This document shows, in pieces, positions 1-38,928 of a stretch of DNA of 38,928 nt. The notes below the pieces were generated by a model. That model saw nothing but the letters and a program-made list of their open reading frames with translations. It had not been told where the DNA came from and did not search any database. Within the stretch, counting starts at the first letter, position 1, and each line of letters opens with the position of its first letter. Position numbers and translations under genes: made by a program. Source of the stretch: Actinomycetota bacterium (GTDB lineage Bacteria; Actinomycetota; Acidimicrobiia; Acidimicrobiales; CADCSY01); the NCBI GenBank assembly GCA_019347915.1, contig JAHWKL010000011.1, positions 1 through 38,928 of the forward strand, in the 5' to 3' direction.

Positions 1-525
1 GCCGACGTCGAGCAGGCTGCGGCGGCCGGCGAAGTCGCCGCTGCGCGCAAGCGCCATCGCCGGCCCTGTGAGGATCGCCTCGATCCCCTCGGATGCGACC
101 TGCTGCAGCTCGTCGTCAAGGTCGAAGATCTGCTCCGACGGGCCGGCGGCCAGAGCGTCGGCGAACCCCAGCCAGGCCGGGTAGCTGACCCGATCCCAGA
201 AGCGCAGGAACGGCCGCAGGTCCGCGGGCGTCACCCCGGCCAGGAACGTCGCGGCCGGCGGCGTGTTGCGATAGGCCTCACCGTCGCGCTCCAGCAGTCC
301 CAGTGCCACCATCGCGTCGGCGCTGATCCGGGCGGCGCGCCGCGTGAGTCCGGTCCGGGCTGCCAGGCCGTCGACGTCTGTCGCTCCTTCGGCGAGTGCC
401 TCGAAGATGCCGAGCTCGCTCGCTGCGAAGAGGTGCTTGGAGGCCATGAACCCACCCGCGATCTGGAGGATCGGCTCGGGTGAGACGTCGGAGTCGGGGG
501 ACCTGTCGGCGGTGTCGGTGCTCAT
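1..525 (-). CDS. O-methyltransferase family protein, N-terminal part (cut by window edge)
   Basis: Reading the minus strand from an ATG at 525 gives about 175 residues open to the window edge; the ORF track misses it because no stop is present. The residues up to about 95 look like the winged-helix/dimerisation domain of plant-type O-methyltransferases (EPILQIAGGFMASKHLFAA, then a DVDGLAARTGLTRRAAR helix-turn-helix-like stretch). The last visible residues, SLLDVG, are the start of SAM-binding motif I (normally LDVGGGTG), so the catalytic domain lies outside the window. An in-frame ATG at 561 would add 12 residues; neither start has a clear ribosome site. The acceptor substrate cannot be told. 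It is divergent from the OB-fold gene. Confidence 0.75.
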   Translation of the reverse strand, partial: MSTDTADRSPDSDVSPEPILQIAGGFMASKHLFAASELGIFEALAEGATDVDGLAARTGLTRRAARISADAMVALGLLERDGEAYRNTPPAATFLAGVTPADLRPFLRFWDRVSYPAWLGFADALAAGPSEQIFDLDDELQQVASEGIEAILTGPAMALARSGDFAGRRSLLDVG

Positions 526-612
526 GAAGTCAGACTCGCCCGCGGTCGACGTGCCGCCCATGAAGGCGAGCCGATCGACGAGCAGCGTCCGGGCGCCGGC
601 ACGAGCCGCCGG

Positions 613-618
613 TACTCT
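613..618 (+). promoter_or_regulatory. -10 element (TACTCT) of a probable leaderless promoter
   Basis: TACTCT fits the actinobacterial -10 consensus TANNNT and ends six bases before the GTG start at 625. That would place the transcription start on the start codon itself. No Shine-Dalgarno sequence precedes the GTG, which agrees with leaderless translation. No convincing -35 is visible. Confidence 0.5.
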
Positions 619-624
619 GGCGAC

Positions 625-984
625 GTGGGCCTCCGGCGGCGCTTGCGGGCGTTGAGCGCCAGCGTCGACGAGCTCGACCACGAACGGCTGTCCACCCGCT
701 TTCAGGGACTGGAGCCTGGTCACACCCAGCTCGGAGCCTGTCCTGAGCGGTGCCAGGTTCGGGTCGTCGGCGAGGTGACCTCGTTGCGGCTGGTCTCCCG
801 AGGCGGGGGCACCTCCCTGGAGGTCACCATCGACGACGGGACCGGCTGCGCCCGCGCCGTGTTCAGTGGCCGGCGCACGATCCGTGGGCTCGACCCCGGC
901 CGGGCCGTGGTGCTCGAGGGCGTGGCCCGGCGCGAGCGCGGTCGCCTGACGCTGGTCAACCCGGGCTACACGCTGTTGCCCTGA
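625..984 (+). CDS. OB-fold nucleic-acid-binding domain protein
   Basis: 119-residue protein. From about residue 45 it shows the OB-fold tRNA/helicase-type anticodon-binding pattern: VRVVGEVTSLRLVSRGGG, LEVTIDDGTGCARAVF, then a basic strand and GRAVVLEGVARRERGRLTLVNPGY near the C-terminus. Small OB-fold proteins of this kind commonly sit beside the TrkA/TrkA/APC-permease potassium locus in actinomycetes, which is the arrangement here (TrkA genes convergent downstream). The GTG start at 625 is preceded by a TACTCT -10 element and no ribosome site. The ligand is unknown; single-stranded nucleic acid is the family expectation. Confidence 0.75.
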   Translation: MGLRRRLRALSASVDELDHERLSTRFQGLEPGHTQLGACPERCQVRVVGEVTSLRLVSRGGGTSLEVTIDDGTGCARAVFSGRRTIRGLDPGRAVVLEGVARRERGRLTLVNPGYTLLP

Positions 985-1020
985 CGGGAGCCTCGGCCCT
1001 CCGCCTCTCCGTCCACAGCA

Positions 1021-1692
1021 CTAGTCGCCGACGCAGGCCCGCCGGACCGCCGCTTCTGAGTCCGGGGTCACCAACACGAGCACCTCGTCACCGGCGAGCA
1101 GGAGGGTGTCACCGCGGGGCACGACCACGTGGTCGTCCCGGACGATGGCGACCACGGTGCAGTCCCGGGGCAGACCGAGATCGACCACGGTGCTGTCGGC
1201 GGCCGGCGACCCTGGCGCCAGGGTGACCTCGACCAGGCGCACCTTGCCTCTGTCGAACTGGAGGAGGCGCACGAGGGTGCCGACCGTCACCGCCTCCTCG
1301 ACCAGGGCGGTGAGCAGGTGGGGGGTGGACACCGAGACGTCGACGCCCCACGTCTCGTCGAACAGCCACTCGTTCTTCGGGTGGTTGACGCGGGCGATGA
1401 CCCTCGGCACGCCGAACTCCTGCTTGGCCAGCAGCGAGACGACGAGGTTGTCCTCGTCGTCGCCCGTCACCGCCGCCACCACGTCGGCCGTCTCCAGCTT
1501 GGCCTGGACCAGGGCGCTGAACTCGCAGGCGTCCGCCACCCTGAACTCCACCCCGGGGTGCTCGCCGGCGGCCACCGCCCGCTCGACGGCCGCCGCCGAC
1601 TGCTCGAGCACCAGCACCTCGTGACCGGCGGCCTGCAGGTCGGCGGCGATGTGGGTGCCGACGTTGCCGCCGCCGGCGATCACCACCCGCAT
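1021..1692 (-). CDS. TrkA family (RCK domain) potassium uptake regulatory protein
   Basis: 223 residues starting MRVVIAGGGNVGTHIAADL, a Rossmann NAD-binding GxGxxG motif of an RCK_N domain. DVVAAVTGDDEDNLVVSLLAKQEFG is typical of TrkA. An RCK_C (TrkA-C) domain occupies the last 80 or so residues (SPAADSTVVDLGLPRDCTVV... GDTLLLAGDEVLVLV). The ORF track extends it upstream to 1965, but that part is out of family; the ATG at 1692 shares its A with the stop of the preceding TrkA gene (TGATG), so the two are translationally coupled. Known role: cytoplasmic nucleotide-responsive gating subunit of K+ transport. Partner permease is probably the divergent KimA-like protein, which is inference. Confidence 0.9.
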   Translation of the reverse strand: MRVVIAGGGNVGTHIAADLQAAGHEVLVLEQSAAAVERAVAAGEHPGVEFRVADACEFSALVQAKLETADVVAAVTGDDEDNLVVSLLAKQEFGVPRVIARVNHPKNEWLFDETWGVDVSVSTPHLLTALVEEAVTVGTLVRLLQFDRGKVRLVEVTLAPGSPAADSTVVDLGLPRDCTVVAIVRDDHVVVPRGDTLLLAGDEVLVLVTPDSEAAVRRACVGD

Positions 1693-2378
1693 CAGCGGCG
1701 CGACCTTCGGGCCTTGGGAACGGCAACCGCCCCGCCCGCCAGGCGTTCCTCCAGGGCGGCGGCATCCTCCATACCCACGCTGAACAACAGCACGTCGCCC
1801 TCCTGGCCCACCAGTTCGCCGGCGGGCACCAGCGCTCGTCCCACCCGGGTCACCGCGCTCAGCCGCCAGCGCCCCGGCTCCTCCAGCTCCGACAACACCC
1901 GCCCCGCCCACGCGCCGGGGAGCACCCGCTCTACCAGGTACACCTTGCCGGTGGGGTCGATCCACTCCGTGCGGGTCTCCGCCGGCAGGAGCTTGCGCAG
2001 CGCCTGCTCCGTGGTCCAGGCCACGGTGGCGACGGTGGGGATGCCGAGCCGCTGATAGATGGTGGCTCGACCCGGGTCGTAGATCCGGGCCACCACCCGC
2101 TCCACCCCGAAGGTCTCGCGGGCGATGCGGGCCACCACGATGTTGGAGTTGTCACCGCTGGTGACCGCGGCCACGGCGTCAGCCTCCTCGATGCCGGCTT
2201 CCAGCAGGCGGTCCCGGTCGAAGCCGAAGCCGGTGACCGTACGGCCCCCGAAGCTCGGAGGGAGGCGCACGAAGGCCGACGCCTGCTTGTCGATCACCCC
2301 GACGGAGTGCCCGGCGCCGGCCACGGTGGCGGCCAGCGACGACCCCACACGCCCGCACCCCACCACCACGACGTGCAT
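1692..2378 (-). CDS. TrkA family (RCK domain) potassium uptake regulatory protein, first of the pair
   Basis: 228 residues beginning MHVVVVGCGRVGSSLA, an RCK_N Rossmann fold, with EADAVAAVTSGDNSNIVVARIARETFG as the family signature and an RCK_C-like C-terminal domain (AGRVLSELEEPGRWRLSAVTRVG... EGDVLLFSV). The ATG at 2378 has GGAGG eight bases upstream (2387-2391 on the plus strand reads cctcc); the track's longer form from 2420 is rejected. It overlaps the second trkA gene by one base. Two distinct TrkA proteins could form a hetero-oligomeric ring. Promoter: TACAGT on the minus strand at 2411-2416, giving a leader of about 25 bases. Confidence 0.9.
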   Translation of the reverse strand: MHVVVVGCGRVGSSLAATVAGAGHSVGVIDKQASAFVRLPPSFGGRTVTGFGFDRDRLLEAGIEEADAVAAVTSGDNSNIVVARIARETFGVERVVARIYDPGRATIYQRLGIPTVATVAWTTEQALRKLLPAETRTEWIDPTGKVYLVERVLPGAWAGRVLSELEEPGRWRLSAVTRVGRALVPAGELVGQEGDVLLFSVGMEDAAALEERLAGGAVAVPKARRSRR

Positions 2379-2410
2379 TCCCGCGGCCTCCACCCTTGCG
2401 ACGGGGCCGC

Positions 2411-2416
2411 ACTGTA
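2411..2416 (-). promoter_or_regulatory. Putative -10 element for the trkA pair (TACAGT)
   Basis: On the minus strand TACAGT is followed by a short leader carrying GGAGG before the ATG at 2378. It lies in the divergent space shared with the KimA-like gene. Confidence 0.4.
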
Positions 2417-2483
2417 ACAACTCGATGGACCGTGCTCCGGCGCCGCAGTGGGAGCCAACTGTGGGCCCCGGGCGCCGTGGCTC

Positions 2484-2489
2484 TACGCT
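2484..2489 (+). promoter_or_regulatory. Putative -10 element for the KimA-like permease (TACGCT)
   Basis: TACGCT fits TANNNT and would give a leader of about 30 bases containing the purine-rich ribosome site GGAGAAGGGGG just before the TTG start at 2528. No recognisable -35. Confidence 0.4.
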
Positions 2490-2527
2490 GCCGCCGGCCG
2501 CAGGGGCACCTCGGAGAAGGGGGTCGG

Positions 2528-4507
2528 TTGAGCATCAAGCGACTGCTCGTCGGCCGCCCGCTGCCCAGCAGCGAGGAGGGCCACCAGCGGCTGGGGAAGG
2601 TCGTGGCGCTGGCGGTGTTCGCATCGGACGCCATCTCCTCGACGGCCTACGCCACCGAGGAGATCCTCCTGGTGCTCGTGCCCCTGGCGGCCATGGCGGC
2701 GCTGGAGTACCTCGTTCCCATCGCCGTCGTGGTGGTGGTCCTGCTGGCCATCGTCATCTTCAGCTACCGGCAGACGATTCACGCCTATCCCAGCGGTGGC
2801 GGCTCCTACGTGGTCTCCCGCGACAACCTGGGCGTGGTCCCGTCACTGGTCGCCGGGGCGGCGCTGCTGGTCGACTACACGCTCACCGTGGCGGTGTCGG
2901 TGTCCGCCGGAGTAGCCGCCATCACCTCTGCGCTGCCCACCCTGCGGGAGGAGCGAGTGGCGCTGTGCCTGGCCTTCATCGTCGTCCTCACTGCCGTCAA
3001 CCTGCGCGGCGTCAAGGAGTCGGGGCGGCTCTTCGCCGTGCCCACCTACGTCTACATCCTGACCCTCGGGAGTCTCCTGGCGGTGGGGCTGGTCCGCTCC
3101 TTCACCGGCGACCTGGCGCCCCTGCCTCCCAACGAGGCCTCCCTCGACGAGCTCACCCACGGGGGGGCGCTGCTCACGGGCGTCACCGCCATGGCCCTCA
3201 TGCGCGCCTTCTCCTCCGGCGCTGTGGCCCTGTCCGGCATCGAGGCCATCTCCAACGGCGTGCCCGCCTTCCGCAAGCCCGAGTCGCGAAACGCCTCCAC
3301 CACGCTGGTCTGGATGGGGGTCATCCTCGCCGCGTTCTTCTTCGGCATCTCCGTGCTGGCCCACCGGCTCCGGCCGACGGTGGAGGAGGGGGGTGAGACG
3401 CTGCTGTCCCTGATCGGAGGAGCGGTGTTCGGCGCCGGCTCGCCGCCGTACTTCCTGCTCCAGGCGGCGACGGCGGCCATCCTGATCCTCGCCGCCAACA
3501 CCGCCTACAACGCCTTCCCCAGCCTGTCGTCGATCCTGGCCAGGGACGGCTACCTGCCCCGCCAGCTCCACAACCGGGGCGACCGACTCGTGTACTCCAA
3601 CGGGATCCTGCTCCTCGCCGGAGCGGCCGCTCTCCTGATCGTCGCCTTCGACGGGATCACCACCGCCCTGATCCCGCTCTACGCCGTAGGCGTGTTCACC
3701 GGCTTCACCCTCTCCCAGTCGGGAATGGTGCGCCACCACCTCCGGGAGCGAGAGCCGGGGTGGAAGCGGAACACGGTGGTGAACTCGGTGGGAGCGGCGG
3801 CCACCGCCGCGGTCCTCGCCGTGGTGGTGGTGTCCAAGTTCACCATCGGGGCGTGGATACCAGCGGTGGTGATCCCTCTCATCGTCCTGGTGCTGCGGGC
3901 AATCCACCGCCACTACGAGGAGGTGGCCGCCGTCCTGCGCGTCCCCGAGGGGTACCGGCCGCTCCCCCACACCCACACCGTCGTGGTGTTGGTGGGGAGT
4001 GTCCACCAGGGAGTCCTGGCGGCCCTGACCTACGCCCGGTCCCTCGCCCCCGACCGCCTCCTCGCCCTGTCGGTCGTCACCACCATCGAGGAGTCGGAGG
4101 CGATCACCGAGCAGTGGGCGCGTCACCACATCGACGTCGACCTGGAGCTTCGCTACTCGCCCTACCGCGAGCTCACCAGCCCGGTGCTCAAGTACCTCGA
4201 CGAGCTCGACGCCGCCTATGCGAACGACATCATCACCGTGGTCGTGCCCGAGTTCGTGCTCGGCCGGTGGTGGGAGCCGTTCCTGCACAACCAGAGTGCC
4301 CTGCTCCTCAAGGCACGCCTGCTCTTCCGTCGCAACACCGTGGTGACCTCGGTCCCGTTCCACGTCGCCGGGCCGAGACCGGAGTCGAGGGCCACGGTGG
4401 GATTCAACGAGCCCGGTGAAGCCCGACGCGACGAAGGGGCCCCTGCGGGCCCCTCCGTCTCGGAAGATGGTGGGAGGCGGCGCCGCCTTCTCCGTCGCCG
4501 TCGGTGA
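2528..4507 (+). CDS. APC-superfamily permease, KimA-like potassium transporter
   Basis: 659 residues from a TTG start at 2528, chosen because GGAGAAGGGGG lies just upstream and because the LSIKRLLVGRPLPS start matches the family; the track's upstream ATG reads non-family sequence. About twelve hydrophobic segments begin near residue 25 (VVALAVFASDAISSTAYATEEIL, the conserved first helix of KimA/YdaO-like APC permeases), and SYRQTIHAYPSGGGSYVVSRDN is the conserved loop. A soluble C-terminal domain of about 160 residues resembles the UspA-like tail of this family. KimA proteins import K+, and the adjacent divergent TrkA pair supports K+ here. The extreme C-terminus is low-complexity arginine-rich and runs through a strong hairpin, so the native stop may have been lost. 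General amino-acid transport is the alternative. Confidence 0.82.
   Translation: MSIKRLLVGRPLPSSEEGHQRLGKVVALAVFASDAISSTAYATEEILLVLVPLAAMAALEYLVPIAVVVVVLLAIVIFSYRQTIHAYPSGGGSYVVSRDNLGVVPSLVAGAALLVDYTLTVAVSVSAGVAAITSALPTLREERVALCLAFIVVLTAVNLRGVKESGRLFAVPTYVYILTLGSLLAVGLVRSFTGDLAPLPPNEASLDELTHGGALLTGVTAMALMRAFSSGAVALSGIEAISNGVPAFRKPESRNASTTLVWMGVILAAFFFGISVLAHRLRPTVEEGGETLLSLIGGAVFGAGSPPYFLLQAATAAILILAANTAYNAFPSLSSILARDGYLPRQLHNRGDRLVYSNGILLLAGAAALLIVAFDGITTALIPLYAVGVFTGFTLSQSGMVRHHLREREPGWKRNTVVNSVGAAATAAVLAVVVVSKFTIGAWIPAVVIPLIVLVLRAIHRHYEEVAAVLRVPEGYRPLPHTHTVVVLVGSVHQGVLAALTYARSLAPDRLLALSVVTTIEESEAITEQWARHHIDVDLELRYSPYRELTSPVLKYLDELDAAYANDIITVVVPEFVLGRWWEPFLHNQSALLLKARLLFRRNTVVTSVPFHVAGPRPESRATVGFNEPGEARRDEGAPAGPSVSEDGGRRRRLLRRRR
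4436..4453. terminator. Strong GC hairpin, possible bidirectional terminator
   Basis: GGGGCCC-CTGC-GGGCCCC is a perfect seven-pair stem. It lies inside the annotated 3' end of the permease gene and about 70 bases beyond the stop of the convergent gene at 4526. A second palindrome around AGGCGGCGCCGCCT follows at about 4471-4485. No long T-tract is present on either strand, as is common in high-GC actinomycetes. Confidence 0.5.
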
Positions 4508-4525
4508 CGCGTCGACCGATGCGGC

Positions 4526-5098
4526 TCAGGCCGCCGGGTTGAGGCGCCGGACCACCCCGCGAGCCACGTCGGTGGGGCGCTGCTGCTCGCCCATCTTGGA
4601 GTCGAGCACGACGGTGGCGCCGGTGAGGGCGGGAACCGCCCACTGCAGCAACTTGAGCTTGCGCTGGGCGTCCGCCACCTCGGTCGGGGTGCCGGCGGTC
4701 GGCTCGGTGGCACCGGAGACCTCGGGGGTCCCGGCATCCATCACCGTCTGGCCCAGCACCCGGCTGTAGGCGGTGGCGGCCAGGGCGCCGGCGGTCAGCA
4801 CGGTCTTGGCCACTGCCACCTTGCCCACGCCCTGCTGGCCCGCCAGGCGGCCACGGTTGGCTCCGGTCAGGGCGAGCGAACCCACGACATAGGCGCCGAT
4901 GGCGGCCAGGTTGGCCGGGGTCCAGCTGGCCCAGCCGGCGTTGGCCACCTTGGCCCGCTCACCGGGCTCGTCGACCTGGGCCGCAGCCCCGTTGAGGCCA
5001 ATGGCACCCATGAGGGAGCCGCCGAACCAGGCGGCCAAGCCGAGGTCGTTCAGCGCGCGTACGAGCGTGTTCCGGTTCTTGCTGTCGTTCTTGCCCAT
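4526..5098 (-). CDS. Conserved hypothetical membrane protein
   Basis: 190 residues starting MGKNDSKNRNTLVRALNDLG at 5098, with AGGAGA five bases upstream (GAGGAGACCC-ATG); the track's start at 5239 is out of family. Three or so hydrophobic segments are visible: AAWFGGSLMGAIGLNG, LAAIGAYVVGSLALTG and AKTVLTAGALAATAYS, plus WAVPALTGATVVLDS near the end. It resembles short actinobacterial membrane proteins of unknown function with a conserved WFGGSLMGA...NAGWA pattern; I cannot name a Pfam family. It is downstream of argS on the same strand with a 68-base gap and its own ribosome site. Confidence 0.7.
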   Translation of the reverse strand: MGKNDSKNRNTLVRALNDLGLAAWFGGSLMGAIGLNGAAAQVDEPGERAKVANAGWASWTPANLAAIGAYVVGSLALTGANRGRLAGQQGVGKVAVAKTVLTAGALAATAYSRVLGQTVMDAGTPEVSGATEPTAGTPTEVADAQRKLKLLQWAVPALTGATVVLDSKMGEQQRPTDVARGVVRRLNPAA

Positions 5099-5166
5099 GG
5101 GTCTCCTCGAGATCGTCAGGGGCCATCCGGCCCGCCGTGCGTCGACCCTTACCCCCGGGCACGGGA

Positions 5167-6927
5167 TCAGATGCGCTCCGGCACCTCGATGCCCAGAAGG
5201 CCCAACCCTCGGCGCAGGGATGCCGCCGTCACCTCGCACAGGGCCAGGCGCGAGCGCCGCACGGCTGCCTCCGCCCGCAGCACCGGGCAGTGCTCGTAGA
5301 ACTGATGGAACGCCTGGGCCAGCTCGTAGAGGTGGGCCGAGAGGTGGCTCGGCAGGTAGTCGTCGACCACCCGCTCCAGCACGTCACCCGTTGCCACCAG
5401 CCGCCGGGCCAGGTCCGCCTCCTGGGGCTCGCCGAGCGACACGGTGACGGCCTCGGCGGCTGTTCCCCCGTCCCCGTCCCGCCCCGCCTCCCGCAGGATG
5501 GAGCGGATGCGGGCATAGGCGTACTGCAGGTACGGAGCGGTGTTGCCCTTGAGGGTGAGCATCCGGTCGTAGGAGAACACGTAGTTGCTCTGGCGGTTCT
5601 GACTGAGGTCGCCGTACTTCACCGCGCCCACGCCCACCGCCCGAGCCACCTCGTCGATGTCGGCCGGCACCGGCTCTCCTCGCTCGGCGGCCCGGGCCAC
5701 GAGGAACGCCCGGGCGCGGGCCACCGCTTCGTCGAGCAGGCCGTGCAACCGCACCGTGTCACCGCTGCGGGTCCGCAGCCGTCCACCGCCCTCTCCCAGG
5801 ACCAGTCCGAAGGCGACGTGGGCGGCCTCCACGTCGGGGGGAAGCCATCCCGCTCGGGCGGCCACGGCGAAGACCATGGCGAAGTGCTGGGCCTGACCGG
5901 CGTCGGTCACGTAGACCAGGCGGCGGGCCCCCTGCTCCACTCGTGACCGCAGGGCGGCCAGGTCGGTGGTGGCGTAGTTGTAGGCCCCGTCGGCCTTCTG
6001 CACGATGAGCGGCAACGGCTCCCCTGCCTTGTTGGTGAAGCCCTCGACGAACACGCACTTGGCACCGTCGTCGACGACCACGAGACCCGCCGCCTCCAGC
6101 TCCGCCACCACGTCGGCGAGAAGCGGTTGGTAGGAGGACTCGCCGCGCGTCACCAGGCTCCGCACGCCGAGCAGGTCGTAGACCTCCTGGTTGCGGGCCA
6201 TGGACAGGTCCACCATCCACTGCCACGCCGCCCGGGCTGCCGGCTCCCCGGACTGCAGATCGACGACTCGCTGCCGGGCGCGGTCGCGGAAGGCGGGGTC
6301 CTCGCTGAAACGGGCATTGGCGGTGCGATAGAGCGCCTCGAGGTCCTCCACCTCGGTACCGGCGCCTCCGAGCCCGCCGGGATGGACGTCCTCGACGTGG
6401 GCGATCAGCATCCCGAACTGGGTGCCCCAGTCGCCGAGGTGGTTCACCCGCTCGACCTCGTGGCCGAGGAACTCGAGCACGTTGCCGAGGGAGTCACCGA
6501 TGATGGTCGAGCGCAGGTGGCCCACGTGCATCTGCTTGGCCACGTTGGGGCCGGAGTAGTCGACGACCACCCGCACCGGCTCGGCCACCGGGCCGATCCC
6601 CAGGCGGTCGTCGCCGACCATGGCGACGACCTGTGACTCCAACCAGCTCCTCCGCAGCCGCAGGTTGACGAACCCGGGGCGGACGACCTCCGGCGGGTCG
6701 CAGACGTCGGCGAGGTCGAGCGCCGCGGCCAGCCGCTCGGCCAGCTCGTGGGGCGGCCGGCGGAGGGTGCGGGCCAGGGACATGGCGGCCGGGCAGGTGT
6801 AGTCGCCGTGACGGGGGTCCGAGGTGGGGACAACGAGGGACTCGGGCGGTTCCACGTCGGCCCCGAAGGCAGCGGCCACACCCGCCCCCACGCGGGCGCG
6901 CAGGAGACGGAGGGGACTGTCGGCCAT
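5167..6927 (-). CDS. argS: Arginine--tRNA ligase
   Basis: 586 residues, normal length for bacterial ArgRS. The N-terminal Arg_tRNA_synt_N domain covers about residues 5-90 (DPRHGDYTCPAAMSLAR). The class I HIGH motif is HVGH at residues 134-137 in YSGPNVAKQMHVGHLRSTI, followed by NHLGDWGTQFGMLIAH. The KMSK-like region reads MLTLKGNTAPYLQYAYARI, where the degenerate motif is usual for ArgRS. A DALR anticodon-binding domain ends the protein (RLALCEVTAASLRRGLGLLGIEVPERI). The ATG at 6927 is chosen over the track's 7317 start by homology and because TAGGGT lies seven bases upstream. Reaction: ATP-dependent charging of tRNA-Arg in the cytoplasm. Divergent from the epimerase gene. Confidence 0.97.
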   Translation of the reverse strand: MADSPLRLLRARVGAGVAAAFGADVEPPESLVVPTSDPRHGDYTCPAAMSLARTLRRPPHELAERLAAALDLADVCDPPEVVRPGFVNLRLRRSWLESQVVAMVGDDRLGIGPVAEPVRVVVDYSGPNVAKQMHVGHLRSTIIGDSLGNVLEFLGHEVERVNHLGDWGTQFGMLIAHVEDVHPGGLGGAGTEVEDLEALYRTANARFSEDPAFRDRARQRVVDLQSGEPAARAAWQWMVDLSMARNQEVYDLLGVRSLVTRGESSYQPLLADVVAELEAAGLVVVDDGAKCVFVEGFTNKAGEPLPLIVQKADGAYNYATTDLAALRSRVEQGARRLVYVTDAGQAQHFAMVFAVAARAGWLPPDVEAAHVAFGLVLGEGGGRLRTRSGDTVRLHGLLDEAVARARAFLVARAAERGEPVPADIDEVARAVGVGAVKYGDLSQNRQSNYVFSYDRMLTLKGNTAPYLQYAYARIRSILREAGRDGDGGTAAEAVTVSLGEPQEADLARRLVATGDVLERVVDDYLPSHLSAHLYELAQAFHQFYEHCPVLRAEAAVRRSRLALCEVTAASLRRGLGLLGIEVPERI

Positions 6928-6934
6928 CCCGCTC

Positions 6935-6940
6935 ACCCTA
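6935..6940 (-). promoter_or_regulatory. -10 element (TAGGGT) of a probable leaderless argS promoter
   Basis: On the minus strand TAGGGT is followed by seven bases and then the argS ATG, placing transcription start on or next to the start codon. No Shine-Dalgarno sequence intervenes. Confidence 0.5.
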
Positions 6941-7009
6941 GATGGGGTCCCCCACCGGTAGGCCGGTCGCGGTGGGACGGCCTCCGTGCGCAACGCCCAC
7001 CGCCGGCCG

Positions 7010-7015
7010 TAGCGT
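7010..7015 (+). promoter_or_regulatory. -10 element (TAGCGT) of a probable leaderless promoter
   Basis: TAGCGT is followed by seven bases and then the GTG start at 7023, the same geometry as for argS on the opposite strand. The whole divergent gap is 95 bases. Confidence 0.45.
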
Positions 7016-7022
7016 CGGCGAC

Positions 7023-7922
7023 GTGGACGTCGCCGTGACCGGGTCGAGCGGTTTCCTGGGCACTGCCCTGGTCCGTGCCCTCCGAGCGGGCGGTAACCGG
7101 GTCCGACGCATCGTGCGCCACCGGCCCCGCGCCGACGACGAGGTGGGGTGGGACCCGCAGGCGGGAACGATCGACGCCTCGGGCCTGGCCGGGGTCGACG
7201 CCGTGGTCCACCTGGCCGGCGAGAGCATCGGCGGCCGGCGCTGGTCCGAAGAGCAGAAGCGCCGCATCCGGCAGAGCCGCACGCTGGGTACGGCGCTGGT
7301 GGCCGAGACGGTGGCAAGCCTCGACCCTCGCCCGCAGGTGCTGTTGAGCGCCTCGGGCATGAACTACTACGGGGACCGGGGCGACCAGGAGGTCACCGAG
7401 GACTGGCCGCCCGGCGACGACTTCCTGGCACAGGTGTGCGTGGCGTGGGAGGCGGCCGCCCAGCCGGCGGCGGACGCCGGCGTGCGCACTGCCTTCCTCC
7501 GCACGGGCTTGGTGCTCGACGCCGCCGGTGGGGCACTGGCCAAGCTGCTCCCGCTGTTCAAGCTCGGACTGGGCGGCCGACTCGGGTCCGGTCGGCAGTG
7601 GTGGTCCTGGATCGCCCTCGAGGACCACATCGGGGCCATGGTGCATCTCCTCACCGCCGACGTCAGCGGCCCGGTGAACCTCACGGCGCCGGAGGCGGTC
7701 ACCAACGCCGAGTTCAGCCGCACCCTGGGCCGGGTCCTCCACCGGCCCGCCATCGTGCCCGTTCCCCGGCTGGGGCCGCGGTTGCTGGTCGGGACCGAGC
7801 TCGCCGACACCTTGTTGTTCACCAGCCTCCTCGTGCGACCCGAGGTGCTGATCAGTAGCGGCTACGCCTTCCGCCATTCCACGTTGGAGCCCGCACTGCA
7901 GGCCGTTTTGATGAAGAGCTGA
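7023..7922 (+). CDS. TIGR01777 (YfcH/SulA-like) epimerase, extended SDR family
   Basis: 299 residues from GTG at 7023. Features: nucleotide-binding motif VTGSSGFLGTALVRALRAGG at the N-terminus, VVHLAGESIGGRRW, the SASGMNYYGDRG catalytic-region motif with Tyr, and the C-terminal DUF1731-type stretch ending GYAFRHSTLEPALQAVL. All are diagnostic of the TIGR01777 family of NAD(P)-binding sugar-epimerase-like proteins. Their physiological substrate is not established. The start is preferred to the track's 6942 because SDR homology begins exactly here and a TANNNT -10 precedes it. Confidence 0.9.
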   Translation: MDVAVTGSSGFLGTALVRALRAGGNRVRRIVRHRPRADDEVGWDPQAGTIDASGLAGVDAVVHLAGESIGGRRWSEEQKRRIRQSRTLGTALVAETVASLDPRPQVLLSASGMNYYGDRGDQEVTEDWPPGDDFLAQVCVAWEAAAQPAADAGVRTAFLRTGLVLDAAGGALAKLLPLFKLGLGGRLGSGRQWWSWIALEDHIGAMVHLLTADVSGPVNLTAPEAVTNAEFSRTLGRVLHRPAIVPVPRLGPRLLVGTELADTLLFTSLLVRPEVLISSGYAFRHSTLEPALQAVLMKS

Positions 7923-7965
7923 CGAGCGACATCATCCCGCGGGAGCCGGGACCGTGGAGCGCTGA

Positions 7966-8022
7966 GTTGTGCGCACGACCAACCATGCTCGCCACCCGGT
8001 GGCATTCCGTGCTACGTGTAAT
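7966..8022 (+). promoter_or_regulatory. Putative control region of the ehu operon: two palindromes and a weak -10
   Basis: In the 214-base gap before ehuB lie GTTGTGCGCACGAC (7966-7979, symmetric apart from one wobble pair), GCCACCcGGTGGC (7991-8003, perfect) and a -10-like TGTAAT (8017-8022). The palindromes sit at about -19 and -40 relative to the -10, as an operator might. No regulator gene is adjacent. The leader from there to ehuB is about 110 bases and shows nothing else recognisable. Confidence 0.35.
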
Positions 8023-8136
8023 GAACGACATAGTCGGACACGAGCGGGGTGGCAGCACCAGCACCGGTCCGTCGACAGACGCCGGTACCTCGTCGCTCTT
8101 TCGTCCCGCAGGCACACGTCGAGTGAGGAGTGACCG

Positions 8137-9075
8137 ATGCGCACCGATGAGAAGGCTCGATCCACCAGCGGATGGACATGGGTGCGCATCGTCGGCCTCA
8201 TGGCGGTGTTCGCCGCCCTGCTGGCGGGCTGCGGAGACAACGGGAGCGAGGTCGGCAGCGGCGACCGCTCGGCCGAGGACTGCCAGGCGCCCGACGACGG
8301 TGCCGGCGGCAAGCTGGCCGAGGCACGCGAGCAGGGCTTCCTCACCGTCGGCTTCGCCAACGAGGTGCCCTACGGCTACGAGGAGGGAGGCAGGCCCACC
8401 GGGCAGGCGCCCGAGGTCGCCCGCGAGGTGCTGTGCCGCCTGGGCGTACCGGAGCTGCGGGGCACCGTCGTCGACTTCGACGGGCTCATCGGAGGGCTCA
8501 ACGCCGGGCGCTACGACATGATCGCCGCCGGCATGTTCATCACCCCCGAGCGGGCGGCGCAGGTGTCGTTCACCGACCCCGACTACTGCGGCACCATTGC
8601 CTTCGCCGTGGCCGAGGGAAACCCTCTCGGCCTGACCGACTTCGAGTCCGTCACCGAGTCTGAGGCCCGCTTGGGCGTGATGAGCGGCGCCGTGGAAGAC
8701 GGGTACGCGGTGGACTCCGGTGTGCCCGATTCTCAGATCAGCCGGTACAACTCGACGCCGGACCTGTTCGACGCCCTGACGGCGGGGCGGATCGACGCCG
8801 TGGCCCTGACTGACGTGACCGTGAACGCGCAGGTGGAGAACCTGGACGGGTTCGAGGCCACTGACGGCTTCGTGCCGGTCATCGACGGGGAGGAGCAGCT
8901 GGGCTGCGGCGGCTACGCCTTCCGCCAAGAGGACCAAGAGCTGCGGGACCGCTTCAACGACGTGCTGGACGAGATGAAGCAGAACGACGAGATCCTGCCC
9001 ATCATCGAGCAGTTCGGCTTCAGCGAGACATCGGTCGAGAAGGCCAAGGAGACCACCGTCGAGGACCTTCTCTAG
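8137..9075 (+). CDS. ehuB: Ectoine/hydroxyectoine-type ABC transporter substrate-binding lipoprotein
   Basis: 312 residues. A lipoprotein signal runs to the lipobox LLAGC with Cys32, so the mature protein is membrane-anchored. The SBP_bac_3 domain follows: FLTVGFANEVPYGYEEGG, GQAPEVAREVLCRLGV, VDFDGLIGGLNAGRYDMIAAGMFITPERA. The ANExPYG and AAGMFITPERA patterns are those of EhuB rather than general glutamine binders. ATG at 8137 has AGGAG seven bases upstream. It heads the ehuBCDA operon and is expected to bind ectoine or hydroxyectoine for uptake as osmoprotectants or nutrients. A different polar amino-acid ligand cannot be excluded from sequence alone. Confidence 0.85.
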   Translation: MRTDEKARSTSGWTWVRIVGLMAVFAALLAGCGDNGSEVGSGDRSAEDCQAPDDGAGGKLAEAREQGFLTVGFANEVPYGYEEGGRPTGQAPEVAREVLCRLGVPELRGTVVDFDGLIGGLNAGRYDMIAAGMFITPERAAQVSFTDPDYCGTIAFAVAEGNPLGLTDFESVTESEARLGVMSGAVEDGYAVDSGVPDSQISRYNSTPDLFDALTAGRIDAVALTDVTVNAQVENLDGFEATDGFVPVIDGEEQLGCGGYAFRQEDQELRDRFNDVLDEMKQNDEILPIIEQFGFSETSVEKAKETTVEDLL

Positions 9076-9098
9076 GACAGAGGCTCCGGCGCACTGGC

Positions 9099-9779
9099 GT
9101 GCTCAGCACCGGCCAGCTCCAGCAGCTCTTCTCGGGAGCGTGGATCACCATCCAGGTCACCGCCTACTCGGCGGTCATCGGCACCCTGATCGCCCTGGTG
9201 GGCGGCGTGGCCAGCCTCTCGGGCTCGCGCCTGCTCCGCTGGTTCACGCGGGTCTACGTCGAGATCTTCCGGGGCGTGTCGGCCATCATCCTGCTGTTCT
9301 GGGTCTACTTCACCCTCCCCCAGCTGTTCGGCATCTTCCTCACCCCCCTGCAGGCCGGCATGCTGGCGCTCGGCACCAACATGGGCGCCTACGGCAGCGA
9401 GATCGCCCGAGGGGCCATCCAGGCCATCCCCAAGGGCCAGACCGAGGCCGCCATCGCCATCAACCTCTCGCCCTTCCACCGACTCCGCCACGTCGTGCTC
9501 CCCCAGGCAGTCGTGCTCATGCTGCCGCCGTTCGGCAACCTGCTGATCGAGGTGATGAAGGCCTCGGCGCTGGTCTCGCTCATCGACCTCAGCGACCTCA
9601 CCGAGCGGGCCCAGAACCTGCGCACCCTGCGGGCGGCCACCAGCCTGGAGATCTTCACCGCCGTGCTGGTGCTGTACTTCTTGATCTCTGCGTCCATCAC
9701 CCTCGGGGTCCGGGCGCTGGAGCGCCGCTTCGGCCGGGGCCTGGACGTTGGCGGCGGCCTGGGCGGAGCGGTGAAATGA
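9099..9779 (+). CDS. ehuC: Ectoine/hydroxyectoine ABC transporter permease EhuC
   Basis: 226 residues from GTG at 9099, a His/Glu/Gln/Arg-type (HEQRO) permease. Several hydrophobic helices are visible, including AWITIQVTAYSAVIGTLIALVGG and VSAIILLFWVYFTLPQLFGIF, plus the ATPase-coupling EAA loop QTEAAIAINLSPFHRLRHVVLPQA. It lies 23 bases after ehuB and overlaps ehuD by four bases (ATGA). The ribosome site is weak, so translation may depend on the operon. Inner-membrane channel subunit. Confidence 0.87.
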   Translation: MLSTGQLQQLFSGAWITIQVTAYSAVIGTLIALVGGVASLSGSRLLRWFTRVYVEIFRGVSAIILLFWVYFTLPQLFGIFLTPLQAGMLALGTNMGAYGSEIARGAIQAIPKGQTEAAIAINLSPFHRLRHVVLPQAVVLMLPPFGNLLIEVMKASALVSLIDLSDLTERAQNLRTLRAATSLEIFTAVLVLYFLISASITLGVRALERRFGRGLDVGGGLGGAVK

Positions 9780-10468
9780 CCGCCGGCGCGGTGGCCCAGG
9801 CCAGTCCCGCCACCTGGGACTGGGACATCGCCCAGAGGATGATGCCGGAGCTGCTGCGAGGGCTCTCGGTCACGCTGCAGGCCACGTTGGTGGGTATCAC
9901 GGTGGCCATGGTGCTCGGCCTGGTCCTGGCCATGGCCCGCCGCTCCTCGCTGCCGGTGGTGCGCTGGCCGGTCGTCGGCTTCATCGAGTTCGTGCGGAGC
10001 ACGCCGCTGCTGGTGCAGCTCTTCTTCCTGTTCTTCGTCCTGCCCGACCTCGGTGTGCGGCTGAGCGGTTTCACCGCCGGCGTGCTGGGCCTCGGGCTGC
10101 ACTACGCCACCTACACCTCCGAGGCTTACCGCTCGGGGATCGAGAACGTCGAGAAGGGCCAGTGGGAGGCGGCGGTGGCGTGCAACCTGTCCACCCGCAC
10201 CACCTGGGGGAGCGTGGTCCTGCCTCAGGCCATCCCCACGGTGATCCCGGCGCTGGGCAACTACCTCGTGGCCATGTTGAAGGACGCCCCGCTGCTGTCG
10301 ACCATCGCCGTGTTGGAGCTTTTGGCCGTGGCTCGGCAACTGAACTCCCAGCTGTTCCGGCCGCTGGAGGCGTTCAGCCTGGCCGCCCTGCTGTTCCTGG
10401 CCGTCAGCATCCCGGCCGCCATCCTCGTCCGCTACCTGGAGAAGCGCTATGGCTACTCGAGAGAATGA
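9776..10468 (+). CDS. ehuD: Ectoine/hydroxyectoine ABC transporter permease EhuD
   Basis: 230 residues from ATG at 9776, which overlaps the ehuC stop (ATGA) and has GGAG upstream. HEQRO-family permease: [46 protein letters not shown], and the EAA loop [46 protein letters not shown] is a typical late helix. The track's long ORF from 9140 is an out-of-frame extension across ehuC. Pairs with EhuC in the membrane. Confidence 0.87.
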
Positions 10469-11285
10469 ACCCACGAGCGACGGCGAGTCAGCGGGGGGCC
10501 GGCCGTCCCCCGAACGGCCCATGGTCCGCTTCGACTCGGTCACCAAGGCCTTCGGCGACAACGTCGTGCTCGACGGCCTCGACTTCGAGGTGGCAGCCGG
10601 CGAGAAGCTGGTCATCATCGGGCCCAGCGGGTCGGGCAAGACCACCATCCTGCGGGTGCTCATGACCTTGGAGCGCCCCGACTCCGGCATGATCGAGGTC
10701 GGCGGTGAGCACCTCTACCACGAGGAGCGCGGCGGCAAGCTGGTCAAGGCCAGCGAGAAGCACGTTCGCCGGGTGCGGGGCAAGATCAGCATGGTCTTCC
10801 AGCACTTCTTCCTGTTCCCCCACAAGACCGTGCTGGAGAACATCACCCTGGGGCCGGTGAAGGCACTCGGCGTGCCCAAGGACGAGGCCCGGGAGCGGGC
10901 GTGCAAGCTGCTCGAGCTGGTCGGCATGGAAGGAAAGCACGACCAATACCCAGCCTCGCTGTCCGGCGGGCAGAAGCAGCGGGTCGCCATCGCCCGGGCG
11001 TTGGCCATGCAGCCCAAGGTGATGTTGTTCGACGAGGTCACCTCGGCCCTCGACCCGGAACTGGTGGGAGAGGTGCTGGGCGTGCTGCGGGACCTGGCAC
11101 TGAACACCGACATGACCATGCTCCTGGTGACCCACGAGATGGGGTTCGCCAAGGAGATCGGCGACCGCGTGGTCATGTTCGACAACGGCCGGGTGGTGGA
11201 GGAAGGGCCTCCCCGCCAGATGTTCTCGCAACCCCGCGAGGCCCGGACTCGATCGTTCCTCGACGCCGTGCTCGACCACGAGTAG
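10449..11285 (+). CDS. ehuA: Ectoine/hydroxyectoine ABC transporter ATP-binding protein EhuA
   Basis: 278 residues. Walker [10 protein letters not shown] at residues 58-66, Q-loop [11 protein letters not shown], signature LSGGQKQR, Walker [13 protein letters not shown] and H-loop THEMGFA are all intact, as in polar-amino-acid importer ATPases. The start overlaps ehuD by 20 bases and has GGAG a few bases upstream. Last gene of the operon. No ectoine catabolic genes (eutD/eutE, doeA/doeB) follow, so uptake may serve osmoprotection, or degradation may be encoded elsewhere. Confidence 0.88.
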
Positions 11286-11376
11286 GGCCGGCGACGGTCG
11301 GTCGCGGTCGCGACGGATGGCGTCCCCATGCGGAGGGTACTTACCAGCGTGACGCATCCAGGAAGGAGCGAGCACC

Positions 11377-11760
11377 GTGCCCAAGGACGAGAAGAAAGAA
11401 GACCTGCCCGGTACCATCCAGCGGTCTCCCGCCAAGGCCCAGCGCACGTTCGAGAAGACCCTGGAGTCGGCGCACGAGGAGTACGACTCCGAGGAGCGGG
11501 CCCACCGCACCGCCTACTCGGCGCTCAAGCACAGCTTCGAGAAGGTCGGCGACCACTGGGAGCCCAAGGACCACAAGGGCCCGTCCGACGAGCGAGCCAA
11601 GCGGGGCCGCGGCGGTGGCGGCGAGTCCGCCGGTGGCGTCGACGTCGAGGGTCACACCAAGGACGAGCTCTACGAGCGGGCCAAGGAGCTCGACGTCAGC
11701 GGCCGTTCGTCGATGTCCAAGCAGGAGTTGGGGCAGGCGATCGCCCGCAAGCAGGACTGA
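11377..11760 (+). CDS. ChaB-like protein with C-terminal Rho_N/SAP-like helix pair
   Basis: 127 residues from GTG at 11377 with GGAAGGAG about ten bases upstream. Residues 8-65 match ChaB family proteins (LPGTIQRSPAKAQRTFEKTLESAHEEY... AYSALKHSFEKVGDHW). A Gly/Arg-rich linker (RGRGGGGESAGG) follows, and residues 93-126 (TKDELYERAKELDVSGRSSMSKQELGQAI) look like a Rho termination-factor N-terminal domain, a common fusion in actinobacteria. The biochemical role of ChaB proteins is poorly defined; the old link to cation transport comes from the E. coli chaA neighbourhood. Monocistronic by context. Confidence 0.85.
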   Translation: MPKDEKKEDLPGTIQRSPAKAQRTFEKTLESAHEEYDSEERAHRTAYSALKHSFEKVGDHWEPKDHKGPSDERAKRGRGGGGESAGGVDVEGHTKDELYERAKELDVSGRSSMSKQELGQAIARKQD

Positions 11761-11797
11761 TCACGACACCACCTCGGCGCCGACGTCGCAACAGCAC

Positions 11798-11828
11798 TTG
11801 CGCAACACCAGTTGCACAACGGTAGCAT
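11798..11828 (+). promoter_or_regulatory. Putative promoter with repeated TTGCNCAA palindromes
   Basis: A -35-like TTGCGC (11798-11803) and -10-like TAGCAT (11823-11828) are 19 bases apart. The -35 is part of the palindrome TTGCGCAA, and a near-copy TTGCACAA begins 14 bases downstream (11812-11819), between the two elements. This is an arrangement expected of a repressor site. The downstream gene encodes an HTH protein, so autoregulation is possible but unproven. Confidence 0.4.
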
Positions 11829-11869
11829 CCCATCCCTCGAAAGCGACCGAGCGGTGGGGGTGCCCGACA

Positions 11870-12271
11870 GTGGATGAGGCCGGTTCCGAGGAGCGTCGGG
11901 GCGAGGGCACCCCCACCACCGACGAGGTCATGGTGGCGCTCGACGCCCTCTTGGAGGTCCTGGACGAGAACATCGAGCTGGCGAAGCGGTGCAGACGCCG
12001 GGCGCGGCACCTCGGGCAGGAACGTCATCGCGGCCGTGCCTACCGCGACATCGTTCCCGCCGGAGACGAGCCGCTGATCGTGCAGATGATGCGGGACAAC
12101 CTTGCTCGTATGGGTGCGGCGGCCAGCCAGCTGCAGCACGCCGAGGCGGAGGCGCTCTACGCCGAAGGCATGACCATGGAAGAGATCGGCAAACTCTTCG
12201 GCGTGACCCATCAGCGAGTATCGGCCATGTTGAAGCGGGCACGAAACGGCACTGCGGGACAGGGCCGGTGA
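11870..12271 (+). CDS. Small helix-turn-helix protein (sigma-70 region 4-like)
   Basis: 133 residues if started at GTG 11870, preceded by a G-rich stretch; ATG at 11930 is an alternative. The N-terminal half is predicted helical (VMVALDALLEVLDENIELAKRCRRRARHL), then QLQHAEAEALYAEGMTMEEIGKLFGVTHQRVSAMLKRAR near the C-terminus is a clear sigma-region-4/LuxR-like HTH. No region 2 is present, so it is not a full sigma factor. Function unknown; DNA binding likely. It lies between the ChaB-like gene and the cyclic-nucleotide-binding protein, with a 70-base gap to the latter. Confidence 0.65.
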   Translation: MDEAGSEERRGEGTPTTDEVMVALDALLEVLDENIELAKRCRRRARHLGQERHRGRAYRDIVPAGDEPLIVQMMRDNLARMGAAASQLQHAEAEALYAEGMTMEEIGKLFGVTHQRVSAMLKRARNGTAGQGR

Positions 12272-12329
12272 GATCGGCCCGGAAGGGATCATGGCCCGGC
12301 TTCCGGTGGCCGAGGGTGGCTGACTTGCG

Positions 12330-12335
12330 TACGTT
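12330..12335 (+). promoter_or_regulatory. -10 element (TACGTT) of a probable leaderless promoter
   Basis: TACGTT ends six bases before the GTG at 12342, so it occupies exactly -12 to -7 if transcription starts on the GTG. No ribosome site lies between. Confidence 0.5.
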
Positions 12336-12341
12336 GGCATC

Positions 12342-13349
12342 GTGAGAGTCGAGTCGTCGATCACCTCCATCTCGTGGATTCCTTCCGAGGCGATCAAGGG
12401 GATGGTGAAGCTGCCCTTCGAAGTGGGGGCCGCTCACTACGACCAGGCGCCGCCGGACCACATCGAAGGGCCGGCCACCATCGAGGCGTTGCGGGCCGGC
12501 GACCGGTTCCGCTTCGCCAACCACCTTCGAGCGTGGGTCGACGTGGGCGACGACGGCCGCATCGTCGACCACGGGCAGGGCGGCGGCGGCGTGATGAGCA
12601 ACACCACGGTGAAGATGGGCAGATCGGTGACCGTGGCCGGGGTTCCGCTGCCGGACAGGATCCCCGACCCGGAGATCGGCGACGGCTGGGTCCGTTTCCG
12701 CCAGAGCGCCGGCGGTCGCACCGGCGTGCCCGCGCCCCGGCGGGTCAGCCACCCGCCGTTCGTGCAAGTGACAGCACCGCTGGCGTGGACGACCTTGGAG
12801 CTGACCCTCCACGCCGACGGCCGGACCGAGGGCCGCCTGGCCGGCGCCTCGCCGTTCCCCCGCCACTGGGTGTACGACGCCTCCGGAACGCTCGTCGAGA
12901 AGTCGGGCATGATCGACTTCGACCAGTGGTACCGCCACGCCTTCGGCAAACACTCCCCGTGGGGTGACGAGGATTCCCCCGCCCTCACCACCGAGGTGGA
13001 GACGGCGCTCGAGCGGGAGCTCTCCAGCCGCATCATGCGCGGCGGGCGCAAACCCCGGATCCGCACGGTGAAGCCGGGACACACACTGGTCGAACAGGGT
13101 GAGCAGGGCGAGGAGGTGTTCCTCCTGCTCGACGGCGTCCTCGCCGCCGAGGTGCGCGGCGAGAGCGTGGCCGAGCTGGGGCCGGGTGCGGTGGTGGGCG
13201 AGCGGGCGAGCCTCGAAGGCGGTCGGCGCACAGCAACCCTGCGAGCGCTCACCCCCTGCAAGGTGGCCGTCGCCCGGGACGTGGACCTCGAGCCGGAGGT
13301 GCTGGAGGAGCTCCGCCAAGGCCACCGGCGCGAGGACCAGGCTCGCTGA
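12342..13349 (+). CDS. Cyclic-nucleotide-binding domain protein
   Basis: 335 residues from GTG 12342. The C-terminal 100 or so residues form a CNB (cAMP/cGMP-binding) domain: RTVKPGHTLVEQGEQGEEVFLLLDGVL, then a phosphate-binding cassette GAVVGERASLEGGRRTATLRAL with the conserved Glu and Arg. The N-terminal 235 residues contain no domain I recognise; they hold aromatic-rich stretches such as SPFPRHWVYD and HSPWGDEDSP. A CNB without a DNA-binding or kinase domain suggests a ligand-gated regulator of the unknown N-terminal part. Four bases separate it from the MBL gene, so they are probably co-transcribed. A truncated copy lies at 16186-16864. Confidence 0.8.
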   Translation: MRVESSITSISWIPSEAIKGMVKLPFEVGAAHYDQAPPDHIEGPATIEALRAGDRFRFANHLRAWVDVGDDGRIVDHGQGGGGVMSNTTVKMGRSVTVAGVPLPDRIPDPEIGDGWVRFRQSAGGRTGVPAPRRVSHPPFVQVTAPLAWTTLELTLHADGRTEGRLAGASPFPRHWVYDASGTLVEKSGMIDFDQWYRHAFGKHSPWGDEDSPALTTEVETALERELSSRIMRGGRKPRIRTVKPGHTLVEQGEQGEEVFLLLDGVLAAEVRGESVAELGPGAVVGERASLEGGRRTATLRALTPCKVAVARDVDLEPEVLEELRQGHRREDQAR

Positions 13350-13353
13350 CCGC

Positions 13354-14241
13354 GTGCTGGTGACCTTCCACGGCGTCCGAGGCTCGACGCCATCGCCCGG
13401 TACCGGGTTCACCCGGATCGGCGGGCACACGTCCTGCGTGGCCATCACCGCCGACGGTGACCCCGTGCCCCGCCTGGTGCTCGACGCCGGCACCGGACTG
13501 CGCCGGCTGTCGGCGTCGCTGGGCGGCCGGCCCTTTCACGGGACGGTGATCCTCGGCCATCTCCACTGGGACCACACCCAGGGCTTGCCCTTCTTCACCG
13601 CTGGCGACGACCCACGCGCCGAGGTCGTGGTGCTCGGCCCGGCCCCGCCGGGCGAGACGCTCGAGACCGTCCTGGCCCGCATGATCTCCCCGCCGCTGTT
13701 CCCCATCAGCCCCACGGAGCTGCGGGGCGCATGGGACTTCCGCGCCATCGAACCGGGCCGACTCCATGTCGAGGGGTTCGAGGTGTTGGTACGGGAGATC
13801 CCCCACAAAGGGGGGCGAACGTTCGGCTTGCGGGTGAGCGACGGCGACGCCACCGTCGCCTACCTGTCCGATCACGCGCCGCAGTTCCTCGGGCCGGGCG
13901 AGGACGGCCTCGGTGAGTACCACCCCGCCGCACTGGAGCTCGCCCGGGACGCCGACCTGTTGATCCACGACGCCCAGTACACCGCCGAGGAGCTCGGCGC
14001 CCGGGGGGGATTCGGTCACGCCGCCGCCGAGTACGCCGTCGGGCTCGGCCAGCGGTCCGCCGCCCGGCGCCTGGCCCTGTTCCACCACGATCCGTCGCGC
14101 ACGGACGAGCAGGTGGAGGCCATCGCCGAGTCCCTGGCGGCGCCGGGGCTCGAGGTCGTGGTGGCGCGGGACGGCCTGACCCTGCAGCTCTCGGCGGCGG
14201 GTAGGACGAAGCCCGATGGTGGAGGGGCACATGGATGCTGA
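13354..14241 (+). CDS. MBL-fold metallo-hydrolase
   Basis: 295 residues from GTG 13354 (VLVTFHGVRGSTPSPG, the usual N-terminus of this subfamily). Metal-binding motif HLHWDH at residues 69-74, with a later DHAPQF and the metal-site Asp/His region LLIHDAQYTAEE and ALFHHDPSRTD. It belongs with PhnP/RNase Z-like beta-lactamase-fold hydrolases often annotated near CNB domains, where a phosphodiester or cyclic-nucleotide substrate is plausible but unproven. It starts four bases after the CNB gene and overlaps sthA by 11 bases. The track's extension from 13099 is an out-of-frame shadow. Confidence 0.85.
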   Translation: MLVTFHGVRGSTPSPGTGFTRIGGHTSCVAITADGDPVPRLVLDAGTGLRRLSASLGGRPFHGTVILGHLHWDHTQGLPFFTAGDDPRAEVVVLGPAPPGETLETVLARMISPPLFPISPTELRGAWDFRAIEPGRLHVEGFEVLVREIPHKGGRTFGLRVSDGDATVAYLSDHAPQFLGPGEDGLGEYHPAALELARDADLLIHDAQYTAEELGARGGFGHAAAEYAVGLGQRSAARRLALFHHDPSRTDEQVEAIAESLAAPGLEVVVARDGLTLQLSAAGRTKPDGGGAHGC

Positions 14242-15652
14242 GCATTACGACCTCGTCGTCATCGGGTCGGGCCCCGCCGGCGAGAAGGGAGCCGCTCAGG
14301 CCGCCTACCACGGCAGGCGAGTGGCCATCGTGGAGCGATCGCCGACCGTCGGTGGCACCGCGGTGGCCACCGGCGGCATTCCCAGCAAGGCTCTTCGTGA
14401 GACGGCGCTCTACGTCAGCGGTTCGCGGACGAAGGACGTGTACGGGGTCAGCCTGGCGCTGGACCGAGAGGCGACGTTCGAGCAGCTGAAGGTCCGGGCT
14501 GCGGCGATCAGCGCGGTGATGAGCGGTGTGGTGAGGGACAACATCGACCGGCACAGGATCAACCTCCTCCACGGCGATGCCCGGCTGGCGCCGGAGGGCC
14601 GAGTCCACGTCGTGTCCGACGGCGGCGAGCGTGTGCTGCACGCCGACGTCGTGCTGGTGGCCACCGGTTCCCGCCCCCTACGACCGCCGGCCATCCCCTT
14701 CGACGGTCACACCGTCCTGGACTCCGACGAGGTCCTGCGGCTGGACCGACCCTTCCGGAGCATCGTCATCGTCGGTGCTGGCCCCGTGGGTTGCGAGTAC
14801 GCCTCGACCTTCGCCGCCGTCGGCACCGAGGTGCACCTGGTGGAGCAGTCGAGGCGACTCCTGCCGGTGCTCGACGGTGAGATCTCGCGGCTTCTCGAGT
14901 CCTCCCTGCGTCGCTCGGGCGTCGACCTGGCTCTGGGGTCGGGCTTGTCGGGCCTGCAGAACGACGGGGACAGCCTCGTCGTCCAGGTCGACGGGGGGCG
15001 GGTCCTTCGTTCCGACCGCCTCCTGTTCGCCGCCGGACGGGTGGGCAACACCGAGGGCCTGGGCCTGGAGGCCGTCGGTGTGGAGACCGATGACCGCGGT
15101 CGGATCGTGGTGGACGAGAGCTTCCGGACCACCGCCGAGCACGTCTTCGCAGCCGGCGACGTGGTCGGGCCGCCGGCGCTGGCCTCGGTCTCGATGGAGC
15201 AGGCTCGGGTGGCCATGTGCCACGCCTTCGGGATCCCACTGCGGCAAGCCGTGGACCGTCTGCTGCCAGTCGCCGTGTACACCATCCCCGAGGCCGCCGG
15301 CGTGGGGCTGACCGAGGAGGCCGCCCAGGACGCCGGCCTCGACTACGAGGTGGGTCGTGGCTGGTTCGAGAAGAACCCTCGGGCGGTGATCGCCGGCGAC
15401 ACCGAGGGCCTGGTCAAGCTGGTGTGCGAGCGGAAGAACGGCCGGCTGCTCGGCGTCCACATCCTCGGCGACGACGCCGCCGAGCTGATCCACCAGGGCC
15501 AAGCGGTGATCCGTCATGGTGGAGGCATCGAGGAGTTCATCCACGCCACCTTCAACGTGCCCACCAGGAGCGACGCCTACAAGTACGCCGCCTACGACGC
15601 CCTCACCCACCTCGAGGTCCGAGCCGCCTTCGGCGACGTGGCGCAGTCCTGA
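14231..15652 (+). CDS. sthA: Si-specific NAD(P)+ transhydrogenase (soluble pyridine nucleotide transhydrogenase)
   Basis: 473 residues from ATG 14231, chosen over 14216 because GGAGG precedes it by about six bases. FAD-binding LVVIGSGPAGEKGAAQAAYHG, active-site region VGGTAVATGGIPSKALRE, NAD(P)-binding IVIVGAGPVGCEYA, FAD motif VFAAGDVVGPP and a C-terminal dimerisation domain (YTIPEAAGVGLTEE...). The region that carries the CxxxxC disulfide in dihydrolipoamide dehydrogenases has no cysteine here, which fits SthA-type enzymes that need no redox disulfide. Role: hydride transfer between NADPH and NAD+ in the cytoplasm. It ends the CNB-MBL-sthA run. A scrap resembling its 5' end recurs at 20911-20965. 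Confidence 0.85.
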   Translation: MDAEHYDLVVIGSGPAGEKGAAQAAYHGRRVAIVERSPTVGGTAVATGGIPSKALRETALYVSGSRTKDVYGVSLALDREATFEQLKVRAAAISAVMSGVVRDNIDRHRINLLHGDARLAPEGRVHVVSDGGERVLHADVVLVATGSRPLRPPAIPFDGHTVLDSDEVLRLDRPFRSIVIVGAGPVGCEYASTFAAVGTEVHLVEQSRRLLPVLDGEISRLLESSLRRSGVDLALGSGLSGLQNDGDSLVVQVDGGRVLRSDRLLFAAGRVGNTEGLGLEAVGVETDDRGRIVVDESFRTTAEHVFAAGDVVGPPALASVSMEQARVAMCHAFGIPLRQAVDRLLPVAVYTIPEAAGVGLTEEAAQDAGLDYEVGRGWFEKNPRAVIAGDTEGLVKLVCERKNGRLLGVHILGDDAAELIHQGQAVIRHGGGIEEFIHATFNVPTRSDAYKYAAYDALTHLEVRAAFGDVAQS

Positions 15653-15679
15653 GGCTGGCCTTCCTGAGGTTGGGCCAGG

Positions 15680-15943
15680 TCAGACCTCGGGCTCGCCGTC
15701 GTCCTCCTGGTCATCGTCGTCCACCTCGGCGAGCCGCCACTTGAGCTGGAACTCGACCTCTTCCTCGTCGTCCTCGCGCTCGTGCTCGACGCTGATGGCG
15801 GCGCCCTTGGGCACGCGGATGCGCTCGCCGGCGACCTGGATGCGGAACGGCCGGTCTGCCTCGAGAGCATCCGCCAACCGGCGGAGCTTGGCGGCGAACT
15901 GGGCGACCGTGTAGTTGCGTTCGACGTCACGTGAAGAAGCCAT
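15680..15943 (-). CDS. Amphi-Trp domain protein
   Basis: 87 residues: RNYTVAQFAAKLRRLADALE, FRIQVAGERIRVPKGA, then VEFQLKWRLAEV, the FxLKW core of the amphi-Trp domain, and an acidic tail (DDDDQEDDGEPEV). Typical length for this small family of unknown function found in actinobacteria and haloarchaea. Convergent with sthA across 27 bases. The start at 15943 has only a weak purine stretch upstream. Confidence 0.85.
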   Translation of the reverse strand: MASSRDVERNYTVAQFAAKLRRLADALEADRPFRIQVAGERIRVPKGAAISVEHEREDDEEEVEFQLKWRLAEVDDDDQEDDGEPEV

Positions 15944-15988
15944 GGCTCATCTTCGCAGCCCGAGCTCGGATGTCCACTCGCCGAAGCT

Positions 15989-16185
15989 CTAGCCCAGCTT
16001 GGGGGCGTGGCCAGGGCAGTACAGAGCCACGCCGGTGCGGATGATGTAGTCGTCCCCTCCCGGGAGGAGCGTGGCGAAGGGCACCTTCTTCACCAGTTGG
16101 GCGCCGGTCGCCTTGACCTGGTCCACGCTCTGACCCTCGTCGAACGCAGTGCAGATGTTGTTGCCCAGCTCGGAAGGCCTGAGCC
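15989..16185 (-). pseudogene. C-terminal remnant of a DUF732-type protein
   Basis: On the minus strand about 65 residues (ELGNNICTAFDEGQSVDQVK... DDYIIRTGVALYCPGHAPKLG) match the C-terminus of small secreted DUF732 proteins, which end with an Asn-x-x-Cys helix and an ALYCP motif. The reading frame continues upstream only into antisense of the CNB copy, so the signal peptide and N-terminus are gone. The breakpoint is at about 16185. I infer a recombination event brought the CNB fragment here and beheaded this gene. Confidence 0.7.
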
Positions 16186-16864
16186 CGACACCGGCGAGGG
16201 GTGGGTCCGCTTCCGCCAGAGCGCCGGCGGTCGCACCGGCGTTCCCACGCCCCGCCGGGTCAGTCACCCGCCATTCGTGCAGGTGAGCGCCCCGCTGGCC
16301 TGGACGACGCTGGAGCTGGCGCTCCACGCCGACGGTCGAGCCGAAGGCCGCCTGGCCGGCGCTTCGCCGTTCCCCCGCCACTGGGTGTACGACGACACCG
16401 GGAACCTGGCCTCCAAGTCGGGCATGATCGACTTCCACCAGTGGTATCGGCGCGCCTTCGGCAAGCACTCCCCGTGGGGAGACGAGGACTCCCCCGCCCT
16501 CACCACCGAGGTGGAGACTGCGCTCGAGCGCGAGCTCTCCACCCGCATCATGGGCGGCGGGCGCAAACCCCGGATCCGCGCCGTGAAGAAGGGACACACC
16601 CTGGTCCAAGAGGGTGAGCAGGGCGAGGAGATGTTCCTCCTGCTCGACGGGGTGCTGGCCGCCGAGGTGGGCGGCGACAGCGTCGCCGAGCTGGGGCCCG
16701 GTGCGGTGCTGGGCGAGCGAGCCATCCTCGAAGGTGGTCGGCGCACGGCCACGCTTCGAGCCCTCACCCCCTGCAAGGTGGCCGTGGTCCGGGACGTGGA
16801 CCTGGACCCGAAGGTGCTCGAGCAGCTCCGGGAAGGCCACCGGCGCGAGGACGAGGCTCGCTGA
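16186..16864 (+). pseudogene. 5'-truncated copy of the CNB-domain protein
   Basis: From GWVRFRQSAGGRTGVPTPRRV onward this is a close copy of residues from about 107 to 335 of the protein at 12342-13349, including a complete CNB domain with cassette GAVLGERAILEGGRRTATLRAL. The first third of that gene is absent. The track's ORF starts at 16007, but its first 60 or so codons are antisense to the DUF732 remnant, so that start is not trusted. DNA similarity continues past the stop into the first 25 bases or so of the MBL gene, then ends. It may still be expressed as a free CNB domain, but no promoter or ribosome site is seen. Confidence 0.75.
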
Positions 16865-17036
16865 GCGTGTGTTGGTGACCTTCCACGGCGCCGGACCTGG
16901 ATGTCATGGTGGTGCGCGAGGCCTGGGCCTCCAGCTGCCGGGGGCGCCGGGGAGGTAGCCAACGGCAGGTGCCCGCTGACCGAGAGTCAAGTCGAGTGGT
17001 GACAACCTCCTCAGTCGCGGTTCTCGAACCACCGCC
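16865..17036 (+). other. Spacer with a sliver of duplicated MBL gene start
   Basis: Bases 16868-16893 (through TTGGTGACCTTCCACGGCG) match the start of the MBL gene at 13354, marking the right end of the duplicated CNB-MBL fragment. The remaining 140 or so bases show no gene, repeat or promoter that I can recognise. Confidence 0.6.
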
Positions 17037-18113
17037 ATGGGTCTCCGCTACGAAGCACCGCCTCGCCCGGCGATCAGCGAGCGGCCAATGCTCGCCAGGG
17101 ACACCGCCGCCGGGGCCCGAGCCGTCGCCGGCAACGTCGACCTGCGCCTGCTCTTCGGTCTGGGCTTCGCCCAGAACTTCGTCCGCGGTGCCCTCAACGT
17201 GTTCGTGGTCGTCATCGCCCTCGAGTTGCTGCGCACCGGCGAGTCCGGTGCTGCCGCCCTGTTCGCCGCCGTCGGGGCCGGCGGGTTGCTCGGGTCGTTC
17301 GGGGTGGCGTTCCTCATCGGGAGCCGTCGCCTCGGGTGGTGGCTGGCCATCGCTCTTGTCCTGTGGGGCGCCCCGATCGCCGCCGTCGTCGCCGTGCCAA
17401 TGGAGTCGGTCGTGCTGGCGCTGCTCGCCGTCGTCGGCCTCGGGAACGCCATCATCAACGTACCGTTGTTCACCCTTCCGGTACGGCTGGCGCCGGATGC
17501 CGTGCTGGCTCGGGCATTCGGGATCTTCGGGAGCCTCATCGCTCTGGGTGTTGCCCTGGGTTCGGCGGTGACACCTGTGCTCATCACCCTCGTCGGGTTG
17601 CGGGGCGCCCTCGTGGCCACCGGGCTACTCCTACCCGTCCTGGCCGCCGTCTTCCTGCCGCGACTGCGGTTGCTGGACGGGCGCCTCCAGGTGCGGGACG
17701 CGGAGATCCAACTCCTGCGCACCACGCCGATGTTCGCCCTGCTACCGGTACCGACGATCGAGCACCTCGCCTCCTCTCTCCGTCGCCGCCGTCTCCCGGC
17801 GGGGGCGGTCGTGTTCCGGCAAGGCGACGCCGGCGACACCTTCTACTTCGTCGACCAAGGAGAAGCCGAGGTGATCGGTGACGGTGAGGTCGTGGCCACC
17901 ATCGCCCACGGCGACTTCTTCGGCGAGATCGCACTGCTTCACGACGTCCCCCGCACCACTACGGTGCGGGCTCGAACCGACCTCAGTGTGCTCGAGATCG
18001 AGCGCCAGGAGTTCCTGGACGCGGTGTCCGGTTACCGCTCCAGCAGCGACGCCGCCTCCGCCATCGTCGCCCGGCACCTCGCCCGTTTCAGTCCTGGCAC
18101 GGTACGGCTCTGA
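17037..18113 (+). CDS. 5'-truncated MFS transporter-CNB fusion (paralogue)
   Basis: 358 residues corresponding to residues 203-560 of the intact protein at 20974-22656, roughly nine in ten identical by eye. The first half of the MFS domain is missing. The ATG at 17037 corresponds to a CTG in the intact copy and marks the duplication edge, so it is a fortuitous start with no ribosome site. The remaining membrane helices and the C-terminal CNB domain (HGDFFGEIALLHDVPRTTTVRA) are uninterrupted. It cannot be a normal transporter. It is probably a decaying gene, unless a half-transporter-CNB protein is made. Confidence 0.65.
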   Translation: MGLRYEAPPRPAISERPMLARDTAAGARAVAGNVDLRLLFGLGFAQNFVRGALNVFVVVIALELLRTGESGAAALFAAVGAGGLLGSFGVAFLIGSRRLGWWLAIALVLWGAPIAAVVAVPMESVVLALLAVVGLGNAIINVPLFTLPVRLAPDAVLARAFGIFGSLIALGVALGSAVTPVLITLVGLRGALVATGLLLPVLAAVFLPRLRLLDGRLQVRDAEIQLLRTTPMFALLPVPTIEHLASSLRRRRLPAGAVVFRQGDAGDTFYFVDQGEAEVIGDGEVVATIAHGDFFGEIALLHDVPRTTTVRARTDLSVLEIERQEFLDAVSGYRSSSDAASAIVARHLARFSPGTVRL

Positions 18114-18173
18114 TGCACGCCCGACTCCCTGAACCAGGCGTACACGGGCCCCCGAGAGGAGTGGCCGTGCCGG

Positions 18174-20587
18174 TTACTCGGCGCGGAGGATCTCCGCCGG
18201 TCGCACGGACGCAGCTCGCCGGGCCGGGAGCACCGCCATCAGGTTGGCGACCACCATGGCAGCCGGGGCGACGAGCAGGATGGTCGCCGGAACCACCGGT
18301 TGGTGGACGACCGACAACCCGGTGGCCACCAGGCCCCATCCACCTCGGCCCACGGCGATCCCGATGGGGAGGCCCACCACCAGAGCGACGGCGGTCACTG
18401 CCGTCGCCTGGACCGCCAGCGTGGCCCCGAGCTGACGCCGGACGAACCCGAGGGTCCGCAGCACGGGCCAGCTCTCCCCGCCGGCGGCGCGGGGAGGACG
18501 CAAGTGCATGGCCGACAGTGACCAGCCCGAGGAGGGCGACGAACACGGCCAGGGCCTGAGGAAACCCCTTGACCTCGTCGAGGTTGGCCACCTTGGCCGG
18601 AGCGCCGCTGTTCTCGAAGTCGAAGCCGAGCTCCTCGAGCTCGCCTCGCTTCTCGTCGCTGTCGGCGCCCGGGGCGAGCCGGATCAGCACCACGGCGTTT
18701 CCCTCCGGCGCCTGCAGGCCCGAGAACCCCTCACCGGTCACCCAGATGCCGTTGTCGTAATCGTCGTAGTTGAGGACCGGGAAGTCGGCCGTCCCGACAA
18801 CCCGGTAGCGACGGGTCCCGCCGTCTTCGGCCGCTAGCTCGATCTGGTCCATGTGGTCCTTCGCCAGGCGCGCCCGTGTCTTCGCCCCCACTGCGACCTC
18901 GTCGGGCGCGGCCGGCGCCCGACCTTGGACCACGGTGAGCCCGACGCTGCCCTTGGCCGCTCGGGTGCCGAGGAACTGGGTTCGCTCGCCGGCGACGGTC
19001 GTCTCGGAAACCTCGGCGACGGTGACGGCGTCCACGGCGGGATCGTCGATGACGGCGGCGGTCGTCTCGCTGGCGTCCTCCGCCGACAGGCCGGCAGTGG
19101 CGGCGGCGTGCCAGGGGAACCCGGAGAGCTCCGGCTTGTCCACCAAGTTGGCCAGGCTGGCGCCGAACACGAGCACGGCGGCGACACCGGCGGTGGCGAG
19201 GACCGCCGCCGTCAGGGCGGCGCGCGTCGGCACCGGCCTGGATGGGGAACCCGGTTCGAACGCCAGTCTGAGCCCTGTCGCGCCCACCGCCCCCACCCCC
19301 GCCCCGGAGATCCAGCGGGCGACCAGGCTGGGCTCCTGGCTCGCCGCGGCGTCACCGCGACCGGTGAACGTCGTACGCGTCGCCCGCCAAGCACTGAAGC
19401 CCACGATGCCCGTCAGCACGACGGCGAGCACGAGCGCTCCGAGTGGCAGGGCCACGGCGTCGAAGACCAGACCGGGATGTGGTTCCGCCTGCCCGGCCGG
19501 ACCCATGGGCAGGAGCGGCGACGCCGCCACGGCGCCGGCGACGCCCAAACCCACGCCGAGAACCACCACGGGGGAGGCCACGGTGGCGAGGGCAACGGTG
19601 CGCTGCCATCGGGTGAGACCGAGCGCGTCCAGGACCGGACCGTCGGTCCCCGACCGCTCGAGCTGGCGGGTGACCGCGGTGCCCAGGGCGACCAGGCCGG
19701 CGGCGGCGGCCACGCCGGCAAAGACCAGTAGCGCCAGCGCCTGCACGTCTACGGCGTTGTTCACGGCATCGACGCCATGGCGCTTGTCCTCGACGGAGAC
19801 CATCTCGCTGTCCCCGGCGAGACGCTGCACCTCGGCCCGTAACCCGGGAACGTCCCGGAACCCGTTCTGAGGCGGACCACCACGCCGGGTCCGAACTGGG
19901 CGATGGCGTCGCGGTAGCGGTCGTAGAGCTCCGGCGACACGATGCCGTAGGGATCCGCCAGATCGACACGGCCGATGTCGCCGACGCCTTCCACCACGCC
20001 GACCACCTCGAGCACGACCCGTGGCCCCTCAGGCTCCTCCTGGAGCACTGAGGTGTCGCCCTCGAGAAAGAAGCGCTCGAACTGCCGGGGGTCCTGTCCT
20101 TGCAGCTCGACGGCGTCGCCGACCCGCTTGTCCAGGACGTCGGCCGCTCGGCGGCCGAGGGCCACCTCGTCCGATCCTCGAGGAAACCGGCCGTCGAGTA
20201 CGCGTGGCCGGTTGACCGCGTAGCCATCGAGCGAGACGATCACGTTGAAGAAGTCCATCCCCTCCGGCCCCAGCAGCAGACCGACGAGGCGGTCGAGCGC
20301 CTCCACCTGGGGCAGGCGACGGAGCTCGGCCATGACGTCGTCGGCGGTCTTGCCGTTGCCGAGGTCCACGTCGCTGCGGCCCGGAATCCGGCCATCATCA
20401 GCACGTCGGCGTGGCTGGCGTCGCCCTCGTCGAGGAAGCGGTCGTAAGCGGTCGTGGTGCGCCGGGCGCCGGCGACCGCCGTCAGGACCACGGCCACGAC
20501 CACCCCGCACAGGACAGCCAGGAGCAGAAGGGCCGGCCAGTGCCGGCGCAGCTCCGCCCGGACCCAGAGACCGGCTCCCGTCTTCAC
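18174..20587 (-). pseudogene. Frameshifted FtsX/MacB-type ABC permease (paralogue of 22718-25126)
   Basis: The same protein as the intact 802-residue permease, but spread over four frame segments. The N-terminus (VKTGAGLWVRAELRRHWPALLLL) is in the frame of the 20240-20773 ORF. It shifts at about 20390 into the 19761-20510 ORF, again at about 19867 into 18088-19830, and again at about 18485 into 18174-18509, which carries the conserved end LPARRAASVRPAEILRAE. Start GTG at 20587 and promoter match the intact copy. Three independent frame breaks argue for real decay rather than a single sequencing error. It would have been a four-helix FtsX permease with two extracytoplasmic MacB-like domains. 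Confidence 0.85.
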
Positions 20588-20641
20588 CCGGTCAGTGTCG
20601 CACCGGTGGTCCGCGGGGCCAATGGGGGTGCTACGCCTCCT

Positions 20642-20914
20642 CACGGTGGTGCTGACGCCCCCATCACCGACCATCGCGGTGTCCTTGGTGGTGGCTCGCC
20701 TCAGCCCATACGGCTGCCACGACCCCGAAGCGGGTGGCGGGCCCCCTTGAATGTCCGTCGTCACCGGAGCCAAATGGCACCGTGCCCGAACGCCACGTCA
20801 CCGATCGCCAGGTCACGGTGTTCCGTGCCGACGACAACCTGATCGTCCGCTGAGGCTCCGTGCGCTCATCGGGCTGGAGCCCCCGACCTGACCGTGGTGG
20901 GCACCACCGGTGAC
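20642..20914 (+). pseudogene. Relic of the upstream region and first codons of the response-regulator-cyclase gene
   Basis: This stretch matches about 27758-28025 base for base over long runs: a GGTGGCT-type upstream region, GGCTGCCACGACCCC, GGGCCCCCTTGA, and then a reading frame from GTG 20782 (VPERHVTDRQVTVF, DDNLIVR) that stops after 23 codons where the intact gene reads on. Similarity resumes beyond the stop (GACCTGACCGTGGTGGGCACC), so a small deletion and substitutions broke it. The gene for the second FtsX permease, present between the equivalent parts in the intact region, is missing here. Confidence 0.8.
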
Positions 20915-20965
20915 GGAGAGAGGAGCGCCGCGCAGGCCACCTACCACGGCAAGCGAGTGGCCCCG
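20911..20965 (+). pseudogene. Scrap resembling the 5' end of sthA
   Basis: CAGGCCACCTACCACGGCA and the following GCGAGTGGCC align with the sthA codons for AAQAAYHGRRVA at 14293-14332, with only a few differences over some 35 bases. It is joined directly to the response-regulator relic on the left and the MFS-CNB gene on the right. The fragment is short, so the assignment rests on the length of near-identical run only. Confidence 0.55.
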
Positions 20966-20973
20966 GTGAGCGA

Positions 20974-22656
20974 GTGGCCCGGGTGAGCGCACGACTGCCG
21001 GCAGGACGCTTGGCCGAGACGTGGCAGTCGATGCGCAAGGTCCTGGCCGAGCCCCAGCTGCGGAGGGCGGAGCTGGCGTTCCTTTTGTCGTGTGCCGCTG
21101 ACTCGGCGTTCACGGTGACCCTGAGCGTGGTGGCGTTCCTCGACGGGGGTGCGGCCGCGGTGGGGCTGGTCGGCGTGATCCGGATGCTGCCGGCCGCGGT
21201 GGGCACGCCGTTCTTCACCGCCTTGGCCGATCGCTACCGCCGTGAACGGGTCCTCGTGGCCGGATCCGTTGTTCGTGGTGTCGCCATCGTCTACGCCGCC
21301 GCCATCCTGGAGGCCGGCGGGCCGGTGCCGGCGATCTACGCCCTGGCCGTGCCGGCGACCATTGCCTCGACAGTGTTCCGACCTGCCCATTCGGCGCTGC
21401 TCCCGTCGCTGTGCCGGACCGCATCACAGCTGACGAGCGCCAACGTCGTGCGTGGTCTGCTGGAGTCGCTGGCGACGCTCTCCGGTCCTGCGATGGTCGG
21501 CGTCCTGCTCAGCGGGAACGATGCCACCGTGGCGTTCGCCGCGACCGCGGGCCTCTCGCTGGGGGCGGCCGCCGCGCTCCTGGGTCTCGGCTACGAAGCA
21601 CCGCCTCGCCCGGCGCCCAGCGAGGGGCCAAGGCTCGCCAGGGACACCGCCGCCGGGGTGCGAGCCGTCGCCGGCAACCTCGACCTGCGCTTGCTCTTCG
21701 GTCTCGGCTTCGCCCAGACCTTTGTCCGCGGTGCCCTCAACGTGTTCGTCGTCATCGTCGCCCTCGAGTTGCTGCACACCGGCGAATCTGGTGCTGCCGC
21801 CCTCTTCGCCGCCGTCGGGGCCGGCGGGCTGCTCGGGTCGTTCGGGGTGGCGTTGCTCGCCGGGAGCCGTCGCCTCGGGTGGTGGCTCGCCATCGCCCTC
21901 GTCCTGTGGGGTGCGCCGATCGCCGCCGTCGCCGCCGTGCCGACGGTGCCAGTTGTGCTGGCGCTGCTCGCCGTCGTCGGCCTGGGCAACGCCATCATCG
22001 ACGTACCGCTGTTCACCCTGCCGGTGCGGCTGGCGCCGGATGCCGTGCTGGCTCGAGCATTCGGGGTCTTCGAGAGCCTCGTCGCTCTGGGTGTTGCCCT
22101 CGGTTCGGCGGTGACACCTTTGCTCATCACCCTCGTCGGTTTGCGCGGCGCCCTCGTGGCCACCGGGCTCGTCCTGCCTGTCCTGGCCGCAGTCGCTCTT
22201 CGGCGGCTGCGGTCGCTCGACGGGCGCCTCCAGGTGCGTGACGCGGAGATCCAACTCCTGCGAACCACGCCGATGTTCGCTCTCCTACCGGTTCCGACGA
22301 TCGAGCACCTGGCGTCGTCTCTCCGTCGCCACCGTCTCCCGGCGGGGACGGTCGTGTTCCGACAAGGTGACGTGGCCGATACCTTCTACTTCGTCGACCA
22401 AGGAGAAGCCGAGGTGATCGGTGATGCTGAGGTCGTGGCCACCATCGCCCACGGCGACTTCTTCGGCGAGATCGCCCTGCTTCACGACGTTCCCCGCACC
22501 GCTACGGTGCGGGCTCGAACCGACCTCAGCGTGCTCGAGATCGAGCGCCACGAGTTCCTGGACGCGGTGTCCGGTTACCGCGGCAGCAGCGACGCCGCCT
22601 CCGCCGTCGTCGCCCGGCACCTCGCCAATTTCAGTCCTGGCAGGGTGCGGCTCTGA
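20974..22656 (+). CDS. MFS transporter with C-terminal cyclic-nucleotide-binding domain
   Basis: 560 residues from GTG 20974 (a second in-frame GTG at 20983 is possible; no strong ribosome site). Residues 30-420 form an MFS-type membrane domain with about 12 helices (AELAFLLSCAADSAFTVTLSVVAFL; FRPAHSALLPSLC is a typical loop; LLFGLGFAQTFVRGALNVFVV starts the second half). Residues from about 440 form a CNB domain (LPAGTVVFRQGDVADTFYFVDQGEAEVI) with a textbook phosphate-binding cassette GDFFGEIALLHDVPRTATVRA. The architecture suggests transport gated by cAMP or cGMP; substrate and direction are unknown. Convergent with the FtsX permease. Confidence 0.85.
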   Translation: MARVSARLPAGRLAETWQSMRKVLAEPQLRRAELAFLLSCAADSAFTVTLSVVAFLDGGAAAVGLVGVIRMLPAAVGTPFFTALADRYRRERVLVAGSVVRGVAIVYAAAILEAGGPVPAIYALAVPATIASTVFRPAHSALLPSLCRTASQLTSANVVRGLLESLATLSGPAMVGVLLSGNDATVAFAATAGLSLGAAAALLGLGYEAPPRPAPSEGPRLARDTAAGVRAVAGNLDLRLLFGLGFAQTFVRGALNVFVVIVALELLHTGESGAAALFAAVGAGGLLGSFGVALLAGSRRLGWWLAIALVLWGAPIAAVAAVPTVPVVLALLAVVGLGNAIIDVPLFTLPVRLAPDAVLARAFGVFESLVALGVALGSAVTPLLITLVGLRGALVATGLVLPVLAAVALRRLRSLDGRLQVRDAEIQLLRTTPMFALLPVPTIEHLASSLRRHRLPAGTVVFRQGDVADTFYFVDQGEAEVIGDAEVVATIAHGDFFGEIALLHDVPRTATVRARTDLSVLEIERHEFLDAVSGYRGSSDAASAVVARHLANFSPGRVRL

Positions 22657-22717
22657 TGCACGTCCGACTCCTGAACCAGGCGTAGAGGGGGCTCCCGGGG
22701 GGAAGTGGCCGTGTCGC

Positions 22718-25126
22718 CTACTCGGCGCGGAGGATCTCGGCCGGTCGCACAGACGCGGCCCGCCGGGCCGGGAGCACCGCCATCAGGTTGGCGACCACCA
22801 TGGCAGCCGGGGCGACGAGCAGGATGCCCGGCGGGACCACCGGTTGGGGAACGACGGACAGCGAGTCGGCCACCAGCCCCCACACAGCTCGGCCGGCGGC
22901 GATCCCGATGGGCAGGCCCAGCACCAGTCCGATGGCGATCGCTGCCGTCGCCTGGACCGCAAGGGTGGCCCCAAGCTGCCGGCGGACGAACCCGAGCGTC
23001 CGCAGCACGGCGAACTCCCGTCTACGGCGGCGCGGGGATGACGCAAGTGCATGGCCGACGGTGACCAGCCCGAGGATGGCGAGGAACACGGCGAGGGCCT
23101 GAGGGAACACCTCGACCTCGGCGAGGTTGGCCACCTTGGCGGGGGCGCCGGTGCTCTGGAAGTCGAAGCCGAGCTCCTCGAGCTCTGCCCGCTTCTCGTC
23201 GGTGTCGGCGCCCGGCGCCAGCCCGATCAGGACCTCGGCGTTGCCCGGGGGCGCCTGCAGGCCGGCGAACCCCTCGTGCGTCAACCAGATGCCGTTGTCG
23301 TAATCGGTGTAGCTGAGGATCGGGAAGGCGGCTGTACCCACGATGCGGTACCGACGCGTCCCGCCGTCTTCGGTCGCCAGCTCCAGGTGGTCGTCGTTCC
23401 CCAGTCGCGCCAGCGTCTTCGGCCCCACCGCCACCTCGTCGGGTGCGGCCGGCGCGCGCCCCTCGACCACCGTGAGGCCCACGCTGCCCTTGGCCGCTCG
23501 GGTGCCGAGGAGCTGAGTCCTCTCGCCGGCAAGGGTGACCTCGGAAACCTCGGCGACGGTGACGGCGTCCACAGCGGGATCACCGACGACGGTGGCGACC
23601 GTCTCGCTGGCGTCCTCCAACGACTCGCCACCAGTGGCGGCGGCGTGCCACGGGAACCCCGAGAGCTCCGACTTGTCCACCACGTTGGCCAGGCTGGCGC
23701 CGAACACGAGCACCGCGGCGACGCTGGCGGTAGCCAAGACTGCTGCCGTGAGCGATGCCCGCGTCGGTACCGGCCTCGCTGGCGAACCCGGTTCGAAGGC
23801 CAGCCGAAGCCCTGTCGCTCCCACGGCCCCCACTCCCGCTCGGGAGATCCAGCGGGCGACCACGCTGGGCTCCTGCCTCGCCGCGGCGTCACCGCCGCCG
23901 GCCACCGTCGTGCGGGTCGCCCGCCAGGCGCCGAAGATCACCATGCCCGCCAGCACGACGGCAAGAGCGAACGCGCCCAGCGGGAGGGCGACGGCGTCGA
24001 AGGCCGGACCGGGGTGCGGTTCTGCCCGCCCGGCCAGCCCCATGGGCAGGAGCGGCGACGCCCCCACGGCGCCGGCGATGCCCAACACCACGCCCACAAC
24101 GACTACGGGGGCGGCGACGGTGGCGAGGGCAACCGTCCGCTGCCATCGGGTGAGCCCCAGCGCCCCCAGCACTTGAACGTCGGGCCCTGACCGCTCGAGT
24201 TTGCGGGTGACCGAGGTTCCGAGAGCGACCAGCCCGGCGGTTCCGGCCACGGCGGCGAAGAGCAGCAGCGCCAAGGCCTGCACGTCCAAGGCGTTGTTGA
24301 CGGCGTCGACGTCGGCGCGCTTGTCCTCCACGGAGACGAACTCACTGTCCCCGGCGAGTCGCTGAACCTCGGCCCGCAGCGCGGGGACGTCCTGGAACCC
24401 GTTCTCGAGCCGCACCATCGCCCCCGGCCCGAACTGGGCGATGGCGTCGCGGTAGCGGTCGTAGAGCTCCGTGGACACAATGCCGTAGGGGCCGGTCAGA
24501 TCGATGCGGCCGATGTCGCCGGCCGCTTCCACCACGCCAGCGACCCGAAGAACGAGCCGTGGCCCCTCGGGCTCCTCCTGGAGCACGGACGTGTCGCCCT
24601 CGAGAAGGAGGCGCTCGAACTGGCGAGGGTCATGCCCTTGCAACTCGAGGGTGTCGCCGACCCGCTTGTCCAGCATCTCAGCCGCTTGCCGGCTGAGGGC
24701 CATCTCGTCCAAACCCTGGGGGAACCGACCGTCGAGCAGGCGCGGCCGGTTGACGGCGTAGCCGTCGAGGGACACGGCCGTGTAGAAGTCCATCGTCCCC
24801 TCGGGCCCCAGCATCAGAGCGGCGGCGCGGTCGAGCGCCTCCACCTGTGGCAAGCGCCGGAGCTCGGCGATCACGTCGTCGGCGGTCTTGCCGTTGCCGA
24901 GGTCGACGTCGCTGCGGCCACGCACCCCCGCGAACAGAAACACGTCGGCGTGGCTGGCGCCGCCCTCGGAGAGGTAGCGGTCGTAAGCGGTCGTGGTGCG
25001 CCGGGCGCCGGCGACGGCGGTCAGGACCACGGCCACGACCACCCCGCACAGCACAGCGAGGAGCAGCAGGGCCGGCCGGTGCCGGCGCAGCTCCGCCCGG
25101 ACCCAGAGACCGGCGCCCGTCCTCAC
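22718..25126 (-). CDS. FtsX/MacB-type ABC transporter permease
   Basis: 802 residues from GTG 25126 (the track's 25237 start adds 37 non-family residues). One N-terminal helix (ALLLLAVLCGVVVAVVLTAVAGARRTTTAYDRY), a large extracytoplasmic MacB_PCD-like domain, a three-helix FtsX block with intervening helices, a second extracytoplasmic domain, and a final FtsX block ending LPARRAASVRPAEILRAE. GARRT...AYDRY after helix 1 is typical of the actinobacterial ABC permease family also seen at 25327, 32356 and 34722. Such permeases need a separate LolD/MacB-type ATPase; the only one in the window is at 29353. Substrate unknown. Confidence 0.85.
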   Translation of the reverse strand: MRTGAGLWVRAELRRHRPALLLLAVLCGVVVAVVLTAVAGARRTTTAYDRYLSEGGASHADVFLFAGVRGRSDVDLGNGKTADDVIAELRRLPQVEALDRAAALMLGPEGTMDFYTAVSLDGYAVNRPRLLDGRFPQGLDEMALSRQAAEMLDKRVGDTLELQGHDPRQFERLLLEGDTSVLQEEPEGPRLVLRVAGVVEAAGDIGRIDLTGPYGIVSTELYDRYRDAIAQFGPGAMVRLENGFQDVPALRAEVQRLAGDSEFVSVEDKRADVDAVNNALDVQALALLLFAAVAGTAGLVALGTSVTRKLERSGPDVQVLGALGLTRWQRTVALATVAAPVVVVGVVLGIAGAVGASPLLPMGLAGRAEPHPGPAFDAVALPLGAFALAVVLAGMVIFGAWRATRTTVAGGGDAAARQEPSVVARWISRAGVGAVGATGLRLAFEPGSPARPVPTRASLTAAVLATASVAAVLVFGASLANVVDKSELSGFPWHAAATGGESLEDASETVATVVGDPAVDAVTVAEVSEVTLAGERTQLLGTRAAKGSVGLTVVEGRAPAAPDEVAVGPKTLARLGNDDHLELATEDGGTRRYRIVGTAAFPILSYTDYDNGIWLTHEGFAGLQAPPGNAEVLIGLAPGADTDEKRAELEELGFDFQSTGAPAKVANLAEVEVFPQALAVFLAILGLVTVGHALASSPRRRRREFAVLRTLGFVRRQLGATLAVQATAAIAIGLVLGLPIGIAAGRAVWGLVADSLSVVPQPVVPPGILLVAPAAMVVANLMAVLPARRAASVRPAEILRAE

Positions 25127-25132
25127 ACAGTG

Positions 25133-25161
25133 AGTGTCGCACCGGTGGTCCGCGGGGCCAA
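25133..25161 (-). promoter_or_regulatory. Promoter of the FtsX permease, conserved in both duplicate copies
   Basis: On the minus strand TTGGCC, 17 bases, GACACT, six bases, then the GTG start. Exactly the same spacing is kept in copy A (20594-20622), where surrounding bases have drifted. The geometry is leaderless. GACACT departs from TANNNT, so an alternative sigma factor is possible. Confidence 0.45.
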
Positions 25162-25182
25162 TGGGGTTGACACGCCGCTGGT

Positions 25183-25201
25183 TGGGGTGGTGGCAACCCC
25201 A
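25183..25201. promoter_or_regulatory. Inverted repeat TGGGG-N9-CCCCA upstream of the second FtsX permease
   Basis: TGGGG and CCCCA separated by nine bases. The same motif with the same spacing occurs at 27821-27839 upstream of the response-regulator-cyclase gene. It lies about 80 bases before the short leader ORF. Could be an operator for one of the local response regulators. Confidence 0.35.
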
Positions 25202-25279
25202 CCCGATTGGTGGAGGCCAACACCCTGGGGCCGGCACCCCGGTGTCCTTAGGCTGCCCCGAAGACGAGAGGGAGTCTCC

Positions 25280-25330
25280 ATGCGCATGGAGCCGCCGGGG
25301 ACCGGCAAGGGACGCCGGGCACAGCGGTGA
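25280..25330 (+). CDS. Possible 16-residue leader ORF coupled to the FtsX permease start
   Basis: ATG 25280 with GAGGGAG about seven bases upstream opens a frame reading MRMEPPGTGKGRRAQR and ends in TGA overlapping the permease GTG (GTGA). A -10-like TAGGCT at 25249-25254 precedes it. The permease GTG itself has no good ribosome site, so translational coupling through this ORF would make sense. It is too short to have a recognisable family. It could instead be the true N-terminal leader of an ancestral gene. Confidence 0.4.
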   Translation: MRMEPPGTGKGRRAQR

Positions 25331-27748
25331 GCGTGATCCGGTTCTGGCTGGCCACCACCGTGCGAAGGCGCGCCCGCTCCTACGCCGGCGTCGCCGTGCT
25401 CCTGGCCTTGTTGGGGGGGTTGACCCTGGCCTCCTTCGCCGGCGCCCGCCGCACCGCCTCGGCCTACCCGCGCTTCAGGGAGGCGGGGCAGGCGCTCGAC
25501 GTGGTGTTCTTCCACGTCGACGACCCGGACCACGTCTTCGAGGTCCCGGGCGTCACGAGCGCGGCCACCTACTTCGCCTTCGTCGCCCGCGCAGTGGACG
25601 CCGAGGGGCGGCCTGACCCCCGCTTCGCAGACGTGAACGCCGAGTTGGCGGGGAGCTTCGACGGCCTGTACTTCTCCCGTGACCGGTTCGCCGTCACCAA
25701 GGGGCGGGTGCCCGATCCCTCCCGGGCCGACGAGGTGGCGGTGAACGAGCACCTCGCCGCCATGGGTGTGGGCCTGAGCGACCGCAACACGATCGGCATC
25801 TTCGACCCGGCGCAGGAAGAGACGCGGTCCACAGCGACGCGCCGCCACCACCTGTCGCCGTCGTCGAGGTCACGGTGGTGGGCATCGGGCTGTTCCCCGA
25901 CGAGGTGGTCCAGGACGAGACCGACCGGTTCGGGCGGGTGCTCCTCACGCCCGCCTTCACGGCCGAGCAGCGCCGCTGGGCGGCGTACGCCTGGACCGGC
26001 GTCTCCCTCGCAGGCGGGGAGGACGGGGTGGAGCGCTTCAAGCGGGACTACGTCGCCAAGCTTCCGCCCGGCATGGGCACGTCGTTCCGGGAACGGGCGA
26101 GCGTGGTCGACCGGACTCAGGATGCCGTCCAGCCCCTTGCCGTCGCCCTGGGCGCGTTCGGCGTCATGGCGCGGTCGCCACCCTCGTGCTCGTGGGCCAG
26201 GCGCTCGTGCGACTGCTCCGGTCGGACCGTCAGGATCTGGTGAGCATCCGGGCCATGGGCGCCGGCCCGGGGACGGTCGCCTCGCTGCCCGTCCCGGGTC
26301 TGGCCGCGTCGGTCGCGACCGGTGCCGCTGGTGCAGTGGGTGTGGCGGTGGCGCTGTCGCCCATCGCGCCGATCGGTCCCCTGCGCAGAGTCGAGGTGGA
26401 GCCGGGCGTGACCTTCGACTGGGCCGTGCTGCTCCCGGGAGTCGCCGGCCTCGCCCTCGCCCTCATCACCGTGAGCATCATCGCCGCTCTCCGCCAGGCG
26501 CCGCACCGGGGCCAGGCCCGGGCCCCTCTCGACGTCCGCCGGCGGTCGAGGCTCGCCGGGACCGTGGTCGCCACAGGCCTCCCGCTGCCTGCCGTCGCCG
26601 GCATGCGCCTCGCCCTCGAGTCGGGCCACGGACGCACGCCGGTTCCGGCGCGAGCTGTGATCGTCGCAGCGGTCGTGGCTGTCGTGACCCTCGTGGCGTC
26701 GCTGGTGTTCGGCACCAGCCTGCGGTCCCTCGTCGACAGACCACAGCTCTACGGGTGGGACTGGGACCTCACGGTGCTGGACGAATCCGGCTACGGGAAC
26801 ATCGACGTGGAGGAGGCGGCGACGATCCTGGAGGGCGACCCTGGTGTCGCCGGCTGGTCGAGCGCCTACTTCAAGTCCATTGAGCTCGAGGGCATCGAGG
26901 TACCGGTCATCGGCATGCAGCCGGACGCCCCAGTGACCCCGCCGCTGCTGGCCGGTCGTGCGGTGCAGGCGGCGAACGAGATCGTGCTCGGACGGGACAC
27001 GCTGCACGTGCTGGGTAAACGGCTCGGCGACACTGTGGTGCTCGGGCCCGATGGGGCCGACCGCGTGCTCCACATCGTCGGCGTCGCCATCTTCCCCACC
27101 GTCGGCCCGATCCTCGGCGCCTACACGTCCCTCGGGGACGGGGCGATGATGGTCTACGACCAGGTCCCCAACTGGGACGAGGTCGGCCACGGTCCCAAGG
27201 CGCTGTTCGTGCGCTTCCGTTCCGGGGAGAACGTGAACGCGGTCACCGACCGGATCCAGGGAAGCCTGGTGAGCGTCGGTCGGTTCCCGGGATCCGCCCA
27301 GGTGTTACCCGTGCAGCGCCCAGGCGAGATCGTGCACTACGGATCGATGGGCGCCGCGCCCGCACTGTTGGGTGGCGTGCTCGTGTTGGCGGCGATGGTA
27401 TCCCTCGGCCTCGCCCTGGCCTCCGGTGTGGGACGTCACCGCCGAGACCTGTTGGTCCTGAAATCGCTGGGTTTCACCGGCCGCCAGGTGTCGGCCACGG
27501 TCGTGTGGCAATCGTCGCTCATCGTCGCCATCGCGCTCGTGGTCGGCGTGCCGCTCGGCATCGGTCTCGGACGGTGGCTCTGGATCGTCTTCGCCGAGCG
27601 GCTCCCCGTGCTGGCCGTTCCGTCAGTGCCAGCGCTTCTCCTGGTGGGCATGGCCGTGGCGCTGGTGGTCCTCGCCAATCTGGTCGCCGCCGTGCCCGCC
27701 CGGCGTGCCGCCCGCACGCCGGTCGCCACCATCCTCCGATCCGAGTAG
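25327..27748 (+). pseudogene. FtsX/MacB-type ABC permease disrupted by two frameshifts
   Basis: An otherwise full-length permease of about 807 residues. It begins VSVIRFWLATTVRRRARSYAGV (GTG 25327), with the GARRT...AY motif after helix 1. Near 25822 the frame must change to continue into VAVVEVTVVGIGLFPDEV, and near 26167 again into ATLVLVGQALVRLLRS; the third segment ends LPARRAARTPVATILRSE-like (VPARRAARTPVATILRSE). Each break corresponds to one missing base, and total length is 3n+1. Neither site is a homopolymer run, so these look genuine, but read-level checking is needed to exclude consensus error. If real, the gene is dead or makes a short product. Confidence 0.8.
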
Positions 27749-27758
27749 CACTTTTGGC

Positions 27759-27774
27759 GGTGGTGCCGACCACC
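27759..27774 (+). terminator. Possible terminator hairpin after the FtsX permease
   Basis: GGTGGT-GCCG-ACCACC, a six-pair stem with a four-base loop, starts 11 bases after the TAG stop and is preceded by a short TTTT. There is no T-tract after it, so termination activity is uncertain. Confidence 0.35.
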
Positions 27775-27819
27775 AGACCGGCCACCCCCCAGCGCGTGGT
27801 GGTGGCTCACGTCAGACCA

Positions 27820-27840
27820 TTGGGGCTGCCACGACCCCAA
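27820..27840. promoter_or_regulatory. Inverted repeat TTGGGG-N9-CCCCAA upstream of the response-regulator-cyclase gene
   Basis: Perfect six-base arms separated by nine bases, 54 bases before the GTG at 27894. It shares TGGGG-N9-CCCCA with 25183-25201. In the relic copy at 20642-20914 the left arm is destroyed while neighbouring bases survive. Confidence 0.4.
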
Positions 27841-27893
27841 ACCGGGTGGTGGGCCCCCTTGATCCTCGGCTTCGAGTGGTGCCCAATGGACCT

Positions 27894-29240
27894 GTGCCCG
27901 ACCACCACGTCACCGACCGGCAGATCACCGTGTTCCTCGCCGACGACAACGTGATCGTCCGCGAGGGCGTCCGCGCCCTCATCGGCCTGGAGCCCGACCT
28001 GACCGTGGTGGGCACCGCCGGCGACTACGAAGGCCTGGTCTCGGGGGCCGAGGACACCTCGCCACAGGTGGTCGTGACCGACATCCGCATGCCGCCGACC
28101 TTCCAGCAGGAAGGCATCGACGCGGCCAAGCAGGTCCGCAAGCGGCATCCCGGCACCGGCGTGGTCGTCCTCTCCCAGTACGACGACCCCGAGTACGCCA
28201 TCTCGCTCCTGGGCGAGGGCTCGGCCGGGTACGCCTACCTGTTGAAGGACCGGCTGGCCGACGGCGACCAGCTGGCTCGGGCCATCCGTGAAGTGGCGAC
28301 CGGCGGCTCACTGCTCGACCCGTCCATCGTCGAGGCCATGGTGAACCCGGTCAGGTCGACCGGTGACCTGTCGCCGGCGGAGGAGGAACTGCTGCAGCTC
28401 GTCGCCGAGGGTCGACCGCTGAAGGCCATCGCCGCCGCCCAGGGCACCACCCCCGAGGCGATCGCCGATGGAGTGGAGAGCCTGTTCCTCAAGCTGGCCG
28501 AGGAGGCGAGCACGGGGGCGAGCAGCTCGCTGCGGCGCCTGCGCATGCTCCACCAGGCCATCGTGATGCGCGAGGAACAGGGTGAGACCCTGAGCCGGCT
28601 GCTGCCCGGCGGCGTGGCCGAGAAGCTGCGCCGGGAGGGCCGCCGGATCGGCGAGACGGAGACCCTCGACGTGACCGTGCTGATGTCCGACATCCGTGGC
28701 TACTCGACGATCGCCGAGCACGCCGACCCCTCGGTGCTGGCCGGCCAGCTGAACGAGCACCGAGCGGCGATGAACCAGGCCGTGCTGGGCGAGGGCGGGA
28801 CGGTGATGCAGTTCGTCGGTGACGCCGTGATGGCCGTGTTCGGCGCGCCTCTGGCCGAGGACGACCACGCCGGTCGGGCCGTCACCGCCGCCTGCGGGAT
28901 GCACATGGCTCAGGCGGCGGTGAACCAGCGATGGCGTGCGCATGGGCTGCCGGAGTTCGGACTCGGCATCGGCTTGTCGAGCGGCCGGGTGGCGGCTGCC
29001 CTACTGGGCTCCGACGAACGCCTGGAGTACAGCCTGGTCGGGGACGCGGTGAACCTGGCCCAGCGCCTCCAGCAGTGGGCGCAGGCAGGACAGACGGTGG
29101 TGAGCCAGCGCACGGCGGAGTTGCTGCCGGCATCACCACACAGCCTGGGCGTGGAGCTCGAGGCCCTCGAGCCCGCCCAGGTGAAGGGAAGAGACGCCAC
29201 GGTGCACGCCTACCGAGTCGTCACGGCGGTTCGTCCGTGA
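27894..29240 (+). CDS. Response regulator with degenerate HTH and class III adenylate/guanylate cyclase domain
   Basis: 448 residues from GTG 27894. Receiver domain (residues 8-130) with acidic pocket ADDN, phospho-acceptor Asp63 in VVVTDIRMPP, and Lys in LLKDRL. Residues 155-200 (LSPAEEELLQLVAEGRPLKAIAAAQGTTPEAIADGVESLFLKL) align with the LuxR HTH of the regulator at 37577 but lack its basic recognition residues. Class III cyclase domain from about 255: metal-binding Asp266 (MSDIRGYS) and Asp310 (VGDAVMAVFG), transition-state Asn387 and Arg391 (VNLAQRL). The purine-selecting positions are Gln306 and Ser380 instead of the classic Lys and Asp/Thr, so ATP versus GTP is not certain. Predicted cytoplasmic, making cyclic nucleotide on phosphorylation. 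Confidence 0.88.
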   Translation: MPDHHVTDRQITVFLADDNVIVREGVRALIGLEPDLTVVGTAGDYEGLVSGAEDTSPQVVVTDIRMPPTFQQEGIDAAKQVRKRHPGTGVVVLSQYDDPEYAISLLGEGSAGYAYLLKDRLADGDQLARAIREVATGGSLLDPSIVEAMVNPVRSTGDLSPAEEELLQLVAEGRPLKAIAAAQGTTPEAIADGVESLFLKLAEEASTGASSSLRRLRMLHQAIVMREEQGETLSRLLPGGVAEKLRREGRRIGETETLDVTVLMSDIRGYSTIAEHADPSVLAGQLNEHRAAMNQAVLGEGGTVMQFVGDAVMAVFGAPLAEDDHAGRAVTAACGMHMAQAAVNQRWRAHGLPEFGLGIGLSSGRVAAALLGSDERLEYSLVGDAVNLAQRLQQWAQAGQTVVSQRTAELLPASPHSLGVELEALEPAQVKGRDATVHAYRVVTAVRP

Positions 29241-29352
29241 GGCACCTCGTGGTGGTGCCAGCATCACCGCGAGCTCGCATGCCTGCCCTCTTCCCGTCGG
29301 GCGGACGTTCTGGCTCAATGGGGGCCGATCGGGACGAGAGAGGACCAAGCCG

Positions 29353-30174
29353 ATGAGCACGAGCGGTACGGCAGAGGGGCTGGCAGCGGGGTCGGCAGAG
29401 GCGCTGGCAGAGAGGCCGGCAGCGGTGCTGGAGGTGACCGGCCTCCGCAAGACCTACGAGTCCGAGGGGGCGCCCGTACGGGCCCTGCGAGGCGTGACCA
29501 TGTCGATGGCGGCGGACGAGTTCGTCGCCGTCATGGGGCCCTCCGGGTGCGGCAAGTCGACGCTGCTGAACCTGGTGGCCGGGCTGGACACTCCCAGCGA
29601 GGGCGAGATCGTCCTCGCCGGTCAGTCCCTCGCCGACAAGGACGAGAACGAGCTGGCCCGCATTCGCCGGGCCCACATCGGGATCGTCTTCCAGTTCTTC
29701 AACCTGCTCGAGGGCATGAGCGTGCTGGAGAACGTCGCCCTGCCCGCCATCATCGCCGGCAGCCGGCGCAGACAGGCCGAGACCAGGGCCAGAGACCTTC
29801 TCGACCTCCTCGGGCTGGCCGACAAGGCCAAGAGCGCCCCCAGCGTCCTGTCCGGCGGCCAACGCCAGCGCCTGGCCATCGCCCGGGCACTGGCCAACAA
29901 GCCCACGCTCCTCCTGGCCGACGAGCCCACGGGAGCGCTCGACACCGCTGGCGGCCTCGAGGTGTTGGAGCTGTTCCGCCGGCTGCACTCCGACGGCCAG
30001 GCCATCATGATGGTGACCCACGACGAGGAGGTGGCCACGGCAGCCGACCGGATCGTCCGCATGCGCGACGGTCGCCTGGAGGGCGCGGCGGAGGCTCCGG
30101 TGGTGACCGCGGCGGGTGACGGCGACCCGCTGACCAGCTTCGGAACCCCCGCCGAGGCGTCACCGCCCGAATGA
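29353..30174 (+). CDS. ABC transporter ATP-binding protein (LolD/MacB type)
   Basis: 273 residues, ATG 29353 with AGAGGA upstream. Walker A GPSGCGKST, Q-loop VFQFFNLLEGMSVLENVALPA, signature LSGGQRQRLAIARALANKP, Walker B LLLADEPTGALD and H-loop VTHDEEVA are complete. The ADEPTGALD sequence and the lack of a regulatory C-terminal domain place it in the LolD/MacB/BceA group that works with FtsX-type permeases. It is one base before the histidine kinase and is the only such ATPase for the window's permeases, so sharing among them is likely. About 25 N-terminal residues are low-complexity. Confidence 0.92.
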   Translation: MSTSGTAEGLAAGSAEALAERPAAVLEVTGLRKTYESEGAPVRALRGVTMSMAADEFVAVMGPSGCGKSTLLNLVAGLDTPSEGEIVLAGQSLADKDENELARIRRAHIGIVFQFFNLLEGMSVLENVALPAIIAGSRRRQAETRARDLLDLLGLADKAKSAPSVLSGGQRQRLAIARALANKPTLLLADEPTGALDTAGGLEVLELFRRLHSDGQAIMMVTHDEEVATAADRIVRMRDGRLEGAAEAPVVTAAGDGDPLTSFGTPAEASPPE

Positions 30175-30175
30175 C

Positions 30176-32359
30176 ATGACCACGGCGCTCGACCGTACGA
30201 GCTCGACCTCGACCTCCACCTCCGACGGAGCGGCGCTGACGGCGACGGCCTTGTTCCGTACCGCCGGGCTGAGGCTCGCCATGGCGCCGGTCGCCATCGC
30301 GTCGGCGGTCGGCGCCGCCGTGCTCGCACGGGGCGCGAGTGAGGCCGACACGGCCGTGCTGTACGCGGTGACGGTGACGGCGTGGGCGGTCGCCGGCGTG
30401 ATGATCACCATTCGCCGTCCCGGCGAGCGCCAGGGCCAGTTGGTCCTGGGGGCCTCGCTGGCGGGGGCGGTGGCGGTCCTGGCCGCCGCCGTGGTGTGGG
30501 CTGCCGGTGACGGTCGGGAGGTGCCCACCCTGGTCGAGGCCGCGCTCCTCGCCCGACCCGTGGCGCTGGGCCTGCTGGTGGCGGCGGGGATGCACGTGCT
30601 GTTGACGCTGCCCGACGGCAGGTGCGGCATCGGCCGGATCGTGGTCGCTGGCGGCTACGCCACCGGCGCGGTCACCGGGCTGCTGCTGTGGCTGTACCGC
30701 CCGTCCCTCCCTTTGTGGCCCATCGCCGTGGAGGCGGTCCTGGCCGGCGCCATCGGCCTGGGCGGCTCCCACCGCCGGTACCGGCGGGCAACCGGCCTCG
30801 AGCGCCAGCGCATGCAGTGGTTCGGGTGGGCGGTGGCGGTGGGGGTCGAGGTCGCCGTGATCGCCGTTGCCCTCCGTCTTCTCTGGGGTTGGCCGGACGG
30901 CGGCGCCGGCATCGCCATGGCCGCCACCCTGCCCATCCCCCTGGCCCTGGCGCTGGGATCCTCAAAGAGGCTGATCGGCCGGGTCGACGCCCTGCTGGCC
31001 CACACCGTCTCACTGGCCGGGCTCAGCGGGGTCGTGGCCGCCGTGTACCTGGTCATCGTCCTGGGCCTGGGACGGGTCCCGACCGACACCGATCGGCCCC
31101 TGCTGGGCCTGTCGATGGTGGCCGCCGCCGTGGCCGCCGTGCTCTACCTCCCGGCACGCCAGCGCCTGGCCGAGTTCTCGAACCGCCTGGTCTACGGCGA
31201 GCGAGAGCCGCCCGACCAGGTGCTCAAGACCTTCGGCAGCCGTCTGTCGCGGGCGATCCCCCTCGACGAGCTCCTGCTCCAGGTGGCCGAGTCGCTGCGC
31301 AAGACCCTGTCGCTCACGGTCGCCGAGATCTGGACGGGCTCGGAGGGCCGGCTCGAACGGTCGGTCTCGGTGCCCGATGCCCCGCCGACCCGTCTGGTGC
31401 TGGCCCCCGACGAAGAGGCGGTGGTGGCCCGGGCCGGCGTGTCGGGCTCGGCGTGGGTCAAGGTCTGGATGAGCGGTCTGCTGGCGGGGCGGGAGAGCTC
31501 GGCCCTGCGGGTGGCGCCCATCACCCACTCGGGCCACCTCCTCGGGCTCATCGTCGCCGTCCGGCCCCCCGCCGGCGACGCCTTCAACGAGGAAGAGGAC
31601 CGGACCCTCACCGAGCTGGCCCGCCAGCTCGGCCTCGCCCTGCACAACGTCCAGCTCGACTCCGCCCTGCAGTCCACGCTCGACGAGGTCCGCCGCCAGG
31701 CGGAGGAGCTGCAAGCCTCCCGGTCCCGCATCGTCGCTGCGTCCGACGCCGCCCGCCGGCAGATCGAGCGCAACCTCCACGACGGCGCCCAGCAGCACCT
31801 GGTGGCCCTGGCCGTCAACCTCCGTCTGGCCCGGCAGATCGCCGAGAGCGATCTCGAGGTGGCCAAGGAGATGCTCGAGCAGCTCGGGCACGACCTCCAG
31901 GACGCGGTCCAGGAGCTGCGCAACCTGGCCCACGGGATCTACCCGCCGCTCCTGGTCGACCGGGGCCTACCCGAGGCCCTCTCCGCCGCCGGCGGCCGTT
32001 CCGCTCTCCCCACCCGGGTCGTCGCCGACGGCATCGGTCGCTACTCGCCCGAGGTGGAGGCGGCGGTGTACTTCTGCTGCCTCGAAGCCATGCAGAACGC
32101 CGGCAAGCACGCCGGGGACGGGTCGACCATCACGGTCCGGGTGTGGGAGGAGGCCGGTGCCCTCCTCTTCGAGGTGGCCGACGACGGGGCCGGGTTCGAC
32201 CCCTCCGGCCGCGTCACCCCGGGCGCCGGCTTCGTCAACATGGGCGACCGCGTCGGCGCCATCGGTGGCACGTTCGGCGTGCAGTCCGCTCCCGGCCGTG
32301 GAACCCGGGTGTCGGGGCGGATCCCCCTACCGGCCGGGAGCGAGCAGGCCACGTCGTGA
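30176..32359 (+). CDS. Membrane sensor histidine kinase, NarL/HisKA_3 type with GAF domain
   Basis: 727 residues from ATG 30176. The N-terminal 330 residues hold about eight to ten hydrophobic helices (MAPVAIASAVGAAVLA, VTVTAWAVAGVMITI, GLSGVVAAVYLVIVLGLG and others). A GAF-like domain covers about 355-500, a coiled linker about 500-525, then the HisKA_3 phosphoacceptor His535 in QIERNLHDGAQQHLVALAVN. The HATPase domain has N-box CCLEAMQNAGKHA and G-box DDGAGFDPSG. It sits between an ABC ATPase and an FtsX permease, overlapping the latter by four bases (GTGA), a layout reminiscent of peptide-sensing ABC/two-component modules. Likely partners are the regulators at 27894, 37119 and 37577. Confidence 0.9.
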   Translation: MTTALDRTSSTSTSTSDGAALTATALFRTAGLRLAMAPVAIASAVGAAVLARGASEADTAVLYAVTVTAWAVAGVMITIRRPGERQGQLVLGASLAGAVAVLAAAVVWAAGDGREVPTLVEAALLARPVALGLLVAAGMHVLLTLPDGRCGIGRIVVAGGYATGAVTGLLLWLYRPSLPLWPIAVEAVLAGAIGLGGSHRRYRRATGLERQRMQWFGWAVAVGVEVAVIAVALRLLWGWPDGGAGIAMAATLPIPLALALGSSKRLIGRVDALLAHTVSLAGLSGVVAAVYLVIVLGLGRVPTDTDRPLLGLSMVAAAVAAVLYLPARQRLAEFSNRLVYGEREPPDQVLKTFGSRLSRAIPLDELLLQVAESLRKTLSLTVAEIWTGSEGRLERSVSVPDAPPTRLVLAPDEEAVVARAGVSGSAWVKVWMSGLLAGRESSALRVAPITHSGHLLGLIVAVRPPAGDAFNEEEDRTLTELARQLGLALHNVQLDSALQSTLDEVRRQAEELQASRSRIVAASDAARRQIERNLHDGAQQHLVALAVNLRLARQIAESDLEVAKEMLEQLGHDLQDAVQELRNLAHGIYPPLLVDRGLPEALSAAGGRSALPTRVVADGIGRYSPEVEAAVYFCCLEAMQNAGKHAGDGSTITVRVWEEAGALLFEVADDGAGFDPSGRVTPGAGFVNMGDRVGAIGGTFGVQSAPGRGTRVSGRIPLPAGSEQATS

Positions 32360-34710
32360 GGGCGGCGATCGCCCTCTGGGTGCGCAGCGAGGTGGGCCGG
32401 CGCTGGAAGGCGCTGGTCGCCCTGGGCATCATGGCCGGTCTCGTCGGCGGGCTGGCGATGGCGGCGGTGGCCGGCGCCCGGCGCACGGATACGGCCTACC
32501 AGCGCTACCGCGAGGCCACCGGCCGGGCCGACGCCATCGTCTTCGGCACCCTCGCCGGCATCTTCCCTGCCGACTACACGGCGGTGCGGGACCTTCCCGA
32601 GGTGGAGGACGCCGGCGAGTTCACCCTTGCCCCGCTCGGTGTGGAGGGGTTCCCCACGCTGGGGCAACTCGCTCCCAACGACGACCGGCTGTACCGCACG
32701 GTCGCCAGCCCGCTGCTGGTGGCCGGGCGGCTTCCCGATCCGGGCCGGGCCGACGAGCTGGTGGTCAACCGCAGCGCGGCCAGAGAGCTCGGCCTCGGCG
32801 TCGGGGACCGTGTGAGGGTCCTGTCGTCCACCGAGTTGTTCGACCCAACAGCACCGCTCGGCACCGGTCCGTCGGTCGAGGCCACGGTCGTCGGTATCGG
32901 AACCTCCGTCATGGAGTTCATCTTCCTCGACGGCGGCGAGGAACACGCGTTCTTTCCCAGCGCCGCCCTGCTGGGCGACCACCCGGAGATACCGCGGGCC
33001 GGCAACCTGGTGGTCCGTCTGCGCCAGGGTGCCGACGTCGCCGCGTTCGGTCGCCGCGCCGCGGAAGCCATGGGCGTGCCCTATCTCCCCGTTCGCGACC
33101 TGGCCGAGGACACCAAGCGGATCACTCACGCCACCGACCTGGAACGCACCGCGCTGCTGCTCTTCGCCGCCGCCGTGGCGTTGGCGGGCATCGTGCTGGT
33201 CGGGCAGGCCCTCAGCCGGTCCATCTACGCCCTGGCCCAGCCGGCCTCGGCGCTGCGCGCCCTCGGTTTCACCCGCAAGGGGCTCGTCTCCGGGTTGGCG
33301 CTGCCCCTGTCGCTGACCGCGGCCACGGGCGCGCTGACGGCCCTGGGAACCGCGCCTGCCCTGTCCCAGTGGTTCCCCATCGGCCTGGCCGGGCGGCTCG
33401 AACCCGATCGGGGTTTGCACGCCGACTGGCCCGTGGTCCTCGCCGGTGCGGTGATGATCGGGCTCATGGTGATGGTTGGTGCGGGCCTGTCGGCGGTGCG
33501 GGCAACCAGCTCACGCACCCGAGCGGTCGTCGCCACCGGACGCTCCCCAGTGGCGGCCCTCCGCCGGCTGCGCGCAACCCCGCTACCCGCGGTCATCGGC
33601 GCCGGACTGGCGCTGGAGCGGGGCGAGGGCGAACGAGCCCTGCCGGTACGCCCGGCCCTGGCCGGCACCGTCGCCGCCGTGCTGGGCGTGGTCGGCGCCT
33701 TCGGGCTGCTGCACGGGATCGACGACGCCCTGGCCCGACCGGAGCGATCGGGGCAGTTCTGGCATGCCGCACTGCTGCCCGGTGAAGGCCAGCCAGTGGA
33801 GGAGCTGATGACAGCCGTCGCCGCCGCCGAGGGGGTGAGCGACGTCTACCTCGTTCGGAACTCCGACGTCGATCTCGACGGTGTCGGCGTGGCGCTCTAC
33901 GCCCTCACGCCCCACCGGGGCAGCCGGACGTTCACGGTGCTGGAGGGGCGCCCACCGGTGACCCCCGACGAGATCGTGCTCGGGCCGGCGACCGCCCATG
34001 CCCTGGGCAAGGAGGTCGGTGACCCTGTGCTCGTGGAAGGAGCCGCCGCCCGTGAGGTCCGGGTGGTCGGGAAGGGCCTGTTCACGCAGACGCCCCACTT
34101 CTCCTTCGACCAGGGTGCCTGGATGTCGGTCGACGGGTTCGATGCGGTGGCACCTCCCGGCGACGGGGCGAGGGACGAAGGGGTCCTGGCCCGCTTCGCG
34201 CCGGGCGTGCCCGTCGAGGCAGGCATCGCCGGGCTGGCGGAGCGGCTCGGCTCGAACGTCGAGATCGAGCCCGCCGGGCTGCCCCAGGACGTGGCCTTGC
34301 TCGGCAACGTCCGCATCCTGCCCAAGGCGCTGGCCGGCTTCCTGGTGCTCCTCGGCGTCGGAGCCCTCGGCCACGTGCTGGCCACCGCGGTGCGCCGGCG
34401 GCGTCACGACCTGGCCGTGCTGCGGGCCCTGGGCTTCCGGCCGCTGCAGGTGGGCGGTTGCGTGGCCTGGCAGGCGGTCACGGTGTCGTCGGTGGCCCTG
34501 GTGGTCGGCATCCCCCTCGGCATCGCCGCCGGCCGCTGGTCGTGGCGATGGGTGGCCGACGCCACTCCCTTGCTGTACATCCCACCCCTGGCCACCACTG
34601 TCGTGGTCCTGTCGGTACCGGCCGCACTGGTGCTGGCCGGCGTGATGGCTGCGCTGCCCGCCCGCCGCGCCGCCCGACTGCGCCCGGCCGACGTCCTGCG
34701 CGCCGAGTAG
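32356..34710 (+). CDS. FtsX/MacB-type ABC transporter permease
   Basis: 784 residues from GTG 32356, overlapping the kinase stop (GTGA). The track's 1362-residue ORF from 30622 is this gene plus an antisense-free shadow of the kinase. First helix region ALVALGIMAGLVGGLAMAAVAGARRTDTAYQRY, an extracytoplasmic domain with ADELVVNRSAARELGLGVGDRV, FtsX block (LLLFAAAVALAGIVLVGQALSR), a second extracytoplasmic domain (TPDEIVLGPATAHALGKEVGDPV), and final FtsX block ending LPARRAARLRPADVLRAE. Co-transcribed with the ATPase and kinase. Confidence 0.9.
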   Translation: MRAAIALWVRSEVGRRWKALVALGIMAGLVGGLAMAAVAGARRTDTAYQRYREATGRADAIVFGTLAGIFPADYTAVRDLPEVEDAGEFTLAPLGVEGFPTLGQLAPNDDRLYRTVASPLLVAGRLPDPGRADELVVNRSAARELGLGVGDRVRVLSSTELFDPTAPLGTGPSVEATVVGIGTSVMEFIFLDGGEEHAFFPSAALLGDHPEIPRAGNLVVRLRQGADVAAFGRRAAEAMGVPYLPVRDLAEDTKRITHATDLERTALLLFAAAVALAGIVLVGQALSRSIYALAQPASALRALGFTRKGLVSGLALPLSLTAATGALTALGTAPALSQWFPIGLAGRLEPDRGLHADWPVVLAGAVMIGLMVMVGAGLSAVRATSSRTRAVVATGRSPVAALRRLRATPLPAVIGAGLALERGEGERALPVRPALAGTVAAVLGVVGAFGLLHGIDDALARPERSGQFWHAALLPGEGQPVEELMTAVAAAEGVSDVYLVRNSDVDLDGVGVALYALTPHRGSRTFTVLEGRPPVTPDEIVLGPATAHALGKEVGDPVLVEGAAAREVRVVGKGLFTQTPHFSFDQGAWMSVDGFDAVAPPGDGARDEGVLARFAPGVPVEAGIAGLAERLGSNVEIEPAGLPQDVALLGNVRILPKALAGFLVLLGVGALGHVLATAVRRRRHDLAVLRALGFRPLQVGGCVAWQAVTVSSVALVVGIPLGIAAGRWSWRWVADATPLLYIPPLATTVVVLSVPAALVLAGVMAALPARRAARLRPADVLRAE

Positions 34711-34721
34711 AGGTCCACGTC

Positions 34722-37109
34722 GTGCGGGGGGTGCTCTTCCTGCTCGGAACGTGGCGGCGGCGGCGGCGGGCCGCCCTGGCTGGCGTCGCCCTCCTTGGGG
34801 CGGTGTCGCTCGGCTTCGTGTTGCTGGCCGGCCTCGGCGCCCACCGCTCGGGCACGGGCTGGGAGAGCCTGCGCCGTCGGACCCTGGACGGAGACGCCAT
34901 CCTCGACGTCACGTCGTTCGATGCCGCCCTCCGGGTCTCCGCAGGCGCGCGACGGGTCCCGGGCGTCGCCGAGGCCGTCGCCTTGGCCCTCGCTCCGCTG
35001 GTGCCCGAAGGCCGAGCGGACCTGCTCCCCGGGGCCCTCCTCACCCTCGAGCCCGGAGGGTTCGAGGAGGTGATGCGACCCGTGATCACCGCCGGCCGGC
35101 GTGCCAATCAGGGACTGGTTGAGGAGGTCGTCGTCAACGAGGTCTTCGTCGAAGTCGCCGGGCTCGGCCCCGGCGACCGGTTCACCATGGTCGACCCCCT
35201 CGGCCTCGTCAGCCAGGAGGTCACGATCGTCGGGGTCGGCGTGGTGGCGAACGACTTCAGCCTGGGCGCCGGGTACCCGGTCGCCTACCCGACCATCGCC
35301 TTCACCCAGGCATGGGAGGCACCGCTGCGGCAGATCATCGACGATGCGTTCGGCGCCGCCGTCTTCGTGACCCATAGCGCGGGCGCCGATGGCTCCCAGG
35401 TACGGGCTCGGCTGATCGACTCCGTGCCGGGCAGCGACCTGGTCGAGGTGAGCGATGTGTCGGTCACGGCCGCCCAAGTCGTCGACACGCTCAGGTTGCA
35501 GCGCAACGGTTACCTCGCCCTCGCTGTCGTGGGCGGTGTGGCGACGTTGTCGATCCTTGCGCTGGTGCTGGCGCGGGTCACTCGGACGCAGCCGACCGAG
35601 GCCAATGCGCTCGCGGCACTGGGGTTCACCGGGCGCGACCTGCGGCTTGCCGTCCTCGTTCCGGGAGCACTCGCCGCCGCCGCCGCCCTTGTCGGGGCGA
35701 CCGTGGTCGTCGCCCTGAGCGAGAGCCTGGTGCCTACCGGCCTGGCCCACAGGGTCGGTGCCGGGCGAGACGTCAGCGACGACGCCGGGTTCTTCGCCGT
35801 GTCGACGATTGGGGCCGCCGCCGCACTGGCCAGCCTTGTCGCCGCGGTGGCATGGCGTGCTACCCGCGAGGTGTCGAGCGCAGCGCCGCCGGCGCGGCCA
35901 CGGTCGGGTGCCCTGGCGTGGCCGTCCGTGGGAGCAGGCCTGCGGGCGGCCACCGGCGGCCTCGCCTCCGCCGGTCGCCGGCACGCATGGGCCACGGGTG
36001 CGACCGTGGCCATCGCCTGCATCGGCATCGTCGCCATCGACGTCGTCGGGGAATCACGGGAGGGCCTGCGCGCCGACCTCTCGCGAACGGGAAAGTTCTT
36101 CGACGTCTACCTCTTCGGCTACACCGACCCGGCGGCTGCGGCAGCCGACCGGGAAGCGCTCCTGGCGTCACCTTCGGTCACCGGCCTCGCCACCATCGAG
36201 TCGTTCCGGGCGCGGGTCGACGGTCTCGGGATCGCCGGCATCTCGGTGATCACCCACAAGGGCGGTCTGGCGACGACCATCGTCGAGGGCCGGGCCCCGG
36301 TGGGCGACGACGAGTTAGTGGCGTCCGCCCCCTTCCTGCGCCGGCTCCACCGTGGGGTGGGCGACACTGTGGAGTTCTCCGGCCCCGCCGGCACACGACG
36401 GTTCCGTGTCGTCGGCGCCGCCGCCCTGCCCTACGTCGCGTCCACGGCCGTCATCGGCGAGCAGGTGGCCGTGACCGCCGAAGCCGGGCGAGCTCTGGGC
36501 ATCGAACCCGAGTTCTTCGCCATCGCCGCCGACGTGGCCCGCCCGGCGCTCCTGCGCCAGGTACGCGCCGGCTACGACAGGATCGACGCGTGCGACACGC
36601 CGGCCATCCTTCGCATACTCGGCGTCGACCGGCTGGAAGGCCCGGCGAGCGGAGGGGTGTCCCTGTGCGTCCCCCGGACCGACCAACGCGTGTTGAACCT
36701 CGACGAGCTGGGGGCGCTCCCGGGCGCGGCCGCGGGGCTTTTCGCCGTCCTCGGCGTGGCCGGGCTGGCCTACCTCCTCAGCGCCTCGTTCCGCCAGGCC
36801 CGGAGGGACCTCGCCGTCCTGCGAGTGCTCGGCTTCACCCGCCGGCAGTCGACCACCACCGTCCTCGTCCAGGCCGCGGCGGTCGCGCTCGTCGGAGCGT
36901 TGCTGGCACTGCCCATCGGCGTCGCCCTCGGTCGCGCCGCATGGCGGGGGGCGGCCGACGGCATTGGCATCATGGTCGTGCCCGAGGTGTCGCTGGCCGG
37001 GACGCTCGGGGTGGCGGCGGGAGCAGTGGCCGTCGCCGGTGTGCTGGCAATACCCTTCGCCGCCAGAACCGTCCGACACGCCCCGGGAAAGCTGCTCCGG
37101 ACCGAGTAA
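34722..37109 (+). CDS. FtsX/MacB-type ABC transporter permease, second of the operon
   Basis: 795 residues from GTG 34722 with GAGG upstream, 11 bases after the previous permease. Same architecture: first helix AALAGVALLGAVSLGFVLLAGLGAHRSGTGW (lacking the GARRT motif of the others), two extracytoplasmic domains with VEEVVVNEVFVEVAGLGPGDRF and GDDELVASAPFLRRLHRGVGD, and final helices ending IPFAARTVRHAPGKLLRTE. It is the most diverged permease in the window. It could form a heterodimer with the 32356 protein driven by the 29353 ATPase. Ends nine bases from the convergent receiver gene. Confidence 0.88.
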   Translation: MRGVLFLLGTWRRRRRAALAGVALLGAVSLGFVLLAGLGAHRSGTGWESLRRRTLDGDAILDVTSFDAALRVSAGARRVPGVAEAVALALAPLVPEGRADLLPGALLTLEPGGFEEVMRPVITAGRRANQGLVEEVVVNEVFVEVAGLGPGDRFTMVDPLGLVSQEVTIVGVGVVANDFSLGAGYPVAYPTIAFTQAWEAPLRQIIDDAFGAAVFVTHSAGADGSQVRARLIDSVPGSDLVEVSDVSVTAAQVVDTLRLQRNGYLALAVVGGVATLSILALVLARVTRTQPTEANALAALGFTGRDLRLAVLVPGALAAAAALVGATVVVALSESLVPTGLAHRVGAGRDVSDDAGFFAVSTIGAAAALASLVAAVAWRATREVSSAAPPARPRSGALAWPSVGAGLRAATGGLASAGRRHAWATGATVAIACIGIVAIDVVGESREGLRADLSRTGKFFDVYLFGYTDPAAAAADREALLASPSVTGLATIESFRARVDGLGIAGISVITHKGGLATTIVEGRAPVGDDELVASAPFLRRLHRGVGDTVEFSGPAGTRRFRVVGAAALPYVASTAVIGEQVAVTAEAGRALGIEPEFFAIAADVARPALLRQVRAGYDRIDACDTPAILRILGVDRLEGPASGGVSLCVPRTDQRVLNLDELGALPGAAAGLFAVLGVAGLAYLLSASFRQARRDLAVLRVLGFTRRQSTTTVLVQAAAVALVGALLALPIGVALGRAAWRGAADGIGIMVVPEVSLAGTLGVAAGAVAVAGVLAIPFAARTVRHAPGKLLRTE

Positions 37110-37118
37110 CGGCCCCGC

Positions 37119-37511
37119 CTACATCGCCAGCCGGCCACCGGCGCGTTGTGCCCACACGTCCTCGAGCACCCGGGGGCCGAAGTCCTCCTTGTGAACGTAG
37201 GCCAGGGCACCGGAGGTGCCCGCGTCGGCCGGGAGGTCCTCGGCCTGGTAGGTGGAGAGCAGGACCACCGCCACCTCCGGCCATCCCGAGGTGATGCGAC
37301 GGGTGGCCTCGATGCCGCTGATCCCGCCCATGTTGATGTCCATCAGGACCAGCTGGGGCACCAGGGCGCCGGCGAGCTCCACCGCCTCCTCGCCCGACTC
37401 AGCCTCCCCGACGACCTCGAACCCGCCGGTGATCTTGACCACGGCCGCAGCCGCCCGGCGGAACGGCGCCTGATCGTCGACGATCAGGACGGAGACGGCC
37501 TCGGTGCCCAT
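37119..37511 (-). CDS. Receiver-domain-only response regulator
   Basis: 130 residues from ATG 37511, preceded by GGGAGG at nine bases; the track's starts at 37559 and 37520 are less good. VSVLIVDDQAPFRRA, Asp58 in LVLMDINMGG, LLSTYQ, and Lys108 in AYVHK make a complete receiver domain. No output domain follows, so it acts by protein contact or as a phosphate sink. Eighty-eight bases of this gene recur inverted at the right end of the window. Confidence 0.88.
   Translation of the reverse strand: MGTEAVSVLIVDDQAPFRRAAAAVVKITGGFEVVGEAESGEEAVELAGALVPQLVLMDINMGGISGIEATRRITSGWPEVAVVLLSTYQAEDLPADAGTSGALAYVHKEDFGPRVLEDVWAQRAGGRLAM
37276..37363. repeat. Inverted repeat arm, exact match to 38841-38928
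   Basis: 88 bases inside the receiver gene are identical, in reverse complement, to the last 88 bases of the window. The match stops precisely at 37363/38841 (next bases differ) and may continue past the window edge on the other side. Confidence 0.95.
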
Positions 37512-37576
37512 CGGAGACATCCTCCCACGGCGCGCCGGGCAACGACACCGTACGTGCATCCTCCGCCGGCGTGAGG

Positions 37577-38242
37577 TCAGCCCCCCGCGTCGGCCAGGAA
37601 CAGCAGCACCGCCTTCACCCGCCGGCTCACGTCACGCTCCTCCGACAGGCCCAGCTTGGAGAACAGCGAGTTGATGTGCTTCTCGACCGCCCGCTCGGAG
37701 AGCACGAGGGAGGCGGCGATGGCGGCGTTGTTCTTGCCCTGGGCCATCTCGGAGAGGACCTCGCCCTCGCGAACGGTGAGATCACGAAGCGGTGACGGAG
37801 CCTTCGACCGTGCCGTGACCAAGGCGTCGATCACCTTGGGGTCGATGACGGAGCCGCCGCGGGCCACCTCTCGGATGGCCGACAACAGCTGGTCGATGTC
37901 CGACACCCGCTCCTTGAGCAGATACCCACGTCCTCGCGATCCCTTCTCCAGGAACTGGAGCGCATACTGCGGATCGGCGTACTGGCTCAAGACCACCACG
38001 CCGGCCTCCGGCAGGATCCGGCGCACGTGCTCGGCGGCCTGAATCCCCTCGTTGGTGCCGGTCGGTGGCATCCGAATGTCCGTCAGCACCACGTCAGGTC
38101 GATGGGCCTCGACGGCCACGATGAGAGAGTCGTAGTCCTTGCACGCCGCCGCCAGCTCCAGCTCGGGTTGAGCCTCGATCAGCCGGGCCATGCCCTCCCG
38201 CAGGAGATAGTTGTCCTCGGCCAGGACCAGCCTGATGGCCAC
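37577..38242 (-). CDS. NarL/FixJ-family response regulator
   Basis: 221 residues from GTG 38242 (MAIRLVLAEDNYLLREG). The track's TTG at 38260 and the GTG at 38251 are alternatives, but TAGGGT lies seven bases before 38242. Receiver domain with Asp55 in VVLTDIRMPP and Lys in LLKERV; LuxR-type HTH about residues 148-195 (LTVREGEVLSEMAQGKNNAAIAASLVLSERAVEKHINSLFSKLGL). It is clearly paralogous to the receiver and HTH part of the cyclase at 27894. Probable cognate transcriptional output of the kinase at 30176, whose HisKA_3 type pairs with NarL regulators. Confidence 0.92.
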   Translation of the reverse strand: MAIRLVLAEDNYLLREGMARLIEAQPELELAAACKDYDSLIVAVEAHRPDVVLTDIRMPPTGTNEGIQAAEHVRRILPEAGVVVLSQYADPQYALQFLEKGSRGRGYLLKERVSDIDQLLSAIREVARGGSVIDPKVIDALVTARSKAPSPLRDLTVREGEVLSEMAQGKNNAAIAASLVLSERAVEKHINSLFSKLGLSEERDVSRRVKAVLLFLADAGG

Positions 38243-38249
38243 GGCCGGC

Positions 38250-38255
38250 ACCCTA
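38250..38255 (-). promoter_or_regulatory. -10 element (TAGGGT) of a probable leaderless promoter
   Basis: On the minus strand TAGGGT is followed by seven bases and the GTG at 38242, the same sequence and spacing as the argS promoter. Confidence 0.45.
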
Positions 38256-38298
38256 CTCAAGCGGGTGCCGGCCGAAGCTCATCTTGGCGCCCGCTCAG

Positions 38299-38840
38299 TC
38301 AGCTGGCGGGCCTGTCCCCGGCCACGAGCACCAGCTCGGCCCCGAGTCTCACCGTGCCATCTCGACCGGCACGGTCGCGAGCGGCCCGAGTTACGCCCTT
38401 CCACACCTCAGCCCGCAGTTCGGCGGACTGGCCTTCGAGCATGCCGTGCACCGGCGCGGCAACGGATTGCTGAAAGCGGGTGAACTCCTCGGGTGAAGAC
38501 CAGGAGAACGTGCTTTGGATCCGTTGGGTCGCAATGCCGGTGAAGCCGGCCTCCGCCAGGGCCTGTTCAAGGACTCCGGCCGCACTCAGCCGGAACGGTC
38601 CCGGGCTGTCTGGTGGGGGGGCCGGAAGCTCCAGGTACTGAGCCACTGTGCTGCGGGTCAGGGTGAGGAACGGACACGAGGCAGGGGGTCCCCACACCGC
38701 GGAAGACAGCCGTCCTCCCGGCACCAGCAGGGCGCCGATCCGCTCGAGGGCCCCCGACAGGTCAGGCAGGAACATCAGCCCGAGGCGGCAGAGAACCGCG
38801 TCGAAGCTGGCGGGCGGGAGCTCGGGCCATTCGGCGTCCA
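38299..38840 (-). CDS. Class I SAM-dependent methyltransferase, C-terminal part only
   Basis: About 180 residues on the minus strand from MDAEWPELPPASFDAVLCRLGLMFLPDL, which covers the Methyltransf_11 motifs IV-V region, then IGALLVPGGRLSSAVWGP and a C-terminal LGAELVLVAGDRP. SAM-binding motif I (the N-terminal third) is missing because the frame runs at 38840 into the inverted copy of the receiver gene. The ORF's 'start' at 38913 is therefore an artefact of the junction. The true gene must extend beyond the break. Substrate cannot be told. Confidence 0.75.
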
Positions 38841-38928
38841 TGGTGCCCCAGCTGGTCCTGATGGACATCAACATGGGCGGGATCAGCGGCATCGAGGCCA
38901 CCCGTCGCATCACCTCGGGATGGCCGGA
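38841..38928. repeat. Terminal inverted copy of part of the receiver gene (probable chimera)
   Basis: On the plus strand these bases read VPQLVLMDINMGG and on, the receiver protein around Asp58, exactly reverse-complementary to 37276-37363 without one mismatch. All other duplications in the window have diverged visibly. An exact foldback at the very end of a sequence is the usual mark of an assembly or amplification chimera. Confidence 0.85.

Follow-up and report, generated by a model that had tools for sequence, protein, structure and literature searches.

The window, which is the whole stretch of 38,928 nucleotides analysed here, carries a gene for a response regulator whose DNA-binding output has likely been replaced by cyclic-nucleotide synthesis, probably as one arm of a forked two-component system in which a candidate receptor and a candidate phosphodiesterase serve the messenger. 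Its make-up of a receiver (REC), a LuxR-like HTH and a class III cyclase was confirmed from sequence, as were the invariance of the catalytic and phosphorylation residues, the degeneration of the HTH, the conservation of the gene neighbourhood and a palindrome in front of these genes.

We infer the following course of events. The HisKA_3 kinase (30176-32359) would phosphorylate D63 of the cyclase. The phosphorylated REC may then alter the packing of the dimer, with the degenerate HTH and the long helix of residues 208-252 passing on the change, and the altered packing would bring two class III catalytic domains into an active head-to-tail dimer. The expected product is a purine cyclic nucleotide, with cAMP as the likeliest candidate. 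The cyclic-nucleotide-binding (CNB) protein of the same conserved block would read this messenger, and the neighbouring metallo-beta-lactamase-fold phosphodiesterase would break it down. In parallel, a paralogous, intact NarL may bind a 7-2-7 palindrome before the same genes, so that one sensor family would feed both a transcription arm and a second-messenger arm.

Such a system would be a clear case of a DNA-binding domain of a transcription factor seemingly kept as a mechanical part while the output was replaced. Because the paralogue beside the cyclase still looks able to bind DNA, the conversion is testable residue by residue. It would also supply a complete candidate pathway to a cyclic nucleotide in actinobacteria, with two-component sensor, cyclase, receptor and hydrolase, and the CNB protein family brings with it a first domain without known relative.

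A codon model was used to predict open reading frames in the window and in 80 loci with homologues, and the frames were then clustered. Synteny counts include only loci with enough flanking DNA. The features are listed in Table 1.

Table 1. Features of the window, with positions counted from its first nucleotide.
Feature	Position	Strand	Remarks
REC-HTH*-class III cyclase gene, 448 aa	27894..29240	+	translation, Pfam, 80 homologous loci
Receiver (REC) domain, residues 11-135	27924..28298	+	phospho-acceptor D63, acid pair D17 D18, S94 and K118 invariant
Degenerate LuxR/NarL-type HTH, residues 159-202	28368..28499	+	loss of basic recognition residues, acidic net charge
Long helical linker that runs into the catalytic domain, residues 208-252	28515..28649	+	conserved REEQGETLSRLLPGG motif; alignment, AlphaFold
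Class III cyclase catalytic domain, residues 258-435	28665..29198	+	metal D266, D310; Q306, S380, N387, R391, K431
Palindromic operator-like site GGTGGTGCCAGCATCACC upstream of the ABC/kinase operon	29250..29269		20.9 bits, strongest in window
Weaker palindromic site TGGGGCTGCCACGACCCCAA	27821..27840		54-73 bp upstream of cyclase start
CNB protein with new beta-rich N-terminal domain	12342..13349	+	candidate messenger receptor
Metallo-beta-lactamase-fold hydrolase (PF12706)	about 13354..14241	+	candidate atypical class II phosphodiesterase
Second CNB copy, N-terminally truncated	16007..16864	+
ABC-transporter ATPase of exporter downstream of cyclase	29425..30174	+
Sensor histidine kinase: long N-terminal part, GAF, HisKA_3, HATPase_c	30176..32359	+	candidate kinase of cyclase
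FtsX/MacB-like permease	32356..34710	+
Second FtsX-like permease of the same operon	34722..37109	+	clusters with FtsX permeases
Stand-alone receiver domain protein	37119..37511	-	conserved neighbour
NarL-type response regulator, intact GerE HTH	37577..38242	-	paralogue of cyclase REC-HTH part

The cyclase gene and its family

Translation of the cyclase frame gave 448 residues followed by a stop. Pfam placed Response_reg at residues 13-113 (5.8e-14) and Guanylate_cyc at residues 258-435 (1.7e-21; 77.1 bits against a cut-off of 21.9). The latter model also scored above its cut-off in 39/39 relatives. All residues expected of a response regulator (D17, D18, D63, S94 and K118) are invariant in the family, as are the two metal Asp (D266, D310) and the transition-state Asn (N387) and Arg (R391) of class III cyclases. 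Across the homologues D63, the acid pair, K118, D266, D310, Gln306, N387, R391 and K431 do not vary, bar one unread residue. The sequence-only reading had described a complete class III catalytic domain behind a REC and HTH that align with the neighbouring NarL-type regulator. Both points are borne out, the second by a BLASTP match (46% identity, E 3e-53) that spans residues 11-201.

The REC-LuxR-like-cyclase architecture was searched for in a scan of species genomes. Homologues with 60-73% identity, nearly all full-length, were found at 80 loci, which rules out chance or artefact as the source of the architecture. Almost all belong to Actinomycetota and two are labelled Dormibacterota. The taxa, which span several actinobacterial orders, are Acidimicrobiia, Nitriliruptoria/Egibacteraceae/Euzebyaceae, Streptosporangiaceae, Jiangella, Planotetraspora, Planobispora and Agromyces. 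The distribution is patchy: counting the window's genome, 7 of 40 relatives have the cyclase. A search for plasmid carriage gave no match.

A second cyclase subfamily (L094-L109) shares about 45% identity over the full length and has a degenerate HTH too. Position 306 is Lys in 14/15 of its members and position 380 is Thr. In most of its loci the cyclase gene lies within ~100 bp of the NarL partner gene and is divergently oriented. HisKA_3 kinases flank this cyclase/NarL pair, and the loci are without the CNB gene.

A receiver-domain tree placed cyclases and NarL partners together in one clade, apart from the genome's other regulators. The outgroup rows were few and long-branched, and the branching order of cyclases and NarL partners inside the clade was not resolved; conversion of a transcription factor into an enzyme, as proposed from the sequence alone, is therefore the likeliest direction only. 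The conserved architecture and the partner that keeps its DNA contacts agree with it.

Catalytic domain, candidate receptor and candidate hydrolase

Compared with the structures of Cya2 and CyaB, the catalytic domain gave a TM of 0.87-0.89 of target. In the alignment, Gln306 stands where CyaB has its substrate Lys and Cya2 its Glu, and Ser380 corresponds to the CyaB Thr. Instead of a canonical purine pair (Lys with Asp/Thr in adenylyl, Glu with Cys/Gly in guanylyl cyclases), the family has Gln306 with Thr/Ser380. This pair marks a subtype and not the class, and Gln306 does not exclude class III membership. The protein shares its catalytic fold, metal and transition-state residues and Thr/Ser380 with class IIIb adenylyl cyclases such as CyaB of P. 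aeruginosa and CyaC of Spirulina, but Gln replaces the purine Lys and a NarL-type REC-HTH is attached.

Both purine-selecting residues had been read as non-classic. For Gln306 this stands, since the residue is invariant (78/78) in the first subfamily. Ser380 is no real departure because position 380 is Thr in 60 family members and Ser in 16, so it is a conservative variant of the class IIIb Thr. With Lys retained in the sister subfamily, Gln306 is a trait fixed in the first. Among other class III cyclases of the phylum, Lys was found in 30/38 and Gln in 6/38, the window's own among the 6; Gln at this position is thus uncommon yet not unique.

Residue 306 does not fix the product, since Gln matches neither the Lys of adenylyl cyclases nor the Glu of guanylyl cyclases. 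The product is probably cAMP. We consider it unlikely that cGMP or a mixture is made, with Gln306 selecting guanine and cGMP being read by a CNB cassette that has Thr after its phosphate-binding Arg. The split between Gln and Lys in the two subfamilies would suit cGMP, as would Thr297 beside the invariant Arg in 39/40 CNB proteins and the cGMP-dependent kinases among the best CNB-profile matches. However, the guanylyl cyclase Cya2 has Glu and not Gln at position 306, and Rv0386 has Gln at the substrate position and is an adenylyl cyclase. PMC3466318 describes for Rv0386 an alternative mode of substrate selection that departs from the canonical one. In addition, some CNB proteins adjoin Lys-type cyclases.

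The CNB profile matches the CNB domains of PKG, PKA and channels. Its phosphate cassette GERA...R is invariant (G286-E287-R288-A289 and R296). In known CNB domains these residues hold ribose and phosphate. The N-terminal ~200 residues form a strongly conserved, beta-rich domain (SWIPSEAI...HYD.PPPD...FPRHWVYD). Outside the CNB domain no Pfam match was found in this protein, and a structure search with the N-terminal domain returned matches dominated by CNB domains. The second CNB copy (16007-16864) is close to the first and lacks roughly 100 residues at the start of the profile.

PF12706, the Pfam family of the linked hydrolase, is also the family to which Rv1339, YhfI and CpdA, atypical class II phosphodiesterases, are assigned (PMC9293780), and the hydrolase has HxHxDH. 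In terms of the published motif [T/S]HxHxDH, the window copy has HLHWDH preceded by Gly, and many relatives have Thr or Ser there. The NCBIfam cyclic-nucleotide phosphodiesterase model gave a nearly full-length, weak match (2e-7). At 30.6 against a cut-off of 400 bits, the hydrolase scores well under the model's threshold and forms a separate subfamily. Its C-terminus also resembles RNase Z.

Across the loci, the CNB gene is divergent upstream of the cyclase in 53/73 and the hydrolase gene likewise in 50/70. The window is an exception, with both genes 14 kb from the cyclase and not divergent from it. Among 247 genomes of the phylum, the CNB protein occurs in 12/14 with a full-length first-subfamily cyclase and in 13/233 others. 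In CNB loci without that cyclase, another class III cyclase homologue lies close by in 10/14, three of these 10 being weak matches. A CNB-cyclase fusion in these orphan loci, hinted at by overlapping open frames, was ruled out by the frame lengths.

These counts bear on a further reading, in which the cyclase is gated by phosphorylation, its messenger has CRP-like factors elsewhere as targets, and the linkage of the CNB and hydrolase genes to it has other reasons. cAMP receptors are often of CRP type, the N-terminal domain of the CNB protein has no assigned function, and in the window the two genes are distant. We hold this reading to be improbable, since across several orders no upstream neighbours of the cyclase are more constant than the CNB and hydrolase genes, and the CNB gene stays near other class III cyclases where the first-subfamily cyclase is missing.

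The degenerate HTH, the intact NarL partner and the palindrome

Pfam gave no GerE match in the window's cyclase itself. GerE did match in 9/39 relatives, at best with 1.3e-4, which identifies residues 159-202 as an HTH of the LuxR type. An unrelated linker at residues 155-200 was ruled out by these matches and by the alignment with the NarL partners. The same alignment found no intact DNA-contacting HTH in the cyclases. R162, R188, K192, H193 and N195 are each kept in 43/44 NarL partners (n=44, from cyclase loci and related loci) and replaced in the cyclases, mostly R162 by A/D/S, R188 by E/A, K192 by A/D, H193 by A/E and N195 by E. The basic DNA-contact residues of the recognition helix are therefore missing from an otherwise GerE-homologous HTH, and the loss noticed in the single sequence holds family-wide. 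Mean net charge was -2.7 for the cyclase HTH and 0.05 for that of NarL partners; for the recognition helix it was -2.1 and +0.9, respectively.

In an AlphaFold model of the cyclase (mean pLDDT 80), the HTH helices are kept and run on into a long helix, 210-236, that enters the cyclase domain. The pTM was 0.51, so the domain arrangement in the model is not fixed. The REEQGETLSRLLPGG motif of the linker is present family-wide. The model fits a structural, dimerising and transducing role for the degenerate HTH. The earlier suggestion of a dead HTH kept as a transducing linker gains from helices that continue as a linker would, though this is no proof.

The palindrome GGGGTGCYRGCACCCC consists of two heptamers inverted about 2 bp (7-2-7), which is the arrangement known for NarL. 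Before the cyclase gene its best match reached at least 13/16 in 44/79 loci, compared with ~2 per 79 in shuffled DNA. A weight matrix was built from the intergenic sites before the cyclase, with the sites before the receiver-only gene left out. Before the receiver-only gene it found sites of at least 11 bits in 21/30 loci and in 0/30 shuffled controls (printed values). In the second-subfamily loci, where NarL is present and the CNB gene absent, it found 10 sites of at least 15 bits, and in 14 CNB loci without this system it found none. The palindrome thus follows the intact regulator, and the intact NarL partner is likely its binder.

Throughout the family, related sites are conserved in front of the genes for the cyclase, the CNB protein, the receiver-only protein and the exporter. 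Further GGGGTGCYRGCACCCC-related sites in the window lie at 25182-25201, 20644-20663 and 8044-8063. In the window's genome the only perfect palindrome is the site at 29251, and a genome-wide regulon was not detected, with pattern counts of 80 compared with 90 in the reversed control.

A NarL orthologue (55-63%) was found in 8/8 tested genomes, which were those whose loci stopped short of the NarL gene. Most of these 8 have a NarL-type match of at least 53% on the contig that carries the cyclase, at a distance of 6-25 kb from it.

It is very unlikely that the cyclase has retained DNA binding at the palindrome and so doubles as a transcription factor. Its HTH does keep the helices and core residues, and a palindrome lies directly upstream of the cyclase gene, but the recognition positions are acidic or neutral and variable, in line with the negative mean charge. 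The palindrome also occurs with NarL in loci of the distant 45% subfamily and is absent from CNB loci without the system, and a NarL partner was present in every genome tested for one.

Comparison with known systems and the cyclase operon

The preferred reading, a regulator turned to cyclic-nucleotide synthesis, was compared with known systems. With NarL/DevR-type regulators the protein shares a homologous REC and HTH over residues 11-201, and sequence comparison matches it to the structures of DevR and NarL. The kinase linked to it belongs to the HisKA_3 type, which serves the NarL/DevR family. The cyclase protein differs from these regulators in having lost the HTH recognition residues and in adding a class III cyclase.

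Mycobacterial CHD+LuxR proteins have the LuxR domain C-terminal. They include Rv0386, Rv2488c and kin, and they too combine cyclase and LuxR in one actinobacterial protein (PMC3466318). They have no receiver, whereas in the window's protein the cyclase comes after REC and a dead HTH, and the order REC-HTH-cyclase sets the protein outside that family. PMC3466318 is a census of 991 actinobacterial LuxR proteins; in the parts consulted, the cyclase combination named is the mycobacterial one, and the REC-LuxR-cyclase architecture is absent from the lists. No description of such proteins was found in the limited set of papers searched.

We suggest only tentatively that the locus is a self-contained cassette new to description, in which one kinase family serves both an intact NarL, controlling the locus by way of the 7-2-7 palindrome, and a converted REC-HTH*-cyclase, whose messenger would have its own phosphodiesterase, a new class of CNB receptor with a novel N-terminal domain and a Gln-type purine pocket.

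A Pycsar-like anti-phage system is highly improbable: PADLOC cyclase models match the catalytic domain (5e-22) and effector models the CNB domain (6e-11), but these matches cover generic cyclase and CNB domains only, the CNB is joined to no TIR or transmembrane killing part but to a different beta-rich fold, and the cyclase stands under a two-component receiver with a linked hydrolase.

Downstream of the cyclase, an ABC ATPase gene was found in 41/68 loci, a HisKA_3 histidine kinase gene in 36/51 and a kinase or FtsX gene in 47/51. The shared operon is circumstantial evidence for phospho-control of the cyclase, with this kinase as the candidate partner. The Jiangella loci and most Planotetraspora loci are without a kinase within 5 kb downstream of the cyclase. 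The receiver-only gene and the NarL partner gene often come after the cyclase operon genes.

Genes for FtsX/MacB-type permeases are numerous around the cyclase (18088-19830, 22718-25126, 26186-27748, 32356-34710 and 34722-37109). In some lineages a secreted lipoprotein replaces the ABC ATPase between cyclase and kinase (L016:6329-7603, L044:6326-7597). This lipoprotein resembles two cupredoxin-type repeats.
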